A DNA stretch of 64,000 nt from positions 80,171-144,170 of the forward strand of contig JOEL01000014.1 of assembly GCA_000720995.1 (NCBI GenBank), read 5' to 3'. The notes beneath the pieces are model-generated. The model did not search any database. It had not been told where the DNA came from and worked only from the letters and a program-made list of their open reading frames with translations. Shown in pieces: positions 1-64,000 of the stretch. Every line of letters starts with the position of its first letter. Positions within the stretch are counted from its first letter, which is position 1. This DNA is from Streptomyces celluloflavus. Lineage in GTDB: Bacteria > Actinomycetota > Actinomycetes > Streptomycetales > Streptomycetaceae. The position numbers were made by a program, and so were the translations under genes.

Positions 1-297
1 GGACGGGAGGATGCCCTCCCGGTTGTCGAAGACCGTGCCGTCCTTCGGATACGGGAAGGGGCCACCCTTGTCGATCAACTTCAGGGTGTCGTGCGCCTGG
101 GAGGGCAGGTCGGAGTAGCAGATGTCGCCGACGGACTTGAGGTGCGCGGCCGGGGCGTGCGCCGTGGTGGCGTACGCGGTGGCGGGGTGGGTCACCGCGG
201 CGGCCGGCGCGGCGGTGACCGCGGTCCCGCCGAGGAGAAGGGCCGACGCGAGGGCGCCCGCGGCGCCGATCCTGGTGATGCGTGGGGGGATTCTCAT
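1..297 (-). CDS. secreted guanyl-specific ribonuclease (RNase Sa/N1/T1 type), C-terminus outside window
   Basis: The 99 visible codons start at ATG 297 and run off the left edge. Residues 1 to about 35 form a signal peptide: basic MRIPPRITR, then an Ala/Leu-rich core and small residues. The mature part has the RNase Sa hallmarks: an early Cys in DICYSDLP, then DTLKLI, GGPFPYPKDG and FDNREGILP. In RNase Sa the corresponding NRE segment binds guanine. The catalytic Glu, Arg and His of the family would lie beyond the edge, so activity cannot be judged. Expected role: extracellular cleavage of RNA after G. Such producers normally carry an intracellular barstar-type inhibitor, and none is visible here. 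The gene diverges from the XRE-cupin regulator. Confidence 0.85.
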   Translation of the reverse strand, partial: MRIPPRITRIGAAGALASALLLGGTAVTAAPAAAVTHPATAYATTAHAPAAHLKSVGDICYSDLPSQAHDTLKLIDKGGPFPYPKDGTVFDNREGILPS

Positions 298-499
298 GCC
301 CCACAGGATGACGCGCGTAGACATGAGCCTGTCAATCCCAACGGGCGGATGTTTCCCGGGAGTTCACAAGGTCACCCCAGTTGGCCCACCGGCGCTCGCC
401 CGTCGGTCACCCAACCCGCGCCCCCGACACCTTCCCGCGACGGACACCCATCGGGCATAGTGGACAATTTTGCGTGTCGCGAACCGGGCCGAGCGGTTT
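298..499. other. divergent intergenic region
   Basis: About 200 bases lie between the RNase start and the operator dyads of the XRE-cupin gene. I see no gene here. It must carry the RNase promoter on the minus strand, but I could not pick a convincing -35/-10 pair. Confidence 0.5.
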
Positions 500-530
500 G
501 CCTCTGAGGCAAGTTTTTTGCCTCAGAGGC
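500..530. promoter_or_regulatory. two tandem dyads upstream of XRE-cupin gene (likely autoregulatory operator)
   Basis: GCCTCTGAGGC (500-510) and GCCTCAGAGGC (520-530) are each an inverted repeat GCCTC-N-GAGGC. Together they also form a larger perfect inverted repeat with 13-base arms at 500-512 and 518-530. Their centres are 20 bases apart, about two helical turns, so two dimers could sit on the same face. The right dyad overlaps the predicted -35 box (518-523), which suggests repression. The binder is inferred to be the adjacent regulator. Confidence 0.75.
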
Positions 531-553
531 GAAGTCTCGTTATACCGGGAGCA
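518..553 (+). promoter_or_regulatory. sigma70-type promoter giving a leaderless start for the XRE-cupin gene
   Basis: TTGCCT (518-523) and TATACC (541-546) are separated by 17 bases. Transcription would begin about 7 bases after the -10 box, at or next to the ATG at 553. There is no properly spaced Shine-Dalgarno sequence in front of that ATG, so a leaderless mRNA is the simplest reading. Confidence 0.6.
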
Positions 554-1179
554 TGACCGAGCTCCTTGACGAGCCCCCCGGCATCCCGCCCGAGGACCTG
601 TCCACCGTCGCACCCCGCCTGCGTGACCTGCGGCGTCACAGTGGGCTGACCCTGGAGGCGGCGGCCCGACGGGTCGGGCTGTCGCCCGCCCATCTGTCCC
701 GGCTGGAGACCAACCGCCGCCAGCCGTCGCTGCCGATGCTGCTGGCGCTGGCCCGTACGTACGGAACCACGGTATCCGACCTGCTGGGCGAGACCGCGCC
801 CGAGCGCGACCCGATCCTGCGGGCGAACCGCACCGAGCCGTCGGGCGCCGGCGGCTGGACCTACTGGACGGTGGGTGCCGCCGGGCGGGCGATGCAGGCG
901 CTGCGGCTGCACGTACCGCAGCGTGCGCAGGGCGACCTGGTGCGGGTGCACCCGGGCGAGGAGTGGCTCTACGTCCTCAACGGGCAGCTGCGGCTGACCC
1001 TCGGAGAGGCCGTTCATCTGCTGGATCCGGGGGACGCGGCGCACTTCGACTCGCTGACCCCGCACCGTATCGCCGCCGCCTCGCCGGGCGGGACAGACCT
1101 CTTGTTCGTGCACACCCTGATGCAGAGCGGCACCGCCGAGCTGTGCCTGGGTGACGCCGCGCCGCGCCGCGGCCTGTGA
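553..1179 (+). CDS. XRE-family transcriptional regulator with C-terminal cupin domain
   Basis: 208 aa. An N-terminal helix-turn-helix lies at residues about 22-79 (RDLRRHSGLTLEAAARRVGL, then SPAHLSRLE). A single cupin barrel follows at about 125-195, with VHPGEEWLYVLNG and LDPGDAAHFDS as its two conserved strands. This architecture is typical of small-molecule-sensing repressors of amine, sugar or stress genes; the ligand cannot be told from sequence. The ATG at 553 follows a -10 box so closely that the mRNA is probably leaderless. Two dyads overlap the promoter, suggesting autoregulation. The small membrane protein gene starts 71 bases downstream on the same strand and is likely co-transcribed. 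Confidence 0.9.
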   Translation: MTELLDEPPGIPPEDLSTVAPRLRDLRRHSGLTLEAAARRVGLSPAHLSRLETNRRQPSLPMLLALARTYGTTVSDLLGETAPERDPILRANRTEPSGAGGWTYWTVGAAGRAMQALRLHVPQRAQGDLVRVHPGEEWLYVLNGQLRLTLGEAVHLLDPGDAAHFDSLTPHRIAAASPGGTDLLFVHTLMQSGTAELCLGDAAPRRGL

Positions 1180-1250
1180 TGCCGGGGGCGCGGACGATCT
1201 CCGTGCCCCCACCCGTGCCGCACCGTTCCGGAAGGGAAGGACCGTACACC

Positions 1251-1463
1251 GTGCCTGACCAGACCACTCCCTCGTCCCCCCAGACGTCCCCGGAGACCAC
1301 GCCCCCGCCCGCGGAGCCGCTCGCCGACGCGGCGCCCGCCCGGGTGTACGTCGAGAACAAGCCACCCCGCGGACTGTATGTGCGGGTGTTCATCTACGTC
1401 ATCGCCACCCATGTGCTGCTGGCCTTCATGAGCCTGCTGGTGGTCGTCGCCAAGTCCCGCTGA
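1251..1463 (+). CDS. small single-pass membrane protein (DUF6126-like)
   Basis: 70 aa from GTG 1251, chosen because GAAGGGAAGG lies just upstream; an in-frame ATG at 1176 would overlap the regulator gene and has no ribosome site. A Pro/Thr-rich N-terminus of about 30 residues precedes RVYVENKPPRGLYVRVF and one hydrophobic helix, residues about 46-65. The PRGLYVRVF-x-YV-x-ATH pattern resembles small actinobacterial proteins grouped as DUF6126. Function unknown. Its position right after the XRE-cupin regulator suggests that it is a co-expressed partner or target. Confidence 0.7.
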   Translation: MPDQTTPSSPQTSPETTPPPAEPLADAAPARVYVENKPPRGLYVRVFIYVIATHVLLAFMSLLVVVAKSR

Positions 1464-1469
1464 CGGGCA

Positions 1470-1508
1470 GGGGCGGCGCCCCGCGGAACAAGACCCGCGC
1501 GCCGCCCC
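1470..1508 (+). terminator. hairpin terminator after the XRE-cupin/membrane-protein pair
   Basis: Perfect 10-base arms GGGGCGGCGC (1470-1479) and GCGCCGCCCC (1499-1508) with a 19-base loop start 7 bases after the stop codon. There is no U-tract, as is usual for Streptomyces terminators. Confidence 0.6.
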
Positions 1509-1834
1509 GTCGCCATCTCAGGGCCCCGGTACGGGCTTACCGCCACCGCAAGGACTCCCCTCCGGCGGGACCGTCGACAGCCCACCCGTAGCCCCCGTAC
1601 ACCCCACCACCGGGCGAACCGCAGCCCCCGCCACCCCCATTCCCGGATGAACCGGACACCCGCCGAACCGTCTCGGCAACGTCCATCCCCCCGATGGGAA
1701 AGTCCATTGCCCCGCCGCGGCCACGGGGTGCAGCCTTCTTCCGCACTTCCACTCGCTCCACACAGCTCTCCAGAGATCACTGCGCACCCAGCACAGCTGT
1801 CCCTGAACCTCGCTGTACCGAGGAGGACCGAAGG
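1509..1834. other. upstream region of the GH84 gene
   Basis: About 325 bases without a convincing gene. Open frames here have no ribosome site and no recognisable motifs. The region should hold the GH84 promoter; I could not identify its boxes with confidence. The strong ribosome site GAGGAGG lies at the right end. Confidence 0.4.
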
Positions 1835-4501
1835 ATGCACCGTACGCGTACCGCGGCGGCCACCGCGTTCGCCCTGGCCCTGGCCGCGATCCCCCTGGCG
1901 GGGCCGCCGGCCGCCGCCGCGACCGCGGGCCCCGCCCGCGCCCCGGACAGACCGGCGGCCGCCACCCCGCTCTCCCCCACCCCCCGGTCCGTCCAGGCCC
2001 GGTCCGACCGGGTCACCGTCACTCCGTCCGTCACCGTCGTCGCGGACCCCAAGGCCGACGCGCCCGCCCTGGCGCTCGTCGAGAAGTCCCTCAAGGCGGC
2101 GGGCGCCGAGCGGATCGTCCGGTCCGCGCGGGCCGCCGCCGGCCGGCAGCTGACCGTCTACGTGGACGGCTCGGGCGCGGCCCGGGAGCTGAAGCGGCTG
2201 GGCGCGCGCGGCACCGACGGACTGCCCGCGGAGGGCTACGCGCTGGCCGTCGGCGATGGCCGGATCGCGCTGGCCGGCAAGGACGCCACCGGCACGTACT
2301 ACGCCGCCCAGTCGCTGCGGCAACTGCTGCCGCACCGCGACCGGCCCGGTGCCCGTATCCAGGGCACCGCCGTACGGGACTGGCCCGCCACCCCGCTGCG
2401 CGGCGTCATCGAGGGCTTCTACGGCACCCCCTGGTCGCACCAGGCCCGCCTGGACCAGCTCGACTTCTACGGCGAGCACAAGATGAACATCTACGTCTAC
2501 TCGCCCAAGGACGATGCGTATCTGCGGGCGAAGTGGCGCGACGCCTACCCCGCGGACCGGCTCGCCCAGTTGAAGGAGCTGGTGGACCGGGCGCGGGCCC
2601 GCCATGTGGAGTTCACCTACGCCCTCTCCCCCGGCCTGTCCGTCTGCTACAGCTCCGATGCGGACGTCGCCGCGCTGACGGCGAAGTTCCAGACGCTGTG
2701 GGACATCGGCGTCCGGACCTTCGCGGTGCCGCTGGACGACATCAGCTACACGAACTGGAACTGCACCGCGGACAAGGACCGGTTCGGGACCGGCGGCGGG
2801 GCGGCCGGTACCGCACAGGCGCACCTGCTCAACCGCGTCAACCAGGAGTTCATCGCCAAGCACCCGGGCGCCGAGCCGCTCCAGACCGTGCCGACCGAGT
2901 ACTACGACGTGCAGCCATCGCCGTACAAGCAGGCGCTGTCAACGCAGCTGGACAAGAACGTGCTGGTGGAGTGGACGGGTGTGGGTGTGGTCGCGCCGAC
3001 GATGTCCGTCGCCGAGGCGCAGCGGGCCCGGGAGGTCTTCGGGCATCCGATCCTCACCTGGGACAACTACCCGGTCAACGACTACGCGACCGACCGGCTG
3101 CTGCTCGGCCCGTTCAACGGGCGGGAGAAGGGGCTGCCCGGACAACTGGCGGGGATCACCGCGAACCCGATGATCCAGCCCGCCGCGTCCAAGATCGCGC
3201 TGCACACGGTCGCCGACTACGCCTGGAACGACCAGGCTTACGACGCGCGCGCCTCCTGGGGCGCGGCGATCGACGAACTGGCCGGCGGCGACGCCCGCAC
3301 CGCGCGGGCGCTCCGGGCCTTCGCGGACGCCAACTACTACTCGGTCCTCAACCCCCGGCAGTCGCCTGAACTGGCCGCCGCCGTCGACGCGTTCGGCAAG
3401 GACGGCGACGCGCGGCGGCTGGACGCGGCGCTGCGCACCGTCCAGGACGCGCCGGCGGTGCTGCGCGACCGGCTCACCGACCGGGGCTTCGTCCAGGACA
3501 GCGAGCCCTGGCTGGACGCGACGCACGCCTGGGGCACCGCGGCGCGTACGGCGCTGAAGCTGATCGAGGCGACCCGGGCGGGCGACGACGCGAAGGCGTG
3601 GCAGCTGCGCCAGCGCATACCCGAGTTGGTGCGGACCGCCAGGTCCTTCGTCTATGTCGATCTGAACGGCAAGAAGGTCCCGGTGCGGGTCGCCGACGGA
3701 GTGCTGGACACCTTCATCGAGGGCGCGCTCGCGGCGCATGACGCGGCGCTCGGGGTGACCGGCCGCCCCACGGCCTCGACCGATCTCGCCGCCTACCAGG
3801 ACAACACCGTCTCCCGGATGACCGACGGCGACGACGCCAGCTACTTCTGGAGCGGCGCCGCCCCGAAGGCCGGTTCCTATGTCGCGCTGGATCTGCACAC
3901 CGAGCGTCCGCTGGGCCGGATCACCCTCGCGATGGGCAAGAGCGGCAGCCCGGACGACTATCTCCACCACGGCGTTCTCGAATACTCCGCGGACGCCACG
4001 CACTGGCGGCAACTGGCCGCCTTCGACGACACGGCGGAGATCACGGTCGATCCGCCGGCCGACGCCGGAGCCCGGTATGTGCGGGCCCGCGCCACGCAGT
4101 CCCAGGACAACTGGCTGGCGGTACGGGAGTTCACGGTCGCCGGGTCGGACACGGTGACCGGCGGCCCGCCCGCGGCTGCGGGCAGCGCGCTCGGGGCGGC
4201 GGCGGACGGCGACCCGACGGCCGCCTACCGCGCGGCGCGGGCGGCGCAGTCCGGCGAGTCACTGGAGTTCACCCCGGCCACACCCCGCACCGCGCGGTCC
4301 GTGGTGGTACTCCGCCCGCAGGGCGCGCCGCCGAAAGCCGCCCGGGTCCAGGTCCGTACGGCCGGCACCTGGCGCACGCTCGGCACCCTGTCCGGCGCCT
4401 ACACCCGGCTCGCGACGGGCGGCGGCACCATCGAGGGCGTACGGCTGGTCTGGCGCACGGGGACGGCGGCCCCCGAGGTCAACGAGGTGATCCTGCACTG
4501 A
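1835..4501 (+). CDS. secreted GH84 beta-N-acetylglucosaminidase (hyaluronidase/O-GlcNAcase-like)
   Basis: 888 aa from ATG 1835, preceded by GAGGAGGACCGAAGG; the open frame continues upstream without a start that has a ribosome site. A signal peptide ending near AAAATA (about residue 31) implies secretion. Residues about 45-185 form the GH20b-like N-terminal domain. The GH84 TIM barrel begins at about residue 190 with GVIEGFYGTPWS. The paired catalytic aspartates are D301 and D302 in PLDDISY. Residues about 640-770 resemble an F5/8-type (CBM32) galactose-binding domain (LDLHTERPLGRI, then RYVRARATQSQDNWLAVREF). It probably removes GlcNAc from extracellular glycans such as hyaluronan, glycoproteins or chitin fragments. 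Monocistronic, with hairpins on both sides. Confidence 0.92.
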   Translation: MHRTRTAAATAFALALAAIPLAGPPAAAATAGPARAPDRPAAATPLSPTPRSVQARSDRVTVTPSVTVVADPKADAPALALVEKSLKAAGAERIVRSARAAAGRQLTVYVDGSGAARELKRLGARGTDGLPAEGYALAVGDGRIALAGKDATGTYYAAQSLRQLLPHRDRPGARIQGTAVRDWPATPLRGVIEGFYGTPWSHQARLDQLDFYGEHKMNIYVYSPKDDAYLRAKWRDAYPADRLAQLKELVDRARARHVEFTYALSPGLSVCYSSDADVAALTAKFQTLWDIGVRTFAVPLDDISYTNWNCTADKDRFGTGGGAAGTAQAHLLNRVNQEFIAKHPGAEPLQTVPTEYYDVQPSPYKQALSTQLDKNVLVEWTGVGVVAPTMSVAEAQRAREVFGHPILTWDNYPVNDYATDRLLLGPFNGREKGLPGQLAGITANPMIQPAASKIALHTVADYAWNDQAYDARASWGAAIDELAGGDARTARALRAFADANYYSVLNPRQSPELAAAVDAFGKDGDARRLDAALRTVQDAPAVLRDRLTDRGFVQDSEPWLDATHAWGTAARTALKLIEATRAGDDAKAWQLRQRIPELVRTARSFVYVDLNGKKVPVRVADGVLDTFIEGALAAHDAALGVTGRPTASTDLAAYQDNTVSRMTDGDDASYFWSGAAPKAGSYVALDLHTERPLGRITLAMGKSGSPDDYLHHGVLEYSADATHWRQLAAFDDTAEITVDPPADAGARYVRARATQSQDNWLAVREFTVAGSDTVTGGPPAAAGSALGAAADGDPTAAYRAARAAQSGESLEFTPATPRTARSVVVLRPQGAPPKAARVQVRTAGTWRTLGTLSGAYTRLATGGGTIEGVRLVWRTGTAAPEVNEVILH

Positions 4502-4505
4502 CCCG

Positions 4506-4529
4506 GGGCCGCGCGCAGGTGCGCGGCCC
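4506..4529 (+). terminator. hairpin terminator after the GH84 gene
   Basis: GGGCCGCGC (4506-4514) pairs with GCGCGGCCC (4521-4529) across a 6-base loop, 4 bases after the stop codon. Confidence 0.65.
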
Positions 4530-4714
4530 GCGTGGGCGGACACCGGCGGGGCCCGGCACTCACCGGCACCGGACCTCGCCCCGCCCGCCCCCTGAAGCGG
4601 TCGGAGCGCGGACCGTCCCTCCCCCGGAGCAACACAGGCCACCATGGGCCGGCTGTCCCTCGCATCAACGGTGGACCGGTCCCCGACCACGCATACGCCC
4701 TCAACCGCCCGTAC

Positions 4715-4891
4715 TCACGGCGCCCACTCCTCGGCGAGCAGGCCGAGAACGACCAGGTCGACGAAGGCCCCGTACACCCAGGCGGAACGCCGCAGAGTGC
4801 CCTCGACGGAAAATCCGGCCCTCGTCGCAGCCGTGATCATCGCGGTGTTGTCGGCGAGGGTCTCGATCTGCAGCCGGTGCAGGCCGCGTAC
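4715..4891 (-). pseudogene. C-terminal fragment of a GNAT acetyltransferase (RimJ/RimL type)
   Basis: Reading leftwards from 4891 the frame gives VRGLHRLQIETLADN, GFSVEGTLRRSAW and VVLGLLAEEW, then a TGA at 4715-4717. That is the last third of a RimJ/RimL-like N-acetyltransferase (about 58 residues). The acetyl-CoA-binding Q/RxxGxG/A segment and everything before it are absent. To the right the sequence switches abruptly to a phage terminase remnant on the other strand. The missing N-terminal part of exactly this family lies on the same strand at 13470-13705, so the two may be halves of one gene split by an insertion. Confidence 0.75.
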
Positions 4892-5853
4892 GGAGGCCGT
4901 GCTCGACGCGATCGTCGACCACAAACGCATTGCCGCTCCTGCCGGGTTCGGCGTCGGCAAGACCCATCTCGCCGTGCGGGCCGCCGTCTGGTGCACCAAC
5001 GTCCATCCGGTCGGCACCGCCTTGTGCATCACCACAGCGACGAGGTTTCGCCAGGTGCAGCGGCAGCTCTGGCCGCACATCCGCAAGGTGGTGCCGCGGG
5101 CCGGCCTGCCGGGCTGTTGCCGGCACGGTCCAGTACAAGATGCCCGACGCGTACGGCCAGGACGTTGTGGTCACGTACGGCTTCTCAGCGCCGGCCAACG
5201 ACGAGGTGGCGATGCAGGGCATCCATATACCTCACCTGCCGCTCATCGTGGACGAGGCGGGCGGTATCAACCCGTGATCGGCGCGGCACCAACAACCTGC
5301 TCACGGGCGGGCACGCAGTGATGCTCGCGATCGGCAGCCCTGCGATGGACGATCCCGTGTCCTGGTTCGAGGAGTTGTGCATCGAGAGCGAAGACCCGAG
5401 CGAGACGACGACCGTCACCATCCCCTCCCCCGACTCCCCAGCAATCGCCAAGGAGCGGACGCCGTACTGCGCGGACTGCACGGACTGCCCCGACGGCATC
5501 GCCCGGCACTCCCTCGCCGACCACATGCCGGACCAGGACTGGGTCGACCGCACCATCCGGTCGTACGGCGAAGACCACCTGTACGTGATCGCCAAGGTGT
5601 TCGCTCGGTTTCCTCGGGGCGGCGGCGAGGCGCCGAGTACACCGGGCGCGTGCCGGACTACGCGGAGCCGGACGCAGAGCCGCTGCGCTGGGAGCGCCTC
5701 AGCACCGTGTGCGGTTGCTCGGAGGAGGACCGGGCACCGCACGACATCACCCCGGAGACGGGCGACCCGCGCCTGTTCCCGACGAAGCCGCCGTTCCTGC
5801 CCGGCTGGCGCCGTCCGGCGAGCGACATCGGCCTGCAGCCGCCCGCCTGGTGA
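4888..5853 (+). pseudogene. decayed phage terminase large-subunit-like gene
   Basis: Pieces of one ATPase/nuclease can be read in order through three or more frames. About 4888-5110 carries AVLDAIVDHKRIAAP and a Walker A GFGVGKTH, then ALCITTATRFRQVQRQLW. A frameshift follows, then DVVVTYGFSAPAND and the Walker B-like LPLIVDEAGGI with a TGA at 5275. The next frame gives AVMLAIGSPAMDDPVSWFEE and PDQDWVDRTIRSYGEDHLYV, and a last frame ends at 5853. This order matches terminase-like DNA-packaging ATPases found in actinophages and their relics. No start codon with a ribosome site is left. It is therefore a prophage remnant, and it lies exactly at the left junction with the broken acetyltransferase. 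Confidence 0.7.
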
Positions 5854-6040
5854 GTGCGGCAAGGGAACCCAGGACCGTCACCGGGCCCGGCAGCGCTACC
5901 CTCCCGCCCGCGTTGGGAGCACTTCTCCTCTCCACCTGGTCCCACGGCTGCAGCCGGAGCGGTGCATCTCCGCCCGGGCGGAGGTGAACCGCCGAGGAGG
6001 GAGGGTACTGGCTGCGGACCCCGGTGCTCTCCACGCAGGC
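5854..6040. other. unassigned spacer with a 16-base palindrome
   Basis: No gene recognised between the terminase relic and the truncated end of the dihydrodipicolinate-synthase-like pseudogene. CTCCGCCCGGGCGGAG (5968-5983) is a perfect palindrome near the deletion end of that pseudogene. Confidence 0.4.
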
Positions 6041-6414
6041 GGTAGTGCTCCACGACCGCCGCCCGCTCCGCCCGGTAGGCGTTGGGCGGCGGCAGCAGCA
6101 CCGAGGTGGCGCCGGCCTTGGCTGCCTGCTTGGCCCAGCGGCGGGCCTCGAAGGCACCGTACGCGGCCACGCCCGGCATCACGCCGAAGCCGTCGGGGGC
6201 GGTGGACGGCGGTCTCGACGACGCGGGCGCGCTCCTCGGCGGTCAGCGTCTGGTACTCGCCCAGCGAGCCGTTGGGCGCCACGCCGTCACAGCCGCCGGC
6301 GGCCAGGAAGCGGACATGCTCGGCGAAGGCGTCGTAGTCGACCGACAGATCGTCGTGGAACGGCAGGGCCGTGGCGACGTGGACTCCGTGTCAGGGCCTC
6401 GCGGAGTTGGTCAT
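6040..6414 (-). pseudogene. dihydrodipicolinate synthase family gene, nonsense, frameshifted and truncated
   Basis: From ATG 6414, with AAGGAG in front of it, the frame reads MTNSARP and then hits a TGA as codon 8. The same frame continues as HGVHVATALPFHDDLSVDYD and GGCDGVAPNGSLGEYQTL, ending at ERARVVETAV. A one-base shift near 6220 moves to GFGVMPGVAAYGAFEARRW and GATSVLLPPPNAYRAERAAV, and similarity ends near 6040, before the Schiff-base lysine. This is the first 40 per cent of a DapA-family aldolase/dehydratase. Members next to LysR regulators often act on keto acids; one branch deaminates pyrroline-4-hydroxy-2-carboxylate in hydroxyproline breakdown. The substrate here is inference from nearby collagenase and racemase genes. 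Confidence 0.8.
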
Positions 6415-6611
6415 GCTGCAGCTCCTTGACTGGTGTGGGAAAGAAGGTAGTAGTGCAATGTCACACGCCATAGACCTGGAACCGGGCTGATGGCCCGATG
6501 CCGCGGATCGGGTAACGGCCGTGCTGCCGGCCCGCGTCGAACAGTGCCTCGTCCACCGGGACCATCGGACGTAAAGTTGGCACACTCCTGAGAGACCTGG
6601 AACGGGTGCTG

Positions 6612-7571
6612 ATGGAAATCGAACTGCGACACCTGCGGATTCTGTGCACGATCGCCGACACGCTGAGCCTCGGCCGGACGGCCGCCATCATGGGGTGCTC
6701 GCAGCCCGCCGTCAGCAGTCAACTGAAGCGCATCGAACGGCTTATGGGCGAGGACCTCTTCGTCCGGGGCAGTGCGGGGGTGACACCGACGCGCTTCGGG
6801 GTCGAGGTGGTGGTGCAGGCCCGCGAGGTGGTGGCGCTGGCGAACGCGATCGGGCACCGGTCCACCGCGAGCCGCCGCGGAGCTGATCGGGTGCTGCGGG
6901 TAGCCGCGACGAATACGCCCATCCTGCCGGGGCTCCTGCAGCGGGCGCGCACCGTCCTGCCGGCGCTGACCGCGCAGGTGAGCAGCGTGTACTCCTCGGC
7001 CGAGATCATCGGGCTGCTCGAGGACGACAAGCTGGACGTCGCCGTCGCAGTCGACTACCCCGGACGGGAGTTGGGGCATTCGGAAGCCGTGGCGCGCCGC
7101 GGCATCGTCACCGAGCCCAGCTTCGTGGCGCTGCCCGCCGACCACCCGGCGAGCGGGCAACTGGACGTGCCGCTGCTCGATCTGGCCGGGGACGCATGGT
7201 TCCTGACACCCGACGACGGTGCGGGCTGGCCCGGTGTCTGCTACGACGCCTTCCAGGCGGCCGGCTTCCGACCCGCCACCGTGCACGAGTACCTCGGTGA
7301 CCGGGACCAGTTGCAGCGGATGATCGCCGACGGGCTGGGGATCGCCGTCGTCCAGGCGACGTGCAAGCCGAACCCGGGTGTGGTCGTCAAGCCGCTGGCC
7401 GGCACGCCGCTGTGGTGCCGCTATGTGCTGGTGTGGCACAGGGAGCGGGTGTCCGATGAGGTCACGGAGGCGCTCTTCGGCGCGGCCCTGGCCGCCTACG
7501 AGGAACTCATCGCCCGGGCACCGCACTTTCGGGCGTGGGCAGCCCGCCACTACCCGGCCCCGCGGAGGTAG
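6612..7571 (+). CDS. LysR-family transcriptional regulator
   Basis: 319 aa from ATG 6612; a GTG at 6606 would add two residues and cannot be excluded. The N-terminal winged helix-turn-helix is clear: RHLRILCTIADTLSLGRTAA, CSQPAVSSQLKRIERLMG and LFVRGSAGVTPT. The rest is the periplasmic-binding-protein-like effector domain. It is divergent from the broken dihydrodipicolinate-synthase-like gene across about 200 bases, the standard LysR arrangement, so that gene was probably its target. The regulator itself appears intact although its partner is dead. A strong hairpin at 7609-7644 separates it from the convergent collagenase gene. Confidence 0.88.
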   Translation: MEIELRHLRILCTIADTLSLGRTAAIMGCSQPAVSSQLKRIERLMGEDLFVRGSAGVTPTRFGVEVVVQAREVVALANAIGHRSTASRRGADRVLRVAATNTPILPGLLQRARTVLPALTAQVSSVYSSAEIIGLLEDDKLDVAVAVDYPGRELGHSEAVARRGIVTEPSFVALPADHPASGQLDVPLLDLAGDAWFLTPDDGAGWPGVCYDAFQAAGFRPATVHEYLGDRDQLQRMIADGLGIAVVQATCKPNPGVVVKPLAGTPLWCRYVLVWHRERVSDEVTEALFGAALAAYEELIARAPHFRAWAARHYPAPRR

Positions 7572-7608
7572 GCGTACGGGGCTTGTACGACACCGGCACA
7601 GCCCGAGG

Positions 7609-7644
7609 CCGTGGCCCGGCCGACCGGAGTCGGCCGGGCCACGG
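7609..7644. terminator. bidirectional terminator between LysR and collagenase genes
   Basis: Perfect 15-base arms CCGTGGCCCGGCCGA (7609-7623) and TCGGCCGGGCCACGG (7630-7644) with a 6-base loop lie between two convergent genes. Confidence 0.85.
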
Positions 7645-7680
7645 TCCCGGGTCATGCAACCACTGCCGTTCAGGAGGGGA

Positions 7681-9996
7681 TCAGAACGACGTGGTGACGG
7701 TGACCCCGCTGAAGTCGGTCACCGCGTACAGGCTGATGTACCGGTAGCCCGCCTCGGTGTTGTTGACGGTGATGCTCTCAGCGTTGCCGGAGTTGGTGGA
7801 CTTCTGGGTGAAGGCGGACGGGCCGGCCCATGTCGTCGGGTCGTAGTAGAGGTCAGCATTGCCGCTGCCGCCGCTGGTAGTGACCTTCAGAGTGGTGTTG
7901 CCGGCCGGCAGCCACACCCACAGGTAGTCGGTGTCACCGGCGACCCGGGACTGGTCCGACCGGAAGCAGTTCTTCCCCATCGCCTGCGTGTTGGTGTCGG
8001 CGCAGGCCGTGCGGTTGCCGCTGCCACCGCCCAGGGTGTCGAGCCAGGCGTCGAAGTCGGCGTCGTAGCTGGTGCCGATGTTGTTGTAGACGGCGTAGGC
8101 ACCCTGGTAGTCCCCGGTCCGCATCTTGGCCAGCATGGCCTGGATCTGGTCCGGGTGTTTCTCGGTCATGTACCGGACGGCCAGGTATCCCCACGGGTAG
8201 GTGCGGGTCTCGTCGTCGATGACGTAGGTGTTCTGGAAGAGCTGGCTGAGCTTGTAGGTGTGTTTGCCCGCCTCGGTCAGCGCGCCGTCGTCGGTGAGGT
8301 TGCGGTAGGAGTAGGAGACGTACTCCGCTTGGCCCTCTATCCACCAGACGTCCGGGACGGTGATCTGGGTGCCGAAGTCGCCCTTCATGTCGTAGATGGA
8401 CTGCTGGACGTGCGCGAACTCATGGTTGAGGTTCCACGCGTTGGCCGGGAAGCCGTTGTCGGTCGGCCACTGGTAGAGGATGGAGTAGGCGATGTTGTCG
8501 GGGTCGGTCGGCGTGCCGGTCAGCGTCTCGCCGCCGTTGTTGGTGTCATTGCCGAAGATCGCCCACGAGTAGGTCGTGTAGTCGGTCCTGCTCCCGAAGA
8601 TGACCATCTTCAGGTTGAAGTACTCACCGGGGATCGGCGTGCTGGTCTTGACCTGATTCTGGTAGAACGCGACCTCATTCGACAGGCTCGTGCAGACGTC
8701 GGACTGCTCCTTCGCTGTCAGCGCCTGCGCCATGACGGTGAAGTTGCTGCAGGCGTTGTTGATCGGCAGCGCGGCCGCGGTGAGTTGCTTCGTCAGGTCG
8801 CAGACGCCGTAGTAGGAGCACTGGTCCGGGTCCCCGACGCTAGCCCGGTAGGCGACGTGCACCCACAGGTTGTCCGTGGCACCGGTGATGGACGAGCCGT
8901 CCAGCAGACCCTTGATGAGCGGGCGGATCTTGCTCTGCAGGGCCGGTATCTGGATGAGGTTGGCCAGGTCGTTGCCTGCGTTCGAGTCGAGGACGTCGTT
9001 GACCCCGCCGAGCAGGTCGCGGTGGCCGAGGGTGAAGTTGTAGAGCGTGTCGGCGATACCGGGTTTCGCGGTGATCGCGGTGACGAAGTCCGACAGCCAC
9101 GGGCCGCGCCACAGCGGGGTGTAGATCGCGTTCAGCGCCCGGTCCATCTCCGGGACGGCGTCCCACGAACTGCTGGTGTAGGCGTTGAGGTAGCGGCCGT
9201 AGACGTCCAGGTAGTCGGCCTGCACCTGCGCGCTGTCGGTGAGGACGAACGCCTGCTCCAGCACACCGCCGTTGCCCGCGCTGACGTCATTCGCGTGACT
9301 GCTGGCGAACAGCGTGTTGAACCCGTTCTCGATGGCGCTGCGGAGCGAGGGGTCGTACGTGCCGACGTCCTGGGGGTTGCCGTACTGCACGTAGTAACCG
9401 GCACGCATGAAGTACATCAGCTCGTACAGGCCGCCGGAGTCGTCACCGGTGTAGGAGCCTGCCGCTCCGGCGACGCCGTTCGCCACCGCGAGCATCTGGG
9501 ACTGATTGAACACAGCGTGCGCGTCCGGACCCGTCAGGCTGAACAGCGGGTTGATGCAGGAGCTCCAGTCCACCGTCTTGATGTACGACACCAGGTCGCT
9601 GCCGGACCGGCCCGAGAAGTCCGACGTGGTGCACGACGTGACGGCGGCAGGCCGGGCGGCACCGGCCGCGTTGAGTGGCGCGTGTGCTGACAGGTGCGGC
9701 TTGGACGGCTTGGCCGAACCCAGGGCAGCCGGCGCCCCGCGAAGTTTCGCGGGCAACGGCTTGGCGCTGGTGGCGGCGGCTTGGGACTGAGCGGTCTCGG
9801 GTCCGGTGGGCGTGACCTTCCCGTGCTGTTTGGCAGCCTGCACGGCTGCGGAGGGTACCGACACGGCCGGTGGTGAGGCATGCCTCGTGTTGCTGGTTGC
9901 CGCGGCCGCCTGAGTGTTCGTCAGGCCGGCGACGACGAGCCCTCCGGCCGCCAGACCTGCGGCCAGAACTCTGGGCAGGATTGATCGACAGTGCAT
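7681..9996 (-). CDS. secreted M9 family collagenase
   Basis: 771 aa from ATG 9996, preceded by GGAG 8 bases upstream. A signal peptide (MHCRSILPRVLAAGLAAGG) and an Ala/Pro-rich pro-region lead to the M9N-type activator domain (residues about 165-450). The gluzincin peptidase core has the zinc motif HEFAH (H525, E526, H529) and the third ligand E558 in EGQAEY. A pre-peptidase C-terminal (PPC) domain follows a Cys-containing linker, from about residue 665 (DYLWVWLPAGNTTLKV). Expected to digest native collagen outside the cell and release Gly/Pro/hydroxyproline peptides. Around it lie stubs of a proline racemase, aminopeptidase P and a DapA-family gene, which could have used those products. Confidence 0.92.
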   Translation of the reverse strand: MHCRSILPRVLAAGLAAGGLVVAGLTNTQAAAATSNTRHASPPAVSVPSAAVQAAKQHGKVTPTGPETAQSQAAATSAKPLPAKLRGAPAALGSAKPSKPHLSAHAPLNAAGAARPAAVTSCTTSDFSGRSGSDLVSYIKTVDWSSCINPLFSLTGPDAHAVFNQSQMLAVANGVAGAAGSYTGDDSGGLYELMYFMRAGYYVQYGNPQDVGTYDPSLRSAIENGFNTLFASSHANDVSAGNGGVLEQAFVLTDSAQVQADYLDVYGRYLNAYTSSSWDAVPEMDRALNAIYTPLWRGPWLSDFVTAITAKPGIADTLYNFTLGHRDLLGGVNDVLDSNAGNDLANLIQIPALQSKIRPLIKGLLDGSSITGATDNLWVHVAYRASVGDPDQCSYYGVCDLTKQLTAAALPINNACSNFTVMAQALTAKEQSDVCTSLSNEVAFYQNQVKTSTPIPGEYFNLKMVIFGSRTDYTTYSWAIFGNDTNNGGETLTGTPTDPDNIAYSILYQWPTDNGFPANAWNLNHEFAHVQQSIYDMKGDFGTQITVPDVWWIEGQAEYVSYSYRNLTDDGALTEAGKHTYKLSQLFQNTYVIDDETRTYPWGYLAVRYMTEKHPDQIQAMLAKMRTGDYQGAYAVYNNIGTSYDADFDAWLDTLGGGSGNRTACADTNTQAMGKNCFRSDQSRVAGDTDYLWVWLPAGNTTLKVTTSGGSGNADLYYDPTTWAGPSAFTQKSTNSGNAESITVNNTEAGYRYISLYAVTDFSGVTVTTSF

Positions 9997-10162
9997 CGCA
10001 TCTCCAGTGGGGGGGAGCGAAGGGGAAGCCGCCCGAGGAAGCGAGCAGCGGTGTGTAACATTGCACTGGGTGAAGTCGTGAGCAATACTCCGGGACCCAG
10101 CACTGTTTCCAGTTGCCCCATAACACCGGCGCACAGGGTGTCAACGCCCGCCTGGAAGTGAG
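9997..10162. other. collagenase upstream region
   Basis: 166 bases between the collagenase start and the racemase stub that starts on the plus strand. I found no clear promoter boxes. The region is moderately AT-richer than its surroundings. Confidence 0.35.
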
Positions 10163-10258
10163 ATGCGGACGACCAGGGCACAGCCGATCGAGACGATCGA
10201 CTGGCACACCGGCGGCGAACCGTTCCGGATCGTCGTGGACGGCCCGGCCAAGGTGACG
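10163..10258 (+). pseudogene. N-terminal stub of a proline racemase / hydroxyproline epimerase family gene
   Basis: ATG 10163 follows GGAAG. The frame reads MRTTRAQPIETIDWHTGGEP and then FRIVVDGPAKV before entering a 7-base tandem repeat and a TGA. DWHTGGEPFRIV is the N-terminal signature of the proline racemase superfamily, which includes 4-hydroxyproline 2-epimerase and 3-hydroxyproline dehydratase. The two catalytic cysteines lie far downstream in intact members and are missing, so this is a relic. An unexpressed stub next to a collagenase fits loss of a hydroxyproline pathway. Confidence 0.65.
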
Positions 10259-10286
10259 GGTGACGGGTGACGGGTGACGGGTGACG
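10253..10286. repeat. 7-base tandem repeat GTGACGG, four full copies plus a partial one
   Basis: GTGACGG occurs at 10253-10259, 10260-10266, 10267-10273 and 10274-10280, followed by GTGACG. It sits exactly where the racemase reading frame breaks. A 7-base unit is not a multiple of three, so slippage here would shift the frame. Confidence 0.9.
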
Positions 10287-10677
10287 TGCCCGCCTACATC
10301 CACGCGCACAGCGTCGAACACCGCGCACACGGTCGGCACATGCCGGTGCACCGTCGTTCCGCGCGACGCGTTCCTGCCCGGATTCGTGCTGAGATGACCG
10401 AACTCCTCCACGCGGAGCTGGTCTTCGCCTTGGGGCCGGTAGCCGCCGTCCGGGCCGTCCGCCGACCTGCTCACCGCGAAGGCCGCCCTGCGAGGCGACC
10501 GTCCGACGGTCGTCAGGACCACCGGGGTGGGATGTGGGAGGACCTGGTGGTCGCCGTCGCGGCGTACCAGGCAGGGAGAGGCGCACCAGCAGGGAGCACA
10601 GGCGGAGCGCCCCCTGTTTCCGTACCATGTGAAATAGTACTGTCGCCGCACAGGGTTCCCGACGGACGGAGCACACG
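10287..10677. other. unassigned stretch between racemase stub and aminopeptidase P stub
   Basis: About 390 bases with open frames on both strands but no recognisable domain and no coherent start. I see no conserved continuation of the racemase. The right end, from about 10610, should carry the promoter of the aminopeptidase P fragment. Confidence 0.4.
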
Positions 10678-11262
10678 GTGGTGCGAGACGACATGCAGCA
10701 GCGCGAGGGCGCGAGCCACGACCGCGCGGTGCCGCCAACGCTGGCGGAATGCTTCACGCAAGGGTGGGCCGAGGAGACTCCGGCGGTGCCGGTACTGCCC
10801 GGAGCGGCGTACGCGGCCAAACGTCGCGCGCTGCTGTCCGCGCGCTTCCCCGGGGAGCGAATCGTGATCTCGGCCGGCGGCCTGAAGGTCCGGAGCAACG
10901 ACTTCGACTACCCCTTCCGGCCGCACTCCGCGTTCCTCCACCTCACCGCGGACGAGGGCGGCGCCGCCGCCCCGGACAGCGTCCTCGTCCTGGAGCCGAC
11001 GGGCACCGGCCACGACGCCACGGTGTTCGTCCGGCCGCGCTCCCCGCGCGACGGCGGGCCGAACGGCACCGAGTTCTACCGCGACCGCCGCTACGGCGAG
11101 TTCTGGACCGGCCGGCGCCGCACCCTGGCGGAGACCTCCGACGCCCTGGGCCTTACAGCTCTCCCCCGCGATGGCCTCGCACGCGCCCTCGCCTCGGACG
11201 TCCCGACCCGGGTGGTGCGCGGCCAGGACCCGGTGGTCGACGCGGCGGCGCCGCCGGCCGCC
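10678..11262 (+). pseudogene. aminopeptidase P N-terminal domain, truncated
   Basis: From GTG 10678, with ACGGAG upstream, about 195 residues match the AMP_N (creatinase-like) N-terminal domain of Xaa-Pro aminopeptidase P: YAAKRRALLSARFPGERIVI, SNDFDYPFRPHSAFLHLT, VLVLEPTGTG and GEFWTGRRRTLAE. The metal-binding pita-bread domain that carries catalysis is absent. At about 11262 the sequence changes to a thymidylate kinase body in another frame. Aminopeptidase P removes residues in front of proline and would suit collagen peptides. It is a clean two-gene junction rather than gradual decay, which suggests a deletion or recombination event. Confidence 0.78.
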
Positions 11263-11266
11263 GGGG

Positions 11267-11780
11267 CCGAGGCATCGCCGTACACCGAACCGTGGAGCCC
11301 TCCACCAGCGAGCTCGGCACCTTCACCCGCCAGAACGCCAACACCATCCATGGGCACGCTCTGGCCTGCCTGGTCGCGGCGGACCGGTACGCGCACATCG
11401 AACACGAGATCAAGCCGTCGCTCCACGCCGGCGACACGGTCATCTGTGATCGCTACCTCGCCTCGACGCTGGTCTTGCAGCGGCTCGACGGCGTGCCGCT
11501 GGAGTTCCTGCTCGACCTGAACGCGGACATCCTGATGCCCGACCTGGCGGTGATCCTCACCGCGTCGCCCGGCCTCATCGCCCACCGGATAGCCGAGCGC
11601 GGAATCCGCCACCGATTCCACCTCGACCCCACCATGCCCAGCCGCGAGGTCGACCTCTACGCCGAGACCGCCCTCACCCTCACCGCCAAGAACGTGAAGG
11701 TACTGGTGCTCGACAGCAGCAATGCCACGCCGTCGGAGCTCGCGGCCGAAATCGCCGACACGCTCCCCGACCCTCGATAG
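11267..11780 (+). pseudogene. thymidylate-kinase-like protein lacking its P-loop
   Basis: The frame ending at 11780 reads GIAVHRTVEPSTSELGTF, HGHALACLVAADRYAH, DTVICDRYLASTLVLQRLDG, then LNADILMPDLAVILTAS. These are the thymidylate kinase regions after the Walker A: the TEPS segment, the AADR motif and the DRY motif. The first 25 or so residues, with the GxxGxGKS/T loop, are missing; the upstream sequence belongs to aminopeptidase P. Without the P-loop it cannot bind ATP normally. I treat it as a pseudogene, though the body is well preserved and ends at its natural stop. Confidence 0.72.
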
Positions 11781-11819
11781 CGTCGGCAACCTCACCGAAG
11801 CCGACAACCCCCAGGGATC

Positions 11820-12260
11820 ATGAACCCGGAACCCGCACAACCCGTCATCGACACACACGTCATCCTCCGCGACGGGGACAAGATTCTCTTCTCACAGCGT
11901 GGCGGCCCGTACGGCCACGGGCGGTGGCACATGCCCTCGGGCAAGCTCGACAAAGGCGAGCCCCTGACCGTCGGCGCCGCCCGCGAACTGTACGAGGAAA
12001 CCGGCATCACGGCCGACCCGGCTCACCTGCGCCTCGTCCAGGTCGTACACCACCGGCAAGACGCGGAAATGGAACGAATCGGCTTCTTCTTCGAGGCCAC
12101 CGAATGGCAAGGACACCCGGTCAACAAGGAACCCGAGAAGTGCCGCGCCCTCGGATGGTTCACCGTGCACGAACTGCCCGACGACATCATCGAATACCCC
12201 GCGGCCGGCTTGAACGGCTACCTCCGGACCACGGGTCCTCTCACTGAGCACGCCTGGTAG
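11820..12260 (+). CDS. NUDIX hydrolase
   Basis: 146 aa from ATG 11820; the upstream CAGGGA is a weak ribosome site. The NUDIX box GX5EX7REUXEEXGU is complete at residues 41-63: GKLDKGEPLT, then GAARELYEETGI. The domain is compact, as in MutT/ADP-ribose pyrophosphatase-type housecleaning enzymes that hydrolyse nucleoside diphosphates linked to another moiety. Substrate not predictable. It is one of the few intact genes in the disrupted region, 40 bases after the headless thymidylate kinase and followed by an ABC-transporter remnant and a MazG-like gene. The nucleotide theme of the three suggests that they were once a unit. Confidence 0.88.
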   Translation: MNPEPAQPVIDTHVILRDGDKILFSQRGGPYGHGRWHMPSGKLDKGEPLTVGAARELYEETGITADPAHLRLVQVVHHRQDAEMERIGFFFEATEWQGHPVNKEPEKCRALGWFTVHELPDDIIEYPAAGLNGYLRTTGPLTEHAW

Positions 12261-12339
12261 CCGCGGCACGAGGACCACGTCCGGGGCGTGGCTCAATCGC
12301 CCGCCCCGGACTTCTTCATCGGATGAGCCGAGCCCCCGG

Positions 12340-12557
12340 GTGGACCCCGGCGGAGAAGGCCAGATCTTCCTTGAGACAGAGCGCATCGCCGCCGAGCGCA
12401 TGACGATCGACGTCACGCACCAGCTGGAGAACATCCGTCTCGCCGGCCGAATCCTCGCTATGCGTGACGCCCGCATTATCGAGCAGGTGGATACAACGAA
12501 CTGGCCCATGCGGGCGGCTTGTTCGCTGAGATCGTGGCCCCCGTCAAGGACCGGTAG
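12340..12557 (+). pseudogene. C-terminal remnant of an ABC transporter ATP-binding domain
   Basis: About 70 codons show the end of an ABC nucleotide-binding domain: RMTIDVTHQLENIRLAGRIL, with the H-loop histidine after T, then AMRDARIIEQ. One base is off after IIEQ, and the next frame gives GYNELAHAGGLFAEIVAP and a TAG at 12555. Compare the usual ITHRL-x-ADRI-V-G-x-I-E-x-G-x-H-x-EL. Walker A, the signature motif and Walker B are absent. It is a relic only. Confidence 0.65.
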
Positions 12558-12663
12558 GCAGCCGGTGTCCTCACGCAGCCAAACGACCGGCCACTCCCCG
12601 ATGACGCTCACGTTCCCCCTGAGCGCTTGAACCCCGTCCGTACGAAACAGAATCGAGACACAC

Positions 12664-12999
12664 GTGACTGATACCTGGCAGACGATTGCCCGCCTTGCCG
12701 GCCGCCTGGAGGAACACTCCACGCTCCCTCGCGAACAGCGCATCCTTCTGCAACTGCTGAAGATCCAGGAGGAGGCCGGCGAGGTCGCCGAGGCGGTCAT
12801 CGGAGCCATGGGGCAGAACCCTCGCAAAGGTCACTCGCACACCTGGAAGGACGTCGAGGCCGAGATCTGCGATGTCATCGTCACCGGCATGGTCGCCTTG
12901 ACCCGCATGAACCCCGAGGCCGCGACCGTCTTCCAACGTCACATGGAGGGCCTCGTCGCGCGGGACCTGGACCAAGCCGAGGGCGCCGCTGCCCAGTGA
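12664..12999 (+). CDS. MazG-like nucleotide pyrophosphohydrolase
   Basis: 111 aa from GTG 12664. The all-alpha MazG-like fold is indicated by EEAGEVAEAV (residues 36-45), the EExxE metal motif, and later EAEICDVIV, the second acidic motif ExxD. Such proteins hydrolyse nucleoside triphosphates to monophosphates and usually serve pool sanitation. The length fits the short single-domain type. It lies about 100 bases after the ABC remnant. The nearby NUDIX hydrolase and thymidylate kinase body are also nucleotide enzymes. Confidence 0.82.
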   Translation: MTDTWQTIARLAGRLEEHSTLPREQRILLQLLKIQEEAGEVAEAVIGAMGQNPRKGHSHTWKDVEAEICDVIVTGMVALTRMNPEAATVFQRHMEGLVARDLDQAEGAAAQ

Positions 13000-13469
13000 A
13001 CCGGCTCGCACAATCGGCCAAGAGTGATCACGGTTGGGGCGGATGTAACAGATCACCGCTCCACGACGTTCCGAACCGCGAAACGGGGTTGACCTTCGTG
13101 CCAACCCCACTCACAGCCGAGGAATGGGTGACAACTGCTACCGCTCCCCTCTCACCGGCAGCAGGACGGGCCTTCTGTCAGGAACCCCCGTTCCCGTCAC
13201 GGCCCGCCTCGGCGCCACAGGCCCCGGTGGCCGACTACGCGCTCACCGGCTCGTACGGCCTGATCTTCTTCACCCGCACGATCACCTCGCCCGCAGCGGA
13301 GTCCTGAAATCCGGCGCGGATCGCGTCGACGCTCGGGCCCTGGTCTCCCACCGAACGGCGGCGGACCGGGACGCGGTTCCCGAGGTGTGCACGCGACACC
13401 AATCGGGCGCCGTACCCATCGTGCGCGTCGTGAGTACACCGCCTGAGCCCCCCTTGCCGCGAATCATCG
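13000..13469. other. unassigned stretch at the right edge of the disrupted region
   Basis: About 470 bases without a recognisable gene. On the minus strand the frame of the acetyltransferase fragment continues to a stop at 13235, ending GEVIVRVKKIRPYEPVSA. That tail does not look like any acetyltransferase and may be foreign sequence fused at the junction near 13470. Confidence 0.45.
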
Positions 13470-13705
13470 CCCGCGAAGTTGCCGGCCAGCTCCTGCGACG
13501 CCAGCTCCACCACCGAGGAATACGCCCGCCGGTCCGACGGCACCGGCACCGCGGCGGGAGACTCCGCCGCGTCCGGCGGGAGGGGCCGCCAGGGCTCGGA
13601 GCCGGCGCGCGACCGCGTCGCCACGTCCTCGTACAACTCGGCCTGGAAAACGGGGACATCACTGTCCCACCGAGTCCGCAGTGCGACCTTCTCGCCTCGT
13701 ATCAT
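13470..13705 (-). pseudogene. N-terminal fragment of a GNAT acetyltransferase (RimJ/RimL type)
   Basis: ATG 13705 follows AAGGGCGC. The first 78 residues are a clear RimJ/RimL-type start: MIRGEKVALRTRWDSDVPVF, AELYEDVATRSR, EPWRPLPP and YSSVVELASQELAG. Similarity stops at about 13470; the acetyl-CoA-binding loop and the C-terminal strand are missing, and the frame goes on with unrelated residues to 13235. The C-terminal third of this same family lies on the same strand at 4715-4891. If both come from one gene, about 45 codons are missing and 8.6 kb was inserted. Confidence 0.75.
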
Positions 13706-13819
13706 GCGCCCTTGCTATCCCACCCGGCACAGTCGATCAGGAGACCGGGTCGGCCGGACCGCCTGCCTGTGCCCGGCCTGATGGCGAACCCTCAATCCTG
13801 GCCCCGACCGGTGCGCGGG

Positions 13820-14497
13820 TCAGCTCGCCGTCCCGTCGAGGAGGGGCTTGAGTTTGGCCACGAGGGTGCCGGCCGAGACGATACGGGGGATCTGCTCACC
13901 TTCCGGCGGCGCGAGGTTCGGGCAGGATTCGCTGTCGGACGCATCGCCCTTGAGCTTGAAGCTCTGCAACTGGCGGCCGGTGTCCGCCGTCCGGACGGTG
14001 ACCTGATAGGACACGTCGACGAGGAGCCGAAGGCTCATGTTGTATCCGCCAGGTTTCGCGTACATGCACCGGCCCGTGGTCGCCGTGGAGTGGCCGGGCA
14101 ACGGCGCCAGGCAGATGACGAGTTGGGCGACGGACCCGCCTGCCTTCGCGGTCTGCGATGCCCACCGTGGCGGCAGGTGGATATAGGCCGGCGTCGCGAG
14201 GTCGGGGGTGTCCAACTGGATGACGTCCGCCGGGTGCGGCCCCGGTCCCTGGTAGTGGCCCTGAGGGTCGCTCGGCACCTTGCCCAGGCACACGTTCTGC
14301 GGAGTGGCAGCCGGTGAACTCGCCTCCGCGGACGGGGCAGGAGCCGAAACGGTACGGGCAGGAGTACTGGGCGGAGCCGTCGGCCCGGCTTGATCGCCCC
14401 CGGCGCGGCCGCATCCGGCGAGCGCCGTGAGCACAACGGCAACTCCGACTCCCGCACACATCCGCACGCCGCGCCGTCGCCTGTCCCGCTCCCGCAC
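13820..14497 (-). CDS. putative secreted lipoprotein
   Basis: 225 aa. The N-terminus is strongly basic (RERDRRRRGVR), followed by a hydrophobic core and a lipobox LTALAGC, so the cysteine at about residue 29 should be lipidated and the protein anchored outside the membrane. A flexible Pro/Ala/Ser linker of about 45 residues follows. The remaining domain of about 150 residues has four cysteines (NVCLG, VICLAP, GRCMY, SESCPN), which could form two disulfides. I do not recognise the family. A second in-frame ATG 11 codons in is an alternative start. It stands alone between the acetyltransferase fragment and the nucleotidyltransferase gene. Confidence 0.75.
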   Translation of the reverse strand: MRERDRRRRGVRMCAGVGVAVVLTALAGCGRAGGDQAGPTAPPSTPARTVSAPAPSAEASSPAATPQNVCLGKVPSDPQGHYQGPGPHPADVIQLDTPDLATPAYIHLPPRWASQTAKAGGSVAQLVICLAPLPGHSTATTGRCMYAKPGGYNMSLRLLVDVSYQVTVRTADTGRQLQSFKLKGDASDSESCPNLAPPEGEQIPRIVSAGTLVAKLKPLLDGTAS

Positions 14498-14664
14498 TCT
14501 CGCCCCCTGGCATGTCCCCGATGATTGTCGCGATCAAGTCTGCCCCACGAGGACGGCGGGTTCCAGGGCTACCGTTCGAATGCCATCCACACCTGGCAGC
14601 GGCGCATCATCGGCCACACCAGGGGCCTGCGGGCGACGGCGGACGGATCGGACCGCTTGACGAA

Positions 14665-15390
14665 TCAGGGGCGCCAGCGGTGCGAGTGGCCTTCCCTCAG
14701 CGGCCCGCCGAGCAGGTCGAGCACGTGCTCGGCGGCGGCCGCCAACGGGGCGGGGTCGGCGTGTTCGGCCACCGCTTGATGGCCGTCCAGCAGGGCCCTG
14801 CCCCGTACCGGGTCCGCGCTCAGCAGTCTGCGGGGCAGCCACTTGCCGATGCCTGTCCAGGCGTTGTGGTGCGCGGTGAGCAGGTGTGTCGCCTCGCGCA
14901 GGGTGAAGTCGGCGAGGGAGAGCTGTTCGTACCGATCGGCCGGCGGGGTGTCGATCAGGTCGTCCATGAAGCAGGTGAGGCCGTAGCGTCCACGTTCCCA
15001 TTCCGCCGGGGTGAGCGGGGGCGGGCCGGCCGCCAGCACCGCTCGGGCCCGATCGCACGTACGGGAGAGATGACCGTGGGGGTCCATCAAGGGCAGCCCC
15101 TGGTCATAGATGAACAGGACCGTGCCGCGACGGCGGGCTCTGTCCCACGCGAAGAATTCCGGTATGTCCGCGAGGGTGTTCAGGAACAGCTCGGCCAGAA
15201 GGCCCTCGTGGCGTATCACCTCGCGACGGCTGGTGTCCGAGTCCGGCAGGAGGACGGCCACGTCGAGATCGCTCTTCGCAGTGGCCCGCCCCTGGGCGGC
15301 CGAGCCTCCCAGCAGGGCTCCCAGGGCGTGCGGGAAGAGGGTCGTGACCAAGCGCAGAGCCTGGGCGGCAGGGTTTTCCTGATCATTCAT
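14665..15390 (-). CDS. nucleotidyltransferase-domain protein (MNT/aminoglycoside adenylyltransferase type)
   Basis: 241 aa. The DNA-polymerase-beta-like nucleotidyltransferase motif is at residues 28-45: GGSAAQGRATAKSDLDVAVL, where D41 and D43 would bind Mg. The C-terminal half is helical, with HLLTAHHNAWTGIGKWLPRR, like the HEPN or aminoglycoside-adenylyltransferase C-terminal bundle. It could modify a protein partner (as in MNT-HEPN toxin pairs) or a small molecule; neither is shown. No separate HEPN gene is adjacent, but the helical part could play that role internally. It is followed upstream by an APH-fold gene on the same strand. Confidence 0.75.
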   Translation of the reverse strand: MNDQENPAAQALRLVTTLFPHALGALLGGSAAQGRATAKSDLDVAVLLPDSDTSRREVIRHEGLLAELFLNTLADIPEFFAWDRARRRGTVLFIYDQGLPLMDPHGHLSRTCDRARAVLAAGPPPLTPAEWERGRYGLTCFMDDLIDTPPADRYEQLSLADFTLREATHLLTAHHNAWTGIGKWLPRRLLSADPVRGRALLDGHQAVAEHADPAPLAAAAEHVLDLLGGPLREGHSHRWRP

Positions 15391-15682
15391 GGCCGGTCAT
15401 CGTGCCAGCCCGGGGATGCGTTCGTCCGAGTTCGGGGTCCCTACCTTGTTCCCTGGTTCAGGGAAGCCTGCCTGGCGTGGCCGATGCTCGTCACCGCCCG
15501 GGAGTTCCTGCCACCGCACCGCGTCTCCGCAGCAACGTCGCAGCAACGTCGCCGGTTCCCCGTAAAGTCAAGGCATTTCCGACCTTCGCCGTCACAGCGG
15601 ATCAAAGCCGCGAACGCCCGTATCCGGCGGCCGGACGAGAAGTACGGCGGCGCCGCTCCGCGTTGCCCGGTGCCTCCGCGGG
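15391..15682. other. intergenic
   Basis: Nearly 300 bases between the nucleotidyltransferase start and the APH-fold gene stop. I see no gene or strong structure. Confidence 0.4.
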
Positions 15683-16675
15683 CTACGTCAACGGCAGAAG
15701 CGCCAGTGCCTCATTCATGTTGTGCTCGGCGATCCCTCGCATGCTCGCCCGGTCGGGGAAGTCACCGTCGAGGAGACGCAGTGGACCGGCTACCAGCGAC
15801 AGACGCATCGCGAGCATGTAGAGGTCGAGCCGCCGCGGATCGAGACCGGGCCGGGCCAGTGCGGTGTACCGCTCGCCGAAGCGGAGTTGGAGGAAGACGT
15901 GCTCCCACTCGACGTCGAAGTACATCAGATCTTCGATGTCGATCAGGACGGGGTGGCCGTCCGCGTCGACCAGGACGTGGTCGGGTCCGAGTTCTCCGTG
16001 GATCAGTCCGTATTCCGTGCGCGGGCTCACGCGATCGGCCAGTTCCCGCAGACGGTCGCGGAACGCGGCGTCGGCTCTCGCGATCCTGTCCTCGCGCCCC
16101 GCCGCCTCATCGAGGTCCCGCAGGGCGCGGTCGAGGACCCGTCGCTCGCACGGGACCTCGGACGCGGAACCGCCCCGGTCCAGCAGGTCCACCTTGCCGT
16201 AGTGCCGGGCCCGGTGCCGGTGCATCACCTCAAGCATCCGGGCGAGGTCACCCAGAGCACCCGCGGCACGCGCAGGGTCGGTTGCGAGGAGGGCTTCGAG
16301 CGTGCCGCCGGAGACATCCTCGACCACGGCGACGTCCGCCGGATAGCGGCGCCTGCTGTCATCCGCCAGGAGTACCCGTGGAACCCGTGCCCCGACGTCG
16401 TCCAAGCACCGCTGCGCGGCCAGGAACGGGACCAGCCCGGAGGCGGGCGCGAACGGGTCAGCCGGATCGGCCTCTCGCGCGCCCGGCCAGAAGTTCTCAG
16501 CCGCCGCCCAGCTGTAGACGATCACGCTCGACGTGTGGGTCCCCTCAAGGCGGACCCGGTAGACCCCCTTCTTGCTTCCCCCGCGCAACCGGTCCACCGC
16601 GACAACGCGGCATCCGGCTCCCAGTGCGTCACGCACGAGCCCCGACAGGTCCTGGATGTCCGTGAATTGCCGCAT
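15683..16675 (-). CDS. aminoglycoside-phosphotransferase-fold kinase
   Basis: 330 aa. A protein-kinase-like APH fold: an N-lobe with RLRGGSKKGVYRVRLEG, a hinge region, and the C-lobe catalytic stretch LIHGELGPDHVLVD, followed by PVLIDIEDLMYFDVEWEHVF, which carries the metal-binding aspartate. The canonical HGDxxxxN loop reads HGELGPDH, so both the base Asp and the Asn are replaced. As I recall, this variant is common in a Streptomyces subfamily, so it is probably not a lesion of this copy. The substrate is unknown; drug, sugar or metabolite phosphorylation are all possible. Confidence 0.8.
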   Translation of the reverse strand: MRQFTDIQDLSGLVRDALGAGCRVVAVDRLRGGSKKGVYRVRLEGTHTSSVIVYSWAAAENFWPGAREADPADPFAPASGLVPFLAAQRCLDDVGARVPRVLLADDSRRRYPADVAVVEDVSGGTLEALLATDPARAAGALGDLARMLEVMHRHRARHYGKVDLLDRGGSASEVPCERRVLDRALRDLDEAAGREDRIARADAAFRDRLRELADRVSPRTEYGLIHGELGPDHVLVDADGHPVLIDIEDLMYFDVEWEHVFLQLRFGERYTALARPGLDPRRLDLYMLAMRLSLVAGPLRLLDGDFPDRASMRGIAEHNMNEALALLPLT

Positions 16676-16728
16676 CCGCAGAACCTACTGAAGACGGCGC
16701 GCGCACATGCCATGGGATACCTCCTCCG

Positions 16729-16968
16729 CTACGTATCATCGCCGCCCCTGCCCCCACTCTCGTCGAGCAGGCCCAGAGCCGAGCAGAGGGAGACGGAGAG
16801 GGTCATCCATACGACGAACGCCCCGCCGCCGTAGAGCACCGCGCGGGGCACGCTGCCGTCCGCTGCCCACGACAGCACACCGGCGATGACGGCGACCAGC
16901 AGGGAGAGGGTGATTGCCAGGGCGACGAGCAAGATCCGCGTCGAAAGTCCGGAGCGCACGGCCGGCAT
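16729..16968 (-). CDS. small two-helix membrane protein
   Basis: 79 aa from ATG 16968, with GAAGGATG just upstream. Two hydrophobic segments (about residues 12-33 and 42-66) and an acidic tail GGRGGDDT. No family recognised. Gene structure is supported by the start site and by membrane topology only. Confidence 0.55.
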   Translation of the reverse strand: MPAVRSGLSTRILLVALAITLSLLVAVIAGVLSWAADGSVPRAVLYGGGAFVVWMTLSVSLCSALGLLDESGGRGGDDT

Positions 16969-17409
16969 CCTTCTGTGAAGGGTGGCCGCTCCGAGACACG
17001 CGTCTCAGCCCGACCACCGCAAACGGTGGTTGGCTGAGACGGTGTGGTCCCGGGATGTCTCCGCACCGTGGCAGGTCCGGACACCCCCGGGGCAACGCCC
17101 TCAATCAGTCCTCGGATGGTAGGGGACTCCGGCGGATCACACCAGAAGACGGCTCGTTCGCCGTAGGCCGAGACGGTCTCAGCGGTGATCAACTGCCCTC
17201 CGCCGCCCGCCGTCTGGCCTCCGCCCTCCGATGCACCGCACCGCACACCACGGAACCGCCGCACGGCCGAACGACGCCACCCCGACGACACGCCCCCGCG
17301 CCCCTCCCGCGAGCTGACCGACGCCCCTCCCCGCGTCCTAACCTGAGGGCCGGGCCGTTCTGCTGAGGCCCTGGCCACCCTCGCGACCGCACACGGAGGA
17401 GACGACACC
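16969..17409. other. intergenic stretch with one long hairpin
   Basis: About 440 bases without a gene I can support. A minus-strand frame through this stretch shows no known domain. The clear feature is the hairpin at 17001-17041. The right end holds the ribosome site GGAGGAG of the next gene. Confidence 0.4.
17001..17041. terminator. long near-perfect hairpin
   Basis: CGTCTCAGCCCGACCACCG (17001-17019) pairs with CGGTGGTTGGCTGAGACG (17024-17041) with one bulge and one mismatch across a 4-base loop. No gene ends just before it on either strand, so it may be the terminator of a lost gene or a structured leader for the small membrane protein gene. Confidence 0.55.
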
Positions 17410-18087
17410 ATGGCCCGACCCGCCGATGCTCCGAGCCCGACCGCGACCGCCGTCCTCGACGACGCCGTACGCGCCCTCGCCCCGGACGCCGACGCCAACC
17501 GGCTCGTCCCGCGGATCGCGGCGGGCGAGGCGCCGCGCGACGTGTTCACCACCTTCGCCCTGGAACAGCAACAGGTGATCGCGTCCGACCGCATCAGCTT
17601 TCAGCACCTGGCGCGCCGGGCCGATGGCGACCCGCCCGTGGCCGACTTCTTCGACCTGCTCGCCAGGGGCGAGGCGCTGGCCCTGGAGCAGCTGGCCGGC
17701 CTGGCGGACTCCTGCGGGCTGACCGAGCGGGACCGCGCCGCCTACCGGCCGCGGCCCGGCTGCCAGGCGTACCCCTCGTACGTGGCGCGCCTCGCGCTCG
17801 GCGCCGAACCAGCCGATGTGGTGATCGCCCTCACCGCCAACTTCGCCGCCTGGGGCGGCTACTGCGCCACCGTGGCCCGCGCGACGCACGACCACTACGC
17901 CTTCCCGGACACCGCCCGCGCCTTCTTCACGTTCTTCGCGGAACCGGCGCCGGACCTTGCGGACCAGGCCCGCGCCGCCGTCCAGCACGGCCTCGACACG
18001 GGCCAGTCGCGGCCTGCCGCGGCGCACCGCTACGGCCGCCTGCTGCAGGCGTACGAGGAGATGTTCTGGGACTCCCTCACGGACTGA
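17410..18087 (+). CDS. heme-oxygenase-like fold protein (TenA/PqqC superfamily-like)
   Basis: 225 aa from ATG 17410, preceded by CGGAGGAGACGACACC. The sequence is all-helical: DVFTTFALEQQQVIASDRIS, GEALALEQLAGLADSCGL and VIALTANFAAWGGYCATVA suggest the heme-oxygenase-like bundle shared by TenA and related proteins. The cysteine of thiaminase TenA is not clearly placed, so I do not call it thiaminase. Some annotations call such proteins transcriptional regulators on old TenA evidence. No thiamine genes are near. The next gene begins 80 bases later on the same strand. Confidence 0.65.
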   Translation: MARPADAPSPTATAVLDDAVRALAPDADANRLVPRIAAGEAPRDVFTTFALEQQQVIASDRISFQHLARRADGDPPVADFFDLLARGEALALEQLAGLADSCGLTERDRAAYRPRPGCQAYPSYVARLALGAEPADVVIALTANFAAWGGYCATVARATHDHYAFPDTARAFFTFFAEPAPDLADQARAAVQHGLDTGQSRPAAAHRYGRLLQAYEEMFWDSLTD

Positions 18088-18167
18088 GCGGGTGTACGGA
18101 GCGCTCGGCGCGGTCGACGGCGCGGGCCCGGGAACTCGCCTTCGCCGACAACCCCGAGACCGAACCC

Positions 18168-19628
18168 ATGACCACATCCGATACCTCCGCCACCCCTCCC
18201 CCATCCCCCGCACCTCTCTCTTCCGGCCCCTCCCATTCCCCCAGCCCCGCCGGCTCCACCACCCCGCCCGCCGACCGGAAGGTGTTCGACTTCGCCGTGC
18301 GGCTGGCCGCCGCGGCCGGCCGCAGGGCCGCCGCGGGCTTCTTCGCCGAGGCCGGCCGGAACGCCGCCCGCAAGACGGACGGCACCGAGGTGACCGAGGT
18401 CGACACGGATGTCGAGGCATTCGTCCGCGGTGAGCTGGCCGCGGCGTTTCCGGCGGACGCCGTCCACGGCGAGGAGGGCGGGCCGCGCCCGGGAATGTCC
18501 GGCCGCCGCTGGATCATCGACCCCCTCAACGGCACGAAGCAGTTCACCGAGGGCGACCCGTCCTTCGCCGTCTACCTCGCGTACGAGGACGAGTTCGGTC
18601 CGGCGGTCGGCGTGATCCATGTACCGGTGAGCCGCCGGACGGTGGCGGCCGGGCGCGGGCTCGGCTGCTGGCTGCTGCCCGGCGACGTACCGGACCCGGC
18701 GCACGGCCGACGGTTGCGGGTCGGCGAACGGGATGTGCTCACCGGCGCCAGGACCCGGATGCACAACCCCGCGGGCTGGCCGGAATCGCTGCTGACGGCG
18801 CTGCACCGGCGGGTGTTCCTGACGCCGTCCGGGGGCGGGGTCGTCGATGTGATCACCGGGCGCGCCGATGCCTGGGTGATCGCGGGGCCCGCGATGGGTT
18901 ACGAGGACTGTGCGCCGCTGCCGGTGATCGTGGCGGAGGCGGGCGGCCGGGTGACCGATCTCGCGGGGGCGCCGGTGCTGGCGGGCGACGGGTCCGTGCT
19001 GATCACCAACGGGCTGCTGCACGATGCCTTTCTGGAGTTGGTGGCCGAGTCGGGCGGCCATGCGATGCGGGCCGTGGTGGTCGACGCGCATCCGGGGTGG
19101 GCGGCCGAAGGACGCTGCCTGACGACGGAGTTGGGGGCGCTGCTCGGACCGTCGGCGCTGCGGCTGGAGCACATCGGGAGTACGGCGGTACCGGGCCTGG
19201 ACGCGAAACCGGTCTTCGATCTCCAGGTCGGCGTGGCGGATCTGCCGGAGGCCGCGCGGGCCTTCGACGCACCGCTGTCGGGCGCCGGATTCACCCGCTC
19301 ACCGTACGAGCACGATCACGTCCCGGCGGGCCGTACGGACGATCCGGAGCGCTGGACCAAGCGGCTGTGGCTGCGACGCGGCGGGCCCGGTCCGGACGTC
19401 AACCTGCATGTCCGCCGGGTGGGGTCGCCCAACGAGCGGCTGGCGCTGCTGTTCCGCGACTGGTTCCGGGCGCATCCGGAGGCGGTACCGGCGTACGCCC
19501 GGTTCAAGCGGGAACTGGCGCACCGGGTCCCCGATATCGACGCGTACAGCGATATCAAGAACCCGGTGGTGGACCTGGTCATCGAGGTCGCCGAGGCGTG
19601 GGCTTCGGCGACCGGCTGGCGGCTTTGA
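18168..19628 (+). CDS. inositol-monophosphatase-family domain fused to a GrpB-family domain
   Basis: 486 aa. Residues about 35-290 are an IMPase/CysQ-type phosphatase: the metal motif GEEGG, the core RRWIIDPLNGTKQF, and the C-terminal YEDCAPLPVIVAEAGG. Residues about 300-486 are a GrpB (UPF0157) domain with LEHIGSTAVPGLDAKPVFDL and YSDIKNPVV, a fold related to nucleotidyltransferases. The family motif DPxDGT reads D118-P-L-N121-G-T: the second metal-binding Asp is Asn (codon AAC at 18528). This could reduce or change activity. The fusion hints at a linked phosphate/nucleotide reaction. The start at ATG 18168 lacks a strong ribosome site. Its stop faces allantoinase 25 bases away. Confidence 0.85.
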   Translation: MTTSDTSATPPPSPAPLSSGPSHSPSPAGSTTPPADRKVFDFAVRLAAAAGRRAAAGFFAEAGRNAARKTDGTEVTEVDTDVEAFVRGELAAAFPADAVHGEEGGPRPGMSGRRWIIDPLNGTKQFTEGDPSFAVYLAYEDEFGPAVGVIHVPVSRRTVAAGRGLGCWLLPGDVPDPAHGRRLRVGERDVLTGARTRMHNPAGWPESLLTALHRRVFLTPSGGGVVDVITGRADAWVIAGPAMGYEDCAPLPVIVAEAGGRVTDLAGAPVLAGDGSVLITNGLLHDAFLELVAESGGHAMRAVVVDAHPGWAAEGRCLTTELGALLGPSALRLEHIGSTAVPGLDAKPVFDLQVGVADLPEAARAFDAPLSGAGFTRSPYEHDHVPAGRTDDPERWTKRLWLRRGGPGPDVNLHVRRVGSPNERLALLFRDWFRAHPEAVPAYARFKRELAHRVPDIDAYSDIKNPVVDLVIEVAEAWASATGWRL

Positions 19629-19653
19629 CGGTCTTGGCGTCCCTGACGGCTGG

Positions 19654-20997
19654 TCAGTGGCCGGGGGGCCGCTCCAGGAGGCGGCCGGTGGGCTCGGTCA
19701 GGGTGGTGCCGTCGTTGATCCGGTGGCCGCGCAGCCAGGTGGACCGTACGACGCCGTGCAGGGTCTTCCCGGCGTAGGCGGTGATCTTGTTGCGGTGGCG
19801 GAGCGCGGCCGGGTCGACGGTGAACGTCTCCTCGGGCGCCAGGACCGCGAAGTCGGCGTCCCGGCCGGGCTCGATGGCGCCCTTCTGGCCGAGGCCGACC
19901 AGCGCGGCGGGGGCGGTGGCCATCCAGCGGGCGACGTCCTCCAGGGTGTGGCCGCGCCGGCGGGCCGCGGTCCAGACGGCGGGCAGGCCGAGCTGGAGGG
20001 AGGAGATACCGCCCCAGGCCGTGCCGAAGTCGGCGGTCTTGAGGTCGGCGGTGGCGGGCGAGTGGTCGGAGACGACGCAGTCGATGGTGCCGTCCGCCAG
20101 GCCCTGCCAGAGCGCCTCCTGGTTGGCCGCCTCGCGTATCGGCGGACAGCATTTGAACTCCGTGGCACCGTCCGGGACTTCCTCGGCGGTCAGCGTCAGG
20201 AAGTGCGGGCAGGTCTCGACGCTGATCCGGACCCCCGCCCGCTTGGCGGCGGCGATCAGCGGCAGCGCGTCACCGGAGGAGAGGTGCAGGACGTGCACGC
20301 GGGCCGCCAGCCGTTCGGCGAGCGCGATCAGCCCGGCGATGGCGTCGTTCTCACCGGCCCGCGGGCGGGAGGCGAGGAAGCCGGCGTAGTGCGGGCCGCT
20401 TGCCCGCGGGGCGCGCTCCAGGTGGCCGGGGTCCTCGGCGTGCACGATCAGCAGACCGTCGAAGCGGGCGATCTCGCCGAGGGCGGCGGCCAGCTGTTCC
20501 GGGGTGAGCTCGGGGAACTCGTCCACGCCGGAGGGCGAGAGGAAGCACTTGAAGCCGAAGACGCCCGCGTCGAAGAGCGGGCGCAGGTCCTCGACGTTGC
20601 CGGGGACGGCGCCGCCCCAGAAGCCGACGTCGATATGCGCCGCGCCGCGGGCGGCCGCGCGCTTGGTGTCGAGGTGGCCGACGGTGGTGGTGGGCGGGAG
20701 GCTGTTGAGCGGCATGTCCACGAGCGTGGTGATACCGCCGGCCGCGGCCGCGCCCGTCGCGCTCCGGAAGCCTTCCCACTCGGCGCGGCCCGGGTCGTTG
20801 ACGTGTACGTGGGTGTCCACGAGGCCGGGCAGCAGGACGTCGTCACCGAAGTCCTCGACCCGCGCCCCGGCCGGGGGGCGGGCGTCGTACGGCAGCACCG
20901 CCGCGATCCTCCCGTCCCGGACGCTGACGGACGCGGCACGCATCCCCTGCGGTGTGACGACGCGCGTGGCACGCAGCACCAGTTCGGCCTCGGACAC
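19654..20997 (-). CDS. allB: allantoinase
   Basis: 447 aa from GTG 20997, chosen for the GAGGAGGGG ribosome site just upstream. A cyclic amidohydrolase with [20 protein letters not shown] (two metal His), [10 protein letters not shown] (carboxylated Lys), a later IVHAED, HVLHLSS and VVSDHSPA (catalytic/metal Asp). The allantoinase-type FKCFLSPSG and the divergent AllR-like regulator favour allantoinase over dihydroorotase. It opens the hydantoin ring of allantoin to give allantoate. A palindrome TTCAACA-N3-TGTTGAA lies 94 bases upstream of the start. Allantoicase is not beside it here, unlike what I recall of Streptomyces coelicolor. Confidence 0.93.
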
Positions 20998-21090
20998 CCG
21001 GCCCCTCCTCGCTCGCTCCAGGTCGGTACGCGCTGCACACGGGACGCCCTGTGCCGCACGCGATACCTCACACGGGCGCGCCGCACAGGA

Positions 21091-21107
21091 TTCAACAATC
21101 TGTTGAA
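21091..21107. promoter_or_regulatory. palindrome TTCAACA-N3-TGTTGAA upstream of allB
   Basis: A perfect 7+7 inverted repeat with a 3-base centre in the allB/allR intergenic region. A 15-base version with the same TCAACA-N3-TGTTGA core occurs at 38711-38725 in front of the uricase operon, and a degenerate copy at 24614-24628 before aceB. Likely a shared operator for purine-degradation genes; the binding protein is inferred to be AllR or the regulator at 38808-39188. Confidence 0.7.
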
Positions 21108-21269
21108 CGAGTGTTCCCGGCGGGCATCGACCCGTCAAGACCCGTCACCCGCCGTTGATTCGGCGGCCGGCCACCCACAGCCGACGGCCACCGAGCGCCG
21201 CGCACCGCACGCCAAAAGGCCGGGCACCCACCCCGGCCCGACTTGGAGGATTCCACGGAATGGACAGTA

Positions 21270-21287
21270 GTTTTCGTGCAGCAGAAC
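21270..21287. promoter_or_regulatory. imperfect palindrome GTTYY-N8-RRAAC between allB and allR
   Basis: GTTTTCGTGCAGCAGAAC fits an 18-base pattern GTTYY-N8-RRAAC. The same pattern is found in front of aceB (24630-24647) and hyi (39538-39555). A candidate IclR-type site. Confidence 0.45.
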
Positions 21288-21495
21288 GTAGCTACCACCA
21301 ATGGCACCCTCGACGGATCACGGCCGGTGATCTCACCCCTCGGGACAAACAGGGCCTGACCGGCGGGAACGAGTGTGCGATCGGCCGCGTGTCGGCGGGA
21401 GGGGACCGGTAGGCTGCTCCGGTCGGGCCCGGCACCCGTACACCGGAGCCGAGACCGCCGAGACCCGACCTGACCCGCCCCGAAAGGAACGCGAC

Positions 21496-22299
21496 GTGCC
21501 GCCGTCCAGCGCCAGCACCTCCGCCGCCGAAGCCAAGCCCGCAGGCGCGAGCGGCGGTGTCCAGTCCCTTGAGCGCGCCTTCGACCTGCTGGAGCGGATG
21601 GCGGACGCCGGAGGCGAGGTGGGCCTGAGCGAGCTCGCCGGCAGCAGCGGACTGCCGCTCCCCACCATCCACCGCCTGATGCGGACCCTCGTCGCCTGCG
21701 GCTACGTCCGCCAGCAGCCCAACCGCCGGTACGCGCTCGGCCCCCGCCTGATCCGGCTGGGCGAGAGCTCCTCGCGGCTGCTGGGCACCTGGGCCCGGCC
21801 GTTCCTGGCCCGGCTGGTCGAGGAGACCGGTGAGACCGCCAACATGGCGCTGCTCGACGGCGACGAGATCGTCTACGTCGCCCAGGTGCCGTCCCGGCAT
21901 GCGGTGCGGATGTTCACCGAGGTCGGCCGGCGGGTGCTGCCGCACACCACCGGCGTCGGCAAGGCGCTGCTGGCCGGTCATCCGCCGGAGGAGGTCCGCG
22001 CGCTGCTCGCCCGTACGGGCATGCCGGCCGCGACCGACAAGACCATCACCGACCCGGACGTCTTCCTCGAAGAGCTCGCCGAGGTCCGCCGCCTCGGCTA
22101 CGCGGTGGACGACAACGAGCAGGAGATCGGTGTCCGCTGCTTCGCGGTACCGGTGCCCGACTCCCCCACCTCGGCGGCGATCTCCATCTCGGGACCGACC
22201 GGGCGGGTGACGGAGGCATCGACGGGCAAGGTCGTACCGGTGCTCCAGGACGTCGCGGCGAAGCTGTCGGTGGCACTCGCCAACCAGACGCCCGCGTAG
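21496..22299 (+). CDS. allR: IclR-family regulator of allantoin/purine catabolism (AllR-type)
   Basis: 267 aa from GTG 21496, preceded by AAAGGAAC. The N-terminal winged helix spans QSLERAFDLLERMADAGGEV, GLSELAGSSGLPLPTIHRLM and GYVRQQ. The IclR effector domain follows, with GETANMALLDGDEIVYVAQV, GVGKALLAG and the C-terminal GVRCFAVPVPD. It is divergent from allantoinase, as the AllR repressor is in S. coelicolor, where it was reported to repress allantoin-pathway genes. Probable regulon in this window: allB, aceB, hyi-glxR and perhaps the uricase operon, based on shared palindromes. Effectors (allantoate or glyoxylate) are by analogy. Confidence 0.88.
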   Translation: MPPSSASTSAAEAKPAGASGGVQSLERAFDLLERMADAGGEVGLSELAGSSGLPLPTIHRLMRTLVACGYVRQQPNRRYALGPRLIRLGESSSRLLGTWARPFLARLVEETGETANMALLDGDEIVYVAQVPSRHAVRMFTEVGRRVLPHTTGVGKALLAGHPPEEVRALLARTGMPAATDKTITDPDVFLEELAEVRRLGYAVDDNEQEIGVRCFAVPVPDSPTSAAISISGPTGRVTEASTGKVVPVLQDVAAKLSVALANQTPA

Positions 22300-22490
22300 G
22301 CGTCCGACGCGGGAGGGCGGCGCGGGGCACGCACGGCCCCGGTCCGCTCTCCCGCAGTCCATCCTTCCGCGCGCACCGGCGCCTCCCACGCGTACGCGCC
22401 TCTCCCGCGCACCGGCGCCTTCACAGTCCACGCGCCGTCGCCTTCACTGGCGGCACATCGGCACCTTCACCGTCCACGCAACCGGCGCCT

Positions 22491-22781
22491 TCACCGTCCG
22501 CGTGGCGACCGGCCGAAGCGGTCGATGCTCGCGCGGACCTCGGTCAGCGCGGGCGACAGTGCGCTGACCGAGCCGACCGCACCGGCTATCAGCAGCAATG
22601 AGCGGCGCAGTCGGGGAACTTCGGGCACACCCGCGCACACCATCGCATCCAGCGCGGCCAGCTCGTCCTCGGCGACCGCCCGGTCCGGTAACTCGCCGGG
22701 CAGCACGGCCAGTTGGCGGCGCATCCGGGACACCGCCCCGCGTAGCTCCCTCACCCGCGGATCACGCTCACCCCCGGCCAC
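22491..22781 (-). CDS. DUF5955-like hypothetical protein, contains a TTA codon
   Basis: 96 aa from GTG 22781, preceded by GCGGGGACGA; a GTG at 22808 would add nine residues. The sequence DPRVRELRGAVSRMRRQLAV, DRAVAEDELAALDAM, RLRRSLLLIAGAVGSVSAL is typical of small Streptomyces proteins grouped as DUF5955: a helical N-terminal half and a hydrophobic C-terminal helix. Function unknown. The leucine in GELPDR is encoded by TTA (22689-22691), the codon read by the developmental tRNA BldA, so translation may be restricted to late growth. Confidence 0.7.
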   Translation of the reverse strand: MAGGERDPRVRELRGAVSRMRRQLAVLPGELPDRAVAEDELAALDAMVCAGVPEVPRLRRSLLLIAGAVGSVSALSPALTEVRASIDRFGRSPRGR

Positions 22782-23390
22782 TCGTCCCCGCCTCTCCCCA
22801 TACACCACAACGGCGGCGCCCTCCCGGGCTGTTGACCCGTTTCACAATGTGGGACAGTTAACGCCACTCTCCGCTGATCGCGCCACACAGAGAGCGAAAT
22901 CCGAGGCGCGGGCGGGCCACAGGTATCCGCTGACATCTGATCGGCGCGTCCGCTCTCCGCCCTCGCCCGTCACGATCGCGCCGGATCTCCGCATCGACGG
23001 CCGCGCAGGCGCTCGGAGCCGGATCGAGGCCACCGCCTCCCCGCACCCGCACACCCACGCATCCGCACGCCCGTACTCCCGCACCGGAGCCTGCCTGAGG
23101 ACCGGTCACCTGGGCATCCCTCCACATCCGCCCCAACTCCTCTCCCTCTCCGGGCCTCGCGTTCAGTCCACTCCCAGTGCCGCGTTCAGTGCCGATTCCG
23201 GTTCCCACGAGGGGCGTTGGTCGCCTGTCCTGCGGCGCTTCCCCCGCACGGTCCGATCATGCGTCAGTACGTGCGTTCCCCCTGACACCCGTTGGCATGG
23301 GCAGGTGCGATCCGATGCGTACAGCGCGACAGAATGGAGCATTCTCCCTTCCAGGGAAATATCCGGCATATCACTGGATCGGAGATTGCC
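22782..23390. other. long intergenic stretch with a promoter-like sequence
   Basis: About 600 bases without a supported gene. TTGACC (22832-22837), a 17-base spacer and CAGTTA (22855-22860) look like a plus-strand promoter, but the next start codon is over 500 bases away, so it would give a long leader or a small RNA. GAATGGAGCATTC, an inverted repeat, lies about 60 bases before the next gene. Confidence 0.45.
22832..22860 (+). promoter_or_regulatory. orphan sigma70-type promoter
   Basis: TTGACC, then a 17-base spacer, then CAGTTA. Nothing recognisable is encoded immediately downstream on the plus strand. Confidence 0.45.
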
Positions 23391-23615
23391 ATGGAGCCCA
23401 GCACCGGGCCCGACACCGGCCCGAACCAACGGCGCATCAGCGTCGTGCAGCTCATCTGCCACGCGTACGGCCTCTCCGACGTCTCGGAGATCACCGTGGA
23501 GCACATACACCGTTACGTCACCGAACGCCGCCTCGCCGAGACCGGCACACACCATGTCCGTGACCGATTGCGGCCGAGAATTCCGCGCCCCCGGGCGCCC
23601 GGCGACATGACCTGA
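23391..23615 (+). CDS. hypothetical small protein
   Basis: 74 aa from ATG 23391, preceded by GGATCGGAGATTGCC. It contains NQRRISVVQLICHAYGLSDV and EITVEHIHRYVTERRL, two amphipathic helical segments, and a basic, proline-rich tail RPRIPRPRAPGD. I do not recognise the family. The good ribosome site and the change in composition relative to its flanks support a real gene. The next gene starts 47 bases downstream on the same strand. Confidence 0.55.
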   Translation: MEPSTGPDTGPNQRRISVVQLICHAYGLSDVSEITVEHIHRYVTERRLAETGTHHVRDRLRPRIPRPRAPGDMT

Positions 23616-23662
23616 CGCCGACGCGCGGGCGGAGCGGCACACTGTGGGGTAAGCAGTCCCCC

Positions 23663-24376
23663 ATGGCACCCAAGGCATCCATCACACCCACACCACGGTC
23701 GGCGCGAGCGGCGGGGGCGGCAGGAACGCCGGGGGCGACGGAACCCACCGGGGCGCGGGGGACGGCGGGGGCCGCGTGGCCCGAGGGGCGGGGGAAGGTC
23801 GCCGGGCTGCTGCTCGCCGCGGGCGGTGGCCGGCGGCTGGGCGGCCGGCCGAAGGCGCTGCTCGAACACCGGGGGCGGCCCTTGGTGGAGCACGCCGCAC
23901 GGGTGTTGCGGGAGGGCGGCTGCGCACAGGTGCACATCGTGCTGGGCGCGGCCGCCGCGGCTGTACGCGAACAGGCCGAGCTCTCCGCGTACACCGTCTC
24001 CGAGAACCCCGACTGGGCGCAGGGCATGGGGTCCTCGCTGCGGGTGGGGCTGGCGGCGCTGACCAGGTCGGGGGCGGACGCGGTGGTGGTGGCGCTGGTG
24101 GACCAGCCCGGCATCGGCGCCGCGGCGGTGGCCCGGGTGGTGGCCGCGTACGAGGGCGGCGCCTCGCTGGTGGCCGCGACATACGGGGGCCGCCGCGGCC
24201 ACCCGGTGCTGTTCGGCGCCGACCGGTGGGGGCGGATCGCCGCGAGCGCGGAGGGCGACCGCGGTGCGCGGGCCTATCTGCGGGAGCACGCGGCGGCGAT
24301 CACGCTCGTCGAGTGCGGGGATGTGGCCGAGGCGTACGACATCGACACACCGGAGGACCTGCGCCGGCTGGAGTGA
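23663..24376 (+). CDS. MobA/MocA-like nucleotidyltransferase (NTP-transferase family)
   Basis: 237 aa. After a low-complexity Ala/Gly/Thr N-terminus of about 45 residues, the nucleotidyltransferase core starts with VAGLLLAAGGGRRLGGRPKA, the G-loop and Lys of MobA/MocA enzymes. It continues with GMGSSLRVGL, VVALVDQPGI (metal-binding Asp) and the RGHPVLF and DIDTPEDLRRL motifs. MocA-like members attach CMP or GMP to molybdopterin for xanthine dehydrogenase-type enzymes, which would fit the purine-degradation context and the XdhC gene at 62.6 kb. The start may lie further in than ATG 23663, since the first 45 residues look non-conserved. Confidence 0.85.
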   Translation: MAPKASITPTPRSARAAGAAGTPGATEPTGARGTAGAAWPEGRGKVAGLLLAAGGGRRLGGRPKALLEHRGRPLVEHAARVLREGGCAQVHIVLGAAAAAVREQAELSAYTVSENPDWAQGMGSSLRVGLAALTRSGADAVVVALVDQPGIGAAAVARVVAAYEGGASLVAATYGGRRGHPVLFGADRWGRIAASAEGDRGARAYLREHAAAITLVECGDVAEAYDIDTPEDLRRLE

Positions 24377-24778
24377 GGGCGCAGTACGGCGAGTGACGCC
24401 GGCGGAGGCGGGGGCGGGGACCGTTGCCGGGCGCCACCGGAACCGGCACAGAACCACGACCGGGCCGGAACCTCGCAGGCCCCGGACGACCCGCGCAGGC
24501 CCCGGACAATCGGCGCAGGGCCGGGGCAGCCGAACAAGGCCAGAGCCGGCACACCCACGCCGGCACCCGGCGCCATCCATCCGCCAATTCCGCCGACTCC
24601 GGGAATCTCGACATCAACAAACCATTGAAGTTCCGCGATAAGGAAACTACTCTCCACAGGTCAGAAGCGTCTTGCACCCAGACGGCGCCCGCGACCGCAC
24701 TCCGGAGCCGACGGCACCCCGTGCCGTGCGGGCGTCCCGGCGGCCGCCGGGCACCGCCGCCGAATGGAGTGACAGCTC
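24377..24778. other. aceB upstream region
   Basis: About 400 bases without a gene. The right part holds two candidate operators (24614-24628 and 24630-24647) and a possible promoter. Confidence 0.5.
24614..24653 (+). promoter_or_regulatory. aceB promoter with two candidate operators
   Basis: TTGAAG (24626-24631), a 16-base spacer and TACTCT (24648-24653) form a possible promoter. GTTCCGCGATAAGGAAAC (24630-24647) lies in the spacer and fits GTTYY-N8-RRAAC. Directly left, TCAACAAACCATTGA (24614-24628) is a degenerate copy of the allB/uricase palindrome. Confidence 0.5.
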
Positions 24779-26416
24779 ATGTCCGCACCAGCGCCGTCCC
24801 CGCTGGCCACCGTCGAAGCCGGCCCCGGCAACACCCCCGCGCGGCAGGGCGAGATCCTCACCGACGCCGCGCTCGCCTTCGTCACCGAGCTCCACCGCCG
24901 GTTCACCCCGCGCCGCGACGCACTGCTCGCGCGCCGCGCCGAGCGCCGCGCCGAGATCGCCAGGACCGGCACCCTGGACTTTCTCCCCGAGACCGCGCAC
25001 CTCCGCGCCGACGACAGCTGGCGGGTCGCCGCGTCGCCCGCCGCGCTCAACGACCGCCGGGTGGAGATCACCGGTCCCACCGACCGCAAGATGACCGTCA
25101 ACGCCCTCAACTCGGGCGCCCGGGTCTGGCTCGCCGACTTCGAGGACGCCACGGCGCCCACGTGGGAGAACGTCGTCACCGGCCAGCTCAACCTGATCGA
25201 CGCCTACGAGCGCCGGATCGACTTCACCTCACCGGAGGGCAAGACGTACGCGCTCAAGCCCGCCGCGGAGCTCGCCACCGTGGTCGTACGGCCGCGTGGC
25301 TGGCATCTGGACGAGCGTCACCTCCGGGTCGAGGGCCGGCCGGTGCCCGGTGCGCTGGTCGACTTCGGGCTGTACTTCTTCCACAACGCGCAACGCCTGC
25401 TGGACCTCGGCAAGGGCCCGTACTTCTATCTGCCGAAGACCGAATCGCATCTGGAGGCCCGCCTCTGGAACGACGTCTTCGTCTTCGCCCAGGACCATCT
25501 CGGCATCCCGCAGGGCACCGTGCGCGCCACCGTGCTGATCGAGACGATCACCGCCGCGTACGAGATGGAGGAGATCCTCTACGAACTGCGCGCGCACGCC
25601 TCGGGGCTGAACGCCGGCCGCTGGGACTACCTCTTCTCCCTCGTGAAGAACTTCCGTGACGGCGGTGCCAAGTTCGTCCTCCCGGACCGCAACGCGGTGA
25701 CGATGACCGCGCCGTTCATGCGGGCGTACACCGAACTCCTCGTCCGCACCTGCCACAAGCGCGGTGCGCACGCGATCGGCGGGATGGCGGCGTTCATCCC
25801 CAACCGCCACGACCCCGAGGCCAACGAGCGGGCGCTGGCGAAGGTCAAGAGCGACAAGGACCGGGAGGCGGGCGACGGTTTCGACGGCTCCTGGGTCGCG
25901 CACCCGGATCTGGTCCCCGTCGCCCGCGCCTCCTTCGACGCGGTCCTCGGCGACCGGCCGCACCAGAAGGACCGGCTGCGCGAGGACGTGCACGTCACGG
26001 CAGCCGACCTGATCGCCGTGGACACCCTGGACGCCGAGCCCACCTACCAGGGCCTGGTCGACGCCGTGCAGGTCGGCACCCGTTACATCGAGGCGTGGCT
26101 GCGCGGTCTGGGCGCCGTCGCCATCTTCGGCCTGATGGAGGACGCCGCCACCGCCGAGATCTCGCGCTCGCAGATCTGGCAGTGGGTGGACGCGGGCGTC
26201 GTCTTCGACAGCGGGGCGCACGCCGGCGAAAGGGTGACCGCGGAACTGGTACGCGCCATCGCCGCCGAGACCCTGACCGGTATCCGCGCCGAGGCCGGCG
26301 ACGAGGCGTTCGCCGCCGGCAAGTGGCAGCAGGCGCACGATCTGCTGCTGCGGGTCGCACTCGACGCCGACTACGCGGACTTCCTGACGCTGCCCGCGTA
26401 CGAGTTGCTGGACTGA
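24779..26416 (+). CDS. aceB: malate synthase A
   Basis: 545 aa from ATG 24779. Full length for the bacterial malate synthase A form. Typical segments: [75 protein letters not shown] with the catalytic Arg/Glu region, ALNAGRWDY-type [12 protein letters not shown], and [14 protein letters not shown]. It condenses glyoxylate with acetyl-CoA to malate in the cytoplasm. Near allantoinase it would consume glyoxylate from ureidoglycolate. Promoter motifs shared with hyi and allR suggest AllR control. A strong terminator follows. Confidence 0.95.
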
Positions 26417-26427
26417 CCCCGGCCCCG

Positions 26428-26468
26428 AGGGCCCGTACCGCCTGCGCGCCGCAACGGGTACGGGCCCT
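26428..26468 (+). terminator. hairpin terminator after aceB
   Basis: AGGGCCCGTACC (26428-26439) pairs perfectly with GGTACGGGCCCT (26457-26468), 12 bases after the stop codon, followed by T. Confidence 0.8.
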
Positions 26469-26718
26469 TCGCCGTGCTCGGCACGGTGGGGCTCCGGCCG
26501 TGGAGTGGCGGCCGGTGGAGTCCGGGTCGATCGGCGTCGGGGAAGCGGTTTCCCCGGCGGGGGGCGCGGCGACCCGTCAGCCGCGCACCCCGCCGCTGTG
26601 CCCGTGGCGCGGCGCGCCGACGGGTTACGGTCCGTGTCGGCCGGGGCCTTGAGGGTGTCCGGATCCATGAGAAGGTGAGCTTTCGGGCTCCATTCCTGCG
26701 CACCCTTGTTGAGGCATG

Positions 26719-26982
26719 ATGCGTGTCACCATTGCCGGCGTTTTCTTCTACCTCCAGGCGAGCGAGGTGGAGCAGAAGATGAGCACCGTTACGCCGGAGC
26801 CGATCGACGGCGACTCCGTGGTCGTCGGCACCACCGCCTTTCCCGTCAAGCAGGTCGGCCGGATCGTCACCGGTCAGGACCCGCGGGATTTCAGCGCCGG
26901 CGAGATGGTCCGCGCGCTGCGCCAGCTCGGTTTCACCTGCAAGCCGCGGCCGGCGGCGAGCGAGCCGACGCCCTTCCTCTGA
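26719..26982 (+). CDS. conserved hypothetical small protein
   Basis: 87 aa from ATG 26719, chosen over the adjacent ATG 26716 because GAGG is then correctly spaced. MRVTIAGVFFYLQASEVEQK, EPIDGDSVVVG, FPVKQVGRIVTGQDPRDFSA and EMVRALRQLGFTC match a short Streptomyces family I remember only as hypothetical: a beta-rich N-terminus and a helix near the conserved Cys. No known catalytic motif. It stands alone after the aceB terminator and faces the transporter gene. Confidence 0.7.
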   Translation: MRVTIAGVFFYLQASEVEQKMSTVTPEPIDGDSVVVGTTAFPVKQVGRIVTGQDPRDFSAGEMVRALRQLGFTCKPRPAASEPTPFL

Positions 26983-27057
26983 GGCCAGGCGCCACGCGGC
27001 GCGGCCGCCCCGTCCTGGTACGGCCACCCCGTCCACGTCGCCGTCCCGACGCGGCCG

Positions 27058-28611
27058 TCAGCCGAGTACCGCGCCGAGCGCCACGAAGCCGCAGACGAGG
27101 ACGGCGAGCAGGGCCAGCAGTGGCCAGACGAAACGCAGATATCTGTCGTAGCCGACCTTCGCCAGGGAGATGCCTCCCATGATGACGGCGGTGGTGGGAA
27201 CCCAGAGGTTCATCCAGCCGCTGGCGGCCTGCCAGGCCGTCACCACCACCGCCCGGGAGACGCCCGCGAAGTCGGCGAGCGGGGCCAGGATCGGCATGGC
27301 CAGGGTGGCGTGGCCCGAGGTCGACGGGATCAGGAATGCCAGCGGCAGGTTCACCAGGAACACCATGATCCCGAAGGCCGCCGACGGGGTGCCGGAGACC
27401 ACGCCCTCGATCGAGTGCAGCACGGTGTCGGTGATCTTCGAGTTGTTCATGATGACGGTGACGCCGCGGGCCAGCACGATCACCAGCGCGGGCGCGATGA
27501 AGTCCGCCGCGCCCTGCACGATCGTCGCGCTGAGCCGCTGCTCGCCCATCCGCGCGATGATCCCGACCAGCACCGCGGCCACCAGGAACAACGCCGCCAA
27601 CTGCGGGAAGGACCAGTCGAGTTCGAAGCCGTACGGGGGTGCCGCGGTGTTGCCGGTGAGGGCGCCGGCCCAGGGGATCACCGAGAAGATCATGAAGGCG
27701 AAGACCAGCGCCACGGTCACCAGCACCGTCTTGTGCAGCCCGGTCAGTCCGGGTGGCGCCGCGGCGGACGTCGTGGTCCGGGCGTGTTCCCGGTCGCCGG
27801 GCAGGAAGCCGCAGAGTGAGCGGTCGGGGTTCCGGCGTACCCGGCGCGCGTAGCGGACGACATAGGCGATGGTGACCGTGGTCAGCACGAGCCACATCGC
27901 GACCCGTAGCGCGATGCCGTCGCCCAGGGAGATCTCCGCGGCGGACGAGGCGACGCCGGTGGCGAACGGGTTGACGGTGGAGCAGAGCACGCCGATGCCG
28001 GCGCCGAGGATGATGGTGCCGGTGGCCACCAGCCGGTCGAAGCCGAGTGCGAGCATCAGCGGCACGATCAGCCCGTAGAAGCCCAGCGTCTCCTCGGCGA
28101 AGCCCTCGACGGTGCCGAGGAGGGAGAAGACCGCCATCACGCCGGTGATCAGGAGTGCGCCGCGGTCGCGCAGCCGGTGGGCGAGGCGGCCGATACCGCG
28201 GTCCAGGGCGCCGGTGGCGAAGACCACGGTGATGAACGCGCCGATGGCGAGCACGAAGAGGAACACCCCGGCGCTGCCGTACAGTTCGCCGCTCAGTCCG
28301 GGGCCGACCTGCCCCGTCCTGGCGTCCTTGATGCCGTAGAGGCCGTTGACGGGTGACAGGAAGAGGTCGTTGAGGCTCTCGGGGAAGGTCTGGGCGGACG
28401 GCGCACGGTGGTAGGTGCCCTGGACGGGGGCGCCGTGGCCGTTGCGGGTGTAGGTACCGGCGGGGATGACGAAGGCCAGCAGCCAGACCGCGAGGGTGAC
28501 GACGGCCAGGACGGTGACGGCGCTGGGGAAGGTGAACCGCTTCGCGGGCGGCGGTTCGGCGGGGGCGGCGGCGGGCGGGGCGGGCGGTTCGGGCGCCCGC
28601 GGGACCGTCAT
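27058..28611 (-). CDS. YfcC/DcuC-type membrane transporter
   Basis: 517 aa from ATG 28611. Twelve or so hydrophobic segments begin with VLAVVTLAVWLLAFVIPAGT, a typical YfcC-family start, followed by LGTVEGFAEETLGFYGLIVP, CSTVNPFATGVASSAAEISL, and the conserved IPSTSGHATLAMPILAPLAD. Relatives are proposed to move arginine/ornithine, dicarboxylates or short peptides. The start overlaps the stop of the M20 peptidase homologue by ATGA, so the two are translationally coupled: the peptidase gene is first and the transporter second. Import of dipeptides or N-acyl amino acids handled by the partner is a reasonable guess. Confidence 0.85.
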   Translation of the reverse strand: MTVPRAPEPPAPPAAAPAEPPPAKRFTFPSAVTVLAVVTLAVWLLAFVIPAGTYTRNGHGAPVQGTYHRAPSAQTFPESLNDLFLSPVNGLYGIKDARTGQVGPGLSGELYGSAGVFLFVLAIGAFITVVFATGALDRGIGRLAHRLRDRGALLITGVMAVFSLLGTVEGFAEETLGFYGLIVPLMLALGFDRLVATGTIILGAGIGVLCSTVNPFATGVASSAAEISLGDGIALRVAMWLVLTTVTIAYVVRYARRVRRNPDRSLCGFLPGDREHARTTTSAAAPPGLTGLHKTVLVTVALVFAFMIFSVIPWAGALTGNTAAPPYGFELDWSFPQLAALFLVAAVLVGIIARMGEQRLSATIVQGAADFIAPALVIVLARGVTVIMNNSKITDTVLHSIEGVVSGTPSAAFGIMVFLVNLPLAFLIPSTSGHATLAMPILAPLADFAGVSRAVVVTAWQAASGWMNLWVPTTAVIMGGISLAKVGYDRYLRFVWPLLALLAVLVCGFVALGAVLG

Positions 28612-30029
28612 GCGGTGCCTCCGGCCCGGTACGTCGCGGCCCGGTGCGTCGCGGCGTATTCGGCGAAGAAAGCCGCCTCGGCGAGCAGCGCGCCGCGCAG
28701 TTCGGACAGCAGCACGCGCTCGTCGGGGCCGTGCCGTTGGCAGAGCTGGTCGGCGGGGCCGAAGAGCAGGATCTCGGCGTCGGGCACCGCCGCGGCCAGG
28801 CCGTTGACCAGGGGGAACGAGCCGCCGGCCGCCGTGTGCACGGGGTCGGTGCCCCAGGCGCGGCGCAGTGCGGTGCGGGCGGCGCGGTAGGCGGGCCCGC
28901 CGGTGGCGGCCTCGTAGCCGGGGCGCACGCCGCCGGGGGTGACGGTGAGCGGGATGCCGAAGGGGCGCAGCCGTTCCAGGTGGCGGACGAGGGCGGTGAG
29001 CGCTTCGCGGGGGTCCTGGCGGGGGTGGACGCGGAGGTTGAGCGCGGCGCGGGCGTGGGGCACGACGGCGGGGGCGGCGGACGTGACGGGCGGGGCGTCG
29101 AGGCCGACGACGGTGATCGCCGGGCCGCTCCACAGCCGTTCGCCGAGGCCGCCGGAGCCCATCAGGGGGGTGCCGTCGGTGATGCCGGCCAGTTCCCGGA
29201 ACTCGTCGTCGGTGAAGGTGGTGCCGTCCCAGGGTTCGCGGCGCAGGCCCGCGACGGCGACATCGCCGTGCGCGTCGTGGAGGGTGGCGAGCGCCGTGAC
29301 GAGGGCGAGCAGTGCGTCGGGGGCGGCGCCGCCGTACGCGCCGCTGTGCACGGCGGCGTCGAGGGTGCGGACTTCGACGAGGAGGTCGGCGGCGCCACGC
29401 AGGGCCGTGGTGAGAGTGGGCGTGCCGGGGCGGATGTTGCCCGTGTCCGCGATGAGCATCGCGTCGCAGGCGAACATCCCGGGGTCGGTGGGCGGGTAGG
29501 CGTCGAAGGCGCTGCCGTGCTCTGCCTGCCCCTCGAAGATGATCCTGATGCCGACCGGGGGCCGGCCGCCATAGGCCCGCAGCGCGCCGATATGGGCCAT
29601 CACATTGGCCTTGCCGTCGGCGATACCGCGGGCGCGGACGCCGCCCGGGATGCCGGCGGGCTCGAAGGGCGGTGAGGCCCAGCGGTGTTCGTCGCCGGAC
29701 GGCTGGACGTCGTAGTGGGCGTAGAGCAGGACGGTGGGGGCGTCGGGGGTGGGCGGCGGGACGGTGGCGGTGACGACGGGGGCGGTCTCGGGGAGGTTCA
29801 GTTCCCCGATGTCGGTCACGCCGGTGTCCCGCAGCAGGGCGACGACGAGGTCACGTGCCTGGAGGACCGGTTCGGGCGAGAGGCCGGGGAAGGCGATGGA
29901 GGGGATGGCCGCGAGCCGTTCGAGGTCCGCGCGCACCCCTGGCAGCAGCGCGTCGGCGGTGGACTCCAGGGCGGCGGACCGGCCTGCTCCCGGGGGCCGA
30001 CCGTCCGGGTCGTTGGCTTCCTGGTTCAC
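28608..30029 (-). CDS. M20-family dipeptidase homologue lacking the catalytic glutamate
   Basis: 473 aa. An M20/M28-like metallopeptidase with dimerisation insert: YAHYDVQPSGD (metal His), RGIADGKANVMAHIGAL (bridging Asp), then FEGQAEHGSAFDAY, ADTGN and RHGPDERVLL (last metal His). In active members the third motif is EGxEExGS, where the first Glu of the pair is the general base. Here the codons are CAG GCA GAG, giving Q-A169-E170: the base is Ala, while the metal ligand E170 remains. The protein probably binds metal but may not hydrolyse peptides in the usual way. It is coupled to the YfcC-type transporter. ATG 30029 sits after GAACCAGGAAG-like purine sequence. Confidence 0.85.
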   Translation of the reverse strand: MNQEANDPDGRPPGAGRSAALESTADALLPGVRADLERLAAIPSIAFPGLSPEPVLQARDLVVALLRDTGVTDIGELNLPETAPVVTATVPPPTPDAPTVLLYAHYDVQPSGDEHRWASPPFEPAGIPGGVRARGIADGKANVMAHIGALRAYGGRPPVGIRIIFEGQAEHGSAFDAYPPTDPGMFACDAMLIADTGNIRPGTPTLTTALRGAADLLVEVRTLDAAVHSGAYGGAAPDALLALVTALATLHDAHGDVAVAGLRREPWDGTTFTDDEFRELAGITDGTPLMGSGGLGERLWSGPAITVVGLDAPPVTSAAPAVVPHARAALNLRVHPRQDPREALTALVRHLERLRPFGIPLTVTPGGVRPGYEAATGGPAYRAARTALRRAWGTDPVHTAAGGSFPLVNGLAAAVPDAEILLFGPADQLCQRHGPDERVLLSELRGALLAEAAFFAEYAATHRAATYRAGGTA

Positions 30030-30206
30030 CGCGGAACCCCTCTCCGTGGCGCGGCCGGTGCGCGCAGATGGCCTCAGAATCGCTCATTGACGTACCTTCA
30101 GAGCCAATGCAGCATATCCGGCATTTCACTACGCGAGGTGGCCGTTCGGCGACAAACGGTGACCGTGGCGCCCGCGCTCACCGTCCCGCGCGCCGCGCGC
30201 CGGCGG

Positions 30207-30771
30207 TCACCCCGGCGGGCCGCCGACCGCGAGCGGCGCGGGCGGCAGCGTGTTCCGCGCCTTTGTGCCGTACGGCTTCCGCGCCATCCGCACCACCTGC
30301 CGGGTGGGCGGCACATCCGGCGCGGCCCGCAGGGCGGCCGCCAACTCCAGGCCGTCCACCAGCGCTTCGCAGGCGCCGCGCCTCAGGTCCGGGGGCATCG
30401 CGTGCGCGGCGTCGCCAATCAGCGCCGTGCGGCCGGAGAGGTAAGACGGCAGCGGCGGGGCAAGGTGGTACAGGACGTACCGCAGCGCCCCGGCCTCCGT
30501 CGGGCGGTCGAGGACGGCCCGCACACCGGCGCCCCAGCGGCCGAATCAGGCGCGCGGCACGGCGACTTCCCCCTCCGGCGCCGAGGGTGTCAAGGGTGTC
30601 GAGGGCGTCGAGCGCCCGCAGGGCGAAGGGCCGCAGCGCGAGGGCGGTACCGGCGGTCGGTGGGGCGCCGACCCGCTCACGGGCATCGACGCGTCGGCCG
30701 CCGGCACACAGGACCATGGCAGCGCCGATTCCGCCGATTCCGCCCCCGACGACAGCCGTCGAGGACTCCAT
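30207..30771 (-). pseudogene. FAD-dependent monooxygenase with an internal deletion
   Basis: From ATG 30771 the sequence begins AVVGGGIGGIGAAMVLCAGG, the FAD-binding GxGxxG, and continues RERVGAPPTAGTALALRP before the frame diverges near 30546. The other end, in a second frame from about 30524, carries ALRYVLYHLAPPLPSYLSGR and ALIGDAAHAMPPDLRRGACE, the GD motif near the C-terminus. Roughly 200 residues of the middle are missing. The pieces are from one p-hydroxybenzoate-hydroxylase-type gene. It is divergent from a TetR gene, so it was probably that regulator's target. Confidence 0.75.
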
Positions 30772-30781
30772 GACCGCGCGA

Positions 30782-30797
30782 TACTATTTTTGTAGTA
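30782..30797. promoter_or_regulatory. TetR operator candidate TACTA-N6-TAGTA
   Basis: TACTA (30782-30786) and TAGTA (30793-30797) form an inverted repeat between the broken monooxygenase and the TetR gene, in an AT-rich patch that also looks like a promoter. Confidence 0.55.
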
Positions 30798-30833
30798 GTC
30801 AAGCAGGTAAACGTAGTACGAGGAGCGGGCGGC

Positions 30834-31388
30834 GTGGCACGACGGCGGGACGAGGTACTGGACGCGGCGATCGAGGTGCTGGGGGCCGAGGGCTCCCGGC
30901 GGCTGACCTACCAGGCCGTGGACACCGCCGCGGGCGTCCCCACGGGCACCACGTCGAACTACTTCCGCAACCGCACGGCGCTGATCGACGGCATCGTCGA
31001 TCACCTCCAGACCCTGGAGCACCGCGACTGGGAGTCGTTCGCGGGCGGCGCCGATCCGGCCGATCCCGGTGAACTGGCCGAGGTGATGGCCGCCTTCGTC
31101 CGGCACGCCACCGGTCCCGGGCGGGCCCGCACCGCCGCCCGCTTCGCGCTCTTCCTGGAGTCCTCGGCCCGCCCCGAGCTGCGCGCCCCGCTCGCCCGGG
31201 GGCGCCAGACGGTGCTCGCCTGGAGCGCGGAGCGGGCACGCCGCTTCGGCTCCCCGGCGCCGGAGCGGCACGGCCGGATCCTGCTCGACCATCTCGACGG
31301 CGTCGTACTGCACGAACTCTCCTTCCCCGCGGCGGATTTCGATCCGGCACCGGACATCCGCGACCTGCTGCGCGCGCTGCTGGGCTGA
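30834..31388 (+). CDS. TetR-family transcriptional regulator
   Basis: 184 aa from GTG 30834, preceded by CGAGGAGCGGGCGGC. The helix-turn-helix spans residues about 5-50: RRRDEVLDAAIEVLGAEGSR, LTYQAVDTAAGVPTGTTSNY and FRNRTALIDGI. The C-terminal domain is the helical ligand pocket. Divergent from the deleted FAD monooxygenase, it probably controlled that gene and itself via the TACTA-N6-TAGTA site. The ligand is unknown. The regulator is intact while the enzyme is not. Confidence 0.88.
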   Translation: MARRRDEVLDAAIEVLGAEGSRRLTYQAVDTAAGVPTGTTSNYFRNRTALIDGIVDHLQTLEHRDWESFAGGADPADPGELAEVMAAFVRHATGPGRARTAARFALFLESSARPELRAPLARGRQTVLAWSAERARRFGSPAPERHGRILLDHLDGVVLHELSFPAADFDPAPDIRDLLRALLG

Positions 31389-31496
31389 CCGCGGACGGAG
31401 CCCTGGGCGCGCCGCGCCGGACAGCCGGCGCACCACGCGCCGGACGCGCGTCGCAAACCAGTCGCTCCGCGGTGCCCGGTGTGGTGGAGTGCCCGG

Positions 31497-32312
31497 ATGA
31501 CCACAGATGAGACTTCCGAACGGGCGGCCGCCTACCTCGCCGCGTACGACGAGCAGCTGCGTGCCCGCACCTTCTCCCCCGAGCTGAGCGGGGCCGAGCG
31601 CGTCGGCCCGGTCGAGCGCATTCTCGTCCCCGGGGAGGGCGGGCTGATCCTCTACCGCGATCTGGGCGGTCTCGACGGGCCCGAGCTGGACGCCTTCATC
31701 GCCGCCCAGCGTGATCACTTCGCCGCGCTCGGCCGGCCGGTCGAGTGGAAGTACTACGGCTACGACCTGCCCGCCGATCTGCCCGACCGGCTGCGGGCGG
31801 CCGGCTTCACGCCCGGTGAGCAGGAGACGGTGATCATCGGCGAGGCCGCCGAGATCGCCGCGGAGCCACGGCTGCCGGAGGGCGTACGGCTGCACGAGGT
31901 CACCTCCCGGGCCGACTTCGACCGCATCGCAGCGCTCTCGCAGGAGGTCTGGGGCGGCGACCAGAGCTGGCTGGCGCCGGCCATGGAGGGATGGGTGTCC
32001 GGCGGCGGCGACCCGTGCACCGTGCTGGTCGCCGAGTCGCTCGCGGGCGAGGTGGTCTGCGCCGCCTGGGTCCGCTTCCACCCCGGCACGGAGTTCGCCT
32101 CCCTGTGGGGCGGCTCCACGCTGCCCAACTGGCGGGGCCGCGGCCTCTACCGGGCGCTGGTCGCCGCCCGCGCCACGCTCGCCGTGGAGCGCGGTTTCCG
32201 CTACGTCCAGATCGATGCGCTGGACACCAGCCGTCCGATCCTCGCCCGGCTCGGTCTGCTCCCGGTGGCCACGACGACCCCGTACACCTGGGAGCCGGAC
32301 GCCGGGAACTGA
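31497..32312 (+). CDS. GNAT-family N-acetyltransferase
   Basis: 271 aa from ATG 31497. The C-terminal half is a GNAT domain: VRLHEVTSRADFDRIAALSQ, TVLVAESLAGEVVCAAWVRF, LPNWRGRGLYRALVAARATL (the acetyl-CoA loop R-G-R-G-L/Y-R) and FRYVQIDALDTSRPILARLG. The N-terminal half (YEEQL-like, EWKYYGYDLPADLPDRLRAA) is a common extension in this actinobacterial subfamily. Acceptor substrate unknown. No operon partner is evident. Confidence 0.85.
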   Translation: MTTDETSERAAAYLAAYDEQLRARTFSPELSGAERVGPVERILVPGEGGLILYRDLGGLDGPELDAFIAAQRDHFAALGRPVEWKYYGYDLPADLPDRLRAAGFTPGEQETVIIGEAAEIAAEPRLPEGVRLHEVTSRADFDRIAALSQEVWGGDQSWLAPAMEGWVSGGGDPCTVLVAESLAGEVVCAAWVRFHPGTEFASLWGGSTLPNWRGRGLYRALVAARATLAVERGFRYVQIDALDTSRPILARLGLLPVATTTPYTWEPDAGN

Positions 32313-32434
32313 CGGCCGGTCGCGGGCCGGGGAGCGCCGGAAGCGGAACCCGTGACGCCGCGGTCGCGCCAACAGCGGCCGCGGCGGCTCGGGTTGGTGC
32401 CGCTGGACGGGTATACGGCACCCTTCAAGTCTGG

Positions 32435-32449
32435 TAGGAAAGCTTCCTA
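32435..32449. promoter_or_regulatory. palindromic operator upstream of chitosanase
   Basis: TAGGAAAGCTTCCTA is a perfect inverted repeat (TAGGAA-AGC-TTCCTA) 46 bases before the start codon. It resembles the operator described upstream of Streptomyces chitosanase genes and bound by the ROK-family repressor CsnR. No ROK gene is in the window. Confidence 0.75.
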
Positions 32450-32495
32450 ACGATTGGGGAACCCCCCTCGGACCACCTCGACTTGGAGGCCATCC

Positions 32496-33368
32496 ATGCG
32501 CACCCGATCGATCAGCAGAGCTCTGCCCAAGACCGCGACCCGGGTCGCCCTCGGTCTCGCCCTGCTCGCGGTGCCGGCGACGGCGGTCGCCGGCACCGCG
32601 TCCCCGGCCGCGCCCTCCCAGGCCGTGGCCGACACCGCGCCACTCACCGCGCGGGCCGCCACCGGCCTCGACGATCCCGCGAAGAAGGAGATCGCCATGC
32701 AGCTGGTCTCCAGCGCGGAGAACTCCTCGCTGGAGTGGAAGAAGTGGTACAAGTGGATCGACGACATCGATGACGGCCGCGGCTACACCGCCGGCATCAT
32801 CGGCTTCTGTTCCGGCACCGGCGACATGCTGGATCTCGTCGAGCTCTACACCAAGCGCAAGCCCGACAACATCCTCGCCAAGTACCTCCCCGCGCTGCGC
32901 AAGGTGAACGGCTCCGACTCCCACAAGGGCCTGGACCCGAACTTCAAGAAGGACTGGGAGAAGGCCGCCCAGGACACCGCCTTCCAGCAGGCCCAGAACG
33001 ACGAGCGGGACCGGGTCTACTTCGACCCCGCGGTCAAGCAGGGCAAGGCCGACGGGATCGGCGTCCTGGGCCAGTTCGCGTACTACGACGCGATCGTGAT
33101 GCACGGCGACGGCGACGAGAAGACCAGCTTCTCCAGCATCCGCAAGCGCGCGCTGAAGTCGGCCAAGACGCCGGCCCAGGGCGGCGACGAGGTCAAGTAC
33201 CTCAACGCCTTCCTGGACGCCCGGGTCTGGGCCATGAAGCAGGAGAAGGCCCACGAGGACACCGGCCGGGTGGACACCGAGCAGCGCCTCTTCCTCAAGA
33301 AGGGCAACCTCGACCTGAAGCCGCCGCTGGACTGGAAGACCTACGGCGACTCCTACCACATCGGCTGA
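32496..33368 (+). CDS. csn: secreted GH46 chitosanase
   Basis: 290 aa from ATG 32496, preceded by CTTGGAGGCCATCC. A signal peptide runs to about AVAGTASPA. The mature GH46 domain starts near LDDPAKKEIAMQLVSSAENS, which holds the catalytic Glu. DIDDGRGYTAGIIGFCSGTG contains the partner Asp region, and DPNFKKDWEKAAQDTAFQQA, YYDAIVMHGDGDE and EKAHEDTGRVDTEQRLFL complete the family pattern. It cleaves chitosan outside the cell. A palindromic operator in front suggests induction by chitosan oligomers. Confidence 0.95.
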   Translation: MRTRSISRALPKTATRVALGLALLAVPATAVAGTASPAAPSQAVADTAPLTARAATGLDDPAKKEIAMQLVSSAENSSLEWKKWYKWIDDIDDGRGYTAGIIGFCSGTGDMLDLVELYTKRKPDNILAKYLPALRKVNGSDSHKGLDPNFKKDWEKAAQDTAFQQAQNDERDRVYFDPAVKQGKADGIGVLGQFAYYDAIVMHGDGDEKTSFSSIRKRALKSAKTPAQGGDEVKYLNAFLDARVWAMKQEKAHEDTGRVDTEQRLFLKKGNLDLKPPLDWKTYGDSYHIG

Positions 33369-33391
33369 CCCCGGCGGCCCGCATGACCCGA

Positions 33392-33433
33392 CGGCCCGTA
33401 AGAGAGCGGATGGTGCCGCTCCCCTGCGGGCCG
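33392..33433. terminator. terminator between chitosanase and purine permease
   Basis: CGGCCCG (33392-33398) pairs with CGGGCCG (33427-33433), and inside them GAGCGG pairs with CCGCTC across ATGGTG. It lies between two convergent genes. Confidence 0.65.
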
Positions 33434-33450
33434 TTGCCGTGCCCGGCCGC

Positions 33451-34914
33451 TCAGTGCGCGGGGGCCGCCACGAACCCGGCGGCGTCCGGCTCACCGCCCG
33501 CGGGGCGCCGCGGGCGGTCCGCCTCCTCGTGGCCGCCCCCGGCCCCGGCGTCCAGCGGACCGGGCCCGCCGTCCGGCCGCCGGCCGCCGAGGTGGTGGAA
33601 GACGAGGTTGAGGACGAGGGCGACCAGGCAGCCGGTGCTGATACCGGAGTCCAGGACGACCAGCAGGTCCTTCGGGAAGGCGTGGTAGAAGTCCGGTGCC
33701 GCGATCGGGATCAGGCCGATGCCGAGGGCCGCCGCCACGATCAGCGCGTTCTCGCCCTTCTCCAGCGCGGCCGAGGCCAGCGTCTGGATCCCGCTGGCGG
33801 CCACCGAGCCGAAGAGCACGATGCCCGCGCCGCCCAGGACCGGCAGCGGGACCAGTGAGATCACCGACGCGGCCACCGGGCACAGGCCCAGCACGATCAG
33901 GATGCCGCCGCTGGTCGCCACGACGAACCGGCTGCGCACCCCGGTCATCGCGACCAGGCCGATGTTCTGGGCGAAGGCGCTGTTGGCGAAGCCGTTGAAG
34001 AACGGGCTGACCGCAGTGCCCAGGGTGTCGGCGCGCAGTCCGCCCGCGATGGTGCGCTCGTCCGCCGGGCGGCCGACGATCCTGCCGAGGGCCAGTATGT
34101 CGGCCGTCGACTCGGTCATGCAGACCAGCATGACCACGCACATCGAGACGATGGCGGCGAGTTCGAACCGCGGCGCCCCGAAGTGGAAGGGCACCGGGAA
34201 GCCGACGAGCTCCGCCCCGGCGAGGGCGGAGAACCGGGTGATCCCCACGGGTATCGCGATCAGCGTGCCGGCGACCAGGCCGAGCAGGATCGCGATCTGC
34301 CGGAGGAAGCCGCGCAGCACCCGGCGCAGCACCAGCACGATGACGAAGGTCAGCGCGGCCGTCCCGATGTTCGCCAACGAGCCGTGGTCGGAGGCGTGTT
34401 CATTGCCGCCCTGGGACCATCTGAAGGCCACCGGGAGCAGGGAGAGGCCGATCAGGGTGATGACGGTGCCGGTCACCACCGGCGGGAAGAACCGTACGAG
34501 CCGGGAGAAGTAGGGGGCTAACAGGAAGCCCAGCACACCGGCGACGAGCACCGCGCCGAAGATGACCGGCAGCGCGTGGCGGGGGCTCTGCGACTGGCCG
34601 ATCGCGACCATCGGGGTGACGCCCGCGAACGAGACGCCGTTGACGAAGGGGAGCTTCGCCCCGATCTTCCAGAAGCCCAGCGTCTGCAGCAGAGTGGCGA
34701 TACCCGCCGTGAAGAGGCTGGCGCCCATCAGGAACGCGGTCTCGGCGGGGCCCAGACCGCAGGCCGGGCCGACGATCATCGGCGGGGCCACCACCCCCGC
34801 GTACATCGCGGCCACGTGCTGGAGGCCGCTGGTGACCATCTTGACGGGTGGGAGGGTCCGGTCGACCGGGTGCCTGCGGTCGGCCTCCGGCTGCTGCCCG
34901 GGGCGTGGGGCCAC
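33451..34914 (-). CDS. purine (urate/xanthine) permease of the NCS2 family, contains a TTA codon
   Basis: 487 aa. An NCS2 nucleobase-cation symporter: KMVTSGLQHVAAMYAGVVAP, GFWKIGAKLPFVNGVSFAGV, CMTESTADILALGRI (the conserved Glu/Asp motif in TM8) and GLRADTLGTAVSPFFNGFAN, AQNIGLVAMTGVRSRFVVAT. These favour xanthine/urate over uracil transport. It lies next to 8-oxoguanine deaminase and uricase and would supply substrate. A leucine in LGFLLAPYF is encoded by TTA (34519-34521, in frame), so its translation would depend on the BldA tRNA. The start ATG 34914 follows GGAGGCC. Confidence 0.92.
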   Translation of the reverse strand: MAPRPGQQPEADRRHPVDRTLPPVKMVTSGLQHVAAMYAGVVAPPMIVGPACGLGPAETAFLMGASLFTAGIATLLQTLGFWKIGAKLPFVNGVSFAGVTPMVAIGQSQSPRHALPVIFGAVLVAGVLGFLLAPYFSRLVRFFPPVVTGTVITLIGLSLLPVAFRWSQGGNEHASDHGSLANIGTAALTFVIVLVLRRVLRGFLRQIAILLGLVAGTLIAIPVGITRFSALAGAELVGFPVPFHFGAPRFELAAIVSMCVVMLVCMTESTADILALGRIVGRPADERTIAGGLRADTLGTAVSPFFNGFANSAFAQNIGLVAMTGVRSRFVVATSGGILIVLGLCPVAASVISLVPLPVLGGAGIVLFGSVAASGIQTLASAALEKGENALIVAAALGIGLIPIAAPDFYHAFPKDLLVVLDSGISTGCLVALVLNLVFHHLGGRRPDGGPGPLDAGAGGGHEEADRPRRPAGGEPDAAGFVAAPAH

Positions 34915-35264
34915 TGCGGGCCTCCTGTCGTTTTCTGCGCCGCCTTGAACGGGCGGGGCGAGGCTGTCACGGAGGGCGTGCGGAGTGGTGCGTGGGGCGG
35001 GAGGTCGTGCGAGGGAGGAGGGAGAGCGAAGGGGGGACGAGGGGGGCGAGGGGGGGTGCGCAGCCGGGCGGGCCGGTGGCGCGCGGCGGAGCGGCGGTGC
35101 GGCGGTGCGGCGGTGGACCGGCCCGGGGGCGCAAGGGTGCTCTCCCCGCGCCCCCGGGTCCGGCGCCCGCGGATCCCGCTCGGATCCACGGGCCCGGCCG
35201 GGAGCCGTCCCTCCCGGCCCGTTCGGGGGCGGTACACGTCAACGGCGGACCGCCGGAAGGTAGT
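34915..35264. other. intergenic stretch with a purine-rich, G-quadruplex-prone tract
   Basis: 350 bases between the permease start and the deaminase stop. No gene. The plus strand is almost pure purine from about 35009 to 35056, then CG-rich repeats of GCGGC follow. See the separate entry for the G-tracts. Confidence 0.5.
35013..35056 (+). other. G-quadruplex-forming motif upstream of the purine permease
   Basis: On the plus strand G-runs lie at 35013-35015, 35020-35022, 35031-35036, 35041-35046 and 35050-35056, with loops of 3 to 8 bases. This meets the usual G3+N1-8 rule for a four-tract quadruplex. It lies about 100 bases upstream of the permease start on the strand opposite to its coding strand. 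Confidence 0.6.
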
Positions 35265-36680
35265 TCAGCCCGCGGCGGCGATCCGGGCCAGCCGCCGGGC
35301 CTCGGTGCGCGCGGTGCGGGCGAGGGTGTCCTCGTCGACGCGGGTCAGGCGGTTGCCCTCGACGACCGGGACGCCGCCCACCAGGGAGAGCGTGACCGGG
35401 GCGGCGGCGCCGAAGACCAGGGCGGTGACCGGGTCGGCGATGGAGGAGTGACCGAGGCCGTCCAGCTTCCACAGCACCAGATCGGCGAGCTTGCCCGCCT
35501 CCAGCGAGCCGATCTCGGCGGTCCGGCCGAGGACCTGCGCGCCCCCGTAGGTGCCCAGCCGCAGTGCCTGGCGGGCGTTGAGGGCGGCCTCGCGGTGCGG
35601 GCCTAGGCGGTTGACGAGCAGGGCGTTGCGCAGTTCGGTGTGGAGTTCGCCGGACTCGTTGGAGGCGGTACCGTCCACGCCGAGGCCGACCGGGACGCCG
35701 GCCGCGAGCAGGTCGGGGACGCGGGCGATACCGGCGGCGAGGCGAGCGTTGGAGGACGGGCAGTGCGCGACGCCGGTGCCGGTGCGGGCGAAGGCGTCGA
35801 TATCGGAATCGTGCAGATGGACGCAGTGCGCCATCCAGACGTCGTCGCCCAGCCAGCCGGTGGACGCGAGGTAGTCGGTGGGGCCCATGCCGAAGAGCCG
35901 GCGGCAGAACGCCTCCTCCTCGACGGTCTCCGACCCGTGGGTGTGCAGCCGCACCCCCTTGCGGCGGGCCAACTCGGCGCTCTGTCGCAGGAGTTCGGTG
36001 GAGACGGTGAACGGCGAGCAGGGCGCCGCGGCGATGTGCACCATCGACCCGAAGGAGCGGTCGTGGTGGGCGTCGATGGCCGCTTCGGTCGCCAGCAGGG
36101 CGCCCTCGGTGGTCTCCACGGCGAAGTCCGGCGGCAGCCCGCCGTCCTTCGCCCCGCGGTCCATGGAGCCGCGGGCCAGGGTGATCCGGGCACCGATCTC
36201 GGCGACCGCCGCCAGTTCGGCGCCGACCAGGTCGCCGGCGCCCTCGGGGAAGATGTAGTGGTGGTCGCTGACGGTGGTGGCGCCGCCCTTGACCAGCATG
36301 CCGAGCGAGCCCTGGGTGGCGGCGGCGAGCATCGGGGCGTCGATACGGGCCCAGGTCGGGTAGAGCGCGACCAGCCAGTCGAACAGGTTGTGGTCGGTGG
36401 CGAGTCCGCGGGTGAGCCACTGGTAGAAGTGGTGGTGGGTGTTGACCAGGCCGGGGGTGGCCAGTTGCCCCGTACCGTCGATCCGGCGGACGACGTGCGC
36501 CAGGTCCGCGGGGGCCCGGCCCGCGCCCACCGACTCGATGACGTCCCCGGCGACGACGACATGGCCGGTGGCGTACTCGGTGTCGTGGGCGTCGACGGTG
36601 GCGATGGCGCAGTTCTCGATGACGATCCGCGCGACCGCGTGGTCCTCGACCGCGCGGTCCGTGGATCCCGGTGCAGCCAT
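35265..36680 (-). CDS. 8-oxoguanine deaminase (amidohydrolase superfamily)
   Basis: 471 aa from ATG 36680, preceded by GAAGGAAGCGCC. Amidohydrolase motifs: GLVNTHHHFYQWLTRG (metal His pair), SDHHYIFPEG, VRLHTHGSETVEEEAFC (metal His), WMAHCVHLHDSDI, and LGVDGTASNES (metal Asp). HHHFYQ and the SDHHY loop are typical of the 8-oxoguanine deaminase branch of the TrzN/SsnA-like deaminases. It converts 8-oxoguanine to urate, which the uricase encoded 137 bases upstream would consume. It is last in the uraD-uraH-uricase row. Confidence 0.9.
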   Translation of the reverse strand: MAAPGSTDRAVEDHAVARIVIENCAIATVDAHDTEYATGHVVVAGDVIESVGAGRAPADLAHVVRRIDGTGQLATPGLVNTHHHFYQWLTRGLATDHNLFDWLVALYPTWARIDAPMLAAATQGSLGMLVKGGATTVSDHHYIFPEGAGDLVGAELAAVAEIGARITLARGSMDRGAKDGGLPPDFAVETTEGALLATEAAIDAHHDRSFGSMVHIAAAPCSPFTVSTELLRQSAELARRKGVRLHTHGSETVEEEAFCRRLFGMGPTDYLASTGWLGDDVWMAHCVHLHDSDIDAFARTGTGVAHCPSSNARLAAGIARVPDLLAAGVPVGLGVDGTASNESGELHTELRNALLVNRLGPHREAALNARQALRLGTYGGAQVLGRTAEIGSLEAGKLADLVLWKLDGLGHSSIADPVTALVFGAAAPVTLSLVGGVPVVEGNRLTRVDEDTLARTARTEARRLARIAAAG

Positions 36681-36749
36681 GGCGCTTCCTTCTTCTGTGA
36701 CGGGTGAGGGGGATGCCCCGCGCCGGCCCTCGCGGGATCCGGAGGCGCG

Positions 36750-36770
36750 CCCTCCCCGGTGTGGGGAGGG
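36750..36770 (-). terminator. intercistronic hairpin between uricase and 8-oxoguanine deaminase genes
   Basis: CCCTCCCC (36750-36757) pairs with GGGGAGGG (36763-36770) across GGTGT. It may reduce read-through or set mRNA stability within the operon. Confidence 0.55.
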
Positions 36771-36817
36771 GAGGGACGCGTGACACGGCGAGCCGGGTAA
36801 GGGCCGTCAGGGGCCGG

Positions 36818-37759
36818 TCAGATGGTGGTCAGGTCCAGTGGGATCCGGGCTTCGGCGCCGTCGCGCAGCACCGTGGCCTCTATCAGGCCGTACGGACGGT
36901 CCGCCGCGTGGTACACGGCGCCGTCGGCGGTGTCGTTCTCCAGACCGAACAGCTTGAGGTCCACGAGGAAGTGATGCTTGTTCGGCATCGAGAAGCGGAT
37001 CTCCTCGACCTCGGGGCGGTGCTCGATGACGCGCGAACCCATCTGGTAGAGGGTCTGCTGGAGGGAGAGGCTGTAGGTCTCCGCGAAGGCTTGCAGCAGG
37101 TGCGTCCTGACCTGCTCGTAGGAATGCTCCCAGTCGGGCATCGGCTGCGCGTCGCCGGTCCAGTCGAACCGCCAGCGGCTGGAGACCTCGGTGGCGAGGA
37201 TGCGGTCGTACGCCTCCTGGAGGGTGGTGTACCTGTCCTTGATATAGCCCCAGAACTCCGAGTTGGTGGAGTTCAGCACGACCAGGTCCTTCAGGCCGGA
37301 GACGACCTCCCAGGTCTCGCCGTCGTAGGTGATCTGGGTGAGGCGGGTCTCCTGGCCCTTGCGGGCGAAGGAGTGCCGGACCTCGTCGGCGCCGGGGGCG
37401 GCGGTGGCGATCCGCTCCCAGGCGTACTCCTCTATACGGATCCGCGCCCGGGTGATCGGTTCCTGGCTGGTCACGAAGTGCCGGGCCAGGTGGATGCCGA
37501 ACTGTTCGGCCGATGCGATGCCGTGTTCCTTGGCGAAGGCGAACACGGTGTTCTTGGTGGTGTCGGTGGGCAGGCAGTTGGCGTTGGAGCCGGAGAGGTG
37601 GACCTCTTCGAGGTCGCCGGAGAGTGCGACCGAGACGTTGAGGTCCCTGATGTGGTGGGTGCCGCCGTCACGGGTGATCTTGACGACGCGGTTCTCCGCC
37701 TTGCCGTACTGGTTCTGGCCGAGAATCGCGGGGCGGGCCGGGCGGTGCTGAACGGTCAT
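36818..37759 (-). CDS. pucL: urate oxidase (uricase)
   Basis: 313 aa from ATG 37759. Cofactor-free uricase with both T-fold halves: YGKAENRVVKITRDG (with the catalytic Lys), LSGSNANCLPTDTTKNTVFA (the active-site Thr and Asn region), HFVTSQEPI, and in the second half NSEFWGYIKDRYTTL and FSMPNKHHFLVDL (signature with the conserved His). It oxidises urate to 5-hydroxyisourate. Seven bases separate it from the HIU hydrolase stop; the order uraD, uraH, uricase then matches a single transcript. Confidence 0.96.
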   Translation of the reverse strand: MTVQHRPARPAILGQNQYGKAENRVVKITRDGGTHHIRDLNVSVALSGDLEEVHLSGSNANCLPTDTTKNTVFAFAKEHGIASAEQFGIHLARHFVTSQEPITRARIRIEEYAWERIATAAPGADEVRHSFARKGQETRLTQITYDGETWEVVSGLKDLVVLNSTNSEFWGYIKDRYTTLQEAYDRILATEVSSRWRFDWTGDAQPMPDWEHSYEQVRTHLLQAFAETYSLSLQQTLYQMGSRVIEHRPEVEEIRFSMPNKHHFLVDLKLFGLENDTADGAVYHAADRPYGLIEATVLRDGAEARIPLDLTTI

Positions 37760-37766
37760 GTCGGTG

Positions 37767-38120
37767 CTAGCTCCCTCGGTATACGGAGTAGCCGAATGGG
37801 TTGAGCAGCAGCGGTACGTGATGATGCTCGCCCGGCCGGACGGCGAAGGTGACCGCCACTTCCGGGAAGAAGGCACCGCTGTCCGCGGCGTACTCCTCGA
37901 CGGCGAAGACGAGGCGTGCGTGGGTGGTGCCCGCCGGCAGGGCCGGCAAGTCCGTGCAGCGTCCGTCCGCGTCGGTCGTGGCCGCGGCGTGCGCGATCCA
38001 GACGCTGTCGGGGCCGGAGCGCACCGCCAGGTTGACGGCGACGCCCGCCGCGGGGCGGCCCGCGCTGGTGTCCAGGATGTGCGTGGACACCGACGCCGGT
38101 GCGGCCGTCGTACCGCTCAT
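37767..38120 (-). CDS. uraH: 5-hydroxyisourate hydrolase (transthyretin-like)
   Basis: 117 aa from ATG 38120. Family marks: SVSTHILDTSAGRPAAGVAV at the N-terminus (active-site His), HARLVFAVEEYAADSG, the HHHVPLLLNPFGYSVYRGS C-terminus with the diagnostic YRGS. It hydrolyses 5-hydroxyisourate to OHCU. Its ATG overlaps the uraD stop by four bases (38117-38120), so translation is coupled. Confidence 0.95.
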   Translation of the reverse strand: MSGTTAAPASVSTHILDTSAGRPAAGVAVNLAVRSGPDSVWIAHAAATTDADGRCTDLPALPAGTTHARLVFAVEEYAADSGAFFPEVAVTFAVRPGEHHHVPLLLNPFGYSVYRGS

Positions 38121-38638
38121 ACCGTGCCTCCTTCCGCGCGTTCGGTCAGGCGGGTCAGCCGAAGCCGGTTGATCTCGGCGAGCTCGCCGCGGACGATCTC
38201 CCGTTCCTCTTCCGGTGCGTTGCCGATCCGGTGCCGGATGGCGTCCCGCAGGTGTTCCGCGGTGCGGCCGGCGGCGCGGATCAGGAAGACCTGGCCGAAC
38301 TTCTCCTGGTAGTCCAGGTTCAGTTGGCGCATCTCCGCCGTGAGTGCGGCGGAGGCGCCGGCCATACCGCGCTGTTCGCGGGCGGCGGCCGCATCGCCCG
38401 GCTCCGGCCGGCCGATGGGCGGATGCCCGGCCATCGCCTCGGCCAGGTCCGCCGCGGTCAGTTCGGCCACGGCGGCGTCGTTCGCGGCGTACAGGGCGTC
38501 GGTGGTGGCGTACGGGCGCCGGGCGAGCAGGCGCGCGGCCCATGCCCGGCTGGTACACACCTGGTGCAGTGCGGCCTGCGCCGCGTTGTCGTCGGCTGCG
38601 TTGAACCGGGTCAGGCCCGGTGGCGGGAGCGAGGACAC
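38117..38638 (-). CDS. uraD: OHCU decarboxylase
   Basis: 173 aa from ATG 38638. LTRFNAADDNAAQAALHQVC, AGHPPIGRPEPG (the catalytic His and active-site loop), LNLDYQEKFGQVFLI and HRIGNAPEEEREIVRGELAE are characteristic of the 2-oxo-4-hydroxy-4-carboxy-5-ureidoimidazoline decarboxylase family. It makes S-allantoin, the substrate of allantoinase encoded at 19.6 kb. First gene of the uricase operon; the promoter with its palindrome lies just upstream. Confidence 0.95.
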   Translation of the reverse strand: MSSLPPPGLTRFNAADDNAAQAALHQVCTSRAWAARLLARRPYATTDALYAANDAAVAELTAADLAEAMAGHPPIGRPEPGDAAAAREQRGMAGASAALTAEMRQLNLDYQEKFGQVFLIRAAGRTAEHLRDAIRHRIGNAPEEEREIVRGELAEINRLRLTRLTERAEGGTV

Positions 38639-38701
38639 AGACAGCCTCCGTGGCCTGATGCTGGACGGCTCTGCTGGCTGGAGACAGCTAAGACCCCCCG
38701 C

Positions 38702-38725
38702 AACACCGCGTCAACACTTTGTTGA
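38702..38725 (-). promoter_or_regulatory. uricase-operon operator and promoter
   Basis: TCAACACTTTGTTGA (38711-38725) is a perfect TCAACA-N3-TGTTGA inverted repeat, the same core as upstream of allB. On the minus strand it includes TTGACG as a -35 box; 17 bases later TTAGCT could be the -10. Binding there should block transcription of uraD-uraH-uricase. Confidence 0.7.
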
Positions 38726-38807
38726 AAACTCGGCAACGCCCGAGCCGCCGCCCGGGAAACCCGGACGGCGGCTCGCGGGATCGGGGCGCGCCCCGGGCCG
38801 GTGCGCC

Positions 38808-39188
38808 TCAGTCGGTCTCCTTGGCGGCGTTCTCCCTGTTCAGGTAGTTGTAGACGGTGAAGCGGCTGACACCGAGGGCGTTCGCGACGATCTCCACACC
38901 GTGCCGTACGGAGAAGGCCCCGCGGGTCTCCAGAACCCGCACCACCGACTGCTTGGTCTTGCGGTCAAGTTCGGCGAGCGGCATACCGTGCCGGCGCCGG
39001 AGTTCGGCCAGGAGGTGGTCGAGCGAGTCCGACAGATGCGGGAGCCGCACGGCCACCCGGTCCACGCCCTCCCAGACCAGGACGACATCGTCACCCTGCG
39101 CCAGGTCCGGCGCGACCAACTGCCCGCCCATCGCCTCCACCAGCGGCTTCACCGCCTCGACGAACGGGTGGTCGACGGGCCCGGTCAT
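38808..39188 (-). CDS. helix-turn-helix regulator (YheO/DauR-like C-terminal domain)
   Basis: 126 aa from ATG 39188. The N-terminal part (HPFVEAVKPLVEAMGGQLVA, LVWEG) looks like a shortened PAS-type sensor. The C-terminal helix-turn-helix is KQSVVRVLETRGAFSVRHGV, then EIVANALGVSRFTVYNYLNR, as in YheO/DauR proteins. It is convergent in logic with its place: between the uricase operon and hyi-glxR, so it may control either. Its ATG overlaps the stop of the preceding small gene. Confidence 0.8.
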   Translation of the reverse strand: MTGPVDHPFVEAVKPLVEAMGGQLVAPDLAQGDDVVLVWEGVDRVAVRLPHLSDSLDHLLAELRRRHGMPLAELDRKTKQSVVRVLETRGAFSVRHGVEIVANALGVSRFTVYNYLNRENAAKETD

Positions 39189-39454
39189 ACGGCGCCCCCC
39201 GCGGCCCCGTCGGCTCCCGCTATCACATTGACCTGTACGGAGATCCGGGTGGCGCCCGCCGCCAGCGATTCGCGCAGCAGGGCGGCCACCACGTCGAGCA
39301 CCCGGTCCGCGTCACCCTCGGCCGTGTTGCCGAACGGACCGACGTCCACGGCGTCCAACTCGGCGCCCGTCACCACCTCCCGCCCCACCACCGCATGGGC
39401 GGGCGCCTCGTCCAGATCGAACGGCTCCGTCGTGAATTCCAGTCTCAATCGCAC
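39185..39454 (-). CDS. small conserved protein (thiamine-binding MTH1187/YkoF-like fold suspected)
   Basis: 89 aa from GTG 39454. RLRLEFTTEPFDLDEAPAHA, LDAVDVGPFGNTAEGDADRV and GATRISVQVNVIAG. The GPFGNTAEG stretch and the alternating beta-alpha-beta pattern recall the MTH1187/YkoF thiamine-binding-like proteins, but the match is by eye and weak. It is coupled by ATGA to the helix-turn-helix regulator. In S. coelicolor, as I recall, a small hypothetical gene holds the same place between the hydroxypyruvate isomerase gene and the regulator. Confidence 0.6.
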   Translation of the reverse strand: MRLRLEFTTEPFDLDEAPAHAVVGREVVTGAELDAVDVGPFGNTAEGDADRVLDVVAALLRESLAAGATRISVQVNVIAGADGAAGGAV

Positions 39455-39509
39455 GGCGCTCAACCTACGCGCGCTCCGCCCCGGCCACCAGAAATCGCCC
39501 CGCCCCCTC

Positions 39510-39555
39510 TTGACAGCCCTCGAACGGGCCGGGCAGGGTTCCAGTAACCAGAAAC
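39510..39555 (+). promoter_or_regulatory. hyi-glxR promoter with an overlapping GTTYY-N8-RRAAC site
   Basis: TTGACA (39510-39515), an 18-base spacer and CAGGGT (39534-39539) form a promoter. GTTCCAGTAACCAGAAAC (39538-39555) overlaps the -10/start region and fits the same pattern as the sites before aceB and allR. Confidence 0.55.
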
Positions 39556-39589
39556 TAAATTCCATATTCCGGAAGGAGTGACGCGCCCC

Positions 39590-40429
39590 ATGGGATTCCC
39601 GGACACGCGCTTCAGCGTCAATCTGTCGATCCTGTTCACCGAACTCCCGCTGCGGGAGCGGCCCGCGGCGGCCGCGGCGGCGGGTTTCACCGCGGTGGAG
39701 CTGTGGTGGCCGTGGCCGGACGCCCCGGTCCCGGAGCGCGCCGAACTCGACTCGCTGCGCACGGCGTTGGAGGACGCGGGGACGCGGCTGGTGGGGCTGA
39801 ACTTCTACGCGGGGCAACTGCCGGGCCCGGACCGGGGAGCGCTGTCCGTCCCGGGTGCGCTGTCGCGGGGATTCCGGGCGAACGTCCCGGTGGCGGTGGA
39901 CTTCGCCCGCTCCCTGGGGTGCACCTCCTTCAATGCCCTCTACGGCAACCGGGTCGCGGGGGTCCCGGCGGCGGAACAGGACGCGCTGGCGCTCTCGAAT
40001 CTGACGCTGGCGGCCCGCGCGGTCGCGGCGGCCGGGGGCACGCTGCTGATCGAGGCGCTCAACGCGGCGGAGTCCCCGGCCTGTCCGATCGTCAGCACCC
40101 CGCGGGCGATGGAGGTCGTGGACGCGGTGAACGCCGCGACGGGCCTCGACAACGCCCGGTTCCTGATGGACCTTTACCACCTGTCGATGAACGGCGAGGA
40201 CCTGGCCGAGGTCATCGACCGCCATACCGCGCGGACCGGGCACGTCCAGATCGCCGACACCCCCGGCCGCGGCGCACCGGGCACCGGAACGCTGGACTTC
40301 GCCGCGCTGCTGGACCGGCTGCGGAAGAACGGCTACGCCGGCTGGACCGGTCTGGAATACCGGCCGGACGGTGCCACCGGCGACGCGGCCTTCGCCTGGC
40401 TGCCGCGGCCGCTGCGCGCCGCCCGCTGA
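39590..40429 (+). CDS. hyi: hydroxypyruvate isomerase
   Basis: 279 aa from ATG 39590; a GTG at 39578 is embedded in the ribosome site GGAAGGAG and is less likely. A xylose-isomerase-like TIM barrel: FSVNLSILFTELPLRERPAA, ELWWPWPD, LNFYAGQLPGPDRG, TLLIEALNA (metal Glu), FLMDLYHLSMNGED (metal Asp/His), GHVQIADTPGRGAPGTG and WTGLEYRPDG (catalytic Glu). This matches Hyi-type isomerases linking hydroxypyruvate and tartronate semialdehyde. It lies 100 bases before glxR. Glyoxylate carboligase, the usual third member, is not in the window. Confidence 0.92.
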   Translation: MGFPDTRFSVNLSILFTELPLRERPAAAAAAGFTAVELWWPWPDAPVPERAELDSLRTALEDAGTRLVGLNFYAGQLPGPDRGALSVPGALSRGFRANVPVAVDFARSLGCTSFNALYGNRVAGVPAAEQDALALSNLTLAARAVAAAGGTLLIEALNAAESPACPIVSTPRAMEVVDAVNAATGLDNARFLMDLYHLSMNGEDLAEVIDRHTARTGHVQIADTPGRGAPGTGTLDFAALLDRLRKNGYAGWTGLEYRPDGATGDAAFAWLPRPLRAAR

Positions 40430-40531
40430 CCACCGTGATCGTCGGCCCGGGTCGGGTGCGTCGCGCCCGCCCGCGGGAGTACGCGTCCCGATGGGGCGGA
40501 AAGTCGAATCGAGCGGGAAAGAGGTGTCCGT

Positions 40532-41428
40532 ATGAGCAGCCTGCCCAGGATCGGGTGGATCGGACTGGGGATCATGGGTTCGCCCATGGCCGAGAATCTC
40601 CTCAAGGCCGGTTACGCCGTGACCGGTTACACGCTGGAGCGGCCCAAACTGGACCGGCTGGCCGCGGCCGGCGGCACCGCCGCCGCGTCCGTCGCCGAGA
40701 CGGTGCGGGACGCGGACGTGGTCATCACGATGGTGCCCGCCTCCCCCCAGGTCGAGGCGGTCGCCTACGGCCCCGACGGCATCCTCGCCCACGCCAGGCC
40801 CGGGACACTGCTGATCGATATGTCCTCGATCACCCCGCAGACCTCCGTCGACCTCGCCGAGGCCGCCGGACGGCACGGGATCCGGGTGCTGGACGCGCCG
40901 GTCTCCGGCGGTGAGGCGGGTGCCGTCGAGGCGGTCCTGTCCATCATGGCCGGCGGCACCCAGGCCGACTTCGACGCGGCCCGGCCGATCCTGGAGACGC
41001 TGGGCAGGACCGTCATCCGGTGCGGACCGCACGGTGCGGGCCAGACGGTCAAGGCAGCCAACCAGCTGATCGTCGCCGTCAACATCCAAGCCTGCGCCGA
41101 GGCCGTGGTCTTCCTGGAGAAGTCCGGCGTCGACCTCGCCGCCGCCCTCGACGTCCTGAACGGCGGTCTGGCCGGCTCCACCGTCCTGACCCGCAAGAAG
41201 GACAACTTCCGCGACCGTGACTTCGCGCCCGGCTTCCGTATCGACCTGCACCACAAGGACATGGGCATCGTCACCGACGCCGCCCGCGCGGTCGGCGCCG
41301 CCCTTCCCGTCGGCACGGTCGTCGCGGGCCTCGTCGCCGCCCTGCGCGCCCAGGGCGACGGCGGTCTCGACCACTCCGCCCTCCTCCGCGGCGTCGAACG
41401 CCTCTCCGGGCACCCCGCCGGCGCCTGA
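40532..41428 (+). CDS. glxR: 2-hydroxy-3-oxopropionate (tartronate semialdehyde) reductase
   Basis: 298 aa from ATG 40532, preceded by GAAAGAGGTGTCCGT. A beta-hydroxyacid dehydrogenase: IGWIGLGIMGSPMAENLLKA (Rossmann GLGIMG), VVITMVPASPQ, DAPVSGGEAGAV (substrate loop), GHG-like GPHGAGQTVKAANQLIV (catalytic Lys in K-x-x-N-Q) and HKDMGIVTDAA. Together with Hyi it turns glyoxylate-derived tartronate semialdehyde into glycerate, feeding purine carbon into central metabolism. Co-transcribed with hyi. Confidence 0.94.
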   Translation: MSSLPRIGWIGLGIMGSPMAENLLKAGYAVTGYTLERPKLDRLAAAGGTAAASVAETVRDADVVITMVPASPQVEAVAYGPDGILAHARPGTLLIDMSSITPQTSVDLAEAAGRHGIRVLDAPVSGGEAGAVEAVLSIMAGGTQADFDAARPILETLGRTVIRCGPHGAGQTVKAANQLIVAVNIQACAEAVVFLEKSGVDLAAALDVLNGGLAGSTVLTRKKDNFRDRDFAPGFRIDLHHKDMGIVTDAARAVGAALPVGTVVAGLVAALRAQGDGGLDHSALLRGVERLSGHPAGA

Positions 41429-41921
41429 GCCCGGGGACGCGCCCGGACGCACCACCGGGCCTCGGGCCCCGGGCCCCGCGCTTCCGGGCCCCGCGCTTCC
41501 GGGCCCCGCGCTTCCGGGCGGCGGCCGGGCCGACAATTTCCCTGTCGCGCCCAGGCCCGGCCGCCGCCCGGAACACCCCCCAACGCCCGCCCCCGCCGCC
41601 CCGGTTCACCACGGACCGGCGGGCGGCGGCCGGCTGTCGCGCGCATCCGTACCGTCCGGCCCGTTGCGGAGTGCCCAGCCCGTACGCGGCGGCAGCGCCT
41701 GCCGGGCCCCGTGGACGGCCCCGGTACGGGCACCACGTGCGCCGCCCACGCGCCCCGTGTGCGCCGTACTCCTCTCCCCGGATGCGCTGTGCTCCCCCGG
41801 ATGTCTCCGCCCGTACTGCGCCGCTCGATGCATTCCGGCCTCGTCCGACCGCGTTTGGAGAGAGCATGGAAGGCGCCAGCAGAGCCGATCCGTCCGCCGA
41901 TCTACCAGCCAGGAGCCGACC
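41429..41921. other. intergenic stretch with a 15-base tandem repeat
   Basis: About 490 bases with no supported gene. A triplicated 15-mer lies at 41471-41515. The right end has the ribosome site AGGAG of the next gene. Confidence 0.45.
41471..41515. repeat. three perfect copies of a 15-base tandem repeat
   Basis: GGGCCCCGCGCTTCC is repeated at 41471-41485, 41486-41500 and 41501-41515, shortly after the glxR stop. Each unit begins with the palindrome GGGCCC, so the array can form alternative hairpins and may work as a terminator. Confidence 0.9.
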
Positions 41922-42671
41922 ATGGCCGACAGCGTGCCGGTGCGGTGCCCGACGTGCCGCCGCGAGAACGCCTTCACCCCGCCCACCTTCCCGTGTGCGT
42001 GCGGCGCCCCGCTGACCCTGCCCGTGCTGCCCGGCGGACTGCCCGTCGAGATAGTGCACCGCACCTGGCAGGGCTCCTGGGTGGAGGTGCGCTGTGACAG
42101 CTGCGGGCGCCAGGACGACTGGCCGGCGCCCGAATCCGGCTGTGTGTGCGGGACGGTGGTCCGCATTCCCGTCCTGCCCGCACCCGTCCCGCCGCCGCCG
42201 AACTTCCCGTCCGCAGGCCCGCTGCGCACCGCGGCCGAGCCGCTGCCCGCGACCGCCCCGGGCACCGTGCCCGCCGTGGCGCGGCCCGCGTTCCGGCCGG
42301 TCACCATCCGTACCGCCCGGGACTGCGTCACCGCCGCCGCGCAGTACCTGAAGTGGCTGGGCTACACGGATGTCGCCCGGACCCAGGAGCGGACCGCCTC
42401 CGGCGTGGACCTGCGCGGCCGCGGTGTGGTGGCGCAGGTCGATCCGACGACCCGGTCCACGGCCCTGCGCGAGATCGAGTGCGTCTGGCTCAACGGCCTC
42501 AACGACTCGGCGACAGCGGTCTTCTTCTCCCTGGCGGGCTATGCCCGGGACGCCCGCTCGCGCGCCGACGAGCTGTACATCCCACTGTTCGTCATGGACC
42601 TCACGGGCACCCCACAGCCGGTCAACGACCCGGCCGACGAGCTGATCCGGTACGGCGCGACGGGCCGGTGA
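41922..42671 (+). CDS. double zinc-ribbon protein with a degenerate Mrr-like nuclease domain
   Basis: 249 aa from ATG 41922, preceded by AGGAGCCGACC. Two zinc ribbons: CPTCRRENAF with CACGAPLTLP, and CDSCGRQDDW with CVCGTVVRIP (eight cysteines). After a Pro-rich linker, residues about 130-245 resemble a restriction-endonuclease-like (Mrr-type) fold: AAQYLKWLGYTDVARTQERT, GVDLRGRGVVAQVDP, then AVFFSLAGYARDARSRADEL and IPLFVMDL. In active Mrr nucleases the motif is D-x9-QxK; here it is D then AQVD, so the lysine is missing. It may bind DNA without cutting it, or act on something else. Family not identified with certainty. Confidence 0.6.
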   Translation: MADSVPVRCPTCRRENAFTPPTFPCACGAPLTLPVLPGGLPVEIVHRTWQGSWVEVRCDSCGRQDDWPAPESGCVCGTVVRIPVLPAPVPPPPNFPSAGPLRTAAEPLPATAPGTVPAVARPAFRPVTIRTARDCVTAAAQYLKWLGYTDVARTQERTASGVDLRGRGVVAQVDPTTRSTALREIECVWLNGLNDSATAVFFSLAGYARDARSRADELYIPLFVMDLTGTPQPVNDPADELIRYGATGR

Positions 42672-42934
42672 CACCGCCCCGGCCGCAGCCCGGGACCGGG
42701 CCGCGGCCACCGCGCGGGAGCGGTCGGAGTGCCGGTCCGGGAGCGGAGGAGGTGTCACCGACCGGCGGCGGTAGGCGAGCCACGGCGGGCGGACTCCCGG
42801 CCCCGGCGTCCGGCGGGCGGGGACTCCCAGCCTCGGCGTGCGGGGTGCCAGGCACCGTCCGCACCTGATGGGGGGGCGTTCCCCCAGCCGGGTCCGGCTG
42901 AGGGAGCAGATTGCGACACGGCATGATCACCCCC
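42672..42934. other. intergenic with hairpins
   Basis: About 260 bases. GGCCGC and GCGGCC around 42678-42706 and the GGGGG/CCCCC and AGCC/GGCT hairpins near 42870-42900 look like terminators of the previous gene. No gene seen. Confidence 0.4.
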
Positions 42935-43087
42935 ATGAAGATCACTGTGATCGGCGCGACGGGCGCCGTCGCCCCGCAAGGGGAGCACCGCGGCGACGCC
43001 GCCCGCCACCGCCTCGACGCCCTCACCTCGCCCCACCGGACCGGTGGTCTGCGCCCGGCCTCCCCGTACGGAGACCGACTGCCGTGA
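42935..43087 (+). pseudogene. N-terminal stub of an NAD(P)-binding (NmrA/SDR-type) protein
   Basis: ATG 42935 starts MKITVIGATGAV, the first strand and Rossmann loop of NAD(P)H-binding oxidoreductases. After about 12 residues the similarity is lost and a TGA follows at 43085. Only the beginning remains; the next gene, a NAD(P)H oxidoreductase, overlaps its end. Confidence 0.45.
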
Positions 43088-43665
43088 CCACCCTGATAGT
43101 TCTGGCCCACCCCGACCTCGCCGCCTCCCGTGCGAACGCGGCGCTCGCCGACGCCGCCCGCGCCGAGGCCAACGTCACCGTCCACGACCTCTACGCCGCC
43201 TACCCCGGCCTGCGGGTCGATGTCGCGCACGAGCAGCGGCTGCTCCTCGCCCACGACCGGATCGTGTTGCAGTTCCCGTTCTACTGGTACTCCGCTCCCC
43301 CGCTGCTCAAGGCGTGGCTGGACGAGGTCCTCGCGTACCGTTTCGCCCACGGTCCGGGCGGCACCGCGCTGCGCGGCAAGGTCCTCCAGGTGGCGACGAC
43401 GGCCGGGGGCGCCGAGGAGTACTACCGCCCCGACGGGTTCAACCGCTTCCCGGTACGGGATCTCCTGCGGCCGTTCGACGCGACGGCGTATGTGACGGGC
43501 ATGCGGTACGCGGAGCCGTTCGTCGTCCACCGTGCCCATCGCCTCACCGACACGGAGCTGGCCGCCGAGACCGGCCGCTACCGCTCGCTGCTGCGGCACG
43601 GCGACCCCGCGGCCGTCGAAACCCGGTCGCCGCACCCGGCGGAAACGGCGACACTGTCCGGATGA
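43084..43665 (+). CDS. NAD(P)H dehydrogenase (quinone), flavodoxin-like fold (KefF/MdaB type)
   Basis: 193 aa from GTG 43084. Flavodoxin-like fold 2: TLIVLAHPDLAASRANAALA, VHDLYAAYPGL, LLLAHDRIVLQFPFYWYSAP (FMN-binding stretch), LLKAWLDEVLAYRFAHG, LQVATTAGG and GMRYAEPFVVHRAH. Two-electron reduction of quinones or electrophiles. Overlaps the following GNAT gene by four bases (GATGATC at 43661), so the two are coupled. Confidence 0.88.
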   Translation: MTTLIVLAHPDLAASRANAALADAARAEANVTVHDLYAAYPGLRVDVAHEQRLLLAHDRIVLQFPFYWYSAPPLLKAWLDEVLAYRFAHGPGGTALRGKVLQVATTAGGAEEYYRPDGFNRFPVRDLLRPFDATAYVTGMRYAEPFVVHRAHRLTDTELAAETGRYRSLLRHGDPAAVETRSPHPAETATLSG

Positions 43666-44225
43666 TCATCCGTATCGCCACGCCCGAAGACCTGCCCGCG
43701 CTGCGTGACCTCGAACGGGCCGCCGGAGAGCCGTTCCGCGCCCTGGGAATGCCGCAGATCGCGGACGACGAGCCGCCGACGACGGCGCAACTCACGGAGT
43801 ACCAGCGGGCGGGCCGGCTGCTGGTCGCCCATGACGAGCCGGGCGAGGGCGGCGCCGAGGGCCGGCCGGCCGCCTATGTGATGTGGGAGCCGGTCGACGG
43901 CTGTACCCATATCGAGCAGGTGTCGGTGCGCCCGGACCATGCGCGGCGCGGCCTCGGCCGGGCGCTGATCGACCGGGCGGAGCGGGCCGCCGGGCCGTAC
44001 CCGCTGACCCTGACCACCTTCGCCGAGGTCCCGTGGAACGCCCCGTACTACGCCCGGATCGGGTTCCGCGTCCTGGCCGATACGGAGCTGACCCCGGGGC
44101 TGCGGGCCATCCGCGCCCATGAGGCGGCGCTCGGCCTGGACCGCTGGCCCCGGGTGTGCATGCGACGGGCCGCGGCGGGGGCGGCCCCGGAGCCGGGTCC
44201 GGCGGCGCCGGAGTCCGCGCGCTGA
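43662..44225 (+). CDS. GNAT-family N-acetyltransferase
   Basis: 187 aa from ATG 43662. MIIRIATPEDLPALRDLERA start, then AYVMWEPVDGCTHIEQVSVR, PDHARRGLGRALIDRAERAA (acetyl-CoA loop RRGLGR) and LTTFAEVPWNAPYYARIGFR. A single-domain GNAT with a low-complexity Ala/Pro tail. Acceptor unknown. Coupled to the quinone oxidoreductase gene. Confidence 0.88.
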   Translation: MIIRIATPEDLPALRDLERAAGEPFRALGMPQIADDEPPTTAQLTEYQRAGRLLVAHDEPGEGGAEGRPAAYVMWEPVDGCTHIEQVSVRPDHARRGLGRALIDRAERAAGPYPLTLTTFAEVPWNAPYYARIGFRVLADTELTPGLRAIRAHEAALGLDRWPRVCMRRAAAGAAPEPGPAAPESAR

Positions 44226-44334
44226 GGCCGGCGTTCCCCGGTGGAACGGCTCTTCGCGGGCGCGTGCCCGGCGAGGAGCCGTTCCGCTGCTGACGAGCCG
44301 TAAGGTCCGCGGGAGGGCGCGCCATACTGTGACC

Positions 44335-44709
44335 ATGATCGACGCGAACGCCCTCCGGTCCGCCTGTCTGGACTTCAACGGCGCGACCGAGGAGTTCCCC
44401 TTCTCCCGGAACCCGGACGTGTCCACCTTCAAGGTCGGCGGCAAGATCTTCGCGCTGACCACGCTGACGGCCCGGCCGCTGACCGTGAGCCTCAAATGCG
44501 AACCGGAGCTGGCCGAGCGGCTGCGCGCGGCGCACCCGGAGGTCCGGCCCGGCTACCACCTCAACAAGCGGCACTGGAACACCGTCTCGCTCGACGGCGG
44601 GCTGCCCGACCGGCTGGTCCTCGACCTGATCGAGGACTCCTACGACCTCATCGTCGCCGCTCTCCCGCGTACCCAGCGCCTTCTCCTCGACTGGCCGGGA
44701 CAGCGCTGA
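44335..44709 (+). CDS. MmcQ/YjbR-family protein
   Basis: 124 aa from ATG 44335. ALRSACLDFNGATEEFPFSR, VSTFKVGGKIFALTTL, LTVSLKCEPELAERLRAAHP, PGYHLNKRHWNTVSLDG and DLIEDSYDLIVAALPRTQR match the small YjbR/MmcQ family (CyaY-like fold, proposed DNA-binding). Function poorly known. The stop codon is part of the stem of a very strong terminator. Confidence 0.88.
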   Translation: MIDANALRSACLDFNGATEEFPFSRNPDVSTFKVGGKIFALTTLTARPLTVSLKCEPELAERLRAAHPEVRPGYHLNKRHWNTVSLDGGLPDRLVLDLIEDSYDLIVAALPRTQRLLLDWPGQR

Positions 44710-44743
44710 CCGGCCCCGCCCTCAGTGGAGGGCGGGGCCGGTC
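44708..44743. terminator. strong bidirectional terminator
   Basis: Perfect 16-base arms GACCGGCCCCGCCCTC (44708-44723) and GAGGGCGGGGCCGGTC (44728-44743) with the loop AGTG. It lies between the convergent YjbR-family and lectin genes. Confidence 0.9.
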
Positions 44744-44825
44744 GGGGCGGTGCGGTCCCGGCCGCGCGCTGCCGGGACCGTGGCGGCGGGCGCGGGCAGG
44801 GCGGCCGGGAGGGGTGGTACCCGGG

Positions 44826-45395
44826 TCAGGACACCGGTTCCCACACGGGCAGCCAGACGTCGTTGGCGGTGCCGTGGGCGGAGCAGGAGTACTGGATCAG
44901 CGCGTTCCCCTTGCCGACGCCCCCTTCGACGTTCAGACACTTGCCGCTGGACCTGACGACGACCTGGTATCCGATGCCCTTGGGTACGAACCGCCACTGT
45001 TCGTTGGCGCCGCTGTCGCAGGTGTACTGGATGACCGGTGCGCCGTTCTCGCGCCCGCCGCCCCGGACGTTCAGGCACTTGCCGCTCTCCCGGGAGGCGA
45101 GCCGGTAGTAGCCGTCGGCGACCGCGGTGGCCTCCCAGCGCTCGTTCTTGCCGCCGGTCCAGGGCCACTGGACGACCGGGGTGCCGTTCTCGCTCCCGCC
45201 GCCGCGGACGTTGGCGACCTGGCCCGGGTCCGATGCCAGCCGCAGGCTCAGCCGCCCCACCGAGGCCGCGTGGGCCGCCGCGGGCCGGTCCGGCACGGGC
45301 TCGGCCGAAGCGGCCGGACCCGACAGGGCGCAGACCAGCGCCGTCCCCACGAGGGCGGTGGTCGCGGCCACCAGGTTCCGCTTGAATGCCGACAT
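44826..45395 (-). CDS. secreted ricin-type beta-trefoil lectin
   Basis: 189 aa from ATG 45395, preceded by CAGGAGAAGCC. A signal peptide (MSAFKRNLVAATTALVGTAL) ends near ASA. The rest is one beta-trefoil with three related repeats: VANVRGGGSENGTPVVQWPW, then KCLNVRGGGRENGAPVIQY and KCLNVEGGVGKGNALIQYSC, each with the QxW-like closing strand (NERWEA, NEQWRF, NDVWLP). It should bind galactose- or xylose-type sugars outside the cell. No attached catalytic domain, so a free lectin or carbohydrate-binding module. Confidence 0.88.
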   Translation of the reverse strand: MSAFKRNLVAATTALVGTALVCALSGPAASAEPVPDRPAAAHAASVGRLSLRLASDPGQVANVRGGGSENGTPVVQWPWTGGKNERWEATAVADGYYRLASRESGKCLNVRGGGRENGAPVIQYTCDSGANEQWRFVPKGIGYQVVVRSSGKCLNVEGGVGKGNALIQYSCSAHGTANDVWLPVWEPVS

Positions 45396-45560
45396 GGCTT
45401 CTCCTGAAAGGACTTGGCGAACTCGGCCGGAGGGTCCGGCCGAAGAGGAGCATGGCGAAGGCGGCACGGCCAAGGGGGAAATGAACGCGGAAACAATCCT
45501 TTCGTGTGATATTCCCGGGAAATGTAGATCGGTCGGCGTGGAAGGCGCCCCGCCCCGTGG

Positions 45561-47294
45561 TCAGGCGCCGGCCGGCGCGGGCGGCACCGCGTCCCGGGCC
45601 CCGGCCCCGCCCCGCTCCTTCGCCAGCCGCTCGCGCAGTTCGACCTTGCGGACCTTGCCGCTGACCGTCATCGGGAAGGAGTCGAGGATCTCCAGATGGC
45701 GCGGCACCTTGAAGTGGGCGAGCCGGGAGCGGCAGTACTCGGCCAACTCCTCCTGGGTCAGCCGCACTTGGGGATCACGGAGGATGACGCAGGCGGCGAT
45801 CTCCTCGCCGTACTTCGGGTCCGGGACGCCGACGACCTGGACGTCGGCGATCTTGGGGTGGGAGTAGAGGAACTCCTCGATCTCGCGCGGATAGACGTTC
45901 TCGCCGCCCCTGATGATCATGTCCTTGATGCGGCCGACGATCCGCACATAACCGTCGTCGTCCATCACCGCCAGATCGCCGGTGTGCATCCACCGGTCGG
46001 CGTCGATGGCCTCGGCGGTGCGGGCCGGTTCCTGCCAGTAGCCGAGCATCACGCTGTAGCCGCGGGTGCACAGCTCCCCCGGTTCGCCGCGCGGCACCGT
46101 CGCGCCGGTCACCGGATCGACGATCCGCACCTCGATGTGCGGCAGCACCCGGCCGACCGTCGCGGTGCGGTGCGCCAGGTCGTCGTCGCGGCGCGTCTGG
46201 GTGGAGACCGGGGAGGTCTCGGTCATGCCGTAGCAGATGGAGACCTCGGCCATGTGCATCTCGGCGACCACCCGTTTCATCACCTCCTCCGGGCAGGGCG
46301 AGCCCGCCATGATGCCGGTGCGCAGCGAGGTCAGGTCGTAGGTGGTGAAGTCGGGGTGGTCGAGTTCGGCGATGAACATGGTGGGGACGCCGTACAGGGA
46401 GGTGCACCGCTCGTCCTGGACCGCCCGGAGGGTGGCCACCGGGTCGAAGGAGGGTGCCGGGATAACGATGCAGGCACCGTGCGAGGTGGCGCCGAGATTG
46501 CCCATGACCATGCCGAAGCAGTGGTAGAAGGGGACGGGCAGGCACACCCGGTCGTGTTCGGTGTAGCCGATCGTCTCGCCCACCCAGTAGCCGTTGTTGA
46601 GGATGTTGCGGTGGGAGAGGGTGGCGCCCTTGGGGAAGCCGGTGGTGCCGGAGGTGTACTGGATGTTGACCGGGTCGTCGGCGGACAGCTCCGCCTCGCA
46701 CGCGGCGAGCCGGGTGTGCGGGACGGCCCGGCCGGCGGCCACCAGCCCGTCCCAGCTGGGATCGCCGACGTAGACCACCTCGCGCAGCTCCGGGGTCTCG
46801 GCCCGGACCCGTTCGATCATGCCGCGGTAGTCGCTGGACCTGTGCCGGGTCACCGAGACCAGGAGCCGGACGCCGGCCTGCCGGAGGACGTACGCCAACT
46901 CGTGGACGCGGTAGGCGGGGTTGACGTTGACGAGGATGGCGCCGATGCGGGCGGTGGCGTACTGGACGAGCACCCACTCGGGGCAGTTGGGCGCCCAGAT
47001 GCCGACCCGGTCGCCCTTGCCGATGCCCTTGGCGAGCAGGCCGAGCGCCACCTCGTCCACCGCCCGGCCCAGTTCGGCGTACGTCCAGCGGCGGCCGCCG
47101 ACCGCCTCGACCAGCGCCTCTCGGTCGCCGAACCGGGCGATGGCACGAGCCAGGTCGGCACCGATGGTGTGGTCGAGCAGCGGCCGGCCGGTGGCCCCGG
47201 CGGCGTACGACAGCGCCGGCTGCGGGCCGGTGCGCGGCTCCGTGCCGGGCCCGGTGTCCGGCTCGGTGTCCGGCTCGGTGTGCGGGCGGCTCAT
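45561..47294 (-). CDS. AMP-dependent acyl-CoA synthetase (fatty-acid type)
   Basis: 577 aa. Adenylate-forming enzyme: [20 protein letters not shown] (P-loop-like A3), [11 protein letters not shown] (A5), [29 protein letters not shown] (A7), [20 protein letters not shown] (A8) and the catalytic Lys in [14 protein letters not shown] (A10). These fit medium/long-chain fatty-acyl-CoA ligases. Its start overlaps the stop of the next acyl-CoA synthetase gene (47291-47294), so they form a translationally coupled pair. Confidence 0.92.
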
Positions 47295-48994
47295 CGGTGG
47301 TCCTCCTCCCGGTACTCCGCGCCGCCGTCGCCGTGCGCGGTGCGCTCGCGCAGTTCGACGCGGCGGATCTTGCCGGAGACGGTCTTCGGCAACTCGGCGA
47401 ACTCCAGCCGCCGGATGCGCTTGTAGGGGGCCAGTACCTCCCGGGAGTGCGCGAAGAGCAGCTTCGCGGTCTCCGGGCCGGGCGCCCAGCCGGCCGCCAG
47501 CACGATGTACGCCTTGGGGACGGCCAGCCGCAGCGGGTCGGGGGCCGGGACGACGGCGGCCTCGGCAACCGCCTCGTGCTCCAGCAGGGCGCTCTCCAGC
47601 TCGAATGGCGAGATCTTGTAGTCGGACGCCTTGAACACGTCGTCGGCGCGGCCGACATAGGTGATCCAGCCATCGCTGTCGCGGGCGCCGATGTCGCCGG
47701 TGCGGTAGTAACCGCCGGCCATCGCCTCCGCGGTGCGCGCCGGATCGCCCGCGTAACCGGCCATCAGGCCGACGGGGTGCGCGGCGAGGTCGAGGGCGAT
47801 CTCGCCCTCATCGGCCGGGGCGCCGCTGACCGGGTCCAGCAGTACGACCTCGAAGCCGGGGGTGGGCCGGCCCATGGAACCCGGTTTGACCTGCTGGCCG
47901 GGGGTGTTGGCGACCTGGACGGCGGTCTCGGTCTGGCCGAAGCCGTCCCGGATCGTCACGCCCCAGCTCTGCCGCACCTGCTCGATGATCTCCGGGTTGA
48001 GCGGTTCCCCGGCCGCGACGATCTCCCGCGGCGGATGCCGGAGCACCGACAGATCGGCCTGGATGAGCATCCGCCACACGGTGGGCGGGGCGCAGAAGCT
48101 GGTGACGCGCGCCCGGTCCATTTCGGCCATCAGCCGGGCCGCGTCGAAGCGGGTGTAGTTGTGGATGAAGACGGTGGCCTCGGCGTTCCAGGGCGCGAAG
48201 AGATTGGACCAGGCGTGCTTGGCCCAGCCGGGCGAGGAGATGTTCAGATGCACATCGCCGGGCCGCAGACCGGTCCAGTACATCGTCGCGAGGTGGCCGA
48301 TGGGGTAGGAGGCGTGGGTGTGCTCGACGAGCTTGGGCCGGGCGGTGGTGCCGGAGGTGAAGTACAGCATCAGCGGGTCGTCGGCCCGGGTGGGCCCGTC
48401 GGGCCGGTAGTCGGCGGGGCCGTCGTACGCCTCCTCGTACGCGAGCCAGCCGGGGTCCGCGCCGCCCACCGCGATCCGGGTGTAGTCGCCGGGGACGGCG
48501 GCGAACTTGCCGGTGTCCGCGGCGCGCACCACGACGTGCCGGGCCCGGCCGCGGTGGACGCGGTCGGCGAGATCGGCCGGGCCCAGCAGCGGTGTCGCGG
48601 GGATGACGACGGCGCGCAGCTTCATCGCGGCGAGCGCGGTCTCCCACAGTTCGGCCTGGTTCCCGAGCATCACAATGAGCCGGTCGCCGGGGCGTACCCC
48701 GTTGCCGGAAAGCCAGTTGGCGACCTGGTCGGAGCGGCGGCGCAGGTCCGCGAAGGTGAGGCGGGTCTCGGTGCCGTCCTCCTCGACGATGTGCAGCGCG
48801 GTCCGGTCGTTGCCGCGGGCGATGACGTCGAACCAGTCGAGCGCCCAGTTGAAGCGCCCGGGGCGGGGCCAGCGGAAGGCCGCGCGGGCCGCGTCGTAGT
48901 CCTCCCGGTGCCGGAGCAGCAGATCCCGCGCCGCCCGGAACTCCTCGGTGGCGGCCGGTGCGCGCCCCGCCGCACCGGTTTCCGTGTCCCTCAT
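47291..48994 (-). CDS. AMP-dependent acyl-CoA synthetase (medium-chain/benzoate-type)
   Basis: 567 aa from ATG 48994, preceded by GAGGAGGACAC. Motifs: [20 protein letters not shown] (A3, with the MACS-like TSGTT-x-x-PK), [11 protein letters not shown] (A5), [20 protein letters not shown] (A7), [20 protein letters not shown] (A8, the MACS signature) and [15 protein letters not shown] (A10 Lys). The [10 protein letters not shown] form points to medium-chain, xenobiotic or aromatic acids. First gene of the coupled pair, divergent from a GAF-LuxR regulator that probably controls both. Confidence 0.92.
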
Positions 48995-49087
48995 GTGTCC
49001 TCCTCGTTGCCGCACCGCTGCCCGCCATCGTGTAATCAGTGACGCAGGTCTCACCACCCCCGAACGGGGGGAAGCGGAGGTTTCGGC

Positions 49088-49942
49088 GTGCAGGGCGAGT
49101 CGGGGTCGAACGATTCCGCGGACGTACGGGCGGCGCTGTCGCGGCTGCGGCGGGCCAGCGGTCTGCCGGTGGCGTTCGGCGGGCTGCTGGCCGGTACCGG
49201 CCGCTATCGCATCAACGAGCTGTCCGGTACGGCGTCCGCGGCGCTGCGCGGGCTGCACATCCACCACGGCAACGGCCTGGGCGGGAAGGCCGCGGCGCAG
49301 TCCCGGCCGTTCGCGGTGGCCGATTACCACTCCTCGCCGGCGATCAGCCACGAGTACGACGCGGCGGTGGGCGCGGAGGGGCTGCGGTCGGTGCTCGCGG
49401 TGCCGGTGATCGTCCGGCGCCGGGTGCGCGGGGTGCTGTACGGGGCGCTGCGCCGGCCGCTGCGGCTGGGCGACCGGCCGCTGACGGCGGCGATGGAGGC
49501 GGCGCGGGAGCTGGAGCAGGCGCTGCTGTTGCAGGACGAGGCGGCGCGGCTGCTGTCGGTGGCCCGGCAGCCGACCGCCGCCGATCCGGCGATGTGGGAG
49601 GAGGTGCGGGAGGCGCACGGCGCACTGCGGGCGCTGGCGCAGCGGATCGCCGATCCGGTGCTGCGGCGGGAGATGCTGGCGGCGTGCGGCCGGCTCGCGG
49701 CGGCCTCTTCGGGGCGGTCCGGCGGGGCCGGCGGGTCCGAGGGGGCTCCCGCGCTGGCGCCGCGCGAGGTGGACGTACTGGCGTGTGTGGCGTCCGGGGC
49801 GACGAATGCGGAGGCGGCGCAGCGGCTGGGGCTGCGGCCGGAGACGGTGAAGGGCTATCTGGCGTCGTCCATGCGGAAGCTGGGGGCGCATTCGCGGATG
49901 CAGGCGGTGATCGCTGCGCGGCGGGCGGGGCTGCTGCCCTGA
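49088..49942 (+). CDS. GAF-LuxR transcriptional regulator
   Basis: 284 aa from GTG 49088, preceded by GCGGAGG. Residues about 15-150 form a GAF-like sensor (LPVAFGGLLAG, LHIHHGNGLGGKA, SVLAVPVIVRRRVRGVLYGA). The C-terminal LuxR helix-turn-helix lies at about 222-280: LAPREVDVLACVASGATNAE, AAQRLGLRPETVKGYLASSM and RKLGAHSRMQAVIAARRAGL. This type often sits beside acyl-CoA synthetase or benzoate genes; the divergent layout suggests that it activates the two synthetases in response to their acid. Confidence 0.88.
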   Translation: MQGESGSNDSADVRAALSRLRRASGLPVAFGGLLAGTGRYRINELSGTASAALRGLHIHHGNGLGGKAAAQSRPFAVADYHSSPAISHEYDAAVGAEGLRSVLAVPVIVRRRVRGVLYGALRRPLRLGDRPLTAAMEAARELEQALLLQDEAARLLSVARQPTAADPAMWEEVREAHGALRALAQRIADPVLRREMLAACGRLAAASSGRSGGAGGSEGAPALAPREVDVLACVASGATNAEAAQRLGLRPETVKGYLASSMRKLGAHSRMQAVIAARRAGLLP

Positions 49943-50366
49943 GGGAGTGCCGACGGGCCGGAGGCGGGGCGCGGGCCGGGCGGGAGGCGGGCGGGGTGGC
50001 ACCCGGCTGACGCGGGGCAGGGCCCGCGGGCCCCGGGAGGCTCGGGACCCCGGCCCACGCGGGACACGAACCGGGCGGACAGGAACGACGCGGACGGAGA
50101 CGGCGCTGCCCGGACCGACCGGGTGGCGTACGACCACGGCCCCGTCCGGTGCAGCGGCGCGGCCCCAGCCCGCCGAGGTGGGCGAGTGCGGCCGGGGCCG
50201 TCCCCCGATACGGCCCCGGCCGCCCGGCCCCGGCCCGGCGGGCGGTCAGGCTCCGGGCGCGGCACCGCGCGCCGCGGCCCCGGCTACCCGCCGGGCGGCT
50301 ACCGGAGGGCACCGCGCACCGGACGCCGTCCGCCCCCGGCCCGAACGCCGTCCGGGCCACCGGCGT
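49943..50366. other. GC-rich intergenic stretch
   Basis: About 420 bases, convergent space between the GAF-LuxR gene and the ABC permease gene. Very high GC and Pro/Arg/Gly-type open frames in all phases, but no domain or start site I can support. Confidence 0.4.
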
Positions 50367-51185
50367 TCACTCGTCCCGGCGCGCCAGCGCCCGCCCGCCT
50401 GCCCAGACCGTCACCGCGGCCCAGGCGGTCATCGTCGCCAGACCGGTCCAGCCGGTCAGCGCGCCCTGGGGGACGGTGTGGAGGATCTGCTGGCCGGCCC
50501 GGTCGGGCAGGAACTGCGCCAGGTCCTTCGTGGCGTCGATCGAGCCGAGCAGCGGGGAGACGGAGACGACCAGCGGTACGAGGAGGCTCAGCGCGCCGAC
50601 CGGGCTGCGCAGCAGGGCGGCGACGCCCGCGGCCAGCAGGGTGAGCAGGGCCAGGTAGAGGCCGCAGCCGAGGACCGCCGGCAGGGCCCCGGGGGCGCCG
50701 AGTCCGACGCCGTGGCGTCCGAGGAACGCCTCCCCGCCGAAGAAGCAGACCAGGCCGGTGAGCAGTCCGGCGGCGAGCGCCAGGCCGCCGACCACGGTCA
50801 GCTTCGCCGCGTACAGCGTGGCGCGGCGCGGTACGGCCACGAGCGAGACCCGGATGGCGCCGCCGGACCATTCGCCCGCGACGGCGGCGACACCGAAGGC
50901 GACGGCGGCCACCTGCCCGAAGTTGACGCCGTAGAAGGCGTAGAAGAGCGGGTCGAAGCCCGGCTCGGTGTGTGTGACGTGGTCCGTGCCGGCGGCGACG
51001 AGGGTGATGCCCGCCGACATCAGGACGACGGCGGCCAGGCTGCCGTAGAGGGAGGGCAGGCTCCGGATCTTCGTCCACTCGGCGCGGAGCACCGCCCCGA
51101 ACCGGGCGAACCGGCCCCCGTCCGCCGCGCCACCGGGGCCGCCGCCGGACACGGGGTGCGCGCGGGTGGTGCCCTCGGCGCTCAT
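50367..51185 (-). CDS. ABC-2 type transporter permease
   Basis: 272 aa from ATG 51185. Starts with RFGAVLRAEWTKIRSLPSLY, the usual ABC-2 permease opening, then six hydrophobic segments, including VAFGVAAVAGEWSGGAIRVS and LLRSPVGALSLLVPLVVSVS. It pairs with the ATPase whose stop overlaps its start by ATGA. Substrate unknown; such pairs next to NarL-type two-component systems often serve antibiotic or lipid export. Confidence 0.9.
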   Translation of the reverse strand: MSAEGTTRAHPVSGGGPGGAADGGRFARFGAVLRAEWTKIRSLPSLYGSLAAVVLMSAGITLVAAGTDHVTHTEPGFDPLFYAFYGVNFGQVAAVAFGVAAVAGEWSGGAIRVSLVAVPRRATLYAAKLTVVGGLALAAGLLTGLVCFFGGEAFLGRHGVGLGAPGALPAVLGCGLYLALLTLLAAGVAALLRSPVGALSLLVPLVVSVSPLLGSIDATKDLAQFLPDRAGQQILHTVPQGALTGWTGLATMTAWAAVTVWAGGRALARRDE

Positions 51186-52081
51186 GCTCGCGTCTCCTCG
51201 CGGGTGAGGCGGAGGTAGGCGTCCTCCAACGAGGGCCCCTCCTCGGTCAGTTCCAGGATGGGGATGCCGTGCCGGGCGGCCAGCGCGCCGATGTCGGCGG
51301 GCGCCGCGCCGTCGACCGTCCAGCTGCCGTCGTCGCCGGGCACCGCCGTCAGCTCCGCCCGCGCCAGTTCGTCGCGCAGCCGGGTGCCTTCGGTGGTGCG
51401 CACCCGTACGGTGCGGTGGGTGTTCTCCCGGACGAAGGCGTCCATGGGCAGGTCGGCGAGCAGGCGGCCGCGGGCCATGACCACCAGATGGTCGGCGGCG
51501 AGGGCGACCTCGGCCATCAGATGGCTGGAGACCAGGACCGTGCGGCCCTGCTCGGCCAGCCGCCGCAGCAGGGTGCGGATCCAGATGATGCCCTGGGGGT
51601 CCAGGCCGTTGGTGGGTTCGTCCAGTACCAGGACGCCGGGGTCGCCCAGCAGCGCCGCGGCGATGCCCAGCCGCTGGCGCATACCGAGCGAGAAGGTGCG
51701 GACCCGTTTGCGTGCCGCGTCGGCGATTCCGGCATCCGCCAGCACCTCTCCGACGCGGCGGGCGGGGATCCGGTTGCTCCGGGCCATGGCCAGCAGATGG
51801 TCGTGGGCCCGGCGGGCGCCGTGGGCGGCGTCGGGGTCCAGCAGCATGCCGACCCGCCGCAGCGGCCGGGGCAGTTCGCGGTAGGCACGGCCGTCGAAGG
51901 TCGCGCTGCCGGACGTCGGGCGCTGGAGGCCGGCCAGCACCCGCAGGGTGGTCGACTTGCCCGCGCCGTTCGGGCCGAGGAACGCGGTGACCCGGCCCGG
52001 CGGCACCCGGAAGGTCAGCCGGTCCACGGCTCTGAGGGTGCCGTGGGTCTTGGTCAGGTCCCGCACTTCGATCGAGGTCAT
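51182..52081 (-). CDS. ABC transporter ATP-binding protein
   Basis: 299 aa from ATG 52081. Walker A GPNGAGKST (residues 36-44), signature FSLGMRQRLGIAAALL, Walker B VLVLDEPTNGLDP, switch His in VSSHLMAE. The C-terminal extension THRTVRVRTTEGTRLRDELA to EDAYLRLTRE is the common DrrA/CcmA-type tail. First gene of the ABC pair, divergent from the histidine kinase gene across 107 bases. Confidence 0.94.
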   Translation of the reverse strand: MTSIEVRDLTKTHGTLRAVDRLTFRVPPGRVTAFLGPNGAGKSTTLRVLAGLQRPTSGSATFDGRAYRELPRPLRRVGMLLDPDAAHGARRAHDHLLAMARSNRIPARRVGEVLADAGIADAARKRVRTFSLGMRQRLGIAAALLGDPGVLVLDEPTNGLDPQGIIWIRTLLRRLAEQGRTVLVSSHLMAEVALAADHLVVMARGRLLADLPMDAFVRENTHRTVRVRTTEGTRLRDELARAELTAVPGDDGSWTVDGAAPADIGALAARHGIPILELTEEGPSLEDAYLRLTREETRA

Positions 52082-52188
52082 GGCAGCAGCTTCGGGCCGG
52101 GCGCCCGGCCGCGTCCTCCCCCGCCGGGGGGCCTCGGCTCCCCCGTGCGGGGGAGGGGTGCGGGGGCCTGCGGTGGGACGATGCGCGG

Positions 52189-53433
52189 GTGACTTTCGCG
52201 ACCGTCGCCCGAGCCGGGGCCGTCCTGCGCCCCCTGGGCCGGACGCTCACCTACACCCGCTGGCTGCATCTGCTGCTCGCCTCCGTCGTGGGGGTGGTCA
52301 CCGGTTTCGTGCAGCCGGGCATGTTCCGTCACCCGGGCACGCAGTGGCTGTGGATGGCGGTGCTGCCGGTACCGCTGCTGCTGGCGGCGGCGGCCGTACC
52401 GGGCATGCGCGCGGTGGAGGGCGTACAGGCGCGGCTGCTCGTCCTGCCCCATCCGCACGCCCGGTACGAGGCCGGTGCGCGCCCCTCCCCGGTCACCACG
52501 GCACCGTCGGCGAACTGGGCGGACCGGCTGCGGACGGCCGGATGGCTGCTGTTCCGTCTCGAAACCGGCGTCCTGGTCTCGGCACTGACGGTCCATCTGC
52601 CGCTGCTGGCCCTCGCGCTGGGCCGCAACGCCACCGCGCACACCGATCCGGTCCGTACCGCGTTCGGCCCGCTGGGCGCTCCGCACCGGTGGTACGCGCT
52701 GCTCGCCCCGTGGCCGCTGGTGGTGCTGATGGCCGTGGTGGTGGGCGCGGGGGCCGGTACGGCGGCTGTGGCGCGCCGGCTGCTCGGCCCGTCCGCCGCC
52801 GACCGGCTGGCCGCCCTGGAGGAGCGCACGGCGCGGCTGCTGGAGCACAACCGCCTCGCGCAGGAGCTGCACGACTCCATCGGCCATGCGCTGACCGTGA
52901 TGGTGGTGCAGGCCGGTGCCGCGCAGGCGGGCGGCGGGGCCGGGTTCCGGGACCGGGCGCTGGCCACCATCGAGGACACCGGCCGGGAGGCGCTGACGGA
53001 TCTGGAGCGGGCCCTGCGTCTGCTGCGCGAGGGGGTGCCGCCGGCGGGCGGTCCCGGGCTCGGTGACGTGGGCCGTCTGCTGGCGTCGGCGGAATCGGCC
53101 GGCGCGGCGGTGCGGGCCGAGGTCACCGGCCCGGTCGGGGAGCTGCCGGACGCGGTGTCGCGGGAGGGCTACCGCATGGTGCAGGAGTCCCTGACGAATG
53201 TGCTGCGGCACGCCGGTCCGGTGCCGGTGAGCGTGCGGGTCGCCGCGGACCGGACCGGGGTGGAGCTGGAGGTACGCAACGCCCTGCCGGACCGGCCGCC
53301 GGGGCGTGGTCCGGGCGGCGGCCGGGGGCTGCGCGGGATGCGTGAGCGGGCGGCCCTGCTGGACGGCACCTTCGAGGCGGGCCCGCGGGACGGCCACTGG
53401 CGGGTGGCGGCCCGGCTGCCGGCCCTAGGGTGA
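52189..53433 (+). CDS. NarL-type sensor histidine kinase (HisKA_3)
   Basis: 414 aa from GTG 52189. Four to five membrane helices in residues 20-205, a coiled linker DRLAALEERTARLLEHNRLA, then the HisKA_3 box ELHDSIGHALTVMVVQAG with the phospho-acceptor H228. The ATPase domain has EGYRMVQESLTNVLRHAG (N box) and GGGRGLRGMRERAALLDG (G box). It should phosphorylate the response regulator that starts 4 bases after its stop, and likely controls the divergent ABC genes. Confidence 0.93.
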   Translation: MTFATVARAGAVLRPLGRTLTYTRWLHLLLASVVGVVTGFVQPGMFRHPGTQWLWMAVLPVPLLLAAAAVPGMRAVEGVQARLLVLPHPHARYEAGARPSPVTTAPSANWADRLRTAGWLLFRLETGVLVSALTVHLPLLALALGRNATAHTDPVRTAFGPLGAPHRWYALLAPWPLVVLMAVVVGAGAGTAAVARRLLGPSAADRLAALEERTARLLEHNRLAQELHDSIGHALTVMVVQAGAAQAGGGAGFRDRALATIEDTGREALTDLERALRLLREGVPPAGGPGLGDVGRLLASAESAGAAVRAEVTGPVGELPDAVSREGYRMVQESLTNVLRHAGPVPVSVRVAADRTGVELEVRNALPDRPPGRGPGGGRGLRGMRERAALLDGTFEAGPRDGHWRVAARLPALG

Positions 53434-53437
53434 CCGC

Positions 53438-54088
53438 GTGACCGTCTCCGTCCTCCTGGCCGACGACGAACCGCTGCTGCGGACCGGGCTGCGCGCGATC
53501 CTGGAGGCCCAGTCGGGGATCGAGGTCGTCGGTGAGGCCGCGGACGGGGCGGCGGTGCTGCCGCTGGTGCACCGGCTGCGGCCCGATGTGGTGGCCATGG
53601 ATGTCCGGATGCCCCTCATGGACGGCATCGAGGCGACCCGCGCCATCGTGCGCACCGTCCCCGATCCGCCCAGGATCCTGATCATCACCACCTTCGAGAA
53701 CGACGACTACGTCTACGAGGCGCTGCGCGCCGGGGCCGATGGTTTCCTCCTCAAACGCGCCCGCCCCGCCGAGATCGTCCACGCGGTCCGGATCGTCGCC
53801 GAGGGCGAGTCGCTGCTCTTCCCCGCGTCGGTGCGCGCCCTGGCGGGCGGGCGAGCCGACGCGCGGGCCCGCGCCGACTTCGCCCGTGCCGCGCTCACCG
53901 CTCGTGAACAGGACGTCCTGCGCCTGATGGCCCGCGGCCACGCCAACGCCGAGATCGCCCGGGAACTCTTCGTGGGCACCGAGACCGTCAAGACACACGT
54001 CGGCTCGCTGCTGGCGAAACTCGGTGCCCGCGACCGCACCCAGGCGGTGATCGCCGCCTACGAATCCGGCTTCGTCACCCCCGGCTGA
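53438..54088 (+). CDS. NarL/FixJ-type response regulator
   Basis: 216 aa from GTG 53438. Receiver domain with the acidic pair DD (residues 9-10), phospho-acceptor D55 in VVAMDVRMPLMDG, Thr/Lys in IITTFEND and LLKRARP. LuxR-type helix-turn-helix at residues about 150-210: LTAREQDVLRLMARGHANAE, IARELFVGTETVKTHVGSLL and AKLGARDRTQAVIAAYESGF. Pairs with the kinase just upstream. Confidence 0.94.
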   Translation: MTVSVLLADDEPLLRTGLRAILEAQSGIEVVGEAADGAAVLPLVHRLRPDVVAMDVRMPLMDGIEATRAIVRTVPDPPRILIITTFENDDYVYEALRAGADGFLLKRARPAEIVHAVRIVAEGESLLFPASVRALAGGRADARARADFARAALTAREQDVLRLMARGHANAEIARELFVGTETVKTHVGSLLAKLGARDRTQAVIAAYESGFVTPG

Positions 54089-54148
54089 GCGCGGTCGGGG
54101 CGGCGGGCCGGGCGCGGCCGCGCCGCCCGTGGGCGACCCGGTCCGGGG

Positions 54149-54577
54149 TCACCGACCCCCGACGGCCGCAGGGTGGAACGACCTGCTCAGCCCCCAGACG
54201 ATGAGGAGGTCGAAGGCCATCACGATGACGGACCACACCGGGTAGTACGGAATGAACATGAACTGGGCGATCACGCTGATCGCCGCCGCCACGATGCCGG
54301 CGGCGCGCGCCCAGCTCTTGCCGAGCAGGACCCCCAGGCCGATGAGGAAGAGCGCCACACCGACCACGAGGTGAATCCAGCCCCAGGTGGTGAGATCGAA
54401 CCGGTAGGCGTACCGGGGCGAGGAGAACACGGTGTCGCGGGTGATGCCGGTGATGCCGAGGAGGATGCTGAGCGGCCCGCTCACCGTCAGCGCCACACCG
54501 GCGAACAGGGTCCCGCCGGAGATCACTTCGCTGTTGTAGGGGCTCCCCCGCCGCCCCTGGTCGGGCATGGCTGCCAT
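54149..54577 (-). CDS. DUF7144-like membrane protein
   Basis: 142 aa from ATG 54577, preceded by GGAAGGCGGCGGCC. Four hydrophobic helices; GGTLFAGVALTVSGPLSILL, YRFDLTTWGWIHLVVGVALF, GKSWARAAGIVAAAISVIAQ and FMFIPYYPVWSVIVMAFDLL are typical of the actinobacterial DUF7144 family. Function unknown. Stands alone. Confidence 0.82.
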   Translation of the reverse strand: MAAMPDQGRRGSPYNSEVISGGTLFAGVALTVSGPLSILLGITGITRDTVFSSPRYAYRFDLTTWGWIHLVVGVALFLIGLGVLLGKSWARAAGIVAAAISVIAQFMFIPYYPVWSVIVMAFDLLIVWGLSRSFHPAAVGGR

Positions 54578-54794
54578 GGCCGCCGCCTTCCTGTCCGGCG
54601 CGGGTGCCCCGCACGCCGCACGTGCGGGGCGAGCCGCGCTCCCCTGACAGCGTCGCCTCGATCCTCCGGCGCCGCGACCGCAACCCGCCCCCGAGGAACA
54701 CGGGCGCCACCGCGCCGTCCGCCGCCCGGCACCGGCCCGCACCGGGGCGTCGGCGGGCCGGCGGCTGCGGCGACAGGGAGGACCCGTAAACCGG

Positions 54795-56036
54795 CTAGTA
54801 CTCGCCGGTGGCCGGCAGCCACTCCGTGGCCAGGGCCGCGTCCAGCGCACGGGCCGCGCCCGGGGTGTGCTCGGTGACCAGACCGGCGTACACCAGATGG
54901 GCCAGTCGGGTGCCGCCCGGGTAGCAGGCCGCCAGCTCCCGGACGTCCAGGGTCAGATCGGCCGCCTCGTCGGTCGGTGTCCAGCTGCTGCCGTCCGGTC
55001 CCGCGGTCAGCCGGAAGCGGCCCGCGTTGGCGGGTACGGCGGTGTCACGGAGGTCGAGGACGAGATCGACGGGGGCCGCCCAGGACCGGGCGGTCAGTGC
55101 CGCGCGGACATCGACGAGCCGGATCCACAGGCCCGGCTCCCGGCGGGTCACCCGGACCTGGTCGCGGTCGGCCGTCAGCAGCAGCAGCGGATCGTCGGCG
55201 GGGCGGAAGGGACCGCGTACGGTCGCGGTCAGGTCGATCGAGGCCAGGTAGGACCAGAGGGCGGCGGTGGCCGGTGCGCCGTCCGCCTCCAGTTCCCGGA
55301 CCAGGACCGCACCGGGTGACTCCCCCGGCCCGCGGGTGCGGTAGACGGCGTAGCCGCCGACGGGCTCGCCGGGTGCGCCCAGGACCACCACCCGCGGCGG
55401 GCCGAAGCCCTCATCGTCGTCGTCCTCGCCGTCGAGGTGCAGCACGTGCTTGCGCCACCACGCCTCGTCGCGGACGACCCGGCCGGCGCGGTGTGCCAGA
55501 TGGGCGTCGTAGAACGGGCCGGCCAGGGCGGGCGCGTCCGCCGGGTCGATCAGCCGCAGCGGCCGGGTATCGGGGGCGATGCGCAGCGCGAGCGGGCGGC
55601 TGGAGTCGATCTCGATCCGGCAGGTCTCGCCGGCCGAGGCGTAGCCGAAGCGCCCGTAGATGGCGCTCTCGGAGGCCCAGAGGCAGGAGAGCACCTGACC
55701 GGCGTCGGCGCAGCCGCGCCACACCTCGTCGAACATCGAGGTGAGCAGCCCGCGGCGCCGGTGGGTGGCCACCACGGAGACGAAGTCCAGTGCGGCGCAC
55801 GGGAGCCGGCTCCCGGGGACGGAGAGTGTCAGCGGGTACGCGGCGATCTGTCCGGCCAGCCGATCGCCGTCGTAGGCGCCGATCCGCGCGGAACCCAGCA
55901 GGATGTCGCGGTCGTGCCGGCGGGCCTTCTCGGACGCCTTCACATGGAAGACGAGGTAGGAGAGGTCGAGGGCCTGGTCGATGTCGGCCTCGGGGATGGC
56001 CCGGATATTCACTGTCGTACAGGAGTCCGTTGTCAC
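54795..56036 (-). CDS. Eis-like GNAT acetyltransferase with SCP2-type C-terminal domain
   Basis: 413 aa. The family is Eis-like: an N-terminal GNAT with ALDFVSVVATHRRRGLLTSM (acetyl-CoA loop), LWASESAIYGRFGYASAGET, a second GNAT-like region (residues 190-300) and a C-terminal sterol-carrier-like domain ending in the free carboxylate ...GEY that takes part in catalysis. Mycobacterial Eis acetylates aminoglycosides; that activity is only possible here. The GTG at 56036 lacks a ribosome site; a GTG at codon 9 is a possible alternative. Confidence 0.88.
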   Translation of the reverse strand: MTTDSCTTVNIRAIPEADIDQALDLSYLVFHVKASEKARRHDRDILLGSARIGAYDGDRLAGQIAAYPLTLSVPGSRLPCAALDFVSVVATHRRRGLLTSMFDEVWRGCADAGQVLSCLWASESAIYGRFGYASAGETCRIEIDSSRPLALRIAPDTRPLRLIDPADAPALAGPFYDAHLAHRAGRVVRDEAWWRKHVLHLDGEDDDDEGFGPPRVVVLGAPGEPVGGYAVYRTRGPGESPGAVLVRELEADGAPATAALWSYLASIDLTATVRGPFRPADDPLLLLTADRDQVRVTRREPGLWIRLVDVRAALTARSWAAPVDLVLDLRDTAVPANAGRFRLTAGPDGSSWTPTDEAADLTLDVRELAACYPGGTRLAHLVYAGLVTEHTPGAARALDAALATEWLPATGEY

Positions 56037-56077
56037 ACGGGGACGCTAGCCCGGCGGTTGGACGTCGTCACTCCTAT

Positions 56078-56126
56078 TTCCCGCTTCCGACTTCCGACTT
56101 CCCGCTTCCCGCTTCCCGCTTCCCGG
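56078..56126. repeat. seven tandem 7-base repeats (TTCCCGC/TTCCGAC)
   Basis: TTCCCGC, TTCCGAC, TTCCGAC, TTCCCGC, TTCCCGC, TTCCCGC and TTCCCGG follow one another without gaps. They sit between the divergent Eis-like start (56036) and the MgtC stop (56204), in non-coding DNA. Confidence 0.9.
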
Positions 56127-56203
56127 CGTTGTCGCGGGCGGCGGTGTGCCCGGCCGCCGGTGTCCGGCCGGACCGCGGCGGGACACCGGTGGGCGGGGCC
56201 GGG

Positions 56204-57022
56204 TCAGGTGCGGGGCGGCCGGGGGCCGGTGAAGAAGTCCCGGACCCGGTGCTTGCGGCGGCCGCCGGCGCGCCCCTCGTACTCCTCTTCGAACTCCTCC
56301 GAGATGGTGTCCGGGTTGCTGACGACCGCCCAGCTCACGGCGGAGACGGCGGGCTCCAGCGAGAGGCGGCTGACGGCCTCTTCGAGGAGGCTGTCGTCGC
56401 GGCGTTCGGTGCTCAGCTCCGCGGCCACCGTCACCTTGCCCGCGGTCTCCGCGTCCTGGCTGTGCACCGCCCGCAGCCGGAAGCCGGGCCGGGCGACGGC
56501 CTGGACGACCAGCGCGCGGATGTGCGCCTCCTCGGGTTCGGTGCACACCGCCTCGAAGTAGTAGTCGGTGACGACCTCCGCGCCGCCGCTCGGCTCCCGG
56601 TCCATCCGGCGGCCCAGCGGCCGCAGCACCAGGTTCGCGCCGACCACTCCGGCGGTGCCCAGCGCCGCGACGATGTACAGGCCGGTGCCGGCCAGCGCGC
56701 CGACGGCGGCCGAACACCACAGCGTCGCCGCGGTGTTCAGGCCCCGGACGCTCAGCCCGTCGCGCATGATGACGCCCGCGCCGAGGAAACCGATACCGGA
56801 GACGATCTGCGCGGCGACCCGCGAACCGTCGTATCCGGTGCTGCTGGTCGCGGCCACGAACCCGTACTGCGAGAGCAGGACGAAGAGCGCGGACCCGGCC
56901 GCTACCAGGGCGTTGGTGCGCAGTCCCGCCATCCGGGCGCGCCATTGGCGCTCCAGCCCGATGATCGCGCCGAAGCCGAGGCCGGCGCCGATGTTGGCCG
57001 CCAGCTGCCATTCGTTGATCAT
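56204..57022 (-). CDS. MgtC-family membrane protein
   Basis: 272 aa from ATG 57022, preceded by GGAGAGCGGAAC. MgtC/SapB domain: FGAIIGLERQWRARMAGLRT, NALVAAGSALFVLLSQYGF, VAAQIVSGIGFLGAGVIMRD and GLNTAATLWCSAAVGALAGT, four to five helices in the first 150 residues. The C-terminal 120 residues are an ACT-like soluble domain (DYYFEAVCTEPEEAHIRALV). MgtC proteins help cells in low Mg and can inhibit F-type ATPase. Downstream of mgtA in the same direction with 116 bases between, so likely co-regulated. Confidence 0.92.
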   Translation of the reverse strand: MINEWQLAANIGAGLGFGAIIGLERQWRARMAGLRTNALVAAGSALFVLLSQYGFVAATSSTGYDGSRVAAQIVSGIGFLGAGVIMRDGLSVRGLNTAATLWCSAAVGALAGTGLYIVAALGTAGVVGANLVLRPLGRRMDREPSGGAEVVTDYYFEAVCTEPEEAHIRALVVQAVARPGFRLRAVHSQDAETAGKVTVAAELSTERRDDSLLEEAVSRLSLEPAVSAVSWAVVSNPDTISEEFEEEYEGRAGGRRKHRVRDFFTGPRPPRT

Positions 57023-57138
57023 GTTCCGCTCTCCTCGTCCGCTGCTGCCGTTCTTACGGCAATCCGTGCCGTCGGCCCGTGCGACACGTCGGTGCCCCGG
57101 GCCGGGAGCGGCCGGGTGGTGAGCCCGGCCGCGGCCGG

Positions 57139-59895
57139 TCACAGCCAGGTGTGGAACCGGCGGATGTACCAGGTCTTCACGCCCTGGGTGAGCAGGCAGT
57201 ACGCCACCAGCGTGCCGATCAGCCACGGGAAGTAGCTCATCGGCAGCGCCTGCATACCGAGGACGCCGGCCAGCGGCGAGAACGGCAGGTAGACGCCGAC
57301 CGCCATGACGGCCGCGGTCATCAGCAGCACCGGCAGGGTGGCGCGGGACTGCACGAACGGGATCCGGCGGGTACGCAGCATGTGCACGACCAGCGTCTGG
57401 GTCAGCAGGCCCTCGATGAACCAGCCGGACTGGAACAGTGCCTGGTGCGCCTCGCTGTTGGCGCCGAAGACGTGCCACATCAGCAGGAAGGTGGTGACGT
57501 CGAAGACCGAGCTGGTGGGGCCGAGGACGAGCATGAAGCGGCCGATGCCCTTGGCGTCCCAGGTGCGCGGCTTGCGCAGGTAGTCCTTGTCCATCCGGTC
57601 CCAGGGGGTGGCCAGCTGGGAGATGTCGTAGCAGAGGTTCTGGACGAGCAGCTGCATGGCGAGCATCGGCTGGAAGGGGATGAAGGCGGACGCGACCAGC
57701 ACCGAGAAGACGTTCCCGAAGTTCGAGGAGGCCGTCATCTTGATGTACTTGATGGTGTTGCCGAAGGTCTGGCGGCCTTGCAGGACGCCCTGTTCCAGGA
57801 CGGTGAGGTCCTTCTCCAGCAGGATGATGTCGGCGGACTCCTTGGCGATGTCCACGGCGGTGTCGACGGAGATGCCGACATCGGCGTCGCGCAGCGCCGC
57901 GGCGTCGTTGATGCCGTCGCCGAGGAACCCGACGGTGTGCCCGTCGGCCTTCAGGGCGCGCACGATCCGGGCCTTCTGTACGGGGTTGACCTTGGCGAAC
58001 AGGGTGGTGGTCCGGGCGAGTTCGAGGAGTTCGACGTCGTCCAGGCCGTCGATCCGGGCGCCGGTGACGACGGTGCCGACGTCGATGCCGACGTCCGCGC
58101 AGACCCGGGCGGCGACCAGTTCGTTGTCGCCGGTGACGACCTTGACGGTGATGCCGTTGTCGGCGAGCGCCTTCAGCGCCTCGGCCGCGTCCCGCTTCGG
58201 CGGGTCGAGGAAGGCGAGGAAGCCGATCAGGGTCAGCTCGGCCTCGTCCCGTACGGAGTAGGTGTCCTGGTCGCCGGGCGTCGTGCGGGTCGCCACCGCC
58301 AGCACCCGCAGGCCCCGCCGGTTGTGGTCCTCGGCGGTGCGCATCACCCGGCGGCGCAGCGCGTCGGTGAGCGGGAGGCGCCGGCCGTGGTCGGTCAGGT
58401 GGCTGCAGAGCGCGAGGACTTCCTCCACCGCGCCCTTGGTGACCAGGACGTGCTCGGCCGCGGCGGTCTCGGGGGCGGCGGCCTCGGCGGCGGTGGGGTC
58501 GTTGCGCCGCAGCACCACCGACATGCGCCGGCGGGCGAAGTCGAAGGGGATCTCGTCGACCAGCGTGAAGCGCGCGTCGACGACAACCTCCTCGGCCTCG
58601 TGCATCCGGTCGATGACGGCCTGGTCCATGAGGTTGCGCAGCCCGGTCTGGAAGTGGCTGTTGAGGTAGGCGTACTGGAGGACCTCGTCGTCGGCCTCGC
58701 CGTGGACGTCGAGGTAGCGGTCCAGGACGATCCGGTCCTCGGTGAGGGTGCCGGTCTTGTCCGTGCACAGCACGTCCATCGCGCCCAGGTTCTGGATGGC
58801 GTTCAGACGCTTGACGACGACCTTGCGCCGGGACATCGCGACCGCGCCGCGCGCCAGGTTGGTGGTGACGACCATCGGCAGCATCTCGGGGGTGAGACCG
58901 ACCGCGACGGCCACCGCGAAGGTGAACGCCTCGGCCCAGTCGCCCTTGGTGACGCCGTTGATCACGAAGACGACGGGGACCATCACCATCATGAAGCGGA
59001 TCAGCAGGAAGCTGACCTTCTTCACACCGGTGTCGAAGCTGGTCTCCGGGCGCTCGCCGACCAGCGAACCGGCCATGGAGCCGAAGTAGGTGCCCGAGCC
59101 GGTGGCGACGACCACCCCGGTCGCGGTGCCGGAGGTCACGGACGTGCCGGTCAGCACGAGGTTGTCGGCCTCGACCGGGTCGCGGGTCTCGTGCTGCCCG
59201 TAGTCGTGCACCCGGGTGTCGGCCTTGGCGACCGGCAGCGACTCACCGGACAGCGCGGCCTGGCTGACCATGAGGTCCTTGGCGGTGAGCAGCCGCAGGT
59301 CGGCGGGGACGAGGTCGCCGGCCGCCAGTTTGACGAGGTCGCCCCTGACGACGCCGTCCATCGGGATCTCGACGGTGGTGGGCCGCTGCATCCGGCCGGC
59401 CCGGCGCTGGACGGCGGTGGTCGTGGTGACCAGGGCACGCAGCGCGGCGGCCGAGCTGCTGGAGCGGTACTCCTGCCAGAACCGCAGCCCGACGCTGATC
59501 AGCACCATCGCGCCGAGTATCGCGATCTTGGGGTCGAAGGGCTCCTCGTCGGCGACCTGGAGCCACTGCGCGTACATGACGGCGACGAGCACCGCGAGCA
59601 CGAGGATGAAGGGGTTCCAGAACGCCTTGCCGAGCTGGACGTACCAGCGGGGGGCGCGCTCCTGGGCGATGACGTTGGCGCCGTCGCGCGCCAGGCGGTC
59701 CACGGCGCTCTCGTGGGTGAGCCCGGCGGCGCTCGCGTGCAGGTCCTGGAGGACCCGCTCCGCGGGGCGGCCGCTGATCTCGGCGAGCCGGTCGGCGACG
59801 ACGCGGGTGCGGGCCTCCAGCTCGGCGGCCTTGCGCTCCTGGCGGGGGCGGCGGCCCGGCGGTGCGAGCTTCTCGGGAGCGAGCACATTGGTCAT
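57139..59895 (-). CDS. mgtA: magnesium-translocating P-type ATPase
   Basis: 918 aa from ATG 59895, preceded by GAGGGAGG; the open frame goes on upstream without another good start. P3B-type ATPase: N-terminal cytoplasmic arm, ARDGANVIAQERAPRWYVQL, SGESLPVAKAD, the phosphorylation motif DKTGTLTEDR (D379), GDGINDAAALRDADVGISVD and the C-terminal helices with YDISQLATPWDRMDKDYLRK, FLLMWHVFGANSEAHQALFQ, which are typical for MgtA/MgtB. It imports Mg2+ at the cost of ATP. The long leader with direct repeats hints at regulation, and the mgtC gene follows. Confidence 0.94.
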   Translation of the reverse strand: MTNVLAPEKLAPPGRRPRQERKAAELEARTRVVADRLAEISGRPAERVLQDLHASAAGLTHESAVDRLARDGANVIAQERAPRWYVQLGKAFWNPFILVLAVLVAVMYAQWLQVADEEPFDPKIAILGAMVLISVGLRFWQEYRSSSSAAALRALVTTTTAVQRRAGRMQRPTTVEIPMDGVVRGDLVKLAAGDLVPADLRLLTAKDLMVSQAALSGESLPVAKADTRVHDYGQHETRDPVEADNLVLTGTSVTSGTATGVVVATGSGTYFGSMAGSLVGERPETSFDTGVKKVSFLLIRFMMVMVPVVFVINGVTKGDWAEAFTFAVAVAVGLTPEMLPMVVTTNLARGAVAMSRRKVVVKRLNAIQNLGAMDVLCTDKTGTLTEDRIVLDRYLDVHGEADDEVLQYAYLNSHFQTGLRNLMDQAVIDRMHEAEEVVVDARFTLVDEIPFDFARRRMSVVLRRNDPTAAEAAAPETAAAEHVLVTKGAVEEVLALCSHLTDHGRRLPLTDALRRRVMRTAEDHNRRGLRVLAVATRTTPGDQDTYSVRDEAELTLIGFLAFLDPPKRDAAEALKALADNGITVKVVTGDNELVAARVCADVGIDVGTVVTGARIDGLDDVELLELARTTTLFAKVNPVQKARIVRALKADGHTVGFLGDGINDAAALRDADVGISVDTAVDIAKESADIILLEKDLTVLEQGVLQGRQTFGNTIKYIKMTASSNFGNVFSVLVASAFIPFQPMLAMQLLVQNLCYDISQLATPWDRMDKDYLRKPRTWDAKGIGRFMLVLGPTSSVFDVTTFLLMWHVFGANSEAHQALFQSGWFIEGLLTQTLVVHMLRTRRIPFVQSRATLPVLLMTAAVMAVGVYLPFSPLAGVLGMQALPMSYFPWLIGTLVAYCLLTQGVKTWYIRRFHTWL

Positions 59896-59923
59896 GGAAA
59901 AACCTCCCTCCGCGCATGAGGGC

Positions 59924-59968
59924 ACACCTGCGGAAATCCTGGCGGACCTGGAGAAGAACACCTGCGGA
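59924..59968. repeat. direct repeat ACACCTGCGGA x2 in the mgtA leader
   Basis: ACACCTGCGGA at 59924-59934 and at 59958-59968, 34 bases apart, directly before the mgtA start. Confidence 0.7.
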
Positions 59969-60139
59969 CGCCGCGGAAAACACCGCGCACCGAAATTCGG
60001 TATTCCGGTGGACTGTTTTTCCGCAGGCAGGAATGTCCCCTGCGCGAAGAATTCGAAAAACTGGAAACGGGCAGCACTGACCGCCGGCCGACGGATCGGC
60101 TCAATACGGTTCAGAGGGCCGGACAGGACCCGGAATTCA

Positions 60140-60185
60140 CCTGGGGGCACACAGCGAGGCCAGCACGGCGGCCCTGGGGGCACAC
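60140..60185. promoter_or_regulatory. direct repeat CCTGGGGGCACAC x2 upstream of mgtA
   Basis: CCTGGGGGCACAC at 60140-60152 and 60173-60185, 33 bases apart or about three helical turns, 245-290 bases before the mgtA start. A possible regulator-binding array. Confidence 0.55.
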
Positions 60186-60515
60186 CGGCGTCGGCTCACA
60201 GAGAAAAGGCAGTCAGCACACTGCATCGCTGCGGCAAGGACTTCCTTCGGGACTCATCCCGATCACCTCCTTGCTCGCGCGGACAAAACCCGGCGCCACT
60301 CAGCTGGACACCGTCAACTCCGTATCCTGCCACACACCCCCGGGCACCCTGCCACCCTTCGGGTCAAGATTTCGCCATGCGGGTGTGACCTGCGCCGCAT
60401 TTCCCGGGCCGGTCCCGATCTTTACCGCCGGGCTTTACCGACGAGTTTTCCCGCCGGGCTTTGCTCATGGCCTTTGCCGATGGCCCTGCGCACGGCCTTT
60501 GCCGCCGGTCGCCGG

Positions 60516-60971
60516 CTACGCCCCGTCCGGGCACCTGGCCCGTGCGTCGTAGGCGGCGCGGGCGGCGGCGATCTCGTCCTGGTGCTCCTCGGTCCAGCCG
60601 ACCAGCGCATGGATGGTCTCGTGCAGCGTGGCGCCCAGCGGCGTCAGGGCGTAGTCGACCCGCGGCGGGACGACGGCGTGGACGGTGCGGCGCACCAGGC
60701 CGTCGCGTTCCAGCTGGCGCAGAGTGACGGTCAGCATGCGCTGGCTGATGCCGTCGATCTCGCGGCGGAGTTCGGTGAACCGCAGCTCCCGGCAGTCCAG
60801 CAGTGCGATGGCGAGCAGCGACCATTTGTCCGCGACCCGGTCGAGGATCTGACGGACCTCGCAGCCCTCCCGGACGTCCCACTGCCGGGCCCGGTACTCG
60901 TCGTCCGGGCCGCAGCCGGGCCGGTCGGTTCCCTCGGAGTGCGTCGGTGACTTCGAAGTGCCTTCTTCCAT
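60516..60971 (-). CDS. HxlR-family transcriptional regulator
   Basis: 151 aa from ATG 60971. Winged helix of the HxlR type: QILDRVADKWSLLAIALLDC, RELRFTELRREIDGISQRML, TVTLRQLERDGLVRRTVHAV and PPRVDYALTPLGATLHETIH. The CEVRQIL cysteine (C in EGCEVRQ) is at the position often used for thiol sensing in this family. Divergent from an MFS exporter gene; TGGTTAC-N24-GTAACCA lies between them as a likely operator. Confidence 0.9.
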   Translation of the reverse strand: MEEGTSKSPTHSEGTDRPGCGPDDEYRARQWDVREGCEVRQILDRVADKWSLLAIALLDCRELRFTELRREIDGISQRMLTVTLRQLERDGLVRRTVHAVVPPRVDYALTPLGATLHETIHALVGWTEEHQDEIAAARAAYDARARCPDGA

Positions 60972-60999
60972 ATCTCCCCACTCTGCCGCAGGCTGCGGA

Positions 61000-61037
61000 T
61001 GGTTACAAGAAGGAACCGACCCGCACTGGGGTAACCA
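61000..61037. promoter_or_regulatory. HxlR operator candidate TGGTTAC-N24-GTAACCA
   Basis: TGGTTAC (61000-61006) and GTAACCA (61031-61037) are perfect inverted copies in the HxlR/MFS intergenic region, with centres 31 bases apart, about three helical turns. GTTAC half-sites are known for HxlR-type regulators. Confidence 0.6.
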
Positions 61038-61084
61038 GCCAGCCCGGGAGTCCCTCCCCCTACCCGCTTCCGAGGAGCACCGCC

Positions 61085-62596
61085 ATGTCCGGATCCGGCG
61101 CACCGCCCGAACCCTCCCCCGCCACCGCGAGCTCCGCCCGGATGGACCGGCGGTCCTGGGCGCTGCTGCTGGTGCTCTGCGGGGCGTTCTTCCTGGAGGG
61201 CATCGACATCGCGATGCTCAATGTCGCCCTGCCCTCGATCCGCGCCGAACTCGGCCTGCCCACAGGCGAGTTGCAGTGGGTGATCAGCGCCTATGTGCTG
61301 GGCTACGGCGGTTTCATGCTGCTGGGCGGCCGGGCCGCCGACCTGTTCGGCCGGCGCCGGATGTTCCTCGTACCGCTCGCCGTCTTCGTGGTCTTCTCCG
61401 GTCTCGGCGGGCTGGCGACCGAGGGCTGGATGCTGATCACCGCCCGGTTCGTGACCGGGATCTGCGCCGCGTTCATGGCGCCCGCCGGGCTGTCGATCAT
61501 CACGACGGGGTTCACCGCGGGACCGCAGCGCGACCGGGCGCTGCTGATCTACTCCGGCACCGGGGGCGGCGGTTTCTCGATCGGCATGGTCGCGGGCGGG
61601 CTGCTGACCGCCGCCGACTGGCGCTGGGTGTTCTTCGCGCCGATCCTGCCCGCCCTGCTGGTGCTGCTCGCCGGTATCCCCCTCATCCCGAAGGACCGGG
61701 TGGCGCGGCAGACCGGTGACCGCGTCGACGTGGCGGGCGCGGTCACCGTGACCGGGACCGTGCTGCTGCTCGTCCTGACGGTCGAACAGGCCACCCACGC
61801 ACCGGTCCTGCGGACCCTGGGCACCCTCGCCGCGGCGCTCGCGCTGCTCGCCGCGTTCCTCGTGATCGAACGGCGGTCGGCCGCACCGCTGGTCCGGCTG
61901 GGCATCTTCGGCTCCCGCCCGCTGGTCCGCGCCAACATCATGGGGCTGCTGTTCACCGCGGGGTTCTTCGGCTTCCAGTTCATCGCCGTGCTCTATTTCC
62001 AGGAGCTGCGCGGCTGGTCGCCCGAGCAGACCAGCTTCGCGATGCTCGCGATGGGCGCCGACGCGGTCCTGGCGCCGACGCTCACCCCGTGGCTGGTACG
62101 GCGCTTCGGCAACGCCCGGGTAATCGTCGGGGGCCTGGCGCTCGCCACCCTCGGCTATGCGGTGTTCCTGCCGGTCGGCGCGGACTGGACGTACGCGGCG
62201 ATGTTCCCGAGCATGCTGCTCGTCGGCCTCGCCTTCGCCCTGGTCTACGGTCCGCTGACGATCGTCACCGCGGACGAGGTCCCGGACCGCGAACAGGGCC
62301 TGGCCGGTGGTCTGCTGTACACCTCGTTCCAGTTCGGCGCCGCCTTGGGCCTCGCGGCGGTGACCGCCGTGACGATCGCGGCGACCGGGGACGGCACGTC
62401 CGCGGCGGCGCAGCTCGACGGCTACCACGCGGGGCTCGTCGTACCGGCCGCGGCGGTCTTCCTCGCCCTGCTCATCGGGGTGTGGGGGCTCCGGCGCGGG
62501 CGTACGGGCGGCGGCACGGGCGGGGCGCCCGCCGCGGACGGTGCGGCCGCCGGGCCCGACGACCGTCCGGCCGCCCCGGCCACCACCGCCCCGTAA
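61085..62596 (+). CDS. MFS transporter (DHA2-type drug/efflux family)
   Basis: 503 aa from ATG 61085, preceded by CCGAGGAGCACCGCC. About 14 helices; LLVLCGAFFLEGIDIAMLNV, ALPSIRAELGL, WVISAYVLGYGGFMLLGGRA, DLFGRRRMFLV and FAPILPALLVLLAGIPLIP fit the 14-helix DHA2/EmrB group. Probably a proton-driven exporter. Controlled by the divergent HxlR regulator. The Ala/Pro tail is low complexity. Confidence 0.92.
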   Translation: MSGSGAPPEPSPATASSARMDRRSWALLLVLCGAFFLEGIDIAMLNVALPSIRAELGLPTGELQWVISAYVLGYGGFMLLGGRAADLFGRRRMFLVPLAVFVVFSGLGGLATEGWMLITARFVTGICAAFMAPAGLSIITTGFTAGPQRDRALLIYSGTGGGGFSIGMVAGGLLTAADWRWVFFAPILPALLVLLAGIPLIPKDRVARQTGDRVDVAGAVTVTGTVLLLVLTVEQATHAPVLRTLGTLAAALALLAAFLVIERRSAAPLVRLGIFGSRPLVRANIMGLLFTAGFFGFQFIAVLYFQELRGWSPEQTSFAMLAMGADAVLAPTLTPWLVRRFGNARVIVGGLALATLGYAVFLPVGADWTYAAMFPSMLLVGLAFALVYGPLTIVTADEVPDREQGLAGGLLYTSFQFGAALGLAAVTAVTIAATGDGTSAAAQLDGYHAGLVVPAAAVFLALLIGVWGLRRGRTGGGTGGAPAADGAAAGPDDRPAAPATTAP

Positions 62597-62620
62597 CGTC
62601 CCCCGGGCCGCGGCCGTACC

Positions 62621-63805
62621 TCAGGCCACCGAGCCGATCCGGCCCGCCCGCCGGGCCGGATCGTGGTGGATGGGGGTGTGCGCGCCGGTCAGCGGGGTGC
62701 CGGTGCCGCCGCGCCGGTCGGCGACGATCTCGGCGGCGATGGAGAGTGCGGTCTCCTCCGGGGTGCGCGCCCCGAGGTCGAGTCCGATGGGCGAGCGCAG
62801 CCGGTGCAGCTCCCGCTCGCCGAGACCGGCCTCCCGCAGCCGGTCCAGCCGGTCCAGATGGGTGCGGCGCGAGCCCATCGCGCCGACGTAGGCGACCGGG
62901 AGCCGCAGCGCCCGCACCAGCAGCGGTACATCGAACTTGGCGTCGTGGGTCAGTACGCAGAGCACCGTACGGGCGTCCAGCTCCTGGGAGTCCAGATAGC
63001 GGTGCGGCCAGTCGACCACGATCTCGTCGGCGTCCGGGAAGCGGGAGCGGGTCGCGAAGACGGGGCGGGCGTCGCAGACCGTGACGTGGTAGCCGAGGAA
63101 CTTGGCGACCTTGGCCAGCGCCGCGGCGAAGTCGATGGCACCGAAGACGATCATCCGGGGGGCGGGGACGGAGGTTTCGACGAGGAGGACGACGGGCTCC
63201 CCGCACTGCGCGCCGTCCGCGCCGATCTCCACGGTGGCGGTGCGGCCGGCGTCCAGCAGGGCGCGGGTCTCCTCGACGGCGGTGGCGTCGAGTGCGGGAG
63301 GGCCGCCCAGGGTGCCGCGGTGGCCGCCGTCGGCGCGGACCAGCAGGGCGCGGCCGAGGAACCCGGCGGGGCCCCGGACGATCCGGGCGACCGCCGCCGT
63401 CTCCCCCCGGGCGGCGGCGGCCAGCGCGGCGGTGAGCGTCCCGGCGGTGCGGTCCGCCGCCGGTACCGCGCCGCCGGCGGCAGGTCCGCCGCCGCACCGT
63501 ACCGGGGTGACGAGTACATCGATGGTGCCGCCGCAGGTCAGGCCGACGGCGAAGGCGTCCTCGTCGCGGTAGCCGAAGCGTTCCAGGGCCGGTTCCCCGG
63601 TCCGCAGCGCCTCCTGGCACAGCTCGTACACGGCCCCTTCCACGCATCCGCCGGAGACCGACCCGACCGCTGTGCCGTCGGCGTCGACGGCGAGGGCGGC
63701 GCCGGGCTGGCGGGGCGCGCTGCCGTCGGCGGCCACGACGGTGGCCACCGCGAAATCGCGTCCCTGCCGGGCCCACCGGTGCAGCTCTTCGGCGATGTCC
63801 AGCAT
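62621..63805 (-). CDS. XdhC/CoxI-family molybdenum-cofactor maturation protein
   Basis: 394 aa from ATG 63805, preceded by AAGGAGAACGAC. VATVVAADGSAPRQPGAALA, GSVSGGCVEGAVYELCQEAL and GLTCGGTIDVLV form the XdhC N-terminal CoxI domain with conserved cysteines. The C-terminal Rossmann domain has RMIVFGAIDFAAALAKVAKF, LGYHVTVCDARPVFA and AYVGAMGSRRTHLDRLDRLR. It sulfurates and inserts Moco into xanthine dehydrogenase, the step before uricase in purine breakdown. The dehydrogenase genes are not in the window; I note a MobA-like gene at 23.7 kb. Confidence 0.93.
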   Translation of the reverse strand: MLDIAEELHRWARQGRDFAVATVVAADGSAPRQPGAALAVDADGTAVGSVSGGCVEGAVYELCQEALRTGEPALERFGYRDEDAFAVGLTCGGTIDVLVTPVRCGGGPAAGGAVPAADRTAGTLTAALAAAARGETAAVARIVRGPAGFLGRALLVRADGGHRGTLGGPPALDATAVEETRALLDAGRTATVEIGADGAQCGEPVVLLVETSVPAPRMIVFGAIDFAAALAKVAKFLGYHVTVCDARPVFATRSRFPDADEIVVDWPHRYLDSQELDARTVLCVLTHDAKFDVPLLVRALRLPVAYVGAMGSRRTHLDRLDRLREAGLGERELHRLRSPIGLDLGARTPEETALSIAAEIVADRRGGTGTPLTGAHTPIHHDPARRAGRIGSVA

Positions 63806-63906
63806 GTCGTTCTCCTTACGGATGTACGGATGGTGGTGCGGGCGGGCCCAGGGCCTGTCGCCACCTTCCCGTCCGCCCCGCGGCGACGGGAAGGTGACCG
63901 GCCTAG

Positions 63907-64000
63907 TACTGCAACGACACTCCGTGACTCGATGCGGTCGTCGTCGTTGCTTGCTTCGTGGTGGATGAGATAGCTGATGGTTGGTCAGATCTGTTCGGTG
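63907..64000 (+). mobile_element. left end of a probable IS701-type insertion sequence
   Basis: After CTAG at 63904-63907, a target site of the YTAR type used by IS701 elements, comes TACTGCAACGACACTCC, which looks like a terminal inverted repeat. The transposase start lies 70 bases in. The right end is beyond the window, so the repeat and duplication cannot be confirmed. Confidence 0.5.
63977..64000 (+). CDS. start of an IS701-type transposase (partial)
   Basis: ATG 63977 reads MVGQICSV up to the window edge. It resembles the M-x-G-x-ICS opening of Streptomyces IS701 transposases, but eight residues are too few for a firm call. Confidence 0.4.

Follow-up and report, generated by a model that had tools for sequence, protein, structure and literature searches.

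The closest described relative of the phage DNA discussed here is Streptomyces phage Gilgamesh (MN234216), with a 129-kb genome and annotated ParA- and ParB-like genes. Among similar Streptomyces plasmid records, seven of the ten with a terminase match span 125-133 kb. A literature search on Gilgamesh as a Streptomyces phage found no paper, and, among the papers listed on Streptomyces phage-plasmids, titles and opening lines of abstracts report nothing on such a locus. Regarding chromosomal insertions, Hoff et al. 2018 (PMC5869714) describe five cases in S. ambofaciens in which DNA of between 30 bp and 18.8 kb was inserted where a break was healed, and Tidjani et al. 2019 (PMC6722414) describe small accessory insertions and deletions by which sympatric Streptomyces differ.

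Here, we analysed a stretch of 64,000 nucleotides from Streptomyces celluloflavus (the window). It resembles Gilgamesh and the plasmid records in the terminase, NUDIX and gp44 genes by sequence and in the gp45 gene by position, with the order kept. Unlike Gilgamesh, it retains about 3 kb, frameshifted and truncated, and portal, capsid, tail and integrase genes were not found in the window. It shares inserted DNA at a joining site with the end-joining scars of S. ambofaciens; however, those inserts are described as same-genome DNA at an induced break (PMC5869714), whereas the window holds at least two foreign kinds of DNA and the mechanism is a proposed one. As in the cases presented by Tidjani et al. 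2019 (PMC6722414), a lineage-specific block lies between common neighbours, but here its interior was resolved into phage and chromosomal pieces.

The minus strand of the window encodes the C-terminal part of a RimJ/RimL-type GNAT acetyltransferase at 4715..4891 (58 codons plus stop) and the N-terminal part at 13481..13705 (75 codons). By DNA alignment, an intact single 176-aa gene in genome G353 (locus L066) contains both parts: window 4709-4893 corresponds to L066:7351-7534 with 87.6% nucleotide identity, and window 13481-13722 to L066:7662-7903 with 80.7%. The values for G367 (locus L067) were 88.7% for the C part and 79.3% for the N part. Judged from these alignments, the two parts complement each other as the ends of a single GNAT gene, now 8.6 kb apart and no longer coding for a complete enzyme, with about 42-43 middle codons (roughly 120 bp) gone. 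This agrees with the preliminary description, which had proposed two minus-strand parts in single-gene order with ~45 codons missing and an alignment of both to one full-length homologue. It had also named two observations that would speak against a single gene, and neither was seen. The halves did not match different paralogues best, since L066 and L067 were top-ranked for both parts among the 40 loci spanning the whole gene (N 0.73/0.72, C 0.88/0.86), and no fetched locus has the two parts as separate genes. Across the same 40 loci, N-part and C-part identities co-varied (Spearman 0.76). They were drawn from 61 candidate loci, 51 of them with a match; at least five genes are present twice in this set and a few are distant paralogues. 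Most came from genus searches scoring two or three candidates per genome, and a closer gene may exist. Relocation of the GNAT middle within the genome was rejected, as scoring all 11 candidates did not recover its residues elsewhere (best E 0.04, 43% across 30 residues). A second genome copy of the C part was not found either; all 18 candidates were scored, and the runners-up reached 39-42%.

We regard it as very unlikely that the two parts were captured separately, as scraps of the same gene within a scrap heap. The block is a mosaic of truncated genes and homology of the GNAT flanks stops 6 bp after the stop codon and 45 bp before the start, as such a heap would have it, but order, strand, lack of overlap and common best matches fit one GNAT copy, and the two edges of the intervening DNA are of one phage type, in phage order.

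The inner insert interrupting the GNAT gene (about 4896-13485) combines what appears to be collapsed Gilgamesh-type phage DNA with a chromosomal middle. At its left edge, an internal fragment of the terminase large subunit (4896..5626, plus strand; Gilgamesh gp1 residues about 82-331 of 585) is spread over three frames by two frameshifts and adjoins the left GNAT part; the phage terminase relic previously noted at this place is a gp1 fragment. It is followed by a 90-bp stretch (5629..5718, plus strand) with 79% identity to DNA lying 1.1 kb farther along the phage region of G035. For the DNA after it (5719-6038), a plasmid search with 5600-6060 gave weak matches alone, near 5946-6051.

The right GNAT part is adjoined by five pieces on the plus strand, in phage order: a dTMP kinase gene without its 5' end (11277..11780; first 22 profile positions absent), a 146-aa NUDIX hydrolase gene (11820..12260) matching phage SF3, the frameshifted tail of an ABC transporter ATPase gene with, behind it, a MazG-like gene (12321..13004), the phage gp44 region (13036..13229, where residues 1-22 can be identified at 13128-13193 with E 3e-4) and the start of a small membrane-type gene (13389..13485; 89% to G090, 82% to G035). 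The ABC ATPase and MazG-like names are those of the plasmid annotation, with Pfam MazG below cut-off only. The membrane-type gene directly adjoins the GNAT N part, and in G035 it immediately precedes the portal gene, which is the gp45 position in Gilgamesh; the name is by position, and a direct sequence match to Gilgamesh gp45 was not found. The whole-window search (E 1e-4) used 62 proteins out of the 156 annotated features of Gilgamesh, among them portal, major capsid and the two integrases; terL and NUDIX alone matched, and gp44 was matched at E 3e-4 in a block-only search. The assignment to the Gilgamesh type relies on several genes in phage order: terL, NUDIX and the gp44 start were matched at the protein level, and the gene in the gp45 position was matched at the DNA level to G035 and G090, where it precedes portal.

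The gene order in Gilgamesh is gp1 terL, gp42 tmk, gp43 NUDIX, gp44, gp45 and gp46 portal. In contig C2 of G035, terL is located at 251.6 kb, gp44 at 288.4 kb and portal at 289.3 kb; in contig C68 of G085, terL is at 54.8 kb, ABC at 23.0 kb, gp44 at 21.6 kb and portal at 20.7 kb. The two edges of the insert are of one phage type, with order and orientation kept relative to both contigs. Beyond terL, G035 has genes like Gilgamesh gp134, gp137, gp155 and gp156, and G085 genes like gp134 and gp137. Since phage-like genes lie on the other side of terL, neither breakpoint in the window is a phage end, and both fall within genes. The terminase-to-pre-portal stretch measures 29-37 kb in relatives, compared with roughly 3 kb of phage sequence here, at the edges.

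Some pieces of the right edge have other affinities. The dTMP kinase-NUDIX pair (72% to phage SF3 over 11352-12260) is closer to SF3 and plasmid copies than to Gilgamesh, with gp43 43% identical and gp42 (tmk) giving no match to the window dTMP kinase gene, and it is inverted in G035 relative to the window. The ABC-MazG pieces also lie upstream of gp44 in G085 and in a second relic of the same genome as the window (contig C6). They showed 79% identity to copies in G348, G390 and G023 vs. 69% to the G085 phage copy, and no Gilgamesh-like genes were found in the 10 kb around the former three (17 proteins searched). From these affinities, the phage pieces of the window could derive from two phages; more probably, a single phage fragment supplied both edges.

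The 5.2-kb middle (6039-11271) matches chromosomal loci of other Streptomyces, and not the phage. It is collinear with the collagenase-LysR loci of G358, G259 and G327 (the last from 6579), sharing their gene order at 84-93% nucleotide identity, and at 87-93% with G358 alone. A truncated DHDPS-family gene forms its left end (6039..6563, minus strand; 91% to G358; Pfam PF00701, E 6e-6). It is followed by an open LysR-family regulator gene of 321 aa (6606..7571, plus strand; HTH_1, E 3e-14; 93% aa identity to G358) and an open collagenase gene of 817 aa (7681..10134, minus strand) with M9_N, M9 and PPC domains, a HEFAH motif and, judged by eye, a signal-like start. An aminopeptidase P gene cut after 198 codons (10678..11271, plus strand) forms the right end, corresponding to a 480-aa ORF in G358. 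Identity to G358 reaches 93% over 6564-10266; unlike in the G358 locus, the outer genes are cut and two internal stretches are absent. The left flank of the window presented only 70-76% identity to G358 and G259, which, compared with 84-93% for the middle, fits a horizontal origin of the latter. Silent/replacing codon changes on the window branch (collagenase 13/8, LysR 6/5, aminopeptidase part 2/4) are too few to decide on selection; terminase and tmk were left out of this count because their reading frames were broken or wrong. The two open frames contradict the former view that everything between the GNAT parts looks decayed.

The region missing from relatives is larger than the insert. A 12.9-kb accessory block (4502..17362, right end approximate, no strand assigned) is replaced by a gap of 59-354 bp in 20 of the 21 loci where the two flanks lie on the same strand, and by 82-113 bp in three of three further relatives (L125-L127). 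No insert match at E 1e-5 was found in any of the 78 loci tested. The region absent from relatives is therefore not the 8.6-kb stretch from 4891 to 13470 of the preliminary description. The left neighbour is a NAGidase gene (1694..4501, plus strand; Pfam PF07555, E 2e-117), collinear in relatives but shorter or missing in many, and the right one is a TENA/THI-4 family gene (17410..18087, plus strand). Among named relatives, the TENA-like protein is matched best in S. piniterrae, S. sioyaensis, S. kronopolitis and S. chattanoogensis.

To the right of the GNAT gene, the block contains three minus-strand genes: a 225-aa gene (13820..14497), seemingly rare in the genus by sequence search (found in three of the 198 other genomes at 34-50% identity, with 14 candidates scored in each genome), a nucleotidyltransferase-domain gene (14665..15390) that occurs elsewhere in relatives and on plasmids, and an APH-family phosphotransferase gene (15683..16675; 88-90% in G370 and G169). 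A 57-bp IS5-like relic is located at 14565-14621. The genes within 13820-17362 were rejected as native GNAT flanks, since the DNA similarity of L066 and L067 did not extend into them. A close copy of this GNAT was not found in three empty-site relatives (G348, G390 and G191), so the intact native gene expected at the junction of block-free genomes did not appear; the GNAT gene is apparently a newcomer itself in this clade.

That unrelated contigs were joined by an assembly error seems extremely improbable to us. The genome is a draft of 193 contigs and the own-genome copy number of the pieces was judged from two candidates scored, but a single second copy was seen (12360-12774), there is no known repeat at the other junctions, and the frameshifts and deletions within the pieces fit decay.

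At the junctions, the longest direct match at 4894/13482 and at the outer edges was 6-7 bases, which is chance level in a comparison of limited sensitivity. The short direct repeats anticipated there were therefore not recovered, and neither a target-site duplication nor the att core or flanking direct repeats of a site-specific element stood out from chance at the inner or outer edges. Pfam scans detected no transposase, and an integrase gene was not found either, with limited sensitivity: the six-frame scans of the block overlooked the APH gene detected by the ORF scan, which makes their negatives weak evidence. Of the 155 inverted-repeat pairs listed, the 25 longest include none that connects the two ends of the block. 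A Tn3-type transposon at the right edge, suggested by a plasmid match named DUF4158 (16728-17146), was discarded because the overlap with that gene is only 9 bases and no significant Pfam match was obtained. A circle opened within the GNAT gene was also discarded, since it predicts the N part on the left and the C part on the right, opposite to the observed order. With no repeat above chance, no transposase or integrase and breakpoints within genes, the sequence makes illegitimate joining more likely than a clean site-specific insertion. The closest sources differ from the window by 7-20% or more, which hides any end-joining signature (microhomology, added bases). The genome does encode Ku.

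The main alternative route would be prophage insertion with end deletions reaching into the GNAT gene: a complete temperate phage integrated via its integrase at an att site within the gene, the collagenase segment arrived separately, and later deletions took the structural genes, both att ends and the GNAT middle. We consider this history possible but doubtful. It is the simplest history of the preliminary description, Gilgamesh has two annotated tyrosine integrase genes, and the related phage genes of G035 lie in an 873-kb contig. However, two separate deletions must each end within the 120 missing GNAT bases, no att-like repeat was found, neither Gilgamesh integrase matched the window, and terL and portal are phage interior in relatives.

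We favour, as the probable history, a GNAT gene broken by non-site-specific joining of Gilgamesh-type phage DNA, followed by collapse, acquisition of the chromosomal middle and decay. The newcomer GNAT gene would have sat between the NAGidase and TENA-like genes when phage DNA joined into it, likely through double-strand-break repair by end joining, with loss of ~120 bp of target. The terminase-to-pre-portal stretch would then have collapsed to roughly 3 kb at two edges, its interior replaced by the 5.2-kb Streptomyces chromosomal piece with the open collagenase-LysR pair, and frameshifts and deletions would have come afterwards. The event itself was not caught, since none of the fetched loci shows this GNAT gene intact apart from the phage piece. 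The earlier idea of an inserted element that later decayed is for the most part correct: the single gene, the foreign DNA and the terminase piece stand, but not the block extent, the all-decayed content or the native intact gene.

Conjugation is usually regarded as the main gene-transfer route in Streptomyces, and some Streptomyces phages have been reported to transduce. We tentatively suggest, as a possibility we would not call likely, that a Gilgamesh-type phage or phage-plasmid took the collagenase-LysR segment from another Streptomyces chromosome and brought it here, where it was captured at the GNAT gene by illegitimate joining. Transducing phages are termed elusive in Streptomyces in one article (PMC6722414). 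If the middle segment did travel within the phage, the locus would provide physical evidence that phages move genes in Streptomyces. The phage DNA here carried, or later received, an open chromosomal gene matching another species, and the locus shows how an accessory block is assembled, with a newly gained gene broken by phage DNA. The event is of an ordinary kind and its structure is instructive: the locus is a genetic scar that gives a hint of how genes such as the collagenase can travel.

The two acetyltransferase fragments had been described in the preliminary description as complementary ends of one GNAT gene, and this was borne out. On the minus strand, 13470-13705 encodes the start and 4715-4891 the end of one GNAT protein in translated sequence. 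Both parts matched one uninterrupted gene in each of two other Streptomyces genomes, G353 (where it has 176 codons) and G367. Among the loci found in the genus search, these two ranked first for the N part and for the C part alike, rather than the parts fitting different paralogues best. DNA identities were 88-89% for the C part (window 4709-4893 vs. G353, 4722-4905 vs. G367) and 79-81% for the N part (13481-13722 vs. G353, up to 13750 vs. G367). A match was present in 51 of the 61 candidate loci and the gene was spanned in 40, a set that includes at least five genes fetched twice and a few distant paralogues. Identities of both parts co-varied across the spanning loci (Spearman 0.76). Two to three candidates were scored per genome, so closer genes than these two may exist. 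Between the parts about 120 bp (42-43 codons) are lost; the missing middle was not found in the rest of the genome, nor was a further copy of the C part in this genome.

A phage terminase relic beside the left part had also been proposed, and its homologues confirmed it. Residues 82-331 of the terminase large subunit, split over three reading frames, adjoin the C part, with 83 and 82% DNA identity to full-length homologues in genomes G085 and G035 and 71% to that of Streptomyces phage Gilgamesh. At the other edge, the N part adjoins the start of a small gene (13389-13485; identity 89% with G090, 82% with G035; in G035 it sits directly upstream of a portal gene), and ahead of it lies the start of a gp44-type gene (13128-13193). 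The Gilgamesh order is gp1 terminase, gp42 thymidylate kinase, gp43 NUDIX, gp44, gp45 membrane protein and gp46 portal. By position, the right-edge gene is the counterpart of gp45; no direct match to the Gilgamesh gp45 sequence was found. The window pieces keep the order and strand of Gilgamesh: terminase, dTMP kinase without its 5′ end, NUDIX, an ABC tail with a MazG-like gene, and the starts of gp44 and the gp45-position gene.

Similar arrangements were found in G085 (terminase, ABC-MazG pieces, gp44, gp45-position gene and portal over about 34 kb) and G035 (terminase, gp44, gp45-position gene and portal over about 38 kb, with the dTMP kinase-NUDIX pair within the same stretch, but inverted). 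Since gp134- and gp137-like genes lie on the far side of the terminase in both genomes, and gp155- and gp156-like genes also in G035, neither window breakpoint is, as judged from gene order, a natural phage end. No good match was found for 5719-6038 or 13230-13377. When further copies of the block pieces were looked for in the same genome (two candidates scored), a second, separately shortened relic was found on contig C6 (93620-94245), where an ABC-MazG piece with 88% identity to window 12360-12774 is joined to part of gp44.

The middle of the insert is of a different kind. Window 6039-11271 is collinear with a chromosomal locus of G358 in three pieces (91, 93, and 87%), with two stretches missing at 6563/6564 and 10266/10319. 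It is also collinear with chromosomal loci of G259 (84-92%) and, from 6579 onward, G327 (85-86%). It contains open frames for an 817-aa collagenase with M9 domains and a HEFAH motif and for a 321-aa LysR regulator, and is edged by DHDPS-family and aminopeptidase P genes, both cut. The left flank (1-4720) is only 70-76% identical to G358 and G259, and 77-86% to the clade relatives G348, G390, and G191. Against that flank the 87-93% identity to G358 makes the segment stand out, which fits a horizontal origin. The clade may also have a similar collagenase locus of its own, since one candidate each was scored in G348 and G390.

The inner insert has phage DNA at either end, arranged as in the phage, a segment of chromosomal type in the middle, and breakpoints inside genes. 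Most likely, we infer, phage DNA entered the GNAT gene by non-site-specific joining, about 120 bp of target being lost, and would then have shrunk; the collagenase segment may have been brought in inside the phage or after it. Short direct repeats, suggested as a check at the GNAT breakpoints, did not exceed chance level at the junctions, and no terminal inverted repeat was seen among the 25 longest of 155 pairs. A Ku gene is present in the genome. The main rival, integrase-mediated insertion followed by deletions reaching into GNAT from both ends, is less likely, since each of its two deletions would need to end inside one and the same stretch of about 120 bp. Two affinities count against the favored reading: the dTMP kinase-NUDIX piece is closer to copies in phage SF3 and plasmids than to Gilgamesh, and the ABC-MazG piece is closer to copies in G348, G390, and G023 than to that in G085. 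None of 17 Gilgamesh proteins had a match around these three ABC-MazG copies. Given these affinities, the phage part may combine pieces of two phages. No intermediate stage of the proposed history was found among the loci compared.

The event had been thought limited to the 8.6 kb between the GNAT parts, whereas relatives show a larger one, from 4502 to about 17362. In G390 and G348, 82-113 bp separate the NAGidase gene (to 4501) from the TENA-like gene (from 17410); in G191 an earlier part of the NAGidase gene (to 3745) is followed by the TENA-like gene within the same range. The TENA-like protein search gave 76 loci, of which 75 were compared for flanks (L217 was left out): 21 had both flanks on one strand, two had a left-flank match on another strand only, and 52 had no left-flank match. 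The flank-to-flank gap was 59-354 bp in 20 of the 21. In the remaining one, Streptomyces inhibens, a different insert of 3008 bp (L149:4935-7942) lies between the same two neighbors, so DNA uptake at this intergenic site may be recurrent. At E 1e-5, no part of the block was present in any of the 78 loci tested, within the stretch fetched. In many relatives the left match stops at about 3740 or 1465, which points to a shorter or different left neighbor, and the block is absent there too. As it is missing between the same neighbors, 4502 to about 17362 is, on this comparison, one lineage-specific block. Window 18088-19646, between shared neighbors of its own, is also missing in some relatives, e.g., G390 and G348, and is another nearby lineage-specific block.

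An intact GNAT gene at the junction, as had been expected, was not found among the relatives lacking the block that were compared. With every candidate scored, G390, G348, and G191 have no close homologue (best 30-36% identity), so the GNAT gene itself is apparently a newcomer; the same search, over eight genomes, gave homologues at 55-56% in G239 and G064.

To the right of the GNAT N part, a 225-aa gene (13820-14497) has relatives, at 34-50%, in only three of 198 other Streptomyces genomes searched. A nucleotidyltransferase-domain gene lies beside an APH-family gene (14665-16675). Similar copies of each exist, either on large plasmids of Streptomyces or at other sites in the genomes of other members of the genus. 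A 57-bp stretch (14565-14621), 83% identical to the interior of a transposase gene of the IS5 family carried by a Streptomyces plasmid, is a possible IS relic.

Genes that have been interrupted, phages in decay, and accessory blocks are all common. At break-healing sites in S. ambofaciens, Hoff et al. 2018 (PMC5869714) describe five insertions, which range from 30 bp to 18.8 kb and consist of endogenous DNA without exception; the authors speculate on foreign DNA uptake by the same route. Tidjani et al. 2019 (PMC6722414) and a 2021 subtelomere paper (PMC8627663) describe insertions and deletions as frequent, mostly in the chromosome arms. An open chromosomal gene framed by phage DNA within a broken gene is of a kind already known, and is instructive.
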